From NCBI GenBank assembly GCA_027364875.1, contig DAHXON010000006.1, positions 1 to 48,742 on the forward strand: a stretch of DNA of 48,742 nucleotides. Direction: 5' to 3'. How positions within the stretch are numbered: position 1 is the stretch's first letter; every line of letters starts with the position of its first letter. The position numbers were made by a program, and so were the translations under genes. This DNA comes from Chloroflexota bacterium (GTDB lineage: Bacteria > Chloroflexota > Limnocylindria > Limnocylindrales > CSP1-4). The notes beneath the pieces are model-generated. The model was not told the origin of the DNA, did not search any database, and saw only the letters and a program-made list of their open reading frames with translations. Below, piece by piece: positions 1 to 48,742 of the stretch.

Positions 1-242
1 GATCATGAAGCGTGTGCTCGTCGTGCCCTGATCGAGGGCTCCCACGTACTGAGCCAATTCGCTCACCCCATCTGCTACAGCTGCGATTTTCTGTGTGTGT
101 CGCATCCGCTTGTCGACGCTGTTCTGGAAGCGTGGTTGCGCAACGCGAGCTCACCGTAGCAAGGCCGCGGCCGGGCACATACCTCGATGCGACCCGGCCG
201 CAGGCAAGCCCCGGTCGAGGGAGATCCGAGCCCGAGGCTCAG

Positions 243-992
243 CTAGTGGGGGATGACCTTGTCGGCGAAGTTCGTAAAGAAGGCCTGATAGGTCAGCGCC
301 GCCACCGCGCCGCCGGCAAGAGGCCCAAGGACGGGGACCCAGGAGTAGGCCCAATCCGATCCACCCTTACCCGGGATGGGAATGAGGAAGTGAGCGATAC
401 GCGGCCCAAGGTCGCGCGCGGGGTTGATGGCGTATCCAGTGGTGCCGCCCAGCGAGCAGCCGATGACGAGCACAAGCAATGCCACCGGCAAGGCCCCAAG
501 TGCGGCGAGCCCGCTGGCGCTACCGTTGTGGGCAAACGAGAGAATCACAAATACCAGGACGAAGGTTCCGACAAACTCCGAGAAGAAATTCAGCGGGTAG
601 TTGCGGATGTTCGGCCCGGTGCTGAAGACAGCGAGCTTGGTTGCCGGATCCTCGGTCGCCTTGAAATGATCCCAGTAGTAGATCGCGACGATCGCAGCGC
701 CGATGATTCCGCCGAGCATCTCGGCGGCCCAATAGCCTGGCACCCAGTCCCACGGGATTGAACCGCTGACGGCGTCAGCCAGAGTGACGGCCGGGTTGAG
801 ATGAGCGTTGCTGATTGGCGCGGAGACGACGACGCCGCAGAACACGGCAAACGCCCATGCGATGGTGATCTCGATGTGTTGTGCGCCAAACGACTTGGAT
901 TTGAGGAGGAGGGCGCCCGCTACGACGCCATCTCCAAGGAGCACGAGAACCGCGGTCCCAAAGACCTCGGCTACAAACTTCTCTATTGTCAT
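243..992 (-). CDS. glpF: Aquaglyceroporin (MIP family, GlpF-like)
   Basis: This 249-residue inner-membrane channel is predicted to conduct glycerol or other small polyols and water. It has the MIP layout of two half-repeats, each with an NPA box: HLNPAV at N66-A68 and INPARD at N190-D194. An aspartate directly after the second NPAR is typical of glycerol facilitators rather than strict water channels. Hydrophobic segments cover about residues 8-30, 40-58, 84-106, 136-155, 163-182 and 207-234. The reading frame continues upstream, but the ATG at 992 fits the family start (MTIEKF) and is preceded by a GAGGGAG ribosome binding site. No glycerol kinase or dehydrogenase lies next to it, so the substrate is inferred from family alone. 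Confidence 0.9.
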   Translation of the reverse strand: MTIEKFVAEVFGTAVLVLLGDGVVAGALLLKSKSFGAQHIEITIAWAFAVFCGVVVSAPISNAHLNPAVTLADAVSGSIPWDWVPGYWAAEMLGGIIGAAIVAIYYWDHFKATEDPATKLAVFSTGPNIRNYPLNFFSEFVGTFVLVFVILSFAHNGSASGLAALGALPVALLVLVIGCSLGGTTGYAINPARDLGPRIAHFLIPIPGKGGSDWAYSWVPVLGPLAGGAVAALTYQAFFTNFADKVIPH

Positions 993-1405
993 GACATCAC
1001 TCCCTCGGACGATCCGTTCGACACCCCCGGATGCCGAAGCGTCGACCTTCCGGCTGGTACATCGTTCGATAGGGGCCGATGTCTGCAGCCGGGATAACAT
1101 GCCGCGTCACGAGTGGCCTTGTCTTCGATGCAGTCCTTCCTTTCCATGAGCCCGGCAACAGCTCGATCGGATGAGGGGCTCAGGCTGGATCCGGTCTTCT
1201 CAAGCGTATGGACGCGCCTGTCACCGAATCTCAGAAGAAGTTCAGGATCCGGCGATTTTCACCACTAGACAGGTGAATACGGTCCGGTGGGGCGGTATTT
1301 TCGACCGCCTGGCGCGCAAAATAGGGGGGCCGTATCCATGGATGAGAGTGCCCAATGGGACCCCCCGTCTTGCCACCCACTCCCCATGGTCGTACTCTCG
1401 GATCG
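993..1405. other. Divergent intergenic region
   Basis: About 410 bases lie between the minus-strand facilitator and the plus-strand SufR-like regulator. The region must hold promoters for both. I found no convincing -35/-10 pair, no clear palindrome and no credible small gene. If the regulator starts at the upstream ATG at 1355, the gap is about 50 bases shorter. Confidence 0.4.
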
Positions 1406-2203
1406 ATGAGCAGCGAGGTACCAGCCAGGCCTTGTCCGATCGACCTCGAACCCGAGCAGCGACGCCTCCTCGACGTCCTCAGGCGCAGCGGGCCGCTCTC
1501 GGCCGAGGCACTGGGGAAGCGACTCGGCATTAGCCGGAGCGCGATCGCCCGTCGCCTGCTCGCTCTCGGTCGCACCGGATTAGTGACGCGGCGTGGCGTT
1601 CGTCACGGCGTCGGCCGCCCAGTGCACCTCTATGACGTCACGCCTGATGCGAGGGGCGGGTCCGAACCGGATGAGGGCCGGTTGGCCGGCACGCTCCTGG
1701 AGGCCATTCGGGCCGTCGGTGGTGACGAACTAGTGGCCAGAGTCTTCGGCGCAGCTGAGCGGAGTGAGGCAGCCGCCATTGGAACGCGACTCGACGCCAG
1801 CGGTCTTCACGAGGCGCCGCTCGTTGCCCGGGTGCACTGCCTCGCGGACATCTTCGATGAGCGCGGCTACGCGGCGGACGTTGTCGAGGAGCGCGGGCTC
1901 CGCCTCATCGTGCACGCCTGCCCATTGCTCGACCTATCGCGGCGCTCGCTGGTCATCTGCGACTCCGAGCTTCGCCTGGTTGGGCTGGTACTCGGAGCCC
2001 TCGTGGAGCGTGAGTCCAATATCGCTGGCGGCGCCCGCGCATGCGTCTATCGGATCCGTGCCCGGGAGCCTGGCTATCCAGCTGCCGTGTGGACCTCCGG
2101 GCAGATGCGTGCGGAACGGGCAGGCGGCACCGCCGTCTCCACCGAACCGGCGAGGCAATGGACGGCGACGCAGTGGGTCGGTGAGCGGCGCAAGACGAAG
2201 TAG
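1406..2203 (+). CDS. Winged-helix regulator, SufR-like (COG2345 type)
   Basis: This is a predicted DNA-binding regulator of about 265 residues. Residues 15-75 form a winged helix-turn-helix (LGKRLGISRSAIARRL, then a basic GVRHGVGRPV wing). The C-terminal half ends in a region like that of SufR-type repressors. It has cysteines C172, C185 and C213 in the pattern HACP...VICDSE...ARACVYRI, where SufR proteins bind an iron-sulfur cluster. Cluster binding is therefore plausible, but not all family cysteines are present. No suf genes lie in the window, so its targets are unknown. The ATG at 1406 gives a natural N-terminus but a weak ribosome binding site. The ATG at 1355, with a GAGAG upstream, would add 17 residues. 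Confidence 0.72.
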   Translation: MSSEVPARPCPIDLEPEQRRLLDVLRRSGPLSAEALGKRLGISRSAIARRLLALGRTGLVTRRGVRHGVGRPVHLYDVTPDARGGSEPDEGRLAGTLLEAIRAVGGDELVARVFGAAERSEAAAIGTRLDASGLHEAPLVARVHCLADIFDERGYAADVVEERGLRLIVHACPLLDLSRRSLVICDSELRLVGLVLGALVERESNIAGGARACVYRIRAREPGYPAAVWTSGQMRAERAGGTAVSTEPARQWTATQWVGERRKTK

Positions 2204-2909
2204 CGTCCCGGTAGCTCACTCACGTTGGTGGGTTGAGTCCCCCAGACTTGGTGCAACAGAGCGGGTAGGCCGAGAAGCTGATCGGCCACCGCGTCGTCCT
2301 CGCGTCGTTGCTCGATCGGGACATCTGCAGGTTTCGGTGCGTCGAGAGCCAGTGCGCGACCTACGTTCGACCGGCCTGCCAATCGCGCCTGCAGTTGCTG
2401 CTGCCGTTGACACGTTGACACTGCCCGAATCGGAACTTTTCGGATGGTAGCGATCCAACCCAGCATGTACCGCGCCTCGACGCCGCGGATCACGACTCGG
2501 GTACTGATACGGGAAGTCCTGCCACGAGGACTCGAGCACGGGCGGCTCGTCAGCCGGTGTTGGGACCGCTACGTCGCACTCAGGTCGGCGTCGATGAATT
2601 CCTGGGGTGATCGATTCATGTGTGTCGCGAGATTCGGAGCTCCCACCCTCATCCACCGCGACGGTGCCAGCGTCGGCCTCCGGCGTTGGCGGGCAAGAAG
2701 GTCAAACGTGCCCCGACGCAGCCCGGCGACTGGTGCGCCGATAGGGGCAAGAAGGTGCCGAGGCCGGCGGGCTTTCCGTCGAACTTGGCAACCGTGAGAT
2801 CTCCCGCCCAGGGCGCGATGGCAGGAGCTAGTGATAGCCCCTCGTCAGTCAGGTTGTCACCACACGCAAGAACGCCACGGGCCCGAGCAGGACAAAGATT
2901 GTCTCCGGG
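2204..2909. other. Intergenic region with no convincing gene
   Basis: About 700 bases lie between the regulator and the CHAT gene. Open frames exist on both strands but have the arginine-, serine- and proline-rich composition of chance GC-rich frames. The only stretch with some protein character is on the minus strand, about 2660-2910. It reads DLTVAKFDGKPAGLGTF and faintly resembles part of a GNAT acetyltransferase. It has no in-frame start after the upstream stop, so at most it is a remnant. Confidence 0.4.
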
Positions 2910-5492
2910 CTACCTTGGCGGGGGATTGAACAGCAGGAGCCGGGCAGTCGCGAGGTTGCCTGTCGAACCACCAGCCACCAGGACTCGACCGTCTTTCAGC
3001 ACGACTGCCCCCGGCCAATAGACGGCCGCAGGGAGGGTCGTCGTGAGCGTCCAAGCAGATGTGGCCGGATCGAAGATCTCGACAGCTGACGTCGGCGAGC
3101 CCGTGGCGTCGAGGCCGCCCACCACCATAAGCCGGCCGTCGGAGAGCGTGACGATCCGACCCTGCGCCCGGCCATCGGGCATGTCCGACGTTCTCCACCA
3201 GCCGGAAGCGGGATCGTAGACGTCAACGGTGGCGCTTCCGCGTTCACGCCCATCCGACCAGCCACCGAGGACCAGAACTTGACCGTTCGGAAGCAGCGCA
3301 GCGAAATGCGCGCTCCGCGCGGACGACATGCGGCCGGCAGGCGACCACGTCCCACTCTTGGGATCAAAGAGCTCCGCCGAGGCCAGAACGAACTCGTCGC
3401 TTGATCCCACCCACCTCTGATCACCGCCTGCGACGAGCACCCTGCCGTCTTTGAGGCGAGTGGCAGATGCGAGAGCCCTCGGCGTCGCCATCGATCCCGT
3501 GTAGGACCAGGTGCCTCTATTGCTGTCGTAGATCTCAGCGGTACTAGTTGCCGTCCATCCACCATCACTGTTGTGGGCAATCCACCCTCCGGCGGCGAGG
3601 AAGCGGCCGCTCCCGAGATTGACCATGACGGCTTGAGACCGCGGTGTCTCCATCGGCGTGGCCGGGATCCATTGGCCGGTAGTCGCGCTCAGGATCTCCA
3701 CGCTTGAGAGTGGGGTGGCCTCGAGCCAGCCGCCCGCCACCAGTAGCGATCCGTCGTCCATACGGGTGACGCATGGAATCCGCTGCGGAAAGGCCATCTG
3801 GGGTCCCGCCTGCGTCCTTGCGCTCGCCACGTCGACCCACCAGGAACTCCTCGACGGGACCCCATTCGTGTCCGAGGAAAAGACAACCACACGACCATTC
3901 GGCATCTGGAATGTGGTGTCTCCCACGACCCCTTCGCTGAGCGATGGCAGACTCTGCCACACGCCCGTAGAGCCGGTGATCAGAGCATTGGTCAGCACCG
4001 ATGATGGCCCTGACGCCGAGGGCGCGAGGGGCGTTGGGCTTGCGGTTGTCGGAGACTCGGAGAGCGACGCACCTCGGTTGTTCGCGATGACCAGTGCGCC
4101 GGCAGCAATCACCACAACCAGCCCAGCCGCCGCGGTGGCGTAGAGCCGCTTGCGCAGACGAGATCCGGGCGGGGTCACCTCGTCACGCCTGACCTGGCCG
4201 ATGTCAGTCTCAGGATGGGTGTCCGGTTTGGCGCTCGCCTGTGATGGTTGCTCGCCGCTCGGGTTGGCATCCCGGGCCAATGTTGGGCCGGCCGCCCCCG
4301 CCTCGGAGCCGGGTTTCTCAAGGGGCGTCTCCCATGGCTGAGGCAAAGCAGGCGGCTTCCCCGACGCGATGCGGAACAACGTCGTGGTCTTGCCGCGAAG
4401 GAACAGGACCGGAGTCCCGAACTCGGTCTCGCGACCAGCGGCGAAAATCGCCCTGCGTGACTGGGCCAGGGCCGCGTCGATAGGGAGTCCACGCGCGAGC
4501 GCGGTATAGAAACGGTCCGCGAAGCAGACAGCCGCCTTGTCCGTGATCTCGAACTGCATCCCGATAACGGCAGGGATGCCTCTTTGCAAGATGCTCGTCG
4601 CGACGCCGGAGAAAGGGTCGGCATGCGAGGTTCTCGCGCCCTCGCAAGCGTTTAGCACTACGAGCCGGAGGCTTCGCTCGTCCACGAGCATAGATGACAG
4701 GTCGTCGCCTGTGACCATCCGTATCGGACGGTCACGTCCCTCGAATGCGAGCGAACCCTGTCCGGTCTTCTTGTCGAACTGCCCATGCCCGATGAAATGG
4801 AGGACGTGCACCTCGTCCGGCGCGCTGATGTAAGCCTCAAGATCCTCCAGTGTGGCCCGCGGCAGCCAGGAGAGCTCCACCTTACCGGCAGTGGCCAGTC
4901 CGTCGAGCGCGTCTTCGAGCTTCTTCTTCTCTGCGCCTACGTTGAGTTCCGGCAAACCGTAGGGACTGCTTACTATGCCGAGGATGCGCAGCGGCGGCGT
5001 GACTTGATAGGCATGTGGGGCCGTTGGCAAGTCCAGCGACCTGACGACTGGAGTGCGAATGGATTGCGATAAAAAGTCAGGGTCTTCGTAGAGGTACTCC
5101 CACGGGTGTCCCATGAGTTCGGATGCGCCCGTTAGGCAGATGGCCACTCGCAGGCCACGATTCCGCGATTCCGCCACCTTGCGGGCGGCCGCATAGACGG
5201 CACAGATCTTGGGCGGGAAGGCGGCGTTGAACAGCGAGCCGCCGAGCTTCCGGGCCTCTTCCATGTTGGCCGTTCGGCCTCGATGCCCACGGGATGCCGC
5301 ACGGGGCCGATTAACCTTGGATACGAACTGGTCGAGCTCAGCGTCGGAGAATGGGTTGGTGAAGGTGTCGGACTCAGAGCTACCGTCGGGGGCCAGCACT
5401 GCAACCCGGTAAGCCGGCCGACCGGCGCTGTCCCTGCCCGCATCTTCGATACGAAGCTTGAGCTCGTCGTACTTCAGCAGTGGCTCGGTCAT
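2910..5492 (-). CDS. CHAT-domain (caspase-like) protease with membrane helix and Kelch propeller
   Basis: This 860-residue protein has three parts. Residues about 75-370 form a CHAT domain of the caspase/separase clan. It has the usual lead-in (LGGSLFNAAFPP, ELMGHPWEYLY), the catalytic histidine H236 in LHFIGHG and the catalytic cysteine C283 in VLNACEGA, so the dyad looks intact. A proline-rich linker (about 375-445) leads to a basic stretch and one membrane helix (451-471). A second low-complexity Ser/Thr/Pro linker follows, then a Kelch-type beta-propeller (about 510-855) with repeated DGR.LVAGG strands and AEIYD or VEIFDP strands. The basic residues before the helix suggest the protease faces the cytoplasm and the propeller faces outside. 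CHAT proteins often cut partner proteins after a sensing event. The target here is unknown. The ATG has a G-rich sequence upstream (GGGGGGTGG). Confidence 0.88.
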   Translation of the reverse strand: MTEPLLKYDELKLRIEDAGRDSAGRPAYRVAVLAPDGSSESDTFTNPFSDAELDQFVSKVNRPRAASRGHRGRTANMEEARKLGGSLFNAAFPPKICAVYAAARKVAESRNRGLRVAICLTGASELMGHPWEYLYEDPDFLSQSIRTPVVRSLDLPTAPHAYQVTPPLRILGIVSSPYGLPELNVGAEKKKLEDALDGLATAGKVELSWLPRATLEDLEAYISAPDEVHVLHFIGHGQFDKKTGQGSLAFEGRDRPIRMVTGDDLSSMLVDERSLRLVVLNACEGARTSHADPFSGVATSILQRGIPAVIGMQFEITDKAAVCFADRFYTALARGLPIDAALAQSRRAIFAAGRETEFGTPVLFLRGKTTTLFRIASGKPPALPQPWETPLEKPGSEAGAAGPTLARDANPSGEQPSQASAKPDTHPETDIGQVRRDEVTPPGSRLRKRLYATAAAGLVVVIAAGALVIANNRGASLSESPTTASPTPLAPSASGPSSVLTNALITGSTGVWQSLPSLSEGVVGDTTFQMPNGRVVVFSSDTNGVPSRSSWWVDVASARTQAGPQMAFPQRIPCVTRMDDGSLLVAGGWLEATPLSSVEILSATTGQWIPATPMETPRSQAVMVNLGSGRFLAAGGWIAHNSDGGWTATSTAEIYDSNRGTWSYTGSMATPRALASATRLKDGRVLVAGGDQRWVGSSDEFVLASAELFDPKSGTWSPAGRMSSARSAHFAALLPNGQVLVLGGWSDGRERGSATVDVYDPASGWWRTSDMPDGRAQGRIVTLSDGRLMVVGGLDATGSPTSAVEIFDPATSAWTLTTTLPAAVYWPGAVVLKDGRVLVAGGSTGNLATARLLLFNPPPR

Positions 5493-5727
5493 CGGACCAC
5501 CCCCCGGGCCGAGATCGGCACCCGCGGTGCCAGCACCTTCCCTCTTGATTCTACTTGACGATGGAAGCGATCAGGCGTCTGATAGAGTCGAGCGCTCGGC
5601 AGTCTACGCAGGATGCCGTGGGTCGCGTGTCCGGGCTGCCCGGCGTGGTACCTGAGTGACCAGGACACGTTATGGAGTGGTCGTTCACGGGGACGGAAGA
5701 CAGCCTCGTTTCCGTGGCGGGAGGAAC
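5493..5727. promoter_or_regulatory. Divergent promoter region of the CHAT gene and its neighbour
   Basis: About 235 bases separate the starts of the two divergent genes, so their promoters must lie here. A perfect 6-bp hairpin with a 3-base loop (GGCACC-CGC-GGTGCC, 5517-5531) lies in the predicted leader of the CHAT gene. A TTGACG at 5555-5560 could be a plus-strand -35 box, but no good -10 box sits at 16-18 bases from it. It lacks the TTCGAA arms of the regulon promoters found later in the window. Confidence 0.35.
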
Positions 5728-6450
5728 ATGACCATGACCACGATGAGCGGGACCCATCTGTTCCGGCCCAACCTGGTGCAAACGGTTACGGAGGACGACC
5801 TGCCGCGGCTGAGCCTCGCCACGCGCCGGATCACTCGCCGGGCGCTCCCCGCCAAGGCGACCGCGATCCGGCTCCAAATCCGCTCGATACAGATCATGCG
5901 CGGGTTGGATGGATGGCTGGGGATGTCAGCTCACGGCGTTCTTGTGATCTCGAGCGTCGTTGACGGCATGACCAAACAGCCGATCACTTATCAGGGCAGG
6001 CCGTACCTCAACGTGCATGACGGCGATTTCGTGCCGATCGGGCCCGTCGGGGATCCTGATGCGGTCTACAACGTCTATCTTCGTGAGGGAGAGCTTCCCC
6101 GTACACTGGCATTCTCGCTGCTGGTCTTGCGAAGCAACGCTGGCATTCGCGATCTCGGGAATGTGATCGGCGCCGCAATGGCTGACGAGCGCTACAAGTC
6201 GCTCGCGGAGACGCTGTCGACGGCGGTGACGGCCGCGTCACCGGTGTACGGCACCGTCCTCCAGGTCGCGCAAGGGAGCATCAGCCTGATCGCCGATCAC
6301 CTGAAAGCGAAGCCAGACGATCAGCTGGGCTACTACCAAGTGAACTACACGAATCAGTTCGATAGCCTGGGGGTCGGACGACATCCCGCCAAGGCTCGGA
6401 GTATTGCGGTGGACAAGATCAGGCTCGCCTACCAGCTCGATGCCAGTTGA
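5728..6450 (+). CDS. Hypothetical protein, divergent partner of the CHAT protease
   Basis: I do not recognise this protein of about 240 residues. After a polar N-terminus, residues about 45-130 alternate like beta strands (TAIRLQIRSIQIMRG, GVLVISSVVDG, AVYNVYLREG). A more helical middle follows (DLGNVIGAAMADERYKSLAE), then a C-terminal stretch with PDDQLGYYQVNYTN and LGVGRHP. The acidic PDDQLG turn recalls C2-like beta-sandwiches, but that is weak. No signal peptide, lipobox or clear membrane helix is visible. GGGAGG at 5719-5724 is 3 bases from the ATG at 5728 and 9 bases from the ATG at 5734, so the true start may be the second. It shares a divergent control region with the CHAT protease, so a role as substrate, effector or regulator of that protease is a reasonable guess. 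Confidence 0.7.
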   Translation: MTMTTMSGTHLFRPNLVQTVTEDDLPRLSLATRRITRRALPAKATAIRLQIRSIQIMRGLDGWLGMSAHGVLVISSVVDGMTKQPITYQGRPYLNVHDGDFVPIGPVGDPDAVYNVYLREGELPRTLAFSLLVLRSNAGIRDLGNVIGAAMADERYKSLAETLSTAVTAASPVYGTVLQVAQGSISLIADHLKAKPDDQLGYYQVNYTNQFDSLGVGRHPAKARSIAVDKIRLAYQLDAS

Positions 6451-6963
6451 CCGACGAATCTGGCGGAGGTTGGCCAGCGGCTAAGAACGGCCGCGGGGTG
6501 GCAGGTGCCTCGGCTCTGCCGGCAGCACGGCCTGCGCTGCCCCGACGCTTCGCCCGTATCTGACCATCCGTCAGAGTGCAAATTCCCGACAACTAGCTAC
6601 CCCTGCCTGCCGTCGTACGACGACTGGCGACGCCTGCTGGAGCAGATCCGTCCGGGCGCGGCGGCAGCCTGCGCGGGGAGTGCATCCAACGAGAGCCGAC
6701 ACGCTCACGCCCACTGTGGGCGGTACTTTGGCCCCCAAGGGCAGAGCCGCCCTCTCTCGGTCTCGGCTGATGTTCGCGTTGGCGAGGCGACGGCAACTTG
6801 GTTGGGCGGGACTACCTGATCTGGCACTGGCGTGTGTTGATCCATCGGCCAGGCTGCCGATTGGATGCCGCGCGCGGCCGCGACTAGGCTTCGCTCGCCG
6901 GAACGGCGGGAAGGCCGCCGAGATCTCACGCCTGGCGACGCAGTGCATAGATCCCGTCTCGGG
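6451..6963. other. Convergent intergenic region
   Basis: About 510 bases lie between the stop of the hypothetical protein and the end of the sugar operon. I see no conserved protein signature and no strong terminator hairpin with a T tract. Short GC-rich inverted repeats occur but are not distinctive at this base composition. Confidence 0.4.
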
Positions 6964-8178
6964 CTAGGACCTGTGGATAGGTTGTGGCTGACTGGCCACC
7001 CCGAGGTCTCCAGAGGCATCCGCCCTGCCGGGCATCCGTGCCCAGCTTCCCGTCTTGGCGCTGGCGAGCGCGGTTTCGACAAACTCGACCGCCCGGGCTC
7101 CATCTGCGAGCGTCGGATAGGCGCTACGACCCGCAGATTGTGCCGGGTCTTCGCCGGACGCGATCGCAGCGTAGAAGGGCCTGAAAAGGTCTCGGAGCGC
7201 TCCACCCCATCCTTCGGGATGACCAGCAGGCAGAGCCGGCACCCCCGTGTCGTCCCCCTCGCGCGGACCGCGAGTCAGGGTAAGCGCATCGTCTCGCGAG
7301 GCAAACCAGAGCGTTTCCGGTCGCTCCTGCTGCCAGGCAAGAGAACGGAGCGAGCCTGTGAGCTCAAACGAGAAGTCGTTGTGATGACCGTGGCTCACCT
7401 GGCTCACCACGCATGCCCCGAGAGCGCCGCCCTCGAACCGCACCAATAGGTTCGCCACGTCCTCTGAACTTACCTGGGCCATCTTTCCGCCGTTCGCCGC
7501 GGCAAAGGTGGAAGCCGACCCATCGGACTTAGCGCGCCTGGCGATCACGGTGGCCAGGTCCGCGAACACGGCCTCTATCCGCAGGCCGGTCACGTATTCA
7601 ACCGCGTCGAACCAATGCGCCCCGATGTCCGCCACGGCCCGTGAAGGACCTCCAATGCTAGTGTCGACGCGCCAGTTGTAGTCCGAGGCGCGCGCCAACC
7701 AGTCCTGAAGATATCGGCCGTGCACAAGGCGAATTGAGCCCAGCTGCCCTTCGGCGACGAGGGCTCGGGCTCGCTGGACCATCGGGTAGCCGCGGTACGT
7801 GAAGCTCACCATCGAATGACGCCGCTCGGTGTGGGCGAGCCTGACGAGAGCCCAGGCCGAAGCACTGTCGAGGGCGAGCGGTTTCTCGACCACGACGTGT
7901 TTGCCCGACTCGATCGCCGCCGTGGCTAGAGACACGTGCGTCGCGTTGGGGGTGCAGATGTGGATTACGTCGATAGACGGATCAGCTATGAGTCCCGCGA
8001 CGTCAGTCGTAGCGCGATCGATTCCGAGCGCCTGCGCACAGGCCGCCAGCTGTTCTGGCTCGGCGCCGCCCAGGGCCACCACCTGGCCATATCCACCGCG
8101 TCGAACGGCGTCCACGTGGTGAGGCCCGACGAAGCCGGTACCGATGACGGCGACCCGGATAAGCGTCCGCCGAGTCAT
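6964..8178 (-). CDS. Gfo/Idh/MocA-family oxidoreductase (last gene of sugar operon)
   Basis: This is a 404-residue NAD(P)-dependent sugar or polyol dehydrogenase. The Rossmann motif is at residues 11-18 (VIGTGFVG). The EKP motif with the family's catalytic lysine K99 follows in HVVVEKPLAL, and a downstream DIGAHWFD matches the usual active-site aspartate/histidine segment. The ATG at 8178 overlaps the stop of the preceding isomerase gene (ATGA), indicating translational coupling. The family oxidises or reduces cyclic sugars, inositols and their keto forms. The substrate cannot be read from the sequence. With a second member at 10073-11182 and three TIM-barrel isomerases in the same operon, it may act on a keto-sugar intermediate. 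Confidence 0.88.
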   Translation of the reverse strand: MTRRTLIRVAVIGTGFVGPHHVDAVRRGGYGQVVALGGAEPEQLAACAQALGIDRATTDVAGLIADPSIDVIHICTPNATHVSLATAAIESGKHVVVEKPLALDSASAWALVRLAHTERRHSMVSFTYRGYPMVQRARALVAEGQLGSIRLVHGRYLQDWLARASDYNWRVDTSIGGPSRAVADIGAHWFDAVEYVTGLRIEAVFADLATVIARRAKSDGSASTFAAANGGKMAQVSSEDVANLLVRFEGGALGACVVSQVSHGHHNDFSFELTGSLRSLAWQQERPETLWFASRDDALTLTRGPREGDDTGVPALPAGHPEGWGGALRDLFRPFYAAIASGEDPAQSAGRSAYPTLADGARAVEFVETALASAKTGSWARMPGRADASGDLGVASQPQPIHRS

Positions 8179-9152
8179 GCCCACCACGCATCGGCGATGG
8201 CCGGCTCGGTCGGCATGATGGAACGAAGGAATGACACGGCTTTCGCGAACCCGTCATCAACGGACAGCAGCGCGTCCTCGTGCTCGATCGATAGTACGCC
8301 GTCATAACCCGCGAGCCGCAGCGCGCTCAAATACCGTCTCCAGTCCAATTCGGAATGGCCGTACCCCATGGTTCGGAAGATCCAGCTTCGGCGGCCGATC
8401 GCCGATAGCGGGGTAGTGTCGAGAACGCCATTGACCGATGCCGGGGGAAGGAGGGCAGTGTCCTTGGCATGCACGTGGAATAGCGTCCCGGCCGCCCCAA
8501 GGACGCCGATCGCTGACTCCAGATCGACACCTTGCCAGAAGAGATGACTCGGGTCCAGGTTGGCTCCGATCACCTCCCCTGACTCGCCGCAGGCATCGCG
8601 AAGACGCAGCAAGGTCGATGGGTTGTAGACGACGAAACCCGGGTGCATCTCGAACCCGAGGCGGACGTGATGCGCACTCGCGAACGAAGCGGCTTCGCGC
8701 CAGTATGGAACGACTTTCTCCTGCCATTGCCATTCGAGCACTTCGCCGTACTCGGTGGGCCACGCGCAAGTAACCCAGTTTGGATGGGTCGCCGTCTCGG
8801 AGTCGCCCGGGCAGCCACTGAACACATTCACGACCTCGACGCCAACGCGCTCCGCCAGCTCCACGGTTCGCAGGAACGTTTCGTGGCTCTCCCTGGCGAT
8901 AGCCGAGCGCGGGTGCAGGGGATTTCCCTGGCACGACAGGGCGCTGACGGTGAGCCGTCGCGTCTCGACGGCTCGGGCGAAGGCCGAGAGCTTCGTCGAG
9001 TCGGCCAGAAGCTCCGCGGGATTGCAGTGGGCATTTCCGGGGAAGTTGCCCGTCCCGATCTCGACCGCGTCCATGCCCGCTTCAGCCGCGCGGTCCAGCG
9101 CCGCCTCGAAGGGCATCCGGCCAAACAGGACCAAAAAGACACCGAGTTTCAT
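8175..9152 (-). CDS. Sugar phosphate isomerase/epimerase (AP endonuclease 2-type TIM barrel)
   Basis: This 325-residue cytoplasmic enzyme of the xylose isomerase-like TIM-barrel superfamily starts with the usual MKLGVFLVLFG. Family metal and base residues are visible: the E/H pair in GFEMHPGFVVYNP, the aspartate and histidine in ANLDPSHLFWQG, a histidine in FHVHAKD and a C-terminal glutamate in LSIEHEDALL. Members include IolE, IolI, IolH and lyases or hydratases acting on 3-keto sugars. The protein is longer than the common 270-290 residues because of insertions in the middle. A GGAGG ribosome binding site lies 5 bases before the ATG, and the stop overlaps the next gene by 4 bp. The exact reaction is unknown. 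Confidence 0.85.
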   Translation of the reverse strand: MKLGVFLVLFGRMPFEAALDRAAEAGMDAVEIGTGNFPGNAHCNPAELLADSTKLSAFARAVETRRLTVSALSCQGNPLHPRSAIARESHETFLRTVELAERVGVEVVNVFSGCPGDSETATHPNWVTCAWPTEYGEVLEWQWQEKVVPYWREAASFASAHHVRLGFEMHPGFVVYNPSTLLRLRDACGESGEVIGANLDPSHLFWQGVDLESAIGVLGAAGTLFHVHAKDTALLPPASVNGVLDTTPLSAIGRRSWIFRTMGYGHSELDWRRYLSALRLAGYDGVLSIEHEDALLSVDDGFAKAVSFLRSIMPTEPAIADAWWA

Positions 9153-9210
9153 TCGAACCTCCAGCCGGCCACCAATCCCTGGCCCGTCTCGGTGGGACCG
9201 CCGCTTGTGA

Positions 9211-10062
9211 TCAGATCCGTACGGAGGCGACTAGCGTCCGCATAGCCTCGAGGTTTTCGCGTGCGATGGCATCTGCGTCTTTGTCCAGCGTCGGAACCTC
9301 GACCACGAGGTAGCCGTCGAACTTGATCGCTTTGATGGCCTGCATCACTTCGTCAAACGGGACAATGCCGGGCGAGCCGACCGAGTTGGTGTCCGACCCG
9401 GGCGTGCCGCGCGGGCTCGTCCGGTTCTTGAAGTGGAACCTCGCGATCCTGTCGCCCAGCTCCGTTATCTCCTGAGCCGGGTTGCGACCTATCCAGGTGT
9501 TGTTGCCGACGTCGTAGTAGACACGACAGGCCCGCGACGCGACTTGATCGACCATTCGTCGGAGCTCGGCGGCGCCCAGCAGAAATGGCGTACAGACGTT
9601 CTCGAGTGCCAGGGTGATGCCATGCTCCTCAGCCAATCTGACGCACGGTTCCAGATTCCGAAGCGTGGTCTCCCACGCTTCGGAATCCGTTACGCCGGCT
9701 GGCTGATCCAGGGGCAGCAGAATGCAGTCAGCGCCCAGATCCTTGGCGAGGGGCACGGCGGCGAGGATGATCTCGACGCCGCGCTTGCTGTGAGCCTCGT
9801 CGCCACCCGATATCGGGTAATGCCAGAGCGCACCCAGGCAGATCGAACAGAAGGGAATGTTAGCGTCCTGCGAAGACCGCTTGAGCTCGTCGCGCTGAGC
9901 GGGCTGCAGCCTGTCGGGCAGGATTTGGAGACCAAGACCGCTCCCACCGAAATTGCCGATGTCCAGCTCGTAGGCGTCGTATCCGACGTCACGAGCCCGC
10001 CGCATCGCCTCAGTCAGGGGGTACTTCGTCTCCAGGAGCCATGAGTGCGCACCTAGCTTCAT
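9211..10062 (-). CDS. Sugar phosphate isomerase/epimerase (TIM barrel)
   Basis: This 283-residue enzyme belongs to the same superfamily as its downstream neighbour but is clearly a separate paralogue. The N-terminus MKLGAHSWLLETKYPL matches the family. Metal-site candidates are the glutamate in LALENVCTPF, the aspartate in YYDVGNNTW, the histidine in RFHFKNR and the C-terminal glutamate in LVVEVPTLD. The spacing follows the E-D-H-E pattern of the family. Its AGGTGA ribosome binding site overlaps the TAG stop of the upstream dehydrogenase, so the two are probably co-translated. The reaction is likely an epimerisation, isomerisation or elimination on a keto-sugar, inferred from neighbours rather than seen. 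Confidence 0.85.
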   Translation of the reverse strand: MKLGAHSWLLETKYPLTEAMRRARDVGYDAYELDIGNFGGSGLGLQILPDRLQPAQRDELKRSSQDANIPFCSICLGALWHYPISGGDEAHSKRGVEIILAAVPLAKDLGADCILLPLDQPAGVTDSEAWETTLRNLEPCVRLAEEHGITLALENVCTPFLLGAAELRRMVDQVASRACRVYYDVGNNTWIGRNPAQEITELGDRIARFHFKNRTSPRGTPGSDTNSVGSPGIVPFDEVMQAIKAIKFDGYLVVEVPTLDKDADAIARENLEAMRTLVASVRI

Positions 10063-10072
10063 CTCGCGTCAC

Positions 10073-11182
10073 CTAGAAAGTGGTATTGAGCGTTTCGACG
10101 CGGCCGTTCTGCGAGGACTCGACGGCCTTCTCGATGATCTCGATGACGTGCCGTGCATGCTCGCCACTGTTCAGCGGCTTGGTCCCGGCATGGATGCTTT
10201 CGACGAAGCTGCCTACGCCGTGGCCGATGTGCCAGCGGTGCGCTCCCCGTGCCGGGTACGGCTTGAACCATCCGCGCTGGTCGTACGCGAGCGGCTCCTG
10301 ATAGACCTGGAGCAGCGGCTCGCCTTCGTTGCGCGGCGCTTCGCCAGACCCCGAAACTACGACACCCTTGCTCCCGTAGAACTCCGCCCAGGGGCCCTGA
10401 GACGCGAGCATGCAATGCGAGGAATCGACCTGGGCGAAGGTTCCGTTGCCCCAGTCGAGCATCAGCAGCACGTTATCGTCGACGTCGCCGGTGATGGTGT
10501 AGGGGGTGAATCCCTCCTGCCACACGCTCGTCACGTGGCGCTCCGGGATGCACAAGCTCGAGAGCGCCACGACGCGCTTCGCGGGGCCAAGAACGCCCGT
10601 AACCGTATGGAGCGCGTAGACCCCAGTATCGAAGAGCGGACCGCCGCCCTCAGATCGCATGTGATACCAGGAGGAGTCGTAGTAGTGGCCGTGAAGGGTG
10701 CCGCCTTCATGGGAGCCGTGGACGCGAGCGAAGCACATGCGCCCAAGGCTTCCCTCGTCGTACAGCTTCTTCGTGAAGATAACCTGAGGATCCAACACGA
10801 TGGCCGGGGCCGCGGCCAACATGACGCCGACCTCGGCGGCCTTCCGCACGATCTTGTCCGCATCTTCTAGGGTCGTCGCCATCGGCTTCTCGCTGTAGAG
10901 ATGCTTGTGAGCCTCCAGCGCCGCCATATTGATTTCGGCATGAACCTTGTGTCGGGTTAGGTTGACCACGAGGTCGACTTCGTCGCAGGCCAGCAACTCA
11001 CGGTAGTCGCCGAATGCGTACTTGCCCCCGAACAAAGTCTGGGCTCGCTTGGCCCGCTCGAGGTCGACGTCACAGACCGCGACGATGCGTGCCTTGCCTG
11101 GATCGATCTCCGCCATCACCGGAAAGTAGAGCTTCAACGCGACGTCGCCAGTCCCGACGACTCCGATGCCCAACGGCTTCAC
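10073..11182 (-). CDS. Gfo/Idh/MocA-family oxidoreductase
   Basis: This is a 369-residue NAD(P)-dependent dehydrogenase. The Rossmann glycine motif GVVGTGDVA lies at the extreme N-terminus, the second strand ends in VAVCDVD, and the EKP motif appears in HLYSEKPMATT. An ATG at 11194 is in frame, but GGAGG at 11188-11192 lies 5 bases before a GTG at 11182, giving the start VKPLGIGVVG. I chose that start. It lies between the ABC permease and a TIM-barrel isomerase in the sugar operon. Its FDTGVYALHTVTG segment differs from the equivalent region of the paralogue at 6964-8178, so the two probably act at different steps, perhaps one oxidising the substrate and the other reducing a later keto intermediate. 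Confidence 0.87.
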   Translation of the reverse strand: MKPLGIGVVGTGDVALKLYFPVMAEIDPGKARIVAVCDVDLERAKRAQTLFGGKYAFGDYRELLACDEVDLVVNLTRHKVHAEINMAALEAHKHLYSEKPMATTLEDADKIVRKAAEVGVMLAAAPAIVLDPQVIFTKKLYDEGSLGRMCFARVHGSHEGGTLHGHYYDSSWYHMRSEGGGPLFDTGVYALHTVTGVLGPAKRVVALSSLCIPERHVTSVWQEGFTPYTITGDVDDNVLLMLDWGNGTFAQVDSSHCMLASQGPWAEFYGSKGVVVSGSGEAPRNEGEPLLQVYQEPLAYDQRGWFKPYPARGAHRWHIGHGVGSFVESIHAGTKPLNSGEHARHVIEIIEKAVESSQNGRVETLNTTF

Positions 11183-11214
11183 AGCAGCCTCCATGTGACG
11201 TGAGAAGTAGCTGC

Positions 11215-12099
11215 CTAGCCCTTGAGGCCAGACATCATCATGCCTTGAATGAAGTGGCGCCTGAACACTAGAAAAACAGCCAGAACCGGGACAATCGTTA
11301 GGGTGCTGGCCGCCATGGTCAGGTCATAGATTGGCCCAAACTGGGTTGACAACGAAACGATGGCAAGCGGCACCGTCTTGTTGGCGTCGCTGCTGATCAA
11401 GACGAGCGGCCAGAAGAGTTGGTCCCAGTTGTACAAGAAACTCAATATCGCCACTGCCGCGAGAGCCGGTTTGCTCATGGGCAAGACGATGCTCCGGAAT
11501 AGACCCCACTGGCCGAGGCCATCTACGCGACCAGCATCGAGATAGTCGTCTGGAATAGCGCTCATGTACTGTCGGCAGATGTAGATGGCGAACACATCGA
11601 TCGTGAACGGAATGACCAGGCCCCAGAGTTGGTCGACCGCACCGGCGGACCGGGCCATCAACAGCAGTGGGATTGCCAGAACCTCGAATGGCAGTGCCAT
11701 CGTTGCCAAGAAAGCTACGAAGATGAGGTCGCGGCCAGCGAACTTGACCTTCGCAAACACATATCCGAGCACAGCCGACGTAGCCACGACTGAGAGGGTG
11801 ATGCAGGCTGTGACCAGGATACTGTTCAGGATGTACTGGAGAAAGTGCATCTCCGTGAGCAGTCTGTCGAAGTTGGCGAGGGTTGGGGCCGCCGGAAGAA
11901 AGGTCGGCGGCTTCCTGAGGATCTCCGACGCTGGTTTGAACGCATTGAGGACCATCCACACGAACGGGACGACCATCACTAAACCACCCAGCCAGAGGAA
12001 GCCATGGCCGGCCGCTCGCGACGTGACCTTCGCCATCCTGGTGGTGTGTTTAGATTTAGGGATTGCACCTGGGGCGACATTCGTCGCGCGTCTCAACAT
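11215..12099 (-). CDS. Carbohydrate ABC transporter permease (MalG/CUT1 type)
   Basis: This inner-membrane permease of about 294 residues is one half of the channel for the importer encoded just upstream. Six hydrophobic segments are visible, starting with GFLWLGGLVMVVPFVWMVL. The ATPase-coupling EAA loop is recognisable in DYLDAGRVDGLGQWGLF and is followed by LPMSKPALAAVAI. The frame extends upstream to 12207, but the ATG at 12099 has a GGAGAG site that overlaps the TAG stop of the preceding permease, and it gives a normal family N-terminus. No ATP-binding protein is encoded in this operon, so a shared MsmK/UgpC-type ATPase elsewhere in the genome is presumably used. Confidence 0.9.
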   Translation of the reverse strand: MLRRATNVAPGAIPKSKHTTRMAKVTSRAAGHGFLWLGGLVMVVPFVWMVLNAFKPASEILRKPPTFLPAAPTLANFDRLLTEMHFLQYILNSILVTACITLSVVATSAVLGYVFAKVKFAGRDLIFVAFLATMALPFEVLAIPLLLMARSAGAVDQLWGLVIPFTIDVFAIYICRQYMSAIPDDYLDAGRVDGLGQWGLFRSIVLPMSKPALAAVAILSFLYNWDQLFWPLVLISSDANKTVPLAIVSLSTQFGPIYDLTMAASTLTIVPVLAVFLVFRRHFIQGMMMSGLKG

Positions 12100-12112
12100 G
12101 TCGGCAGCTCTC

Positions 12113-13030
12113 CTACATACTCCGCCGTCGGGCGACGCTGAGCTGAAGGACCATCGCGCCGGCAACAACAATGAACATGAGCATTGCCAAGGCGGCGGCG
12201 TATCCAAACCGGTTGTTCTGGAAGGCCTGGAAGAAGATATCCAGCGACCAGACGATCGTGCTGTTGACGGGACCCCCGGGGGTCCGAGAACCCGTGCCCG
12301 TCATTGCGAAGACCGGCGTGAACATCCTGAGCGTCTCGAGGCCCTGCATGACAAGGACCAGAATGAGTGTCGGTCGAAGCAATGGAAGGGTCACGTACCG
12401 CAGGCGGTGCCACGGTCCGGCGCCGTCGACCCCGGCGGCGTCATACAGCTCGGGAGGGATCGTCTGAAGACCCGCGAGCAGGATGATGACTGGGAAACCG
12501 AGAGTCTTCCAGCCCTCCATGAGGGCGACGGCAGGGAGCGCCGTCGTCGGGTTCTGCAAGTACGCGAGAGTGGGCAAGCCCACACTCCCCAGGATGAAGT
12601 TGAACAAGCCGTAGGCTGGGTGGTAAAGGAAGACGAAGACCACGGCCGAGGCGACGGTGGACGTTACCAGGGGCATGAAGTACAGGGTCAGGACCGTGTC
12701 ACGCGCGGTTCGGTTCTTGATCGAGTCGATGCCGACCGCGATTAGCAATGCCAGCGGGATCTGGATTGCGAGGAGCAAGATCATGTACTCGCCCGTGTTG
12801 AAGACGGCTTTGCGGAATACGGCATCCGCGGCAGCCGCCTGGTAGTTGGCGAGTCCTACGTATGCGGAGTTCCCCGCGGCTCCCGTCTGGACGCTGAGTG
12901 AGGCAAGGTAGGCGATCGGCAGGTAGCGGAGGACGATGATCCAGATGAGGGCCGGCACGAGCACGATGAAGACGAATGGGCCCCACCCGTGCCGGCCAAG
13001 GATTCGGCGAACGCGTCCGAAATTGCTCAT
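12113..13030 (-). CDS. Carbohydrate ABC transporter permease (MalF/UgpA type)
   Basis: This 305-residue inner-membrane permease is the first of two in the sugar importer. It has an N-terminal helix (FVFIVLVPALIWIIVLRYL) and five more hydrophobic segments. The EAA coupling loop reads ELYDAAGVDGAGPWHRLRYV and precedes LPLLRPTLILVLVM. In this family the MalF-like and MalG-like proteins pair to make the translocation pore, driven by a separate ATPase dimer. The gene follows the solute-binding protein gene and precedes the second permease by 13 bases. Its ribosome binding site is weak, which suits coupling to the upstream gene. Confidence 0.9.
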   Translation of the reverse strand: MSNFGRVRRILGRHGWGPFVFIVLVPALIWIIVLRYLPIAYLASLSVQTGAAGNSAYVGLANYQAAAADAVFRKAVFNTGEYMILLLAIQIPLALLIAVGIDSIKNRTARDTVLTLYFMPLVTSTVASAVVFVFLYHPAYGLFNFILGSVGLPTLAYLQNPTTALPAVALMEGWKTLGFPVIILLAGLQTIPPELYDAAGVDGAGPWHRLRYVTLPLLRPTLILVLVMQGLETLRMFTPVFAMTGTGSRTPGGPVNSTIVWSLDIFFQAFQNNRFGYAAALAMLMFIVVAGAMVLQLSVARRRSM

Positions 13031-13082
13031 CGGGACGGATCCAGCGTGTTGCAGGAAATCACGTCAGTGAACACGAGGCTCC

Positions 13083-14360
13083 TTACGAGCCAGCAACAAT
13101 CGGGTTGAGTTGGTCCTGTGCTGTCTTGAGTGCCGTCGGGATATCTGACTGCCCCAGGAGCACGCTCATGACCATGTCCGTAAGGAGCTTGTACTGCGGA
13201 TCCTGCGGACCGATGTAAAGGAGCGGGACCTGATCCTTCAGGAGCGGAAGCCACGGAGCCCAGCGCGGGTCTGTAGCGATCTTCGGATCGGTCCACAACG
13301 ATTTGAGAGCGGGGATCTCACCGGTCTGGAGAGCAGAAGCGAGCCGCTGCTCCGGCTTGCTGAGCCATCGAATGTAGTCCCAGGCCGCAGAGGCGTTCGG
13401 GGTGCTGGAAGGCACCATCCAAGCCCACACATTCGTGCCCCCGAAGGCCTCAGCGACCTGTCCGGGACTCGGCGGGATCTTGGCCCAACCCCACTGGAAC
13501 GTCGGAAAGTCGTGCTTCAGAACGGCCGTGTACCACGGCCCATAGGCGATCGAAGCCGCGGTTCCGGAGGCGATGCCCTCATAGTCAGCGAGCGAGGTGC
13601 TGTCGACCTTGTACTTGTTGAACATGTCCTGCATGATCTGCAGCGCCGCTTCGCCGCTCTTGTCGGCGATCTGGACGGACTTCTTGTCCGCGGAGTAGAA
13701 CGTCCCGCCGGATCGCAGGAAGTAGAGAAGGAACTGGGCCACTGGATCGCCACCGGCCATCTCGATCCCGGAGCGTTTGATCGTTCCGCCATCGGTGACA
13801 GTCAGCTTCTGGAGGTCCGTGATGTAGCTGCTCCACGAATCCCAAGTTGGCGTGACCCCGGCCGTCTTGAATGCGTCGACGTTGTAGAGAAGTAGCGGTC
13901 CAGCGTCGATGTTGACGTTGATCGGAACGCCGTAGTACTTGTTGCCGTTCTCAACTGGCGCCAGAGAAGCAGGATTTGTGTCGGCGAGAGCCGACGCGAA
14001 GTCTGCGGGAACTTCGGCGAGCTGGCCGCCCACTTTCTGCGGATATAGCCAGGACGCCACTCCCTGGATGATGTCGGGTTCCGAGCCTGACGCGAATGCT
14101 GCCACGATCTTGGCACCGTACTGGTCCCAGGGGACGTACGAGAGCTCGATCTTGACTCCGGTTTCCTTTTCGTAGGCTGCCGCGTTGGCCTCCGCGACCG
14201 CCTGGTAGTTGGGATCCGTGTGGACCCACATCGTGAGAGTCTTCGAAGATCCGCCGTTCCCTGATCCGGCCGTCGCGGGCGACCCGCCCGAGCACGCCGA
14301 TACCAGAGCGGCCGTCGCTATAGCAGCCGTGATCCCTCTGACGAACGACCTGTTTCGCAT
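13083..14360 (-). CDS. Extracellular sugar-binding lipoprotein (family 1 solute-binding protein)
   Basis: This 425-residue receptor belongs to a CUT1-type sugar importer. The N-terminus has a basic start, a hydrophobic stretch and the lipobox LVSAC with lipidated C23. A Ser/Gly-rich linker follows, then the mature domain begins with KTLTMWVHTDPN. Typical family features include an early AYEKETGVKIEL segment, a central GTAASIAYGPW segment and a C-terminal ASAAWDYIRWLSKPEQ. Lipid anchoring outside the membrane fits a monoderm cell. It is followed by two permeases and preceded by a TIM-barrel isomerase. An AGGAGG site lies 6 bases before the ATG. The ligand is not predictable, but a mono- or oligosaccharide is expected. 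Confidence 0.92.
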   Translation of the reverse strand: MRNRSFVRGITAAIATAALVSACSGGSPATAGSGNGGSSKTLTMWVHTDPNYQAVAEANAAAYEKETGVKIELSYVPWDQYGAKIVAAFASGSEPDIIQGVASWLYPQKVGGQLAEVPADFASALADTNPASLAPVENGNKYYGVPINVNIDAGPLLLYNVDAFKTAGVTPTWDSWSSYITDLQKLTVTDGGTIKRSGIEMAGGDPVAQFLLYFLRSGGTFYSADKKSVQIADKSGEAALQIMQDMFNKYKVDSTSLADYEGIASGTAASIAYGPWYTAVLKHDFPTFQWGWAKIPPSPGQVAEAFGGTNVWAWMVPSSTPNASAAWDYIRWLSKPEQRLASALQTGEIPALKSLWTDPKIATDPRWAPWLPLLKDQVPLLYIGPQDPQYKLLTDMVMSVLLGQSDIPTALKTAQDQLNPIVAGS

Positions 14361-14390
14361 TGGGTTCCTCCTGTCTCGGACTCGTCGCGG

Positions 14391-15332
14391 TTAGCGAGCA
14401 GCTGGCATCCCCATGGCAGCCTCCGCAGCCGCCAGCTCCCGCTGCATGTAGGCAAGGGCAAGGCGAACGCGACGGTCTGCCTCTCCTACACCCTGGTACT
14501 CGTGGCGCACGAGGGAAGGGCCACAGCCCTCATAGGCGATCGCTCCTTCGTACTTGATCTCGTACAGGGCGCGGAAGAAGGCCGGGTAGTTGACGGAAAT
14601 GACGCCTTCGCCCGTGTCCTCGTATATCTGCCGGTTGGGTGTTTCTTCGTAGCCGCCAAAATGCGACCACACTTCGAGTGGACCGACGTCCAGAATGGCC
14701 CGCCGGACACCCTCGTCGCTCTGGTCCGCGAGATGCGGCGCGTCGATGCATGCTCGGACGTTTGGAGACGCGATCTCGCGAACCATCGCCAGGGTGTCCT
14801 GGTATGTGTTCGTGACTGGCTTGTGATTTTGGAGCGCCAGGACTACTCCGTATTCCTCTGCCCAGCGGCTGGCTTCTTCGAGGCCCTGGCGGGCCCACTG
14901 CCACTGTTCAAACCAGGTGACGTCGTGCCACTTGTAGCTCTTGGCCAGCTCGTAGTAGGACTGGCCATCGCGAAGCGTCACCCCAGGCCATGCGGCGAAT
15001 ACGCGGACGACGGGTGCGCGCAGATCGGCGGCCAGACGGATGGTTTCGCGAAGCATCACCAATTGCGCTTCCCGCTGCTCCAGCACGGGGCTCGCGAGGT
15101 TGCTGTAGCCGGCGATGCAGCCGATCTCCACTCCATGGTCGGCCGCCAGTTGCCGGATCGCGCGCCGACGATCTCCGTCCAGATCGAGGGGCGACGCGAC
15201 CGGCCGCTTGGCGCCGATTTCTACCGCGTCAAACCCCATGTCCGCGACCCGAGCGAAGATCTCCTCCAGGGACAGTGGAAGCCCTTTATAGAACTGGCCG
15301 TTGTAGGTAACGGTGTACAGGGCAGTCTTCAT
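14391..15332 (-). CDS. Sugar phosphate isomerase/epimerase (TIM barrel)
   Basis: This 313-residue enzyme is the third TIM-barrel member of the operon and the first gene after the repressor. It starts MKTALYTVTYNGQFYKG. The usual first glutamate is replaced by glutamine in LALQNHKPVT, while the later aspartate/histidine pair (ACIDAPHLADQ), the histidine (VWSHFGGYEE) and the final glutamate (AYEGCGPS) are kept. LALQNH is a known variant in this superfamily, so this need not mean loss of function, but it points to different chemistry from the other two. A GAAGGAGG site lies about 11 bases before the ATG. The substrate is unknown and is presumably part of the sugar pathway of this operon. Confidence 0.84.
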   Translation of the reverse strand: MKTALYTVTYNGQFYKGLPLSLEEIFARVADMGFDAVEIGAKRPVASPLDLDGDRRRAIRQLAADHGVEIGCIAGYSNLASPVLEQREAQLVMLRETIRLAADLRAPVVRVFAAWPGVTLRDGQSYYELAKSYKWHDVTWFEQWQWARQGLEEASRWAEEYGVVLALQNHKPVTNTYQDTLAMVREIASPNVRACIDAPHLADQSDEGVRRAILDVGPLEVWSHFGGYEETPNRQIYEDTGEGVISVNYPAFFRALYEIKYEGAIAYEGCGPSLVRHEYQGVGEADRRVRLALAYMQRELAAAEAAMGMPAAR

Positions 15333-15398
15333 ACTAGGGTCGGACCTCCTTCAAGTTGAGTGGGCGGGATATCGATCAGCTGAGCGGACGGGGCACAG

Positions 15399-16664
15399 CT
15401 ATGCAGGGACGGACATCGTTGTGTTGCGAGCGCGGTCGAGAGTGTCGGTGAGGTTGGGCTCCGAGAAGAGTTCGTCGAGGACCATGGCGGCAGTCCCGAC
15501 GACGCCACCGCGCTCCCCGAGCGCGGAACTCGTCACCAGCAGATGACGCGTGGCGAGCGGCAATGAGCGCCGATATACGCTCTCGCGAATAGCGGCGAGG
15601 AACACGTCCCCGGCCCCGGCGACTCCGCCGCCGATGACGATGACCGAGGGATTGAGGAGGTTGACGACGCCGGCGAGCATGGTGCCGATATACCGGCCTG
15701 CGTTCTGAAGCATCTCCGTGCTGGCGGGATCGCCCCGCGACGCGGCGTCGGCGACGTCGGCTGCAGTCAGGAGTTCATTGCGTTGCAGAACTGACGCCAG
15801 TAGCGGACTTCGACCCGACCTGGCGGCGGCCTCGGCTTGCCGACCGATGGCAAACCCGCTGGCGATGGCCTCCAGGCAACCGGTGTTGCCGCATCGGCAC
15901 ACCACTGCGGGGTCGTTAACGACCTGAATGTGGCCAACGTCCCCAGCCGCGCCCTGAGCCCCTCGATGGAGCGATCCATCAGAGATGATCCCCGCCCCGA
16001 TCCCGGTTCCGATCTTGATAAAGACCACGTTGGCGTGGCCCCGGGCGAATTTCTCGCGCCATTCTCCAAGGGCAAGGACATTCACGTCGTTGTCCACCCA
16101 GACCGGCGCTCCGTATCGCTCCCGGAAATGCTCGCGAATGGGGTAGCCATCCCATCCGGGCATGATCGGTGGAGCGACCGGACGGCCCGTGGTGAACTCA
16201 ACGGGACCCGGCACCCCGATGCCGATCCCCCACAGGAGACCGGGGTCTACCGGGCACCGTTGATAAAGGCTCGTGAACAGCGCGTCGACCTCGCCAAGGA
16301 CGACTTCTGGCCCTTCGCCGATGGCGATCGGGACGGCGTCGCTGACAAGCTCTTTTCCCAGGAGATCGGTGATCCCGACGTGTGCCGTCGACGCACCGAG
16401 CGCGGCGACCAACAGGTGCCCGGCGGATGCCCGAAGCCGCAGCCGGCGAGGCGGTCGACCGCGGGCCTGCGACACCGTGCCGTCGGTTTCCAGCAGCCCG
16501 GCTGCCGCCAACTGGTAGATGCGTTCAGCGACCGCAGCCCTTCCGAGACCCGTCGCCCGAACGACGTCGGATTGCGAGGTCGCGCCGTCAAGGCGGATGG
16601 CCTCGAGGACTTTTGCGACCCCCGCGAACAGGACATTACTCTGGTTTGGAGCATTTGTGCTCAT
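15399..16664 (-). CDS. ROK-family transcriptional repressor
   Basis: This 421-residue regulator has an N-terminal winged helix (about 15-75) and a ROK sugar-kinase-like domain. The ROK part shows VWVDNDVNVLALGEW, the phosphate-binding stretch KIGTGIGAGIISDG and the zinc motif CRCGNTGCLE, all diagnostic of the family. The helix-turn-helix is in QSDVVRATGLGRAAVAERI. Such proteins (NagC, XylR, Mlc) release DNA when they bind a sugar. It is the first gene of the nine-gene operon, so it very likely controls that operon and itself. A 9-bp inverted repeat 33-56 bases upstream of its ATG (16698-16720) is a candidate operator. Confidence 0.9.
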   Translation of the reverse strand: MSTNAPNQSNVLFAGVAKVLEAIRLDGATSQSDVVRATGLGRAAVAERIYQLAAAGLLETDGTVSQARGRPPRRLRLRASAGHLLVAALGASTAHVGITDLLGKELVSDAVPIAIGEGPEVVLGEVDALFTSLYQRCPVDPGLLWGIGIGVPGPVEFTTGRPVAPPIMPGWDGYPIREHFRERYGAPVWVDNDVNVLALGEWREKFARGHANVVFIKIGTGIGAGIISDGSLHRGAQGAAGDVGHIQVVNDPAVVCRCGNTGCLEAIASGFAIGRQAEAAARSGRSPLLASVLQRNELLTAADVADAASRGDPASTEMLQNAGRYIGTMLAGVVNLLNPSVIVIGGGVAGAGDVFLAAIRESVYRRSLPLATRHLLVTSSALGERGGVVGTAAMVLDELFSEPNLTDTLDRARNTTMSVPA

Positions 16665-16697
16665 GTCGGAAGTCTAATACTATCTGTCAACCACCAC

Positions 16698-16720
16698 TTT
16701 CTGTTGATGACCAGCAGAAA
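16698..16720. promoter_or_regulatory. Candidate operator of the ROK repressor
   Basis: The sequence TTTCTGTTG, a 5-base gap and CAGCAGAAA form an inverted repeat with 8 of 9 pairs matched. It lies between the divergent ROK gene (minus) and EamA transporter gene (plus). A TTGACA just downstream on the minus strand (16685-16690) may be part of the operon promoter, but I could not place a good -10 box. No second copy was found in the window. Confidence 0.45.
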
Positions 16721-16773
16721 TAGCACTCAGGCACGGTCGCAACACCTCGCCCAAGCAAGCGAAGGAGTCTCGA

Positions 16774-17736
16774 ATGGGAGACCAGGAAGACGCAGGTTCG
16801 AAAGGCCTCGCCATCGGCCAGGTCTCGGCCGTTATCGCCGCAGTGCTCTTTGGCACGGCCTACGTCGCGACATCGATCGCAATCCGTTCCTTCACGCCGT
16901 TGGGCGCCGCGATGTGGCGGGGAATTCTGTCGACCTTAGTCCTCGTGCCGGCCGTTGCGGCAACTCGCCAGTCCGGCGCCGGAACCATGAGCCGCTCGCA
17001 GACGTGGCGCTTGATCGTCCTCGGCCTGTGCGGAGGACTCGGCTTCGTCGTGGCCTTGAACGTTGCGGTCTCGATTGCCGGCGCCACCTTACCGGCCTTC
17101 GCCGCGTCAATGTCTCCGATCCTTGCAGCGGTGTTCGCGCCCGTAGTGCTCGGCGAGGCGCTGACAATCCCGGCAGTTGCGGGCTTTGCCGTAGCCGTCG
17201 CCGGTAGTGCCCTGCTATCCGGTACCAGCCCATCCGGCGCGGATGGTCCCGGAGTCTTGGTCGGGCTGCTCGCGGCGTTGTGTTTTGCACTCTTCCTGCT
17301 TCTATCGCGACGATGGTCACGTCCGTATCAGTTGACGGGGGGCGCGATCGCATTGTCGATCGCCGCCACTACAGGACTTGGCCTGCTGCCCGTCGAATTG
17401 ATCCGTGAGCCCGGACTGCTTCTGCCGGCGCACCTCCGTCCCGATGCAGCCTTTGCGCTTATCTGGCTTGCATTGGTTCCGGGAGTGGCGGCCCAACTCT
17501 TCGTCGTAGCTAGTGTCCGGCGCGTGAAGACTCGGTCCTCCGCGGCGATGTTGCTGGTTAGTCCGGTCACCGCCGCAGCGCTTGCGGCCTTGGTGCTCGG
17601 CGAGACTCTGAATGGACCACAGTTGCTCGGGGCGGTGCTCGTCCTCGGCGGAACGGTAGGCGCTGCCGGCCTAGGAGGCGAGAGATATGGGCCGACCATT
17701 GCGAAATGGCTGCGGCGCCCGGCAGGCAGGGTCTAG
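16774..17736 (+). CDS. EamA/DMT-family transporter
   Basis: This 320-residue inner-membrane protein has ten predicted helices in two EamA repeats, the layout of drug/metabolite exporters such as RhaT, YdcZ and amino-acid or sugar exporters. The first repeat begins IGQVSAVIAAVLFGTAYV and includes LGAAMWRGILSTLV. The second starts near GPGVLVGLLAALCFALFLLL and ends ETLNGPQLLGAVLVLGGTVGAAGL, a standard C-terminal pattern. A GAAGGAG site lies 6 bases before the ATG. It is divergent from the ROK repressor and may be co-regulated with the sugar operon through the shared region. The cargo cannot be predicted. Confidence 0.88.
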   Translation: MGDQEDAGSKGLAIGQVSAVIAAVLFGTAYVATSIAIRSFTPLGAAMWRGILSTLVLVPAVAATRQSGAGTMSRSQTWRLIVLGLCGGLGFVVALNVAVSIAGATLPAFAASMSPILAAVFAPVVLGEALTIPAVAGFAVAVAGSALLSGTSPSGADGPGVLVGLLAALCFALFLLLSRRWSRPYQLTGGAIALSIAATTGLGLLPVELIREPGLLLPAHLRPDAAFALIWLALVPGVAAQLFVVASVRRVKTRSSAAMLLVSPVTAAALAALVLGETLNGPQLLGAVLVLGGTVGAAGLGGERYGPTIAKWLRRPAGRV

Positions 17737-18055
17737 AGCCGATGCACTGGCGCTTGCGAGTTGCACGCCGAAGGGATGAGCTCCACGCTGCCAACCAAGG
17801 CCGCGAGGGTCGGCGGGCTTCGTCATATTTGGCCGGGCCAGCTGTCATCCGAGCGGCTAATAGAGCCGCCAAACAAGATCCAGCACCGGTCGTTCGTCGC
17901 GCGACAGGCTGCCGACGATGGCCCGCAATTAGCGATTCGAGGATCTGGAGCGTGATGAGCATGGCATCCAGCCTCGGGGACGGCGAGAGCGCTCCACCAA
18001 CCGCCTGCGACGGATCGGCGACACCATTTGGGATATCTTCGCCTGACCGGCCCCA
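17737..18055. other. Intergenic region between transporter and sensor kinase
   Basis: About 320 bases with no conserved reading frame. I see no clear terminator after the transporter and no strong promoter before the kinase. Confidence 0.35.
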
Positions 18056-20047
18056 GTGTTTAGCGTGAGGCACATGCTCGCCCAGCAAGGTGACACCCCA
18101 AACGGAGGAGCGGGCACTGCGCCCTGTGCCGCCGACCGTTGCCTCCTCGACGTCATTGACTTCCTGCCCGACGCTACCTTGGTCGTCGACTCGGAAGGAC
18201 GTGTGGTGGCCTGGAACCGCGCCATTGAGGAGATGACCGGCATCGCTCGCGAGACGATGATCGGCCAGAGCGACTACGCGTACGCGATCCCCTTCTACGG
18301 AGACCGCCGCCCTATCCTGGTCGACTTGGTCGGACACGAGCATCCCGGGCTAGAGGAGAACCGCTACGACTTCGCCCGCCGTCACGGCACCACCCTCGAA
18401 GCCGAAGCCTTCGCGCCGGCATTGCGTGAGGGCCGGGGAGCCCACCTCTGGGGAGCCGCCTCGCCATTCCTGGACTCAGAGGGTCGACCCGCCGGGGCTA
18501 TCGAGTCGGTCCGCGACATCACCGACCGCAAGCACATCGAAGACGAGCGAGCCCTACTCCTAGCCGCAATGGAGCAGTCGCCCGATGGCCTGCTGCTCGT
18601 AAACACGGCCGACACCATCCTCTATGTCAACAACGCCCTTGAGAAGCTCTGTGGCTATGCCCGGAGCGAGCTTCTCGGCCAGCGGACGGCCAAGCTGACG
18701 GGCTCCCTCGGTGCTGCCCTGCCGGATGAGATGCGGCTCGCGATCAGGAACGGCGAACGCTGGTCGGGTGAACTAGATGTTCGGACCGGGAAGGGCCAAC
18801 TCATCGCGGCCGAGTGGAGCTGGGCGCCTATGCGCGACGCGAGCGGGAACATAGTCGGCTCCGTCTGGAGCGCACGTGACCGCTCCGCCGAACGCAAGCT
18901 AGAAAACCGCCTGCGCCAGGCTGGCAAGATGGAGGCGGTCGGTCGGCTCGCCGGCGGCATCGCACACGACTTCAACAACCTCCTTGGGGCAATCCGGGGA
19001 TATACCGAACTCGTCCTATTCAGCTTCGCCGCCACCGACCCGCGGCGCGAGGATCTCGGCCAGGTTCTGCGGGCCAGCGACCGGGCAGCCGAGCTGACGA
19101 GCCAGCTCCTCGCCTTTGGCCGACGGCAGGTCCTTCAGCCGCGCGTCGTCGATCCTGCACGAGTCGTCGAGGAGATAGTGCCCTTGCTGCGCCGTCTTCT
19201 GGGCGAGGACATCACTCTCTCGGTCGCGGCGGCAAGAGACCTCTGGCATGTGATGGCCGACCCCGGCCAACTCGAGCAGGTAATCGTCAATCTGGCGGTG
19301 AATGCGCGCGATGCTATGCCTGCCGGAGGCAGGCTCGCCGTCTCACTGGATAACGTCGTGCTCGACGCGGTCTTCGCTGTGGACCATCCAGAAGTCGCAC
19401 CCGGCCCATACGTAGCGCTCGTCGTGTCCGACACCGGAGTCGGCATGGACGCCGACACGCTCTCCCACGCCTTCGAGCCCTTCTTCACGACCAAGGGGCC
19501 TGGCGCCGGGACCGGCCTGGGTCTCGCGTCCGTCTACGGCATCGTCAAACAGTCGGGTGGCTTCGTCTACGTTCGAAGCCAGCGGAGCGGGGGTACGACT
19601 TTCACGATCTACCTGCCGCGCGTGAACGCTCCCACTGAACACGCCCGACGTGCCGATGTCGCCGAGACGATGCCACGCGGTTCGGGGACCGTACTGCTAG
19701 CCGAGGATGACCTCGCCGTTCGGGAACTCGTGCTCCGGATCCTCGCGCCGCTCGGGTATGCAGTAATCGTGGCCGGCAATGCATCCGAGGCGCTCACCCT
19801 CGCGGCCGAATCGGAGCAATCGATCGACCTGCTCATCACCGACGTCGTGATGCCGGACCTGCGTGGCCCGGCACTGGCTACTCGCCTGCGGAGCGGTCAA
19901 GCTGATCTCCGGGTGCTCCTTATGTCGGGCTACGCGGAGGACGGGCTCTTGACGCGCGGCGAGCTCGACTCGGGTGTCGCGTTCCTTGCCAAGCCGTTCA
20001 CGGCGGCCGAACTCGCTCGGCGCGTGCATGAGGCCCTGAAGCGGTGA
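18056..20047 (+). CDS. Soluble hybrid sensor histidine kinase with two PAS domains and a receiver
   Basis: This 663-residue signalling protein has no membrane helix, so it should sense a cytoplasmic signal. The domains are PAS (about 32-155), PAS (about 165-280), HisKA with phospho-acceptor H304 in GGIAHDFNNLL, a HATPase_c domain (N box NLAVNARDAM, G1 SDTGVGMD, G2 GTGLGLASVYG) and a C-terminal receiver (about 545-660). In the receiver, LLAEDD gives the acidic pocket, D596 in LLITDVVMP is the phosphorylated residue and K646 in LAKPF is the conserved lysine. The AHDFNNLL box is typical of hybrid kinases that feed a separate output protein. None is adjacent, so the target is unknown. The start is GTG at 18056 or ATG at 18074. 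Confidence 0.9.
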   Translation: MFSVRHMLAQQGDTPNGGAGTAPCAADRCLLDVIDFLPDATLVVDSEGRVVAWNRAIEEMTGIARETMIGQSDYAYAIPFYGDRRPILVDLVGHEHPGLEENRYDFARRHGTTLEAEAFAPALREGRGAHLWGAASPFLDSEGRPAGAIESVRDITDRKHIEDERALLLAAMEQSPDGLLLVNTADTILYVNNALEKLCGYARSELLGQRTAKLTGSLGAALPDEMRLAIRNGERWSGELDVRTGKGQLIAAEWSWAPMRDASGNIVGSVWSARDRSAERKLENRLRQAGKMEAVGRLAGGIAHDFNNLLGAIRGYTELVLFSFAATDPRREDLGQVLRASDRAAELTSQLLAFGRRQVLQPRVVDPARVVEEIVPLLRRLLGEDITLSVAAARDLWHVMADPGQLEQVIVNLAVNARDAMPAGGRLAVSLDNVVLDAVFAVDHPEVAPGPYVALVVSDTGVGMDADTLSHAFEPFFTTKGPGAGTGLGLASVYGIVKQSGGFVYVRSQRSGGTTFTIYLPRVNAPTEHARRADVAETMPRGSGTVLLAEDDLAVRELVLRILAPLGYAVIVAGNASEALTLAAESEQSIDLLITDVVMPDLRGPALATRLRSGQADLRVLLMSGYAEDGLLTRGELDSGVAFLAKPFTAAELARRVHEALKR

Positions 20048-20188
20048 AGTCCACGAGACTCGGCTGCGATGGGGGTATGCCCAACCGGTAAGCGCCCGAG
20101 GCGCGTTCCGACTACTCGCGGTCACGGTGGCATCATCAGGAAGTCCTTCGCAGTTCCAGAGGCACCGTCAGAGAAGGGTTCGCACAGA

Positions 20189-20818
20189 GTGGCAAATCTC
20201 GCTGTCATCCGGTTGGGCGCCCAATCCTGCCAGGGTTGCGATCTTTCGAAGGCACGCACGCACGTCGTCTTCGGGGGTACGGACGGCTGCAGAGACGTCA
20301 GGGCCGACTTGATGATCGTTGGCGAGGCTCCGGGCGAAGACGAGGACGCCACGGGCCTGCCCTTTGTGGGTGCGGCCGGCCGTAACCTCACCAGGCTGCT
20401 CGCAGAAGCGGGCCTGGACAGAAAGAAATGCTACCTGACCAACGTGGTCAAGTGCCGTCCCCCGGCCAACCGAAGGCCTCATCCGGGCGAGGTTGCCAAA
20501 TGCTGGGACTATCTCGACGCCCAGATAGCGCTCGTCCGCCCTCGCGTCATCCTCGCTCTGGGCAGCGCCGCCGTGCGTCGCCTGCTCGGACCGGGGGCAT
20601 TTGTCGGGACCAGCCGCGGATCTGGTCACCCTCTAGGCGAATGCGCCGTGGTTGCGACCTACCACCCCGCGGCACTCAACCGCAAGCGGGGACGCAAGGA
20701 CCAGGTCCGCGACGATTTCGCCCTGGCGAAACGCCTCCTCGATGAACAACGCACGGCCTCTCAAGGGTCGCCCCGTGTCTCCGAAGGCCAGTCTCAGGTT
20801 GGCGAGCTTGACACATAG
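20189..20818 (+). CDS. Uracil-DNA glycosylase, family 4 (iron-sulfur)
   Basis: This 209-residue base-excision repair enzyme removes uracil from DNA. It has motif A GEAPGEDEDATGLPFVG, the motif TNVVKCRPPANRRPHP, motif B TYHPAAL, and the four cysteines expected to hold a 4Fe-4S cluster (two in CQGC near the N-terminus, one in VVKC and one in AKCWDYL). The frame extends upstream to 20069, but the GTG at 20189 with GAGAAGG upstream gives the usual family length and start (VANLAVIRLGAQSC). It is encoded alone, after the sensor kinase. Confidence 0.9.
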   Translation: MANLAVIRLGAQSCQGCDLSKARTHVVFGGTDGCRDVRADLMIVGEAPGEDEDATGLPFVGAAGRNLTRLLAEAGLDRKKCYLTNVVKCRPPANRRPHPGEVAKCWDYLDAQIALVRPRVILALGSAAVRRLLGPGAFVGTSRGSGHPLGECAVVATYHPAALNRKRGRKDQVRDDFALAKRLLDEQRTASQGSPRVSEGQSQVGELDT

Positions 20819-21172
20819 GCGGCAGCCCTCTTGGGTCGGCGGAAGACCGCGAGTGCCAGCGGTTGATTGGCCCGGATGGGCGAGAACTGGCGCAGAGAAG
20901 ATCCGTCCACACGGATCCGCCGCTTGCGGCCGCCATGTCCTAGCCAGCCCATAGGGGTCCGGCGCAAGGCTGGCGGACCACAGAGCCGGACTCCTCCGGA
21001 AAGCGGACTCTTTGAGCGGGTGCCGAAAAGGGTCCAGCTCCGTCGACGTCATCGGTGATCCACTGGCTCGACGAGGCCTCGCGGTGACGAGGCACGATGG
21101 CGCCTCGTCCGAGTCAAGCCGAAGGAACGGGCAGCGGAGACCCGTCCGGCCAGCCAATCGTCCCAGCACGTC
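20819..21172. other. Convergent intergenic region
   Basis: About 350 bases lie between the glycosylase and the end of the long minus-strand catabolic series. No gene, RNA or convincing terminator was recognised. Confidence 0.35.
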
Positions 21173-22189
21173 CTACTTGAACGCAACCGCGTTAGCCGGC
21201 GACCCAACGCCCTTCGGGGCATTGAACGGGGCGCTCGCGACGAAGCACGCGTACCGACCATCGAGCGCGCAGTCATCCGCGAGATCCTTGAGCCACCAGA
21301 GCTCCCCGAGGGCCATGCCAAGCTGCGCGATGAGAATCCGATGCAGGAAGCTCAGCGGCGGATACTCGGGCGCGAGATCGACCGGCCAGACCTCGACAGC
21401 GTGGTTGTCCGCGACGACCGCAGCCACGTGAGCGTTCCAGAGATACTCGACCACATCTTCGCTGTGTGCCAGGCCGGGCGAGCTCACAGGACGGCGGAGC
21501 TGGTGCCGCTCCTCCATCGATTTGCCCAAGTACCACTCGGCGAATCCTGTGTAGAGCAAGACGATGTCTCCCGGTTCGAACTCCACGTTCGCGAGCCGGC
21601 GAGCTCGCTCGAGGTCATCGACGCCGAAGGCTACCGACTCGCCGGGGTCGTATCCGGCGGTACCGGCGCTCCTGATCATGTCGAGCAGCACGCCTCGGCC
21701 CGCGATGCCATGCCAGCTCCAGTGCGCGATGGTGTTCCGGTCGCCGCGGATGATGTCCTGTGCCGTGGCGCCGTTGTAGTACGCGTTGATGTCGTAGCCA
21801 ACATGACCCAGGGAATCCCACTGGCTGCCAGCCTGCGTATAGAAGTTGTCGTAGAGGTCGTCGAAGCTGAAGCTCTCGGGCGGGTGCAGCACCGTATGCT
21901 GCGGCGGCGTTCTGACCGGCGACGTGCTCGGTTCGAACGCACCGATGGGAGCGTCGAGGGGGAAGCTCGCTCCCCTGACCACGAGCCTGGCAGCCCGAGC
22001 GATGCGCTCGGGCGTCATCAGGTTCACCAGACCGACGCTGTCCTCGGCCCCGAACAGGCCCCAGGCGGAACGGCCGCCGTGAGGCGCCGGGGGCAGATCG
22101 CTATATCTCGGGAGATCCGTCGCCCACGAGCGGCGGATAGCGGCAACGGCCGATACGAGACGGTCAGCGCTGGACGCGTCCGGAGCCAT
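21173..22189 (-). CDS. Cyclase-family (kynurenine formamidase-like) metal hydrolase
   Basis: This enzyme of about 338 residues belongs to the PF04199 cyclase/formamidase family, in the subgroup where the metal motif reads QWDSLGHVGYD followed by YYNG instead of HxGTHxD. Other family marks are GRGVLLDMI, EPGDIVLLYTGF and VVADNHAVEVWP near the C-terminus. The family hydrolyses amides or lactones such as N-formylkynurenine and isatin. Here it ends an operon with KDG kinase and KDPG aldolase, so ring opening of a sugar lactone is possible but unproven. The ATG at 22189 overlaps the kinase gene by 26 bases. An upstream ATG at 22216 would add nine residues. Confidence 0.8.
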   Translation of the reverse strand: MAPDASSADRLVSAVAAIRRSWATDLPRYSDLPPAPHGGRSAWGLFGAEDSVGLVNLMTPERIARAARLVVRGASFPLDAPIGAFEPSTSPVRTPPQHTVLHPPESFSFDDLYDNFYTQAGSQWDSLGHVGYDINAYYNGATAQDIIRGDRNTIAHWSWHGIAGRGVLLDMIRSAGTAGYDPGESVAFGVDDLERARRLANVEFEPGDIVLLYTGFAEWYLGKSMEERHQLRRPVSSPGLAHSEDVVEYLWNAHVAAVVADNHAVEVWPVDLAPEYPPLSFLHRILIAQLGMALGELWWLKDLADDCALDGRYACFVASAPFNAPKGVGSPANAVAFK

Positions 22190-23201
22190 CGCCTGCCAGC
22201 AACGCTTCGACTTCACCCAAAGAGATCAGGTTGAAGTCGCCCGGGATCGAGTGCTTGAGGCACGACGCCGCGGCCGCGAACTCCACGCACGCCTGCCTGT
22301 CCATGCCGCGCAGCAGTCCGTAGATCAGGCCAGCCGTGAAGCTGTCCCCGCCACCGACTCGATCGACTATGGGGTTGATCTCGTAGGAGCGGCTAAGGTA
22401 GTGGTCCTTGCCATCGTAGAGGAGCCCCGCCCAACCGTTGATCGAGGCGGAGATGCTCCGGCGCAGCGAAGTGGCCACGTACCGGAGGCCAAACGTCGCG
22501 GCAAGCTGCTCGGCGACCGCCTTGTATGCGCCGACGACGAGGTCGCCCCGGTTGACGTCGCTGCCCTCGGCCTTGATGCCGAAGACCTTGGCCGCATCCT
22601 CCTCATTGCCGAGCAGAACGTCCACGTACTCCATTAGCCCGGTCATGACCCGGTGCGCCTCGTCCGTGGTCCAAAGCTTGGCCCGGTAGTTGAGGTCGCA
22701 GCTGACCGTCACGCCTCGCGAGCGAGCGGTCTTGAGGCCGTCGAGAAGGACCGCCTGAACCTTGGGTCCCAGCGCCGGCGCCGTGCCCGAGAAGTGGAAC
22801 CAGTCGGCGCCGTCGAGTATGGCGTCCCAGTCGAACTCTGCCGGGCTGGCGTCGCGAATCGCGGTGTGGTTGCGGTCGTAGATGATCTTGGCCCCTCGCT
22901 GGGCCGCGCCCGTTTCGAGATACATGATCCCGAGGTGGTCGCCACCGCGAGCGACGAAATCCGTGTTCACCCCGAACCGGCGGACGTAGTTGACGCAGGC
23001 CTGCCCAAGCTCGTGGCCCGGGACGCGCGAGACGGCGTAGGTGGCGAAGCCAAGACCGGCCAGCATGACGGCGACGTTCGCCTCGGCGCCCGTGTAGCCG
23101 ACTTTGAACTCGCTCGCCTGGACGAACCGCTCGTGGCCCGGCGGGGTCAGGCGCATCATCAGCTCGCCAAACCCCACCATCTTGGGTCTGCCGCCGATCA
23201 T
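22164..23201 (-). CDS. kdgK: PfkB-family sugar kinase, probable 2-keto-3-deoxygluconate kinase
   Basis: This is a 345-residue ribokinase-fold kinase. The N-terminal substrate motif reads FKVGYTGAEANVAVMLAGLG, and DVLLGNEEDA is a typical mid-protein signature. The catalytic motif DRVGGGDSFTAGLIYG carries the base aspartate. The RLTPPG segment near the start and KLWTTDEA are common in 2-dehydro-3-deoxygluconokinases. With the KDPG aldolase gene overlapping it by 4 bp upstream, the pair would convert 2-keto-3-deoxygluconate to its 6-phosphate and then to pyruvate and glyceraldehyde 3-phosphate. The ATG at 23201 has an AGGGGGA site, and an internal ATG seven codons later is also possible. Confidence 0.87.
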   Translation of the reverse strand: MIGGRPKMVGFGELMMRLTPPGHERFVQASEFKVGYTGAEANVAVMLAGLGFATYAVSRVPGHELGQACVNYVRRFGVNTDFVARGGDHLGIMYLETGAAQRGAKIIYDRNHTAIRDASPAEFDWDAILDGADWFHFSGTAPALGPKVQAVLLDGLKTARSRGVTVSCDLNYRAKLWTTDEAHRVMTGLMEYVDVLLGNEEDAAKVFGIKAEGSDVNRGDLVVGAYKAVAEQLAATFGLRYVATSLRRSISASINGWAGLLYDGKDHYLSRSYEINPIVDRVGGGDSFTAGLIYGLLRGMDRQACVEFAAAASCLKHSIPGDFNLISLGEVEALLAGDGSGRVQR

Positions 23202-23857
23202 CGGGCTGTCCCCCTGGCCTCGTCTACAACAGCCCGGAAGTCGCGGGCGTTCTTTGTGATGGCGGCCCAGTCGCCGCGGTTCATAGCTGCGGTGTCGACG
23301 AGGGCCTTGCCGATCCCGACGGCTACGGCGCCGGCCTTGATGTAGGCGGGCGTGGTCTCGCGGTCGACGTTGCCGGTCGGCAGGAGCTTCACCGATGGAA
23401 ACGGGCCCTTGAGATCCGCGAAGTACTCGGGCGTGGCGACCCGCCCGGGGAAGAGCTTGATCACATCAGCCCCGGCGCTCCACGCGGTCACGATCTCCGT
23501 GGGCGTGAGGCAGCCCGGGATGACGCCAACGCCGTACAGGTGGCAGATCGAGACGACTTCGGCGTCGAAGGCGGGCGACACGACGACTCCCGCCCCGGCG
23601 CTGATGGCCTGGCGGGCAGTCGTGACATCGAGAACTGTGCCGGCGCCAACGATGACTTCGTCGCCCATCTCGCGGACGGTCGACTCGATGGCGTTCAGGG
23701 CGTTGGGCACGGTCATCGTGATCTCGACGATCTTCACGCCGCCGGCAACGAGCGCTCGCGCCAGGCTCGTGAGCTCGGCCGGCCTGTCGATTCGCACGAC
23801 CGCCACGACACCCGTTTCAAGCAAGGTCTGGACGACCTGCTCGCGTGAACGACTCAT
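23198..23857 (-). CDS. eda: KDPG/KHG aldolase
   Basis: This 219-residue class I aldolase cleaves 2-keto-3-deoxy-6-phosphogluconate into pyruvate and glyceraldehyde 3-phosphate. The general base E45 is in VEITMTVP, the Schiff-base lysine K134 is in DVIKLFPG, and the GAGTVLD and PGCLTPTE motifs are intact. Full length and all key residues suggest an active enzyme, in contrast to the aldolase-like fusion at 24779-25747 in the same series. AAGGAG lies 8 bases before the ATG, and the stop overlaps the kinase start by 4 bp, so the two proteins are probably made together. Confidence 0.92.
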   Translation of the reverse strand: MSRSREQVVQTLLETGVVAVVRIDRPAELTSLARALVAGGVKIVEITMTVPNALNAIESTVREMGDEVIVGAGTVLDVTTARQAISAGAGVVVSPAFDAEVVSICHLYGVGVIPGCLTPTEIVTAWSAGADVIKLFPGRVATPEYFADLKGPFPSVKLLPTGNVDRETTPAYIKAGAVAVGIGKALVDTAAMNRGDWAAITKNARDFRAVVDEARGTAR

Positions 23858-23915
23858 TTGAAGGCTCCTTCGGTGTGGCGGGTTCGGTAACGGAGAGGAA
23901 GCACGCGCGGCGTGG

Positions 23916-24677
23916 CTACCAGATGGTCCAACCCCCGTCGATGACGATCATCTGGCCGGTGATGTAGTCGGAAGCGGAGCTGGCGAGGAAGGCGAACGTG
24001 CCCTTGAGGTCGTCGACCGTCGCGTACCGGCCGAGCGGGATGCGCGGCAGGTACTCGGCCTCGTGCTCTGGCGTATGGATCCAGGACGCGGTCATGGCGG
24101 TGTCCACGTAGCCCGGGGCGAGGGCGTTGACGCGGACGCCGAAGCGGGCCAGCTCCACGGCGGCGCTGCGGGTGTACTGGAGCAGGCCGCCCTTGCTGAT
24201 GGCATACATGGTCTTCTGGTCCAGCCCGACGAACGATCCGATCGAGCAGAGATTTATGACCTTGCCGTAGCCCTTGTCCACCATCTGACGGATGAGCGTC
24301 TGGGTCAGAGCGAAGACACCCGCTACGTTGACGCTCCAGATGAAGTCCAGGTCGTCCGGGGTTGCCTCCAGAAGAGGCATTCGGCGCTGGACGCCGACGC
24401 TGTTCACCAGGATGTCGACGCCACCCATCGATTTGGTCAGGTCGGCCAGCCGGTCGATGTCGGCCTTCTTGCGTGTATCGCCGCACAGAGTCGTCACCTG
24501 GCCCACCGGAGCGAGCTCGGCCGCGGCGGACGTCAGGCCGTCTTCGGTGATGTCGAACAGCACGACTCGCGCGCCCAAGCGGAGCAGGACGTCGGCGGCG
24601 CTCCGTCCGATGGACCCTGCCCCGCCGCCGATGACGGCGAGCCGTCCAGTGAGAGAGAACAGATCGTGGCCCTGCAT
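23916..24677 (-). CDS. SDR-family dehydrogenase
   Basis: This 253-residue classical short-chain dehydrogenase has the cofactor loop VIGGGAGSIG (about 15-24), NSVGV, the catalytic serine S145 in NLCSIGS, the YxxxK pair Y158/K162 in YAISKGG, and the C-terminal QMIVIDGGWTIW. An acidic residue at the end of the second strand (LFDITED) favours NAD(H). It lies between the aldolase-like fusion and KDPG aldolase and may oxidise or reduce a sugar acid such as a gluconate or 5-ketogluconate. The frame extends to 24782, but GGGGAG before the ATG at 24677 and the family N-terminus decide this start. Confidence 0.87.
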   Translation of the reverse strand: MQGHDLFSLTGRLAVIGGGAGSIGRSAADVLLRLGARVVLFDITEDGLTSAAAELAPVGQVTTLCGDTRKKADIDRLADLTKSMGGVDILVNSVGVQRRMPLLEATPDDLDFIWSVNVAGVFALTQTLIRQMVDKGYGKVINLCSIGSFVGLDQKTMYAISKGGLLQYTRSAAVELARFGVRVNALAPGYVDTAMTASWIHTPEHEAEYLPRIPLGRYATVDDLKGTFAFLASSASDYITGQMIVIDGGWTIW

Positions 24678-24778
24678 CGCGACTACTCCCCTTGTGGCTG
24701 GCTGACCTCCACGGCCACGGACGGGCGGTGGCGAAACGTCCTTGCGTTTGGCGGCGCGGGCCGCATGCAGCGGCGCGT

Positions 24779-25747
24779 TCATCGGCCCACCTGCAGCAAG
24801 TGGAGCGCGAATCCGGCGACTTCGTCCGCCAGGTAGATCGCCTTCAGGCTCCCGTCGGGGGCCAGCTTCTCGCTTTCGGGAACGAATTCCACGCCTCTAC
24901 GGGAGAGATACGACATCGCCCGGGAGATGTTCGTCGTGGCGATGGCGATGTGCCCCATCTGGCCTCGCGACTGCCCCTTCATGACCTCGATGCCAGTGCT
25001 GGCGAAGTTGGAGCTGTTGCCCATCTGGACGTCGAAGCCGAACAGGAAGCCGAAGCGCCGGGCGATCGAATCGGCGTCGGCCGAGTCCGCGCTGGACACG
25101 CCGATGTGCACGACCTCGAACCCGTGGACGGCTCGAACGGTGTCCTGTGCCAGAGCCGTGACGGCCGACCAGTTGCGCGCGCGGACCAAATCCGGCCTCG
25201 TCATCCACGATCCGCTCAAGGCCAGGACCTGGCGATCGGCTAGGTACTGGCACACCATCGAGGGCTCGATGCCGCCGGCCGGCCAGAAGCGAACCTGCGG
25301 GAAGTCGACCTCGAGGGCTTTGAGGAGGGCGATGCCGCCGGCCACTTCCGCTGGCGAGAACCGAACGACGTCGAGCCCGAACGTCACGGCGCGCATGACA
25401 TCGGAAGGCATGACGCATCCGGGCACAAGCGTCACACCCCGAGCGCGCGCCCGATCCAGGATGGCCTCGTCGAGACCCGGGCTCGAGACGAAGCGGGCGC
25501 CCGCATCCACGGCTGCGTCGACCTGCTGAGCATTGGTCACGTCCGCAGCCCCGACGGTAGCGTCTGGCGCCGACGCCGACGCGGCACGGATGGCGTCGAC
25601 CCCCGCCGGAGTCCGGACGCTGAATTCGGCCACCGGGAGTCCGCCGTCTGAGAGAGCGGCCAACAGCGCCGCTCCGTCCGTGGCTGCGTCAGCCACTACT
25701 TCGGGGACTACGCCTGTGATGCCGATGTCCTCGAGAATTGAGTTCAT
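24779..25747 (-). CDS. KDPG aldolase-like domain fused to a VOC domain; Schiff-base lysine replaced
   Basis: This 322-residue two-domain protein has residues 1-205 with the fold and order of motifs of KDPG/KHG aldolase: AEFSVRTPAG with the general base E41 kept, VTLVPGCVMPSD, DVVRFSPAE and FWPAGGIEPS. The lysine that forms the Schiff base in DVV-K-F-P is arginine here (R129, codon CGG), and the usual GAGT phosphate/substrate loop reads GAAD. Residues about 211-320 form a vicinal oxygen chelate (glyoxalase-like) domain with candidate metal ligands H214 and H266. Ordinary class I aldolase chemistry seems unlikely. The VOC half suggests a metal-dependent step on a keto acid. The ATG at 25747 has an AGAGGGAA site. 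Aldolase/VOC fusions are known, but I do not know one with this substitution. Confidence 0.83.
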   Translation of the reverse strand: MNSILEDIGITGVVPEVVADAATDGAALLAALSDGGLPVAEFSVRTPAGVDAIRAASASAPDATVGAADVTNAQQVDAAVDAGARFVSSPGLDEAILDRARARGVTLVPGCVMPSDVMRAVTFGLDVVRFSPAEVAGGIALLKALEVDFPQVRFWPAGGIEPSMVCQYLADRQVLALSGSWMTRPDLVRARNWSAVTALAQDTVRAVHGFEVVHIGVSSADSADADSIARRFGFLFGFDVQMGNSSNFASTGIEVMKGQSRGQMGHIAIATTNISRAMSYLSRRGVEFVPESEKLAPDGSLKAIYLADEVAGFALHLLQVGR

Positions 25748-25812
25748 TGATTCCCTCTGTCGAGCTGTAGGTCGGGCCAACAGTCGAGTGCTCTGTCCGT
25801 AACGGCGATAGA

Positions 25813-25868
25813 AAGGGGCTGAAGAAGCGCCGCGTGAGCGGCAGAGACCCGTTCTTCTTCAGCCCCTT
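25813..25868 (-). terminator. Large inverted repeat, probable terminator or attenuator
   Basis: A perfect 15-bp stem (AAGGGGCTGAAGAAG with its complement at 25854-25868) encloses 26 bases that contain a small hairpin of their own (GCCGC-GTGA-GCGGC). It lies between the epimerase gene and the aldolase-like fusion, both on the minus strand. Only a short T-rich run (TTTCT) follows on that strand. It may partly stop transcription or protect an RNA end inside the operon. Confidence 0.6.
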
Positions 25869-25891
25869 CGACGAACTTCCAGGCAGCTCGG

Positions 25892-26872
25892 TCAATCCCC
25901 TGGGGGAGCGACCAGGCCTCGTTGGAGTCCAGTTCGGAAGGTGCTCAGCGTTTGCGCCACTCCGGCGCGCAGCGGCGTCTCCGGCAGCGGGCCGAGTGCC
26001 GCCCTGGCGGCAGCCGCATCGATCTTGAAAGGGGTCGCCAGCAAAGCACTCTCGAAGGTGATCGTGCCCCTCGCTCGCGGCTCGGCCACCTCGATGGCCT
26101 CGACTATCTCCGACATGCTCGCGGTCAGTCCGGGCACGTTGTAGACCCTGGCGCCGTCCGTGGCTCGCCGGGCTGCCGCGATGAACGCCGCCGCGGTATC
26201 GGGCGCGTAGTTGAGGTAGACGGACCCGCCGAAGCTGATGCAGTACGGCCGGCCGGCAGCGGCGGCGACCATGGCAATCGTGGGCGTGGAAGTCATTCCC
26301 TGGTCGCGGCCCGGTCCATACACGATGAACGGGCGCAGGCCGATCGACGCGATGCCCTGCTCGGCCGCGTAGACCTGAGCGGCTCCCTCGTTGGCCTGCT
26401 TGAACACGCCGTAGAGATTCCCTTGAGGGTAGAGCGGCGAGTCGTCCGTTACGGTCCCGTCCGGGTATGCCTCGGGTGGACCGAAAACGGCGGCCGAACT
26501 TGCGTAGGCGAGGCCGCGAACCTTGCCACGGGACTTTCCGACGGCCTCGAATACGTTCACGGTGCCAAGCACGTTGGTTCGCGCCCCCGCCGCTGGATCC
26601 GTTCGAACGAACGGAACCTGAAGGGCCGCGCAATGCACCACATGCGTGATCTCCTCCTTCGCAATGACATCGGCGACGGCATCCGTGTCAGTGATGTCGG
26701 CGGTGACGAATTTCACCCGGGAAATCTGGTCCTCTGTGGCGATGAGCTGAAGTCGTTTGTTGTTGAGCGAACGTACCAGGGCGACCACGGGCACGCTCTC
26801 GTCAGTCAGCAGGCGCACAACCCACGCACCAACGCAACCTGTGGCTCCAGTGACGAGAAAGCGCTCTTTCAT
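25892..26872 (-). CDS. NAD-dependent epimerase/dehydratase (extended SDR)
   Basis: This 326-residue extended short-chain dehydrogenase has the NAD-binding motif VTGATGCVGAWVV at residues 7-19, AYASSAAVFGPPEAYP with the catalytic serine region, and the Y154/K158 pair in NLYGVFKQANE. FIVYGPGRDQG is the usual substrate-domain motif. Such proteins epimerise or oxidise sugars, free or nucleotide-linked, or act as uronate or erythronate dehydrogenases. In this catabolic operon a sugar or sugar-acid dehydrogenase or epimerase is more likely than a nucleotide-sugar enzyme. The ATG at 26872 is preceded by GGAGAGG. The frame continues upstream with no family character. Confidence 0.86.
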   Translation of the reverse strand: MKERFLVTGATGCVGAWVVRLLTDESVPVVALVRSLNNKRLQLIATEDQISRVKFVTADITDTDAVADVIAKEEITHVVHCAALQVPFVRTDPAAGARTNVLGTVNVFEAVGKSRGKVRGLAYASSAAVFGPPEAYPDGTVTDDSPLYPQGNLYGVFKQANEGAAQVYAAEQGIASIGLRPFIVYGPGRDQGMTSTPTIAMVAAAAGRPYCISFGGSVYLNYAPDTAAAFIAAARRATDGARVYNVPGLTASMSEIVEAIEVAEPRARGTITFESALLATPFKIDAAAARAALGPLPETPLRAGVAQTLSTFRTGLQRGLVAPPGD

Positions 26873-26930
26873 ATCCTCTCCGCTTCGCGCGATGTGTTTG
26901 AGGGACGCCGTTTCGGTTAGCGAAGTCGAT

Positions 26931-27692
26931 TCACGATGGCACCGCCAGAGGCCACTTCGAACCTGCTGAGAAACCTCCATCGACATAGAGAATCTGGCCC
27001 GTCAAGAAGTCGCTCGCCGCGCTCGCAAGGAATATGGCCGTGCCCACCAGATCGGCAGGCAGCCCGAGCCGCGCGGCGGGCGTGTGGTCTTCGACCCAGC
27101 TGCGAAGATCTGCGTTCTCCCAGAGGGACGCGTTGAACTCGGTTCTAATCATCCCCGGAGCGATCGCGTTCACCTGGACGTTGTGTGCCCCCCACTCGAC
27201 TGCCAATGCGCGTGTCAGCGAGCCGATCGCGCCTTTGCTGGTCCCGTACGCGCTTACTCCCGCCAGGGATTCATGCGTGTGGAGACTGGCGATATTGATG
27301 ACCTTGCCGCGATGCTGGCCGATCATTGCCCGGCCGCACTCGCGGGCCATCAGGTAGCTGCCTCGGACGTTTATCGAGATGATCTTGTCCAGCTCGTCGG
27401 CCGGGAAGGTCTCGGCGGCGTGCCTGAAGTTGACGCCGGCCACATTGAACAGTGCGTCGATGCGGCCGTATTCGTCGAGGACGCTCTGAACGCACGTCAC
27501 GACGTCTGCTTCATTGGCGACGTCGCAGACACGATGCGCCATACCGGTTTCGGCGAGCGCGGCTTTGCTTCGCGCGGACACCACCACTTGCGCGCCGGCG
27601 TCACGGCAGGCTTCCGCGATCGCCCGCCCGATTCCTCGCGAGCCCCCGCTGACGAGAACGACATTTCCCTCGACAGAGAAGCGGTCGCTCAT
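26931..27692 (-). CDS. SDR-family dehydrogenase
   Basis: This 253-residue classical short-chain dehydrogenase has the glycine motif SGGSRGIGRAIA, NVAGV, the catalytic serine S136 in NIASLHTHES and Y149/K153 in YGTSKGA, and ends with GQILYVDGGFSAG. An arginine after the second strand (VSARSK) and serine/arginine in the glycine loop allow NADP(H). Close relatives by motif include gluconate 5-dehydrogenases and 2-deoxy-sugar dehydrogenases, but the substrate is open. Its start overlaps the stop of the MDR gene by 4 bp (ATGA). Confidence 0.87.
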   Translation of the reverse strand: MSDRFSVEGNVVLVSGGSRGIGRAIAEACRDAGAQVVVSARSKAALAETGMAHRVCDVANEADVVTCVQSVLDEYGRIDALFNVAGVNFRHAAETFPADELDKIISINVRGSYLMARECGRAMIGQHRGKVINIASLHTHESLAGVSAYGTSKGAIGSLTRALAVEWGAHNVQVNAIAPGMIRTEFNASLWENADLRSWVEDHTPAARLGLPADLVGTAIFLASAASDFLTGQILYVDGGFSAGSKWPLAVPS

Positions 27693-28738
27693 GGTTCGAT
27701 CACGGCCTTGATGGGGTGCTCGGTGTGGTTGAGCATTCCTTCGATGAGGCCTGGGGCCTGGTCGAGCTTCACGCGGTGCGTGACGATCTCCTTGACCCGC
27801 ACGCGGTTAGTCGCCACGAGAGCGATGGCAGTGTCGATGTCGGCTTCGTACAGGCGGCTCATGGCGATCCTCAGGTCTTTCACGAAGGCCGCCCGGATGT
27901 CGGCGGCAGTGCCCGCGGCAGGAACCCCGTACACCACCACGGCGCCGCCTCGGACACACGCTTCCATCGCCGCCTTGACGGTCTGGGAGCTGCCGACGCC
28001 ATCGACGACGAGGTCGAACTGCTCCTCCATGAAAGGCGAGGCGTAGCCACCCTCCACGTTCACCGCCTCGTCTGCTCCCAGGGCCAGGGCCAGGTTCAGC
28101 CGTTCTGGGACGACGTCGGCGACGACCACTCGGGCAGCGTCAATGGACCGCGCTACCTGGACGGCAAGCAGGCCGATGCTCCCCGACCCGAGGAGCAGGA
28201 CATTGGGCCTGGCTGGAAGCGGAAGCCGGCTCAAAGCGCGAGCGGCTACGGCGGTCGGCTCGACGAGCGCGCCAGACACGAAGTCCATCCCGTCGGGCAT
28301 CTGCCGGAGCATGTAGTCCTCGACCACCACCTCGTCGGCGTAGGCTCCATCGCGCGAGACGACCCCGAGCACCTCGGTCGACGGGCAGTGGTGGACCTCA
28401 CCCCGTTGCGCACGCGGGTCCTCCCGATCTACCAGGATCGGGTGGACGATCACCCTCTGGCCCACCTTCCAGCTGGCCTTCGGCCCGGCCTCGACCACTT
28501 GGCCGCTGGCCTCGTGCCCCGGGACAATGGGGAACCTGGTGAAAGGAAGGGCACCTGAGATGCTCGTGAGATCGGACCCGCAGACCCCGACGGCCTTCAC
28601 GCTGACTCGAACCTGGTTCGGCTGCAGGCCAGGTCTGGGTAGGTTGACCAGTCTCAAGTGCTTGGGTGCCTGGAGTTGAAGCGCTCTTGTTGTCGCAGGA
28701 CGATCGACCGCCGCGATCCGCGTTGTACTAGAGGACAC
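27689..28738 (-). CDS. MDR-family alcohol/sugar dehydrogenase lacking structural-zinc cysteines
   Basis: This 349-residue medium-chain dehydrogenase has the catalytic zinc ligands in GVCGSD and PGHEASG and an NAD-binding GSGSIGLLAVQVA motif. The lobe that normally carries four cysteines for structural zinc reads VDREDPRAQRGEVHHC, with only one cysteine, so structural zinc is probably absent, as in some sorbitol/threonine dehydrogenase relatives. The reaction is likely oxidation of a hydroxyl on a sugar or sugar acid. A GTG at 28738 with a strong AAGGAGG site 10 bases upstream gives the start VSSSTTRIAA. An ATG 14 codons further upstream lacks such a site. Confidence 0.86.
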   Translation of the reverse strand: MSSSTTRIAAVDRPATTRALQLQAPKHLRLVNLPRPGLQPNQVRVSVKAVGVCGSDLTSISGALPFTRFPIVPGHEASGQVVEAGPKASWKVGQRVIVHPILVDREDPRAQRGEVHHCPSTEVLGVVSRDGAYADEVVVEDYMLRQMPDGMDFVSGALVEPTAVAARALSRLPLPARPNVLLLGSGSIGLLAVQVARSIDAARVVVADVVPERLNLALALGADEAVNVEGGYASPFMEEQFDLVVDGVGSSQTVKAAMEACVRGGAVVVYGVPAAGTAADIRAAFVKDLRIAMSRLYEADIDTAIALVATNRVRVKEIVTHRVKLDQAPGLIEGMLNHTEHPIKAVIEP

Positions 28739-28790
28739 GGTTGCTAGTTCCTCCTTGGTCGGGTAGCGAGCACGCAACACCGACTGCCCG

Positions 28791-29489
28791 CTAGAAATAG
28801 ACCGAGTTGAGAGCGGCCTTGTCGCTGAGGTCGATGTCCACGGCGACGCCGTCGCGCAGCAAGACGAGGCGATCGCAGAGCTTCGAGAGGATCGTCACGT
28901 TCTGGTCGACCCAGAGAACGGAGGTTCCGAGCTCCCGGCAGCTATCGATGCTTACCTTCGTGATCGAGACGACCGCCGTGGGCGACAGCCCAAGGCTGAG
29001 CTCGTCGAAGAGGATGATTCGGGGCGTCCCGATCAACCCACGGGCAACCGCGACGAGCTGTTGCTGTCCCCCGCTGAGCAACCCCGCCTTGCGGTGGAGC
29101 ATCGGCTCGATGGCCGGCAGCATGGCGACGATGCGAGCCCGCGACGATTCGTAGTCGCGCACCCCGGCGCCGATTGCTCCGATCTTCAGATTCTCGTCGA
29201 CCGTGAGGTTGGCGAACAGCCGTCTGCCCTCGGGTACGTGCACTATTCCCTGCGAGACGGAGCGAACCGGGTCATGCTTGAGCGGGATTCCCTCGAAGGA
29301 GAGAGTCTGGGCCGAGCGGTTGACCACTCCGGAGATGGCGCGCAGCAGCGTCGTCTTGCCCGCGCCGTTTGGCCCGGCAACTCCCACGATCTCCCCAGGC
29401 GCCACGGTCAGGTTTAGACCGTGCAGCACGGTTGCCTTCCCGTAGCCGGCGTACAGTCCCTCGATCTGAAGCCCAACGGATCCTGCCAT
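28791..29489 (-). CDS. livF: Branched-chain-type ABC transporter ATPase (LivF-like)
   Basis: This 232-residue ATP-binding subunit of a HAAT-family importer has Walker A GPNGAGKTTL, the signature LSGGQQQLVAVARGL and Walker B IILFDELSLGLSP, followed by a switch-region VLWVDQN where many ABC proteins have a histidine. LivF proteins often have glutamine there, so this is normal. The start codon overlaps the stop of the LivMG fusion (ATGA). It pairs with the ATPase half of that fusion. HAAT systems import branched-chain amino acids, amides, urea or carboxylates. The downstream genes suggest a sugar acid or other carboxylate here. Confidence 0.92.
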   Translation of the reverse strand: MAGSVGLQIEGLYAGYGKATVLHGLNLTVAPGEIVGVAGPNGAGKTTLLRAISGVVNRSAQTLSFEGIPLKHDPVRSVSQGIVHVPEGRRLFANLTVDENLKIGAIGAGVRDYESSRARIVAMLPAIEPMLHRKAGLLSGGQQQLVAVARGLIGTPRIILFDELSLGLSPTAVVSITKVSIDSCRELGTSVLWVDQNVTILSKLCDRLVLLRDGVAVDIDLSDKAALNSVYF

Positions 29490-31396
29490 CAACCCACCCC
29501 CAGCGCGAGCGTGTTCATTGCCGAACTGTTTGAGGCGAGTGCGTCGGGCTCGGCCTCGACACCCACGAATGTCTGAGCGATGACCGGGCGGGCAAGGACT
29601 TCAGCCGGCTCCCCGTTGCCGATGACCTTCCCGTAGTCGAGCACGGTCATCTCGTCGGCGATGTCGAGAATGAACCCGATGTGATGGGAGATGACCATCA
29701 TCGTGAGCCCGAAGCGCTCGTGAACGTCCTTCAGGACTCGGGCGAGAGCATCCGTCTCGGCGGCGGAAAGCCCCGCGGTAGGCTCGTCGAGCAACAGGAC
29801 TTGCCCTCGCCCTACCAGTCCTCGCGCGAGCTCGACCCGCTTCTGCTCGCTCAGGTCGAGGCCCCGACCCATCAGACTGCGCCGTGACCGTGGGACGCCC
29901 ACGGCGTCGAGAGCCCAGTTCGCCTGGGCCTCCAGCGCTCGCTCTCGCCGACCGGTGGCGACGCGACCAAGCAGGTCGACCCAGAACGAGCTTCGCTCGT
30001 CGGCGTCGAGGCCGAGCTTGACGTTATCGAGCACGTCCAGGTCCGGCACGATGGCCGGCGTCTGGAAGGTTCGAATCACCCCACGCTTGCGGATCGCATG
30101 TGCCGCGAGTCCCTTGGTGCTGGCGCCGTCAAGCCGGATGTCACCCTTGGTCGCCGAGTACAGCCCGGATACGGCGTTGAGCAGCGTGGTCTTGCCGGCG
30201 CCGTTCGGGCCGATAATCGCGTGGATGCTCCCCCGCTGGACCTTGATCGAGACCTCGTCGAGGGCGACGAAGTCGCCGAACTGGACATGCAGGTCGTCGA
30301 TCTCGAGCGTCGGGCGATCCCCGGCTTCGGCCGCGCGGAAGACCTCTCTCCCGCTCGGGGCCGCCGAGACGGCGGCGGGCTCAGCTTCCGGGTCCGACGC
30401 CGCCGAGTCGATCGCCGACTTCGGTTGCGGTACGAGTCGGTGCACCCAGCCCGTGATCTTGGTCCAGGCTTTCTGTGCGAGACCGTAGAACCCCTCAGGA
30501 AGGAGGATCAGGAAGATGAGCAGCATCGCCGCGAAGATGACCGCCGAAATGCGGCCTTCGCGCAGGAAGTATCCAGGGACGACGGTTAGGAGGATCGCGC
30601 CGAGGATTGGCCCGCCGATCGTGCCGGAGCCACCGACGACCATCATCGCGAATATGTTGATCGATTGATTGCTCGTGAAGCCGTCAGGCGACAGGTAGCC
30701 GACGACACCCGAATAGAGGACGCCCGCGATCGCGCCGAGGAGGCTGCAATAGACGAACGCGAATAGCTTGACCCGCTTGACCTTCACGCCTGAAGCCGCC
30801 GCAACCGCTTCGTTGCTCTTGAGCAGCCTGAGTGCGCGCCCGGTCTGAGACGCCGTCACGTTGGACGTGACGATCACTGACAGCATGAGAACGGCGCCGG
30901 AGACGACCATGAGCAGGCGCGGGTCCGATCCGACCACCTCGAAAGCCGGCACGAGCATGCCGTTCGCACCGCCAAAGAAGTCCGCGAGGCTGTCTCCCAT
31001 CAGGATCGTGTAGACCACGTACCCGAAAAAGAGCGTCGAGACAGCTAGACCGAATATCCGTAATCGCAGAACAATGCTTCCCAGGATCATCGATATGATC
31101 GCCACGACGACGAGGCCCAGAATGGTCGCGACTACGAGAGGTAGCGCGAGTTGAACTCGCATCGCGGTCACGAGATAGGCGCCCATCGCAACGAATGCCG
31201 CCTGTCCGAATGAAGCCTGGCCCGAGTAGCCGACCAGGAGGTCGAGCCCGACCGCAGCCACCGCCCATGCGGAAGCCGCTACAAGCGTGTACTGCATTGA
31301 AGTGTCAAGCGGGAGCGTGCTGCCGGCGACGGTCAATCCACCGGCAATGACAAGACTCGCCTTTACGGTCTTGCTCTTGGCGTCACCGGCGATCAC
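29489..31396 (-). CDS. LivM-LivG fusion: ABC permease joined to ATPase
   Basis: This 635-residue protein contains two subunits that are usually separate. Residues about 14-310 form the LivM-type permease with eight to ten hydrophobic segments and the family motif LVGYSGQASFGQAAFVAMGAY at its start. A Pro/Ala-rich linker (about 322-360) joins it to a LivG-type ATPase with Walker A GPNGAGKTT (396-404), the signature LDLSEQKRVELAR, Walker B VLLLDEPTAGL (533-543) and histidines H571/H572 at the H-loop. The fusion fixes the permease to ATPase ratio. Such fusions occur in several high-GC lineages. The start is a GTG at 31396 preceded by GAGGCAGC. Confidence 0.9.
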   Translation of the reverse strand: MIAGDAKSKTVKASLVIAGGLTVAGSTLPLDTSMQYTLVAASAWAVAAVGLDLLVGYSGQASFGQAAFVAMGAYLVTAMRVQLALPLVVATILGLVVVAIISMILGSIVLRLRIFGLAVSTLFFGYVVYTILMGDSLADFFGGANGMLVPAFEVVGSDPRLLMVVSGAVLMLSVIVTSNVTASQTGRALRLLKSNEAVAAASGVKVKRVKLFAFVYCSLLGAIAGVLYSGVVGYLSPDGFTSNQSINIFAMMVVGGSGTIGGPILGAILLTVVPGYFLREGRISAVIFAAMLLIFLILLPEGFYGLAQKAWTKITGWVHRLVPQPKSAIDSAASDPEAEPAAVSAAPSGREVFRAAEAGDRPTLEIDDLHVQFGDFVALDEVSIKVQRGSIHAIIGPNGAGKTTLLNAVSGLYSATKGDIRLDGASTKGLAAHAIRKRGVIRTFQTPAIVPDLDVLDNVKLGLDADERSSFWVDLLGRVATGRRERALEAQANWALDAVGVPRSRRSLMGRGLDLSEQKRVELARGLVGRGQVLLLDEPTAGLSAAETDALARVLKDVHERFGLTMMVISHHIGFILDIADEMTVLDYGKVIGNGEPAEVLARPVIAQTFVGVEAEPDALASNSSAMNTLALGVG

Positions 31397-31421
31397 GATG
31401 CTGCCTCATTTCGCTCGCGGT

Positions 31422-32294
31422 TCACAGCCGCGCCGCCTCTGGCTTGCCGAGGAGCCCCTGCGGGCGCAGCAGCATCCCGCCCAGCATCAGCGCGAACACA
31501 ACGACTACGGAAAGCTCGAAATTGAAGGAAACGATCGTCACGTTGGAGATGACCCCGACGATCACGCATCCGAGCAGCGCTCCAGGCAGGCTGGTGAGTC
31601 CGCCGAGCACAATCCCGGTAAATACGAACATCATGTAGGAATCCATCATTGAGGGGAACAAGAAGGCGGTCGGTGCGATCAGGACGGCCACGACCGCGCC
31701 CAGTACGCAGCTGATGGCCCAAGTCGTCGCACCGAGGCGCGACGACTTGAGCCCCAGCAACCGCGCCGTGTCCGCCTGCTCGGCCATTGCCCGTAGGCTG
31801 AGACCGACCCGGCTGTACTTGAAGAACGCCCAAAGCAGGATGGCGATTACCGTGCTGACGGCAGCGACCAGAAGGTTCTGCCCCGGCAACACCACGCCGG
31901 CGATGGTGACGCCTCCGCCTTCGACCACGGCCGGAAACCGGTATGGAGAGCTCGGCCACTGGGCATCCATCATTGCCAGCACGAGCATCGAGAGACCCAG
32001 CGTCCTGACCGTCTGATTTAGATTCCCGGCGTCCTGGCTCGGCCGCATCACGACGAAGTAGACGATGACGCCGACCACGGCCGAGAGGGCGAGTGACAGG
32101 ACGATCGCGAGGTACAGGGGAAGGGCCAGGTCGCGGATCACCGCGAAGCCGATGAAGGCTCCGAGCGTCCCCAAGGTCCCTTGGGCGAAGTTGCAGACGC
32201 CCGTCGATTTGTACAGCATCACGATGGCCAGACCGATGAGACCGTATAGCAGTCCCAATGCGACCCCGCTCACCGCGGCGGACAGTACCAACAT
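31422..32294 (-). CDS. livH: Branched-chain-type ABC transporter permease (LivH-like)
   Basis: This 290-residue inner-membrane permease starts VSGVALGLLYGLIGLAIVM and has about eight hydrophobic segments. The GLSLRAMAEQADTARLLGL stretch is the cytoplasmic coupling loop of LivH proteins. It partners with the permease half of the LivMG fusion to form the channel of the importer. The gene follows the solute-binding lipoprotein by 33 bases and precedes the fusion by 25, all on the minus strand. Confidence 0.92.
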   Translation of the reverse strand: MLVLSAAVSGVALGLLYGLIGLAIVMLYKSTGVCNFAQGTLGTLGAFIGFAVIRDLALPLYLAIVLSLALSAVVGVIVYFVVMRPSQDAGNLNQTVRTLGLSMLVLAMMDAQWPSSPYRFPAVVEGGGVTIAGVVLPGQNLLVAAVSTVIAILLWAFFKYSRVGLSLRAMAEQADTARLLGLKSSRLGATTWAISCVLGAVVAVLIAPTAFLFPSMMDSYMMFVFTGIVLGGLTSLPGALLGCVIVGVISNVTIVSFNFELSVVVVFALMLGGMLLRPQGLLGKPEAARL

Positions 32295-32327
32295 CGTTCG
32301 AGGCCCTTTCCCCTACCTACCGACGAC

Positions 32328-33638
32328 TTACAGCTTCGAGCAGGCCTGATCCGCCTTGTCGCCGTACGGGCAGGCCGAGACGGCCTGGAACGCACGAGCC
32401 GAGGTCGGGGTGAGGATGTACAGGGTGGTGACCCCGATGTGGTTGGTGGACGAGAAGCTCAGGGGAGCCATTACGCCGGGGGCCGCGTCCTTGTTAGTCC
32501 AGCTTTCGAACGTCTTGAAGAGGTTCGCGCGGGTGAGTGGCGAGGTCTCCGACATCGCCGTCGTCAGGACCTGGCCGTTGGCGCAGCCGAAGACGGCAGT
32601 GGAGTCGTTGATCATCTGGGTCCCGGCGAGGAGCTTGCCGCACTCGGTGGTGGGATCCAGCGGGAGCTTGATCGGATAGGCGAACCGCAACTTGGCGGCC
32701 GCCGACGGATCGAACGCGGTGAGGAACGCGCCGGCGACGGATGCGCTCGTTCCGACGATCGAATTGGTGGGGAGGGCATTCTGAGCAACGAGCGCGTTGA
32801 TGAACTTCGCGGTGTCGCTGCCGCCCATACTGATGACGAGGTAGTCAGGCTTTGCCGCCTTGACCTGAAGAGCAATCGGTGTGTAGTCCGCGGTGCCGAG
32901 CGGGGTGACCGCGGAGTTGATGAAGGTCCCGCCCAGGCTCGTCGTGACGCTCTTCGAATTGTCGATGATCGACTGGTACTGACCGAGCGGGTTCACAACT
33001 GTGAAGACGCTGCCCTTGCCGGTCTCGCCGAAGGCCGACCGAATGAGCGTGGCGACCTGGTCTTCATAAAGCGGGATGATCTGAAAGATGCCGGGGGAGG
33101 GCGGCTTGACCACTTCGGCGACGCCGTTCGTGGGGAAGAAGAGGCCGAGGCCACTCTGGCTCAGCTGCTTGTAGGTCGCAGCTGCGGTAGCCGAGCCGCA
33201 CGACCCGACGAAGACGAAGGTACCGTCCTGGAAGGTGCGGATGTTGGCGATGGCGCGAGCGGGATCGTACCCGTCGTCGAGCACCTTGAAGCTAATCTGC
33301 CGGCCTGCCACACCACCGGTCTGGTTCATGTGGTTGAACCAGAGGGCCTCACCGTCCGTGATAGGCGTGCAGCTTGCCGCGCCGGCGCCTGATAGCGTGT
33401 TGGAGGCGCCGAGGTTGATGCTGGTTGCGGTGATGCCCTTGTCCGTGGCCCCGCCGTTGCCCTCTGGGCTGGGGGCGGTTGTCTGCCCGGCGACCGTTGG
33501 GCCGGCCGTCGGTGTGGGGCTGCTGGTCGAGCTGCTGCAGCCGGCGACCACGAGGGCGATCACCGCCAGGGCACCTGTCGCGGCGTTCCACCAAGGTTGA
33601 CGCGTGACGAACGAGCCTTCGGAACGACTCCTGACCAT
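32328..33638 (-). CDS. Substrate-binding lipoprotein of HAAT-type importer (LivK-like)
   Basis: This 436-residue extracellular receptor has a signal sequence ending in the lipobox VVAGC (C34) and a Ser/Thr/Pro linker, then a type 1 periplasmic-binding domain starting INLGASNTLSG. The long ligand domain (FKVLDDGYDPARAIANIRTF, VFVGSCGSATAAATYK) is typical of Leu/Ile/Val-binding relatives. The ligand cannot be read from the sequence. It is the first gene of the Liv operon, about 170 bases from promoter copy A. The ATG at 33638 with AAGGGAGAA decides the start; the frame upstream lacks signal-peptide character. Confidence 0.9.
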   Translation of the reverse strand: MVRSRSEGSFVTRQPWWNAATGALAVIALVVAGCSSSTSSPTPTAGPTVAGQTTAPSPEGNGGATDKGITATSINLGASNTLSGAGAASCTPITDGEALWFNHMNQTGGVAGRQISFKVLDDGYDPARAIANIRTFQDGTFVFVGSCGSATAAATYKQLSQSGLGLFFPTNGVAEVVKPPSPGIFQIIPLYEDQVATLIRSAFGETGKGSVFTVVNPLGQYQSIIDNSKSVTTSLGGTFINSAVTPLGTADYTPIALQVKAAKPDYLVISMGGSDTAKFINALVAQNALPTNSIVGTSASVAGAFLTAFDPSAAAKLRFAYPIKLPLDPTTECGKLLAGTQMINDSTAVFGCANGQVLTTAMSETSPLTRANLFKTFESWTNKDAAPGVMAPLSFSSTNHIGVTTLYILTPTSARAFQAVSACPYGDKADQACSKL

Positions 33639-33809
33639 TGAGGATTTCTCCCTTGCACGAGAACGACCGTCGCTGGAGCTGCGGAAACGCGCTCCGTGAT
33701 ACCTGGGCCGCGCCCACCTCTGTCGCACCCCGTCTGTCGCGGCATTGATCCGCTCAGTCACGAAGATACGCGCTTCCTTCCATCCGTGGGCTGCGCCCGG
33801 GTGGCAGCA

Positions 33810-33851
33810 ACATTAGGCACAGATATTCGTTACGTCAAGTGATTTTCGAAA
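33810..33851 (-). promoter_or_regulatory. Promoter with TTCGAA-type operator, copy A (Liv operon)
   Basis: On the minus strand the -35 box TTGACG (33833-33838) and the -10 box TAATGT (33810-33815) are 17 bases apart. Around the -35 box lie inverted arms TTTCGAA (33845-33851) and AACGAAT (33825-33831, imperfect). Copies B and C share the same core. The arrangement would let a bound repressor block RNA polymerase. The GntR/FCD gene starts 38 bases to the right on the other strand and may be autoregulated from this site. Confidence 0.72.
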
Positions 33852-33888
33852 CCTTGCCACCATTGCGGTATTGTGGTAGCGTCGTCGC

Positions 33889-34584
33889 GTGAAGAGCGGA
33901 CCGGCGAAAAAGACCATGGCTGTCGATGTCCGGGATCGAATTCGATCGGACATCATGGCGGCGCGTCTGCGTCCGGGCCAGCGGTTGATGTTCGCCGACT
34001 TGAGTGAGCGGTACGGGGCGAGCGTCGGCGTGACCCGAGAGGCCTTAACGTGGCTCACCAGCCAGGGACTCGTCGAGGCGAATGCCCACCAGGGCTACGT
34101 CGTTACTCCGCTGTCGATCCCCGTGCTCAACGAGCTCACAGAGGCCCGAATCCTGATCGAGCCACTCGTGCTCCGGGCGTCGTTCGAGGCAGGCGACACC
34201 GAGTGGGAAGGGGCCGTGGTCTCTGCTCATCACGTGCTCTCGCGCACTCCGCCGCCTGACAACGACGAACAGCTCGATGGAGACGCGCTGGATCGCTGGG
34301 CGGAGACGCACTCGGCCTTCCACGAGGTGCTCGTTTCGGCATGTCCCAACAAGAGGCTCCTCAGGATCGTGCGGCAGCTCGCCGAGGAGGCCACGATGTA
34401 CCGCCGGTGGTCCGTGTCCCTCGTGCACTACAACCCCGGGTCGACGGATGAGCACGGCGCTCTCCTGGAGGCAGCCCTGACCGGCGATTGGGAGCGCGGC
34501 GGGGAAGTGCTTCGCACCCACTACAGGCACACCCAGGAGAACCTCAGCAAGTACGTGGCGGAACACCCCGAAGCGCACGACTGA
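33889..34584 (+). CDS. GntR-family regulator, FCD subfamily
   Basis: This 231-residue regulator has a winged helix at residues about 10-70 (ADLSERYGASVGVTREALTWL) and a helical FCD ligand domain. The FCD metal-site histidines are visible in HSAFHEV, DEHGALLEA and LRTHYRHTQ. FCD regulators bind sugar acids, carboxylates or acyl compounds and usually repress nearby catabolic genes until the ligand appears. It is divergent from the Liv operon, next to operator copy A. Two more copies of that operator lie before the thiolase operon and the FAH gene, so I infer it controls all three. The start is GTG at 33889, with ATG at 33916 as the alternative. Confidence 0.9.
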   Translation: MKSGPAKKTMAVDVRDRIRSDIMAARLRPGQRLMFADLSERYGASVGVTREALTWLTSQGLVEANAHQGYVVTPLSIPVLNELTEARILIEPLVLRASFEAGDTEWEGAVVSAHHVLSRTPPPDNDEQLDGDALDRWAETHSAFHEVLVSACPNKRLLRIVRQLAEEATMYRRWSVSLVHYNPGSTDEHGALLEAALTGDWERGGEVLRTHYRHTQENLSKYVAEHPEAHD

Positions 34585-34734
34585 CTCCCTCGGCCGGCCG
34601 GTCCCGCCGACGCCATCGGCTCCTTTGCGGCTCCGCGCGACCAGCGGACCGTTTGTCGCGCGGCGTCTTCCGATCCGGCAAACCACCACGACGACTTACC
34701 AGCGCGCAGGCAAGAGTCCGACAAGGAGAAGCAG

Positions 34735-35577
34735 ATGGCGGAAGTTCCGTTCCGAGTTGTCGCTAGCGGCATCGGCTTCACCGAAGGGCCGCTCTGGCTT
34801 CCCGGAGGGGATCTGCTCGTGGTGAGCATGTCGCGCGGTCTCGTCTACTCGCTCCGGCTCGATGACACGGCGAAGATCATCACCTTCGAGACGGGCGGGG
34901 GGCCCAACGGACTCGCGGTGGACAAAGACGGCACGGTAGTCGTCGCTCAGAACGGCGGCGCGTTGTTCGCCGGCCGATCGAAACGGCCGGTGCGACCGGG
35001 CATTCAGCTCATCAGAAGCGGCGAGGTGGTCGACGAGGTGGTGACAGGCTGCCTCGCGCCGAACGACCTCGCTTTCGCACCGGACGGCACCCTCTGGTTC
35101 ACGGACCCGGGCAACTCGACAGATCCCTCGTTTGCACCGAGGGTCAGCCGCTACGACTTCGCCACGGGACGGATGGACACGGTAGTCACGGAAGCGAAGT
35201 TCCCCAACGGGCTGGCCTTCGGGTCGGACGGCGATCTGTACCTCGCGGACTCGACCACGGACGAGATACTCCGCTTCTCCGTGGGCCCGGACGGCGCCTC
35301 AAGACGCAGCGTCTACTGCATCGTCCCCGATGGTGGCAATCCGGACGGCATCGCGTTCGACGCCAACGGCTCCCTGTACGTCGCGGCATTCGAGACTGAC
35401 GAAGTGGTCGTTTTCGACCGCGGTGGCGCGCTGTCGCGCCGAATCCACATGGGCGATAGGTCCCGGCCGACGAACCTATGCTTCGCCGGCGATGACCTCA
35501 GCACGCTGGTCGTCACCCTGGCCAGCGGCGGCCGCGTCGTCGCCCTCGACGAGTCCTTCGAGGGCGCCCTGCCCTGA
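34735..35577 (+). CDS. SMP-30/gluconolactonase-family lactonase
   Basis: This 280-residue six-bladed propeller hydrolase starts in FTEGPLWLPGGDLLVV with the family's metal-binding glutamate in the EGP motif. Repeated blades read GPNGLAVDKDGTVVVAQ, LAPNDLAFAPDGTLWFTDP and FPNGLAFGSDGDLYLADS, with the conserved asparagine (PNG, PND) and aspartate residues of the calcium or zinc site. The likely role is hydrolysis of a sugar-acid lactone formed by one of the dehydrogenases of this cluster. It follows the GntR gene by 150 bases and has a strong AAGGAGA site before the ATG. Confidence 0.9.
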   Translation: MAEVPFRVVASGIGFTEGPLWLPGGDLLVVSMSRGLVYSLRLDDTAKIITFETGGGPNGLAVDKDGTVVVAQNGGALFAGRSKRPVRPGIQLIRSGEVVDEVVTGCLAPNDLAFAPDGTLWFTDPGNSTDPSFAPRVSRYDFATGRMDTVVTEAKFPNGLAFGSDGDLYLADSTTDEILRFSVGPDGASRRSVYCIVPDGGNPDGIAFDANGSLYVAAFETDEVVVFDRGGALSRRIHMGDRSRPTNLCFAGDDLSTLVVTLASGGRVVALDESFEGALP

Positions 35578-35662
35578 GGTCGGTGGGGAGGCGGGATGCG
35601 GCCGTCCGCCCGAACCCCTGCCCGCCGCCCGGTCTCGACCTGGGTGCCTGCGGCGTGCTCTG

Positions 35663-36061
35663 CTAGCCGCGAGCCAGAACCGCGGAGCCGGTGAGCACTC
35701 GCCCACCATCCTCACGGTCGAGCCAGATGTCGAGAGAAACCGTCTCCTCGTCGACCGCCGTGACGAGCCCGGAGACCACTACCCTGTCGCCGGCGACCAG
35801 ACTCCCCTGGAATCGGCAGGCGAATCGTTTCAACTGGGCGGGCGAGTCGACGATCCGAAGAAGCGCGTTGATCGGGTAGGCCATGTTGATCGTGCCCTGG
35901 TTGATGGGCCGATCGCCGAGCCCGAGGGCCTGGACGGCGGCCGGGTCGTAGTGCATCGGATTCGGGTCTCGCATGATCAGCGAGAGGATCTTCATGCTCG
36001 GTCCGTCGACGGTGAACGCTAGCGATGGCAAGGTGCTGCCCGGGCCAAGGTCACGCAGCAT
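35663..36061 (-). CDS. MaoC-like hotdog dehydratase/hydratase
   Basis: This single-hotdog protein of 132 residues has the hydratase 2 motif in MRDPNPMHYDPAAVQALGL, where the aspartate and histidine are the catalytic pair of (R)-specific enoyl-CoA hydratases. PINQGTINMAY follows as in MaoC proteins. It overlaps the next upstream hotdog gene by 11 bp, and the two probably form a heteromeric hydratase with one catalytic and one substrate-shaping subunit, as in steroid side-chain and other acyl-CoA hydratases. It is the last gene of the thiolase operon. Confidence 0.85.
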   Translation of the reverse strand: MLRDLGPGSTLPSLAFTVDGPSMKILSLIMRDPNPMHYDPAAVQALGLGDRPINQGTINMAYPINALLRIVDSPAQLKRFACRFQGSLVAGDRVVVSGLVTAVDEETVSLDIWLDREDGGRVLTGSAVLARG

Positions 36062-36506
36062 TGGCCCCGCTCCTCCTGGGGATGATGAACACCTGGACTG
36101 AGACGGCCACGACAGCGCCCGTCGGGTCGACGATCTCGAGCCTGAAGGTCATCAGATCCATCGGCCCCATCTTCCGGCTCTCGCGACGCGCCAGCTGAGT
36201 GATGGATCCGCGCACCAGGTAGACCACTCCGGTGCGTAGCGGCTCGACCTGCTCTAATTCGGTCTCTCCGAACATCGTGCCCTCCCCCGCCTCCGCGATC
36301 GCCATCAGCTCGCCGAGCGTGATCCCCATGCCGCGCAGAGCGCCAAGCAACACCCACACAGGATGCAGCAGGCCTTCCGGGAGAGGTGGAGACTGCAGGG
36401 CATCGTGCGAAAGCCAGCGTTCGTATTCCGCCACGATGAAGGTTCCCCCGGGGAGTTGGGTCCCGACGACCCTGTCGTGTAGCGCCTGGAACTCGGCGTC
36501 AGACAC
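36051..36506 (-). CDS. MaoC N-terminal-type hotdog protein (FAS1-like dehydratase)
   Basis: This 151-residue protein resembles the non-catalytic half of two-part MaoC hydratases. Its fold marks include an N-terminal LHDRVVGTQ, the long hydrophobic stretch HPVWVLLGALRGMGITLGEL and the strand-rich YLVRGSITQLARRES. No catalytic Asp-His motif is visible. Partnering with the overlapping downstream hotdog protein is likely. The start is GTG at 36506 with GAGAGGTG upstream, overlapping the end of the acyl-CoA ligase gene by 8 bp. Confidence 0.78.
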   Translation of the reverse strand: MSDAEFQALHDRVVGTQLPGGTFIVAEYERWLSHDALQSPPLPEGLLHPVWVLLGALRGMGITLGELMAIAEAGEGTMFGETELEQVEPLRTGVVYLVRGSITQLARRESRKMGPMDLMTFRLEIVDPTGAVVAVSVQVFIIPRRSGANAA

Positions 36507-38109
36507 GCTGCACCTCTCGATACTTGCCCTTAGCCCAGTTCTCCCGGAGGGCGGGTTTCTGGATCTTCCCCGATGGCGTGAGCGGAAACTCGTCGACGAC
36601 GAACCACCGCGATGGAATCTTGTAACCCGTGAGCGAGACTCGAAGCGTCTCCGTGGCGGCGGCCGGATCTAGCCGTGCGCCCGCCGCGAGCTGAACGAAT
36701 GCGGCAACGACTTCTCCGTAGTAGTCGTCAGGAAGGCCGATCACGGCGGCATCCGCGATCTGCGGCAAATGAACCAGGTGATCCTCGATCTCTCGTGGAT
36801 ACACGTTCTCCCCGCCTCGGATGATCATGTCCTTAGCTCTTCCCACCATGGACATGTACCCTCGGTCGTCCAGCACCCCCAGGTCGCCTGTCCGCAGCCA
36901 GCCGTCCTCCGTGAGAGCCGCCGCAGTCGCCACCGGATCCTTGTAGTAGCCGAGGAACGTATTGAAACCGCGCGCGCAGACCTCGCCGACCTCGCCGCAG
37001 CTCCGCTGCGCCCCGGACTCGGGATCCGCGATGCTCACCTCGATGTGTGGGAGAGGAAGGCCGCAGGTGTTCACCTGATCCATCCAGGTGTCGCCTGCAC
37101 GGGTCATCGTGACCATAGGCGCCTCGGTGAGGCCGTATCCCACGATCGGGATCATCCCGAGCGCTTCCACCTGCTGCACGAGATCGGGTGGGATCGGAGC
37201 GCCGCCGAGCATCACCGTGTGGAATGAACCGATATCCCGCTTACCGATATCGGCGTGCCTCATCATTGCCCGCATTAGCGTCGGGACGATGTTGGTTATC
37301 GACACCCGCTCCTCCTCGACCAGCTCGAGAGCCAGGGCGGCATCGAATTGCCGCATCGTTACGAGCGTGCCGTGAAGGGACAGAGTGCCGATCGCCGCGA
37401 CGACGCATGCGGCGAGGTGGAACATCGGCAACGTCACGAGCCACACCGCGCGGTCGGCGGCGGTGTTCGCGATGACCGCCGCTCCGTGAGCCACGTTGTT
37501 CGTGATGGTTCGGTGCGAGAGCAGCGCCGCCTTCGGCTGCCCGGTCGTTCCCGACGTGAACAGGATCAGTGCGGGCGACCGCGGATCCACGAGAGGGAAT
37601 GGAGTCCGCGGATCGCCCGTCGTGAGGAATTCGTGCCAATCCTCGAGGTCGACCACGAGCGAGAGTCTGGGCAGCTCGGGGGTGAGCTCGCGCACAACCC
37701 CAATCATCGGGCGCCCCCGGAATTGCTTGACAGTGAAGCAGCCGACCACGTCGGCGTGCTCGAGAGCGCTGACGAGCTCCGCTCGCCTGAACGCGGGATT
37801 AATCGTCACCACGACCATGCCCGCGAGCGCGGCTCCGTATTGCAGCACCTGGTATTCGGGCACGTTGGGGGCCCAGATCGCAACGTGTGCCCCGGGGGCG
37901 AACGTCGCCAGCAAGGCCCTCGCGCATCGCTCCGCATCGGCCAGCAAGCTGTCGTACGTCCAGCGCCGTCGTGTTGCCCGGTCCGAAGCCCCCTCGACGA
38001 GGGCCGTCTTCTCGCCGCCACGAGCGGCAGCCGAGCGGAGCAGGTCGCCTACCGTCTGGTCGAGGAGGGGCGGCTGGTCGCCGCCGGCTACGTGGGCCTC
38101 ACTATCCAT
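36499..38109 (-). CDS. Acyl-CoA synthetase (AMP-dependent ligase)
   Basis: This 536-residue adenylate-forming enzyme activates a carboxylic acid to its CoA thioester through an acyl-AMP. Motifs are the P-loop LFTSGTTGQPKAAL (about residue 185), YGLTEAPMVT, GWLRTGDLGVLDDRGYMSM and the hinge KDMIIRGGENVYPREIE, with the C-terminal lysine motif TPSGKIQKPALRE. It resembles medium- and long-chain or cyclohexanecarboxylate-type ligases more than acetyl-CoA synthetase, but the acyl group is unknown. It would start the CoA pathway completed by the thiolase-like/DUF35 proteins and hotdog hydratases in the same operon. Confidence 0.9.
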   Translation of the reverse strand: MDSEAHVAGGDQPPLLDQTVGDLLRSAAARGGEKTALVEGASDRATRRRWTYDSLLADAERCARALLATFAPGAHVAIWAPNVPEYQVLQYGAALAGMVVVTINPAFRRAELVSALEHADVVGCFTVKQFRGRPMIGVVRELTPELPRLSLVVDLEDWHEFLTTGDPRTPFPLVDPRSPALILFTSGTTGQPKAALLSHRTITNNVAHGAAVIANTAADRAVWLVTLPMFHLAACVVAAIGTLSLHGTLVTMRQFDAALALELVEEERVSITNIVPTLMRAMMRHADIGKRDIGSFHTVMLGGAPIPPDLVQQVEALGMIPIVGYGLTEAPMVTMTRAGDTWMDQVNTCGLPLPHIEVSIADPESGAQRSCGEVGEVCARGFNTFLGYYKDPVATAAALTEDGWLRTGDLGVLDDRGYMSMVGRAKDMIIRGGENVYPREIEDHLVHLPQIADAAVIGLPDDYYGEVVAAFVQLAAGARLDPAAATETLRVSLTGYKIPSRWFVVDEFPLTPSGKIQKPALRENWAKGKYREVQRV

Positions 38110-38767
38110 GGATGTAGCGCTCTATGTCGCCGACGATTCGGCCCTGGCGGATCGGGACACACTCGTCGGGGAACTCTTGCGTCACGGTCACGCCAAGCGC
38201 GATCACACGATCGAGAAAGGCGCCGAGATTGTCCATCGCACCACTTGCGATGTCATGGAGCACGAGGACGGTCCAGTCTCGGGCCTGGATGTCGCTCATG
38301 GCCCGATCGACCCAGCCGGACGCGTCCTCCCAGTCGTGCGGAACCGAGTTCCAGAGCACCAGCGTGTACCCACCGGCCGTCAATAGGTCCACGGCCGTCG
38401 GGCTGAGGAGATCCTTGTTCAGGTTCCCGCCGCCGCCCCAGGGGCGGAAGAGCTTCGTAGGTTCGGCCAGGTCTCCGAGGAGCCGATTGGCGGCGGTGAT
38501 TTCCACCTCGAGTACCGCCCGATCGTCGGCCATCCCGAAGAGGACGGTGTGCGTCATCGTGTGAGAGCCGATCCGGTGACCGGCGTCCCTGGTCCGCTTG
38601 ACGAGCTCCCGGCTCCCCTCGCGCTCGAGGTCGCGACCGACTACGAAGAACGTCGCATGGATGCCGCGGCTCGCGAGCTCATCGAGCACATGCTCGGTGA
38701 CTCCCGGCGTTGGACCGTTGTCGAAGGTCAGGGTCAGATGCTTGGTCATGCCGACGCGCGCTGTCAT
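38102..38767 (-). CDS. NodB-fold polysaccharide deacetylase-like protein with altered metal site
   Basis: This 221-residue carbohydrate esterase 4-type barrel has motif 1 as TFDNGPT rather than TFDDGP, so the usual metal-binding second aspartate is N17 while D16, the usual base, stays. Motif 2 SHTMTH (H69, H73), motif 3 RPWGG, PHDW (144-146) and LHD (170-172) are recognisable. No signal peptide or membrane helix is visible, so it should be cytoplasmic. It sits inside the acyl-CoA operon, overlaps the ligase gene by 8 bp and may act on a small amide or ester rather than a polysaccharide. The start at 38767, nine bases after the DUF35 stop, has a weak ribosome site; ATG 38749 is the alternative. 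Confidence 0.8.
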   Translation of the reverse strand: MTARVGMTKHLTLTFDNGPTPGVTEHVLDELASRGIHATFFVVGRDLEREGSRELVKRTRDAGHRIGSHTMTHTVLFGMADDRAVLEVEITAANRLLGDLAEPTKLFRPWGGGGNLNKDLLSPTAVDLLTAGGYTLVLWNSVPHDWEDASGWVDRAMSDIQARDWTVLVLHDIASGAMDNLGAFLDRVIALGVTVTQEFPDECVPIRQGRIVGDIERYIHG

Positions 38768-38775
38768 TCGGCCCG

Positions 38776-39177
38776 CTATCGCGCGGGTTTGAAGACGGGC
38801 AGGGTGATCTGGTCGTTGACGTCCTCGTAGGCCAGCTCGACCGGCATACCGATCTTCACGTCCTCGATCTGGCAGCCGACGATGTTCGACATCATCGTCG
38901 GCCCCTCCTCGAGTGTGACCATCGCGACGACGAGGGGCAGCAGGTCGGCGAATGGAGCGCCGGGCCCGCGGTAAACCGTGGTGAAGGTGTGGATTTCCCC
39001 CTTGCCACTGATCGGGACCCAATCGAATTCGAGTGATCCGCAGAAGTGACAGGACAGGCTGGGATAGAAGCGGAACTGATCGCAGCGCTTGCACCGCTGC
39101 ATCTTCAGCGCGTGATCGTGGGCTGAGACCCAATAAGGTTCCGAGTCGCGATTGATCGTAGGTAGTGGTCTGGGCAT
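38776..39177 (-). CDS. DUF35 OB-fold protein with zinc ribbon
   Basis: This 133-residue accessory protein has a rubredoxin-like zinc ribbon (CKRCDQF...CHFCGS) followed by an OB-fold (GEIHTFTTVYRGPG, ALPLVVAMVTLEEG-like strands). Such proteins bind acyl-CoA and partner with thiolase-like enzymes. In steroid-degrading bacteria the partner is an aldolase (Ltp2), and here the thiolase-like gene lies 17 bases upstream in the same operon. A GAGGAGA site precedes the ATG. Its role is most likely to stabilise the thiolase-like protein and hold the CoA substrate. Confidence 0.88.
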   Translation of the reverse strand: MPRPLPTINRDSEPYWVSAHDHALKMQRCKRCDQFRFYPSLSCHFCGSLEFDWVPISGKGEIHTFTTVYRGPGAPFADLLPLVVAMVTLEEGPTMMSNIVGCQIEDVKIGMPVELAYEDVNDQITLPVFKPAR

Positions 39178-39193
39178 CGGGGTCTCCTCGGCT

Positions 39194-40369
39194 TCAGCGA
39201 GCGCGAGCCAGAATGGACACGGAGAAGTTCGACGCGATCGCGCTGGCGGAGGTCACCAACGCGATCTCGCAGTCGGGAACCTGTCTCTGGCCGGCCTCTC
39301 CGCGGAGCTGCCTGACTGCCTCGACGAAGTGCGTCATACCGCCGCAGGCGCCCGGATGGGCGCAGCTCATGAGCCCGCCGTGGGTGTTCATGGGCAGCTT
39401 GCCCCCGATATTCATGTTCCCGGCGCCGACGAATGCGCCGGCTTCGCCGCGACCGCAGATTCCGAGATCCTCGAGCTGCACGGCCGCGGTGATCGAGAAG
39501 CTGTCGTAGACCTCGGCCACGTCGAGGTCGTCCACGGTGACCCCGGCCTGGCCAAAGGCGCGCTTGCCGGCCACGTCCGCCACTGTACGGACGAGGTCGT
39601 GGCCCTTGCCGTCGCCTCTGACGAGATGGCCCACGTGGTAGTAGGACTCGGCGATGCCGATGCCGAGGAACTCGACCTCGCGCCTCGGACTGGAACTGGT
39701 TCCCTTGCGCGACACGACGTAGGCCGCACCGCCATCGTTGACGAGCGAGCACTCCAGACGCCGAAGCGGCGAGGAGATCATCGGGGACTTGGCGACGTCG
39801 TCCACCGTGATGGGATCGCGCTTCAGGGCTGCCGGGTTCAGCGCGGCGTGGTTGCGCATCGTCACGGCGAGCGGATAGAGCGCATCGTCCTTTAGTCCGT
39901 ACTCGTGCAGATAGCGCGTCGCGACGAGTGCGTAGTACGACGGCACTGTTGCCCCGTACGGGAACTCGTAGTCCATGTTGTGAGCGCCGGACTGCGACAT
40001 GATCATCGCCCCGCCGAGCTCAACAGTTCGCAGCTTTTCGCCGGCCACGATGAGGACGTTGTTGCAGAGGCCGGATTCGACGGCCCATTTTGCCGTCAGT
40101 AGCTGGGCGCCGTAGGAGGCCCCGCCCATCGATGTCGAGTCGCAGAGGGTCTTGACGTAGATGCCCAGAGCCTCGGACACGAGAATGTGGAATCGCGGGG
40201 AGGCGAAGAACGGCGGCTGCACGAGGAGGCCGTCGATATCCTTCATCGTCAGGCCCGCGTCGGCTACGGCCGTGGTCGCGGCCTCGACGCAGATGCCGAT
40301 GGCGGTGCGGTGCGGCAGGTCCTGAAAGCTTGTCTCGCCGATGCCAGACATCACTGCCGTGATTGCCAT
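39194..40369 (-). CDS. SCP2/Ltp-type thiolase-like protein without the thiolase nucleophile
   Basis: This 391-residue protein has the thiolase fold. The position that carries the nucleophilic cysteine (C-A-S-G in true thiolases) reads STSMGGASYG, with glycine in place of cysteine. The later motifs MNTHGGLMSCAHPGACGG and EVYDSFSITAAVQLE are of the SCP-x/Ltp subgroup. Members lacking the cysteine and encoded next to DUF35 proteins can be retro-aldolases that remove a side-chain unit from a 3-hydroxyacyl-CoA. Retro-aldol cleavage after hydration by the two hotdog proteins is therefore my main hypothesis. It is the first gene of the operon, 240 bases from promoter copy B. An AAAGGAGG site precedes the ATG at 40369. 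Confidence 0.85.
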   Translation of the reverse strand: MAITAVMSGIGETSFQDLPHRTAIGICVEAATTAVADAGLTMKDIDGLLVQPPFFASPRFHILVSEALGIYVKTLCDSTSMGGASYGAQLLTAKWAVESGLCNNVLIVAGEKLRTVELGGAMIMSQSGAHNMDYEFPYGATVPSYYALVATRYLHEYGLKDDALYPLAVTMRNHAALNPAALKRDPITVDDVAKSPMISSPLRRLECSLVNDGGAAYVVSRKGTSSSPRREVEFLGIGIAESYYHVGHLVRGDGKGHDLVRTVADVAGKRAFGQAGVTVDDLDVAEVYDSFSITAAVQLEDLGICGRGEAGAFVGAGNMNIGGKLPMNTHGGLMSCAHPGACGGMTHFVEAVRQLRGEAGQRQVPDCEIALVTSASAIASNFSVSILARAR

Positions 40370-40590
40370 GAGCCTCCTTTGCCTGCTGGTCAGAACATGG
40401 TGGCTGACCGGCCGCGCTGAAGAGCGCCCGCTCAGAAAAGGGACCGGGATTCTCTGCCTCGATAGACTCGGCGGACCGTGCCACGGTCTTGATCTCGATC
40501 GGCCGCACGCCGCCCTCCGCGAGCGCACGCGAAACCGACCATCTGCCCCATCACGTGGTCAGACGCGCGACTGGCCAGACTGGCATTCGG

Positions 40591-40632
40591 AGGGTAGCAT
40601 CGCGATATTCGAAACGTCAAGTGTTTTCGAAT
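40591..40632 (-). promoter_or_regulatory. Promoter with TTCGAA-type operator, copy B (thiolase operon)
   Basis: On the minus strand TTGACG (40615-40620) and TACCCT (40591-40596) are 18 bases apart. Perfect 7-bp inverted arms, ATTCGAA and TTCGAAT, lie at 40626-40632 and 40607-40613 with a 12-base spacer that contains the -35 box. The rest of the 410-base gap between the thiolase start and the FAH end (40370-40779) shows no gene and no clear terminator. Confidence 0.7.
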
Positions 40633-40779
40633 TATTACGTGAATAACGGCGATTCCCTAAGAGATGCGATCTGACGCATCTGCCGACGAGCGAAGCCATC
40701 GATCGTTCGGTGCGCCCGCTCACGGTGGAGATTCGGGCCCTGTCGGGATAGTTGTTGATGGCATGGGCTCAGCGCTTGC

Positions 40780-41628
40780 TTAGTCTGGCAGTGGCCCGGC
40801 GACGATCCTGTTGCGGAGCTCCCCGATGCCTTCGATGCGCGTCAGAAGCTCATCGCCTACCGAAAGGAACTGAGGAGGGCTCATCCCGAAGCCCACGCCG
40901 GCGGGCGTTCCTGTAAAGATCAGATCGCCCGGGTAGAGCGTGACGGTCTCGGACAGCCAGGCGATCAGGCTGGCCACCGACATGATCATCTCCGACGTGC
41001 GGCCGTTTTGCACGACGCTGCCGTTGACCCGGCACTCGAGGGCCAGGTCGGTGGGATCGACTAACTCATCGGGGGTCACAATCCATGGACCCATTGGCGC
41101 GAAGCCCGCGAAGGACTTGCCGAGGCTGTACTGCGGGAGCAGGCCCGCGTACTGCGTCATCCGCTCAGAGACGTCCTGACCGACGGTCAATCCCGCCACG
41201 TAGTCCCATGCACTAGCCTCCGACACCCTCCGCGCCCGTCTCGAGATGACCACGACCAGCTCCACCTCCCAATCGAGTTCACCCCCAGGGTGCTCCACGT
41301 CGGCGTATGGACCCGTAATGGAGGACGCGAACTTCGTGAACACGATGGGAGCCTCATCGATCAGCCCCAATTCGGCGGAGTGTTCGCGGTAGTTCAATCC
41401 GATCGCGAATAGCTGTCGGGGGCACGGCATCGGCGCATACAGGTGGGCTTGGTCAAAGGGAGTGGCGGACGTCAAGTCCGCAACTGCCGCCCAGCCTACG
41501 AACTCGTGCCATCGGTCGAACACCGCCTGCGGATCGGACCCGAATGCTCCATAGCTTGCGGTCTCGACGTCAACTGCCAACGAACCCGTGACGATCACGA
41601 GGCGGCCTGAGAGATTCGCTATGCGCAT
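40780..41628 (-). CDS. Fumarylacetoacetate hydrolase-family protein
   Basis: This 282-residue FAH-fold enzyme cleaves C-C bonds or tautomerises 2,4-diketo or 2-hydroxy-dienoate acids using magnesium. The metal residues are in LDWEVELVVVI (two glutamates) and GLTVGQDVSER (aspartate), followed by LGKSFAGFAPMGPW and the C-terminal GDLIFTGTPAGVGFG. Family members include 2,4-diketo-3-deoxy-fuconate and -rhamnonate hydrolases, acylpyruvases and aromatic-ring hydrolases. Sharing an operator with a Liv importer and a lactonase/KDG-type cluster makes a diketo sugar-acid hydrolase plausible. The ATG at 41628 with an AGGGGAC site fits the family start MRIANLSGRLVIV. The frame upstream has no family character. 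Confidence 0.9.
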   Translation of the reverse strand: MRIANLSGRLVIVTGSLAVDVETASYGAFGSDPQAVFDRWHEFVGWAAVADLTSATPFDQAHLYAPMPCPRQLFAIGLNYREHSAELGLIDEAPIVFTKFASSITGPYADVEHPGGELDWEVELVVVISRRARRVSEASAWDYVAGLTVGQDVSERMTQYAGLLPQYSLGKSFAGFAPMGPWIVTPDELVDPTDLALECRVNGSVVQNGRTSEMIMSVASLIAWLSETVTLYPGDLIFTGTPAGVGFGMSPPQFLSVGDELLTRIEGIGELRNRIVAGPLPD

Positions 41629-41679
41629 TCGTCCCCTGGCTCGCTGACTGCTCAGTCGATGCTGAGTCGACACCGTCGG

Positions 41680-41720
41680 ACGATAGCCACCAGTATTCGA
41701 ATCGTCAATTCGTTTCGAAT
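41680..41720 (-). promoter_or_regulatory. Promoter with TTCGAA-type operator, copy C (FAH gene)
   Basis: On the minus strand TTGACG (41703-41708) and TATCGT (41680-41685) are 17 bases apart. Perfect 7-bp inverted arms, ATTCGAA and TTCGAAT, lie at 41714-41720 and 41695-41701 with a 12-base spacer. The gap also separates the divergent metallo-hydrolase gene on the plus strand, which may use the same operator. Confidence 0.72.
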
Positions 41721-41833
41721 GTCTCTGGTAGAATCCGCTCGCCTCCCTCCGATTCACGCTCTGTGACGATCTTCCTCCGACGGAGGGGGGCGACTCTCCC
41801 AAGGAGAAGCGCGCTGGCCGGCAGGAGACACCC

Positions 41834-42823
41834 ATGACCGCCGGGGTCCAATACGACCTGGTTGCCCCCGGAGTTCATCGGGCCGCTGTTCCGTTGCCGG
41901 CGCCACTCCGCTCGGCGAACTCATACCTGCTCTTCGACGCCGGTGAAGCGGCCCTCGTCGATACTGGCTGGGTTCAAGGCGGCGGCTGGCGCCACATCCT
42001 CGTGCTTCTCGACCGCGCCGGAGTTGACGCCACCAGTCTGACTGCGGTCGTCGCGACCCACAGTCATGTCGATCATCTGGGCCATGCCCCCTCGATCCAC
42101 CGTGCCTGGGGCACCTCCGTGCTGATGCATCCCCTGGAGGCAACCACCTCGGCCTGGGCAAGCGCCGCGCACCGCGACGAGTTCAACAGCTGGCTGGCGA
42201 GCCACGGGGTCCCGCCCGGCCACCTCGCCCGGTCCATCACGTCGCTCAACGCGGTCCACAGTCCACAGGTCCATCAACGGCCCCTGTTCGACAAGGCGGT
42301 GGTAGCGGTGGGAGCCACGACCTGGCAGGCGGTGCACACGCCTGGCCACTCACCGGGCCACCTCTGCCTCTTCCGCCAGTCCGACCGGGTGCTCATCAGC
42401 GGCGACCACCTCCTGGAGCACGTCAGCCCCAACGTCAGCGCGCTTCCGTTCCAACCCGTCGATCCGCTCGGAGGCTACCTCCGCGCTCTGCAGCGAGTGG
42501 CGGACCTAAGGCCCTCGCTTGTCCTGCCCGGCCACGGAGAGCCATTTACGGATCTCGAGGGCGCCGTGGCGAGTCAGCAATCTCATCACGCTCAGCGGCT
42601 AGCGGCCGTGCTCGCTGCGTTGGCCCACGAACCGCAGTCCGCGTTCGCCGTGGCAAAGGCAATCCCGTGGACCGAACGTCATCGCAAATTCCGCGAGCTC
42701 GCCGGGGCCCATCGTTTCCTCGCCTTCGGAGAGACGCTGGCGCATCTCGAACGTCTGGCTCAGCGAGGAGACATACGTCGGGCCCAGTCGGGCGGCCTGG
42801 TCACGTGGAGCCGTGTGGCCTGA
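41834..42823 (+). CDS. Metallo-beta-lactamase-fold hydrolase
   Basis: This 329-residue binuclear-zinc hydrolase has the motif THSHVDHLGH, further ligands in HTPGHSPGHL and SGDHLL (aspartate ligand), and VLPGHGEPF as the last histidine. The C-terminal 90 residues are helical and likely form a DNA-binding-like or dimerising cap, as in many glyoxalase II-type and LACTB2-type proteins. The substrate may be a thioester, lactone or phosphodiester. The position next to FAH and CoA genes favours a thioesterase or lactonase, by inference. An AGGAGA site precedes the ATG by about 6 bases. It is divergent from the FAH gene across operator copy C. Confidence 0.88.
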   Translation: MTAGVQYDLVAPGVHRAAVPLPAPLRSANSYLLFDAGEAALVDTGWVQGGGWRHILVLLDRAGVDATSLTAVVATHSHVDHLGHAPSIHRAWGTSVLMHPLEATTSAWASAAHRDEFNSWLASHGVPPGHLARSITSLNAVHSPQVHQRPLFDKAVVAVGATTWQAVHTPGHSPGHLCLFRQSDRVLISGDHLLEHVSPNVSALPFQPVDPLGGYLRALQRVADLRPSLVLPGHGEPFTDLEGAVASQQSHHAQRLAAVLAALAHEPQSAFAVAKAIPWTERHRKFRELAGAHRFLAFGETLAHLERLAQRGDIRRAQSGGLVTWSRVA

Positions 42824-43288
42824 ACTGCCTGCCTCAGAGCGACTGTAGTGGCGGCCGCGAGCAGCCAGTTGCCGGGCGAAAAGAGCCGCCCGTGTCCTCG
42901 GCAATCCGGAGCGCTCACGCGCGGTTCCGCGCAAGACACGTGCGTCCCAGGTTGTCGAACTGAACACTCCATTGAACGCCGGCGAACGCCGGCCGTGTAC
43001 GCCATACGGTCGTCGCCGCCGACGGTCATGAGGGTTCGCACGTATGCGATCCTCGAGAGCAGGATCTCCACGTGGTCGCGACTGCCACCAAGACCAGCGC
43101 AACGCCCAGGATCGGCCCGAGACTCCGGCCCGCGGAAATGGCTCGGCTGAGAGGCTCGACGGTTTCGGCCGCGCGCCCATGGCCACTCGCGCTTATCCGA
43201 TGCTGCCCGGCTGGGGAGACATGCCGATCCGCGGTGTATACGCCAGGGCGACGGCGAGCCGACACGCTCTGTCTCCGCACCGGCAAGC
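42824..43288. other. Convergent intergenic region
   Basis: About 465 bases lie between the metallo-hydrolase and the first CheW gene. On the minus strand an 88-codon frame starts with a GTG that overlaps the CheW stop (GTGA) and contains one hydrophobic stretch, LGPILGVALVLVAVATTW. Its remaining composition is arginine-rich and patternless, so I do not call it a gene. No terminator was recognised. Confidence 0.35.
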
Positions 43289-43738
43289 TCACGCGGCTAC
43301 GGTCAAATCCTGCGAAGCGTGGTCGAGGAGTGCGCCAAGGTCGAGCAGGATGATGAGCCGATCGCCGACCTTCGCGATGCCCTGGAAGCAGCTTGAGTCG
43401 ATGCCGGCCGTCGTTTCCGGGGCGGGCTCCACGGCCCCGTCAGGCAGGATAAGGACTTCGGAAACGCCGTCAACTATCAGGCCAACGCGGGTGCCCTGAG
43501 CAGCAACCACAATGATCCGGGTCGCCTTAGTCGGCTTGATGGCCGGCATTCCAAAGCGGCGGGCCAGATCGACGACCGGGACGATCCGGCCGCGCAGATT
43601 AACCACGCCGTCGACGAACGCGGGCGCCTGCGGAACCGCCGTGATCTCTTGGACCCTGATGATCTCAAAGACGGAGCCGATTTCGAGTCCATAGCGCCCG
43701 TCACCGAGCTCGCAGACCACGATCTGAGATTCGCTCAT
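43289..43738 (-). CDS. cheW: CheW-like chemotaxis adaptor
   Basis: This 149-residue single CheW domain couples receptors to the CheA kinase at the cell pole. It shows the family order CELGDGRYGLEIGSVFEII, AFVDGVVNLRGRIVPVVDLA and GLIVDGVSEVLILP. It lies 179 bases downstream of a chemoreceptor gene on the same strand. A second CheW at 47853-48308 has the same motifs and a similar neighbour, so the receptor-CheW module is duplicated. A GAGGAAG site precedes the ATG. No cheA gene is present in the window. Confidence 0.93.
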   Translation of the reverse strand: MSESQIVVCELGDGRYGLEIGSVFEIIRVQEITAVPQAPAFVDGVVNLRGRIVPVVDLARRFGMPAIKPTKATRIIVVAAQGTRVGLIVDGVSEVLILPDGAVEPAPETTAGIDSSCFQGIAKVGDRLIILLDLGALLDHASQDLTVAA

Positions 43739-43917
43739 GTCTTCCTCGGTTTCCTATGCGACGTCTGAGCTTGTGGCAGAGACACGGCCGCTCTTGTCAA
43801 GCCGCCTTCCTGGCGGCACTTGGTACTCGCAGGGCGCAGACCGGATGAGAGCCTGCGCCCGCGAGTCGGATCCGTCCGCGCCGGTGCCGAGGCGCGGCGG
43901 CTCGGTTGGGATCTGTC

Positions 43918-45987
43918 TCAGGCTGCCTGGCGAGCTCGAGGAGAATCGCCGGTGGCAGAAGCGCGTCGGGCGCCGATGGGAGTCGGATCTGCCTCGCGAG
44001 AGGGCTGACCCGCGCCGGCCTCGATCTTGAACCTGGCCACGAGGGCTTCGAGCTGGCCGGCCATCGCGGCGAGGCTCGCTGCCGAGGCGACGACCTCCTC
44101 GGCCTGAGCGGACATTTCCTCGGTAGCGGCGCTGACCTCTTCCGCGGCGGCGCTGTTCTCCTCGCTTACCGCAGCGATCGATTCCATCGAGCTCGATACG
44201 GTGCTCGCCGCGCTCGACATGCTCGCCGCCGAGGCGTTGGTCTTGGCTGCGATGGCGGCGATGGCGTCGGAGGCCGCGACCACCTGGCTGGAGGCTGCTC
44301 CGATCTGGGCCAGAGCGCTGAAGACCTGCTCGAGAGAGCGGTCGCGCTCGGTTGCCGCCGTCTTGATCTCGGCCAGGGCAGACGCCGACTTCTCGGCGAG
44401 GTCTGATCCGGCTCGGACCTCGGCCGCACCGGCATCCATGGCCGAGACTGCACGGGTCGTCTCGCTCTGGACTTCGGCGATCAGGGCGGCGATCTCCTTG
44501 GTGGCCCGCGACGAGCGTTCAGCGAGCTTGCGAACCTCGTCGGCTACGACGGCGAAGCCCTTGCCCTGTTCGCCCGCCCGGGCGGCCTCTATGGCGGCGT
44601 TGAGAGCAAGCAGGTTTGTCTGCTCGGCGATGTCGTTGATGGTTTCGACGATCGCACCTATCTGGTCCGACTTGGCCCCGAGCTCGCCCACGCGCTCACT
44701 CGTGGTTTCGACGGCCGTGCTGATCCGGCGCATCCCCGCGGCGGTCTCCCCGACCGACTCGATGCCCTTCTCGAGAGCGGCATGCACACGGCCCGTGTAG
44801 ACGCTCATTTCGGCTCCGGCCTGATCGGCACGGTTGACCGCGGAGGTGGTAGCACCCACGGCGTCGGCGGCCTGCTCCACTCGCTTGTTCGTCTCTCGAG
44901 CTCCGGCGCTGACCTCTGAGATCATGGCCATGAGCTCCTGCGAACTGGCGGACGTATCGGAGGCCGCGCGGGCCTGATCCGATGCACCGCTCGCGACCTG
45001 CGAGATAGTGTTGGCGATCTGCTGGGTCGCGGTGCCGGTCTGAGCCGAAGCACTGTCGAGCTCTGCGCTCGTTCGGCTGAGTTCGTCGGCTGCTGCGCGG
45101 ACCTCGCCCATCGCGCCGGTCAGGTTGGTCCTCGACACCTCGTAGGCGCCGACCATCTTCTTCAGACCGGTGAGGAGCTCGTTGAGACCCCCGGCGATCT
45201 GGCCGATTTCGTCGCGGCTGACGTGCTCGATGTAGGTCACATGCGACTTGTAGGCGCGTGTCAAGTCGTTCTCGGCGAGGCCCTCAAGACACCCGGTGAA
45301 CTCGGTTATCGCACCCTGGATCACGGCCAGCTCGCGCACTACCATCCCGGCGCTCTGGCTTATGGCTCGAGCGATCAGCTGGCTTACCACCAGGCCGACG
45401 AGGACGGCGGCGACGAGGATCAGGATGATGGCCATGAGGCCGGTCTGGAAAGTCGAGCCGATCTGGTCGTTGAGGGCTTGGGCAGTAGCTCTCGCGCTAC
45501 TCATCAGGGCAGCCATGTCGTCCATCGCCTTGGTTCGGACCGCCGCGGCGGCCACGAGCTGCGAGGTGGCGCCCGAAGCGTCGCCGGCCTTGGAAGACGT
45601 CCGTATCTGACTCATAACGCCGTCATACGAGGTGAGCTGGGCTCGCAGATCGGCGAGCTGCGAGCTCTCGGCGGCGGTCATATCGGCGCGAGCGAACTCG
45701 TCGAGGCTGGCGCCGATTGTCTTGTCATCAGCTGCGATCTGGTCATCGATGGTCTGCTGGCTCGCGGCATCGCCTGCCGTCACGACTCCATACGTAACCG
45801 CGCGGGCCTCATCGAGAAGGGCGGCGTTTGCGTTCGACAGGCTCTGGGCACGATCGCTACCCTGAGTGAGGGAGGCTTGGGCCTTGTCGCGAACCGAGGT
45901 CAGAGCGAAGAGTGATGTCATCCCGAGCCCGACGGTGAAAACGATGAGGATCGCGGCGACGCCCAGGATTTTGAAACGCAGGTTCAT
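43918..45987 (-). CDS. Methyl-accepting chemotaxis protein
   Basis: This 689-residue membrane chemoreceptor has helix TM1 (about 7-29), an extracellular domain of about 150 residues (30-182) rich in alpha helix and resembling the four-helix-bundle ligand class, TM2 (183-205), a HAMP region and a long cytoplasmic coiled coil. The signalling tip reads [20 protein letters not shown] and is followed by [15 protein letters not shown]. No NWETF-type CheR tether is present at the C-terminus. The alanine-rich coiled coil with [18 protein letters not shown] closely matches the partial receptor at the window end. The ligand is unknown. An AGGAGC site precedes the ATG. Confidence 0.94.
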
Positions 45988-46093
45988 GTAAGGCTCCTAT
46001 TGACACGGCGATTGGGCTTGGCCCTCCGCGGTGCGACGGCGGGCGCAACTTGGGCATCGGCGCAACCTCGCGGACCGGACATCCTGCAATCTG

Positions 46094-46106
46094 CGTATTT
46101 CATACG
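46094..46106. promoter_or_regulatory. Short palindrome before TetR gene, possible operator
   Basis: CGTAT-TTC-ATACG is a perfect inverted repeat of 5-bp arms with a 3-base centre, 31 bases before the TetR start and in the gap shared with the divergent receptor gene. TetR-type proteins often bind such sites near their own gene. The repeat is short, and the link is only by position. Confidence 0.3.
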
Positions 46107-46136
46107 GTGTCGTCTCATTTACTCGCCGGAGGGAGC

Positions 46137-46730
46137 ATGACCACCGCTGACCGCACAGGCCCCGATCGGCGCCGGGGTCGAGGACCTTCCAAAAAGCTCG
46201 ACGCGGCCATCGCGGAGGCGACCGTTCGCCTGGTCAGTCGAGTAGGGCCGGCCCGCATTTCGATCGAAGGCGTTGCCCGCGAAGCTGGCTGCTCCAAATC
46301 GAGCCTCTACCGCCGTGGCCTGTCGCGCGAGAGCCTGATACTCGAGTCGATCGCGACGGTATGGCTGGTCGAGGAGGAGCCCGAGCACCCCTTTGAGGCT
46401 ATCGTCAGAACGAGGGCTCAGTCCTTCCGAGACCGGGCCTACGCGCTCGCGATCGTGATGCTCATCGATGAGGCCCTTCGGGGCACGGAGCTTGGCAAGC
46501 GCTACCTATCCGAGGCGTTCGGCCCCCTGCGACAGGGCCGCGCCGACCATCTCGCCTCCGCCATGGACCTCGGCGAGGTGAGGGCAGACGTCGACGCGGA
46601 TCTCCTCCTGGACGTGGTCACGGGGGCTCTCCTGTTTCGGACGGCCCACCATCCGGGGCCCGAGCCCGATCTCGCGGATCGGCTCGTTGCCCTGCTCCGC
46701 GACGGGATCAAGCCCAAGGGTGGCGTGTAG
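46137..46730 (+). CDS. TetR/AcrR-family transcriptional regulator
   Basis: This 197-residue regulator has an N-terminal helix-turn-helix, with VRLVSRVGPARISIEGVA then REAGCSKSSLYRRG as recognition helix, and a helical ligand domain. The C-terminal portion (RADHLASAMDLGEVRADVD, DLLLDVVTGALLFR) matches the TetR_C class seen in AcrR-like proteins of actinomycetes and Chloroflexota. It lies between two receptor-CheW modules and is divergent from the first receptor, so control of that receptor is possible. GGAGGGAG before the ATG at 46137 decides the start over an upstream frame. Confidence 0.87.
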   Translation: MTTADRTGPDRRRGRGPSKKLDAAIAEATVRLVSRVGPARISIEGVAREAGCSKSSLYRRGLSRESLILESIATVWLVEEEPEHPFEAIVRTRAQSFRDRAYALAIVMLIDEALRGTELGKRYLSEAFGPLRQGRADHLASAMDLGEVRADVDADLLLDVVTGALLFRTAHHPGPEPDLADRLVALLRDGIKPKGGV

Positions 46731-47014
46731 AGGCACAGAGCCACGGAGAGGGTGCAGGGTTCCACCATCGGAGAACGCCTCGGGATCCGACACGCCGTGG
46801 CAGCTATCGAGCTTGACGAGGTCCGGTCGGAGCTCGACGACGTGGCCCGAGGGCGCGCCCTACATCTCCGACCGCCGTACATCGCGCAATCGCCTCAGGG
46901 TGCTCGGAATTCCGAGTGGAACTCGCGGGCTGAAAGAGGAGACAGGCGTCTGACGTACGGGAAGTTGCCTTCCGGTGAGAACGCGTGCATGAGAGACGCG
47001 CCGGCTTCGCCACC

Positions 47015-47740
47015 TCACCCGCGAGAGTCGAGACATGCCGGGAATGATCGCGACGCAAAGCCGCCAGCGCGGCGGTGTTCGGTGAGTCGGATGAACCTCA
47101 GGATGCGCTCCTGCTCCGGAGAGCTCATGCGCGTGAACCTGACGGCCGACTGGATCTGCCCGGGCTCGCCGGCCGGGTTTGAGTCTTGACCGGCCTCGCG
47201 CGATCTCACCACGACGCCATGCATCTTCAAGCCGTCACCGGCGTGGAGGGGCAGCGTCAGCTCCAGTTCTTCGTCGACGCTCACGGGTGAGTCGCTCGCA
47301 AAGAGAAGCCCGCCGGCGCTGATGTTGAGCGAGGTGCCGCGTAGCACCTCGCCGAGCGCCGTTCCGGTCGCCGGGTCGATGCGGCGGAAATGGACGGGCC
47401 AATCGATCCTGTAGCGGACGTGAGCGCGACGCTGGACATGCTCGAGCGTGCCGGGCCAGGTCGCCGCAAAATCCCGCATCTTGTCGCGATCGAGGAGGCG
47501 ACGGAACCTCGACTGGCTCACCAGAGCCCCTTGTCCGCGAGAGATCGTGAGCCGAACCGGCTGATCGGCAAGCATCGTCCCTAGACGTTCATCCGGCGAT
47601 GCCAGGCTGAGCCACAATTCGGTCGGGCAGATCCGCACGATCACCGCGTGGAATGAGGCGCAGTAGCCATCGACATCAGCTTCGACGAGGGCGCGGTCCA
47701 GCAGCGCTACCGCATGCTCGACTGTGTGTCTATCGTTCAT
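47015..47740 (-). CDS. PilZ-domain c-di-GMP-binding protein (YcgR-like)
   Basis: This protein of about 241 residues has an N-terminal YcgR-like region and a PilZ domain (about 100-225). The c-di-GMP motifs are R105-xxx-R109 in RRAHVR and N139-x-S-x-x-G in LNISAGGLLF, followed by ELELTLPL strands. Proteins of this layout slow flagella or adjust motility when c-di-GMP is high. It follows the second CheW gene by 112 bases on the same strand, which supports a link to chemotaxis or motility. The start ATG at 47740 has a weak ribosome site. Confidence 0.87.
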   Translation of the reverse strand: MNDRHTVEHAVALLDRALVEADVDGYCASFHAVIVRICPTELWLSLASPDERLGTMLADQPVRLTISRGQGALVSQSRFRRLLDRDKMRDFAATWPGTLEHVQRRAHVRYRIDWPVHFRRIDPATGTALGEVLRGTSLNISAGGLLFASDSPVSVDEELELTLPLHAGDGLKMHGVVVRSREAGQDSNPAGEPGQIQSAVRFTRMSSPEQERILRFIRLTEHRRAGGFASRSFPACLDSRG

Positions 47741-47852
47741 CGCATCAACGCCCCAGCGTGACCCCTCGATTCGTCGAGCGCTCGCTTGCTCCCCGATGAA
47801 GCAGCCCGGTCCGATGGCGGCCGACAAACCCCTAGCGAGGAGTCGGCCGTGG

Positions 47853-48308
47853 TCACCCGGCCGCGCAGGCAGGCTCGGACTGCTCCTGTTCGCCGCAGAG
47901 CGCGTCCACATCGAGCAGTATCACAAGGTCCTCGCCCAGCTTGGCGATGCCCCGTACATGGCTGGAGCCGGCGCTTGCGGCCACGCTCGGCGTGGTCTCT
48001 ACCGCTTCCTCGGGGACCATCAGCACCTCAGAAACGCCGTCGACCACCAGGCCCACACGGGCCTCCCCAACCCCGGCGACCACGATTCGGCTGGACTTGC
48101 TCGCTGACGACCGCGGCAAGCCAAATCGGACCGCCAAGTCCACGACCGGGACGATCCGGCCACGCAGGTTGATCACGCCGTCGACGAAAGCCGGGGCGTC
48201 TGGAAGGACGGTGATCGGCTGAAGCCGGATGATTTCGTAGACCCGGCGGATGTCGAGTCCGTAACGCTCGTCTTTGAGCTCGCAGACCACGACTTGACTG
48301 TCGCCCAT
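47853..48308 (-). CDS. cheW: CheW-like chemotaxis adaptor (second copy)
   Basis: This 151-residue CheW domain protein has CELKDERYGLDIRRVYEII, AFVDGVINLRGRIVPVVDLA and GLVVDGVSEVLMVP in the same order as the copy at 43289-43738. The two are similar along their whole length and probably arose by duplication together with the receptor gene. It lies between a receptor gene (to the right, running off the window) and the PilZ gene. AAGGGGCG precedes the ATG. Confidence 0.93.
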   Translation of the reverse strand: MGDSQVVVCELKDERYGLDIRRVYEIIRLQPITVLPDAPAFVDGVINLRGRIVPVVDLAVRFGLPRSSASKSSRIVVAGVGEARVGLVVDGVSEVLMVPEEAVETTPSVAASAGSSHVRGIAKLGEDLVILLDVDALCGEQEQSEPACAAG

Positions 48309-48388
48309 CGATGACGCCCCTTCTCAGATATCGGCTGGAGATGAGTACGGGCGGCGGCGATTGTGCCAATCGTCGCCGCCCATGGTTG

Positions 48389-48742
48389 CTATGCGGCTCG
48401 CAACGCGCTGCCCCTGAGTTGAGACGGGCCGGATGTCCGGGCAGATGACGCGGAGAAGTCTGACGCCCGCGACGCGGATCCCTCGATCCGGAACTTGCCG
48501 ACGAGCCGGTCGAGTGTTCCCGCCATCTCGGCGAGGCTGGTAGCGGTCGCGCTGAGTTCCTCGGCCTGCCCTGACATCTCCTCGGTGGCGGCGGAAACCT
48601 CTTCGGCAGAGGCAGAGTTCTCTTCACTGATGGCGGCGATCGACTGGACCGCGCGGCTGACCGTTTCGGCCGACTCGGTCATTCGCAGCGCGGCAGCATT
48701 GGTCTCTTCGGCAATCGATGAGATCGCGTCGGATGCTGAGAC
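48389..48742 (-). CDS. Methyl-accepting chemotaxis protein, C-terminal part (cut by window end)
   Basis: Only the last 117 residues of a chemoreceptor lie in the window. The frame is open to the right edge, so the gene starts outside. The visible part is the descending coiled coil of the signalling domain, with [18 protein letters not shown] and AEMAGTLDRLVGKFRIE, very close to the end of the receptor at 43918-45987. No CheR-binding pentapeptide is seen at its C-terminus. Confidence 0.9.
   Translation of the reverse strand, partial: VSASDAISSIAEETNAAALRMTESAETVSRAVQSIAAISEENSASAEEVSAATEEMSGQAEELSATATSLAEMAGTLDRLVGKFRIEGSASRASDFSASSARTSGPSQLRGSALRAA

Follow-up and report, generated by a model that had tools for sequence, protein, structure and literature searches.

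The stretch of DNA analysed here (the window, 48,742 nucleotides) carries a gene in which a KDPG-aldolase-like half is joined to a VOC half (Table 1). A sequence-only reading had recognised this fusion, and the identification holds with the qualification that the gene lies on the minus strand. The same reading described an intact frame with a good ribosome site; all 322 codons are indeed open, and a suitably placed GAGGG precedes the ATG. Residues 12–199 of the aldolase half match PF01081 with 171.5 bits (1.9e-50), the protein scores 183 bits against TIGR01182 (cut-off 156.05), and a model of the aldolase half aligns to 4e38_A with a TM score of 0.92, normalised by target. By fold and by sequence family the protein is a member of the PF01081 class I KDPG/KHG aldolases. 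The C-terminal 116 residues, called the VOC half here, are VOC-like. The Pfam families Glyoxalase and Glyoxalase_4 are weakly matched by the VOC half of most relatives, and a profile search connects the VOC half to methylmalonyl-CoA epimerase (3rmu, E 8e-4), with a weak match to glyoxalase I as well. Methylmalonyl-CoA epimerases also rank first in Foldseek with a low-confidence model of the VOC half, whose mean pLDDT of 56.9 is too weak to judge geometry.

Table 1. Genes, domains and residues of the aldolase–VOC locus, in window coordinates
Feature	Positions	Strand	Basis or remark
Aldolase–VOC fusion gene, 322 aa	24779..25747	-	ORF intact, ATG at 25747
KDPG-aldolase-like half, residues 1–206	25130..25747	-	PF01081; model matches KDPG aldolases
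VOC half, residues 207–322	24782..25129	-	Weak Pfam, profile and fold matches
GAGGG, likely ribosome-binding site	25753..25757	-	Sequence; 5 nt upstream of the fusion's ATG
Asp69, codon GAC, at E. coli Thr73 position	25541..25543	-	Thr in 41/41 homologues
Arg129, codon CGG, at Schiff-base lysine position (E. coli K133)	25361..25363	-	Lys in 41/41 fusion homologues
Ser131 at E. coli Phe135 position	25355..25357	-	Alignment of fusions
Ala157 at E. coli Thr161 position	25277..25279	-	Alignment of fusions
His214, putative VOC metal ligand	25106..25108	-	Invariant, 42/42
Glu254, putative VOC metal ligand	24986..24988	-	Invariant, 42/42
His266, putative VOC metal ligand	24950..24952	-	41/42
His316, putative VOC metal ligand	24800..24802	-	41/42
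SDR oxidoreductase, between fusion and second aldolase	23916..24782	-
Stand-alone KDPG/KHG aldolase: lysine (DVIKLFPG), GAGT, PTG	23198..23857	-
2-keto-3-deoxygluconate (KDG) kinase-type PfkB kinase	22164..23201	-

The fusion was compared with 41 other full-length aldolase–VOC fusions. A named Clostridiales MAG supplied one of them and the class to which that genome belongs a further 36; three came from elsewhere in the phylum, outside the family of the window genome, and one (L024) from within that family. Both domains lie in one frame and homology extends over the full length. Identity of the window fusion to 32 of the others, measured over the whole protein, was 33–58%; the highest value was that to L024, its sole same-family relative, with which it is also paired in the tree. 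The distribution of the fusion is patchy. In the class of the Clostridiales relative, 37 of the 291 genomes sampled carried it, and across 177 genomes of the window genome's own class it occurred only in the window genome and one other (G064), being absent from the other genomes of the genus. Searches for further fusions in samples of two other classes of the phylum returned only the three already found, and no closer relative of the window fusion was found in viral, plasmid and phage collections.

The genes at the locus run in the order fusion, SDR oxidoreductase, stand-alone aldolase, KDG kinase and putative cyclase. Upstream of this run are branched-chain-type ABC transporter and dehydrogenase genes, and a divergent GntR-family regulator and an SMP-30/gluconolactonase gene lie near it. 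The stand-alone aldolase had been described as a normal KDPG aldolase two genes away. Its position, lysine, GAGT and PTG bear this out; it departs from the E. coli type, however, in having EITMT in place of the E..R motif. It is 29% identical to the fusion. At 33 of the 41 other fusions the adjoining gene is a homologue of the window's KDG kinase; in the window the kinase belongs to the same gene run, with the SDR and stand-alone aldolase genes standing between it and the fusion. Among the neighbours of 20 fusion loci there were five matches to KduI, six to SDR and three to UxaC. These associations with KDG kinase homologues, KduI, SDR and UxaC therefore place the fusion in the degradation of uronates or sugar acids by way of KDG and KDPG. 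A general role of the VOC half as a replacement for KduI is unsupported, as KduI genes themselves occur near fusions. The window KDG kinase gives better matches to the kinases that accompany Clostridia fusions (down to 2e-128) than to the one beside the same-family fusion (L024:440-1534; 1.4e-90), which suggests that the operon may be a mosaic.

Residues of the aldolase half were assigned by alignment to E. coli Eda, whose numbering equals the window residue plus 4 past a one-residue gap near residue 12. In Eda the catalytic residue is Lys133, and Glu45, Arg49, Thr73, Pro94 and Phe135 form the substrate site (PMC5334617); G162, G163 and S184 form the phosphoryl site, and T161 bridges the pyruvate and aldehyde sites (PMC3962226). 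The window fusion shares with Eda the fold and the equivalents of E45, R49, P94, G162, G163 and S184 (E41, R45, P90, G158, G159 and S180). It differs from Eda in the fused VOC domain and in having R, D, S and A at the positions of K133, T73, F135 and T161 (K129R, T69D, F131S and T157A), so that the substrate site is retained in its Glu, Arg and Pro and altered at its Thr and Phe. The alignment upholds the earlier description of CGG (Arg129) at the catalytic lysine site, GAAD in place of GAGT, and a conserved E41. A relocated lysine was looked for in the barrel and none was found: the sole lysine of residues 1–206 is K143, which lies in the helix after strand 6, and the barrel thus contains no lysine able to form an imine. 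On the aligned sequence the catalytic lysine is absent, and because the class I mechanism needs this residue the aldolase half is probably inactive for class I chemistry. The E. coli K133Q/T161K enzyme (PDB 1fwr) likewise lacks the strand-6 Schiff-base lysine, but this laboratory double mutant carries a lysine at position 161, where the window fusion has alanine and no substitute lysine.

The sequence-only reading took the arginine as a sign of a new reaction on a keto sugar acid, and proposed asking whether Arg is conserved together with the VOC fusion. It is not. Lys129, Thr69, Gly68, Phe131, Thr157 and Gly178 are present in all 41 other fusions and all are changed in the window copy, and the 75 fusions and solo aldolases with a residue at that site have lysine without exception. 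No second arginine copy was found, either among the fusions or in 177 genomes of the class. When the 177 genomes of the class and 171 genomes of the phylum were searched with a codon pattern for RF.PAE..GG, the other matches were not aldolases. These results do not support a conserved arginine subfamily, and with it the proposal that such a conserved arginine site carries out a new reaction loses its support; lysine in the homologues is what the earlier reading had named as refuting it. Lysines are rare in this GC-rich lineage (the aldolase half of L024 has two in all, and the next-lowest fusions nine or more), so arginine is the mutationally favoured replacement for lysine and need not have been chosen for its chemistry. 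Arg129 by itself gives no argument for new chemistry.

The pocket changes could nevertheless be read as a pocket rebuilt for other 2-keto acid chemistry, such as that of a metal- or arginine-assisted lyase, isomerase or hydratase. Most of the changed near-invariant columns sit at the C-terminal ends of barrel strands, E16, D69 and R129 bring new charges close to the retained E41 and R45, and P90, G158, G159 and S180 are kept as well. Relaxed constraint, however, also strikes pocket residues first, the arginine is the expected substitution, and no second protein with the same residue set was found. We regard a rebuilt pocket as distinctly unlikely. A specific version, in which the barrel has switched from lysine (class I) chemistry to arginine-plus-carboxylate chemistry, possibly metal-dependent and acting with the VOC centre on a keto sugar acid, seems to us highly improbable.

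The two halves of the window fusion have changed unevenly. Near-invariant columns (37 in the aldolase half and 11 in the VOC half) were scored for departures by leave-one-out counting. The window fusion departs from 10 of the 37 aldolase columns (V16E, T43S, G68A, T69D, V97L, K129R, F131S, T157A, N164M and G178S) and from none of the 11 VOC columns. No other fusion exceeded 4 departures in the aldolase half, and most had 0. Since the split from L024 the window branch measures 1.02 against 0.24 for L024 in the aldolase-half tree, and 0.34 against 0.45 in the VOC-half tree. Relative-rate tests gave 24 versus 7 (p = 0.003) for the aldolase half and 3 versus 7 (p = 0.34) for the VOC half, and a column bootstrap agreed with a faster aldolase half. 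The contrast between the halves in these counts was significant (Fisher p = 0.017). At stricter consensus cut-offs the difference between the halves was not significant (Fisher p = 0.15 and 0.28) because the counts are small. Constraint on the VOC half is read here from one copy, one branch and 11 near-invariant columns.

The genome is a 208-contig assembly of about 90% completeness, and an assembly or sequencing artefact might be suspected. Several barrel positions that are otherwise invariant changed together with K129R, and the codons behind both K to R (AAG in the nearest relative, CGG here) and T to D (ACG there, GAC here) differ by two bases; these features indicate more than chance or a sequencing slip. 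With many independent codon changes in an open frame of normal third-position GC, an artefact is scarcely credible. Another explanation is that the gene is redundant and on its way out, the stand-alone aldolase having made it dispensable and the VOC half being unchanged by chance. The absence of the fusion from the other genomes of the genus, and from all but one of the other genomes of the class, shows that it is generally dispensable, and the genome encodes second and third lysine-bearing aldolases. Yet the long branch has accumulated no indels, the frame is open, the structural Gly and Pro columns are kept, and no VOC column is changed. A dying gene is therefore unlikely, and the earlier view that this is not a decayed gene stands, only the aldolase half being fast.

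The four putative ligands of the VOC half, H214, E254, H266 and H316, are all present in the window fusion, and each occurs in at least 40 of the 41 homologues. The half thus has conserved His/Glu residues as expected of a VOC metalloenzyme, the ligand role being assigned from position, and the suggestion that it could supply metal-based chemistry is plausible. It is predicted to be a working metalloenzyme. Judged by what is typical of the family, its reaction might be a proton transfer assisted by the metal, with a KDG/KDPG-pathway compound as substrate. Methylmalonyl-CoA epimerase and glyoxalase I, which are VOC proton-transfer enzymes and the best profile and fold matches of this half, have His/Glu at ligand-like places; the window VOC half differs from them in its H, E, H, H set, its weak sequence similarity and its fusion to an aldolase.

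Our preferred reading, which we hold with somewhat better than even confidence, is that the window fusion is a separation-of-function descendant of an ordinary Clostridia-type KDPG aldolase–VOC fusion. The aldolase half would no longer form a pyruvate imine or split KDPG and would stay folded, serving as a scaffold that might still bind phosphorylated sugar acids, since E41, R45, G158, G159 and S180 remain. The VOC metal centre would be the working part, carrying out an epimerase- or isomerase-type proton transfer on a KDG/KDPG-pathway compound. KDPG splitting would fall to the stand-alone aldolase two genes downstream, beside the KDG kinase, and selection on the fused aldolase would be relaxed as a consequence. 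The retained phosphate-site residues, and the fact that KDPG aldolases are trimers, would also suit a silent partner that binds sugar-acid phosphate or hetero-oligomerises with an active aldolase and regulates it. Mixed trimers are unlikely at the level of identity between the fusion and the neighbouring aldolase, and regulation is without direct support; we consider a silent partner very unlikely.

The nearest known counterparts of the window fusion are the fusions of Clostridia and some members of the same phylum (L001, L024, L038-L040, L044-L072 and L074-L080). These have in common with the window copy the two-domain layout and length, the VOC ligand residues, and the link to KDG kinase and uronate/KDG genes. 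The window copy has lost the Schiff-base lysine, GAGT, FFP and PTGG, all of which are retained throughout the other 41. We found no papers on an aldolase–VOC fusion or a lysine-less KDPG aldolase, and the open-access literature yielded no function for the VOC half that these fusions carry. Pipelines will name the window fusion an active KDPG aldolase, because it passes the curated PF01081 and TIGR01182 cut-offs despite the missing lysine; judged from the sequence, that annotation is probably an error. The window fusion could help to reveal the function of the metal-binding-type VOC half. Together with another fusion, L080, which shows the opposite loss, it provides a matched pair for probing the role of the VOC half in KDG/KDPG metabolism.

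In L080 (L080:992-1951, plus strand) the aldolase lysine and GT motif are kept and two VOC ligands are replaced (H266Q and H316R), a reverse loss that counts in favour of the separation-of-function reading; the branch leading to its VOC half is very long. Neither NCBIfam nor Pfam has a curated family dedicated to the VOC half found in the common lysine-bearing fusions (L001, L044-L072). Elsewhere in the window, the branched-chain-type ABC permease and ATPase at 29489-31396 (minus strand) are apparently fused in one 635-aa frame, with other subunits adjoining. A second sugar cluster at 8175-16664 (minus strand) encodes three xylose-isomerase-like TIM-barrel proteins, a GFO/IDH/MocA oxidoreductase, an ABC sugar transporter and a ROK-family protein.
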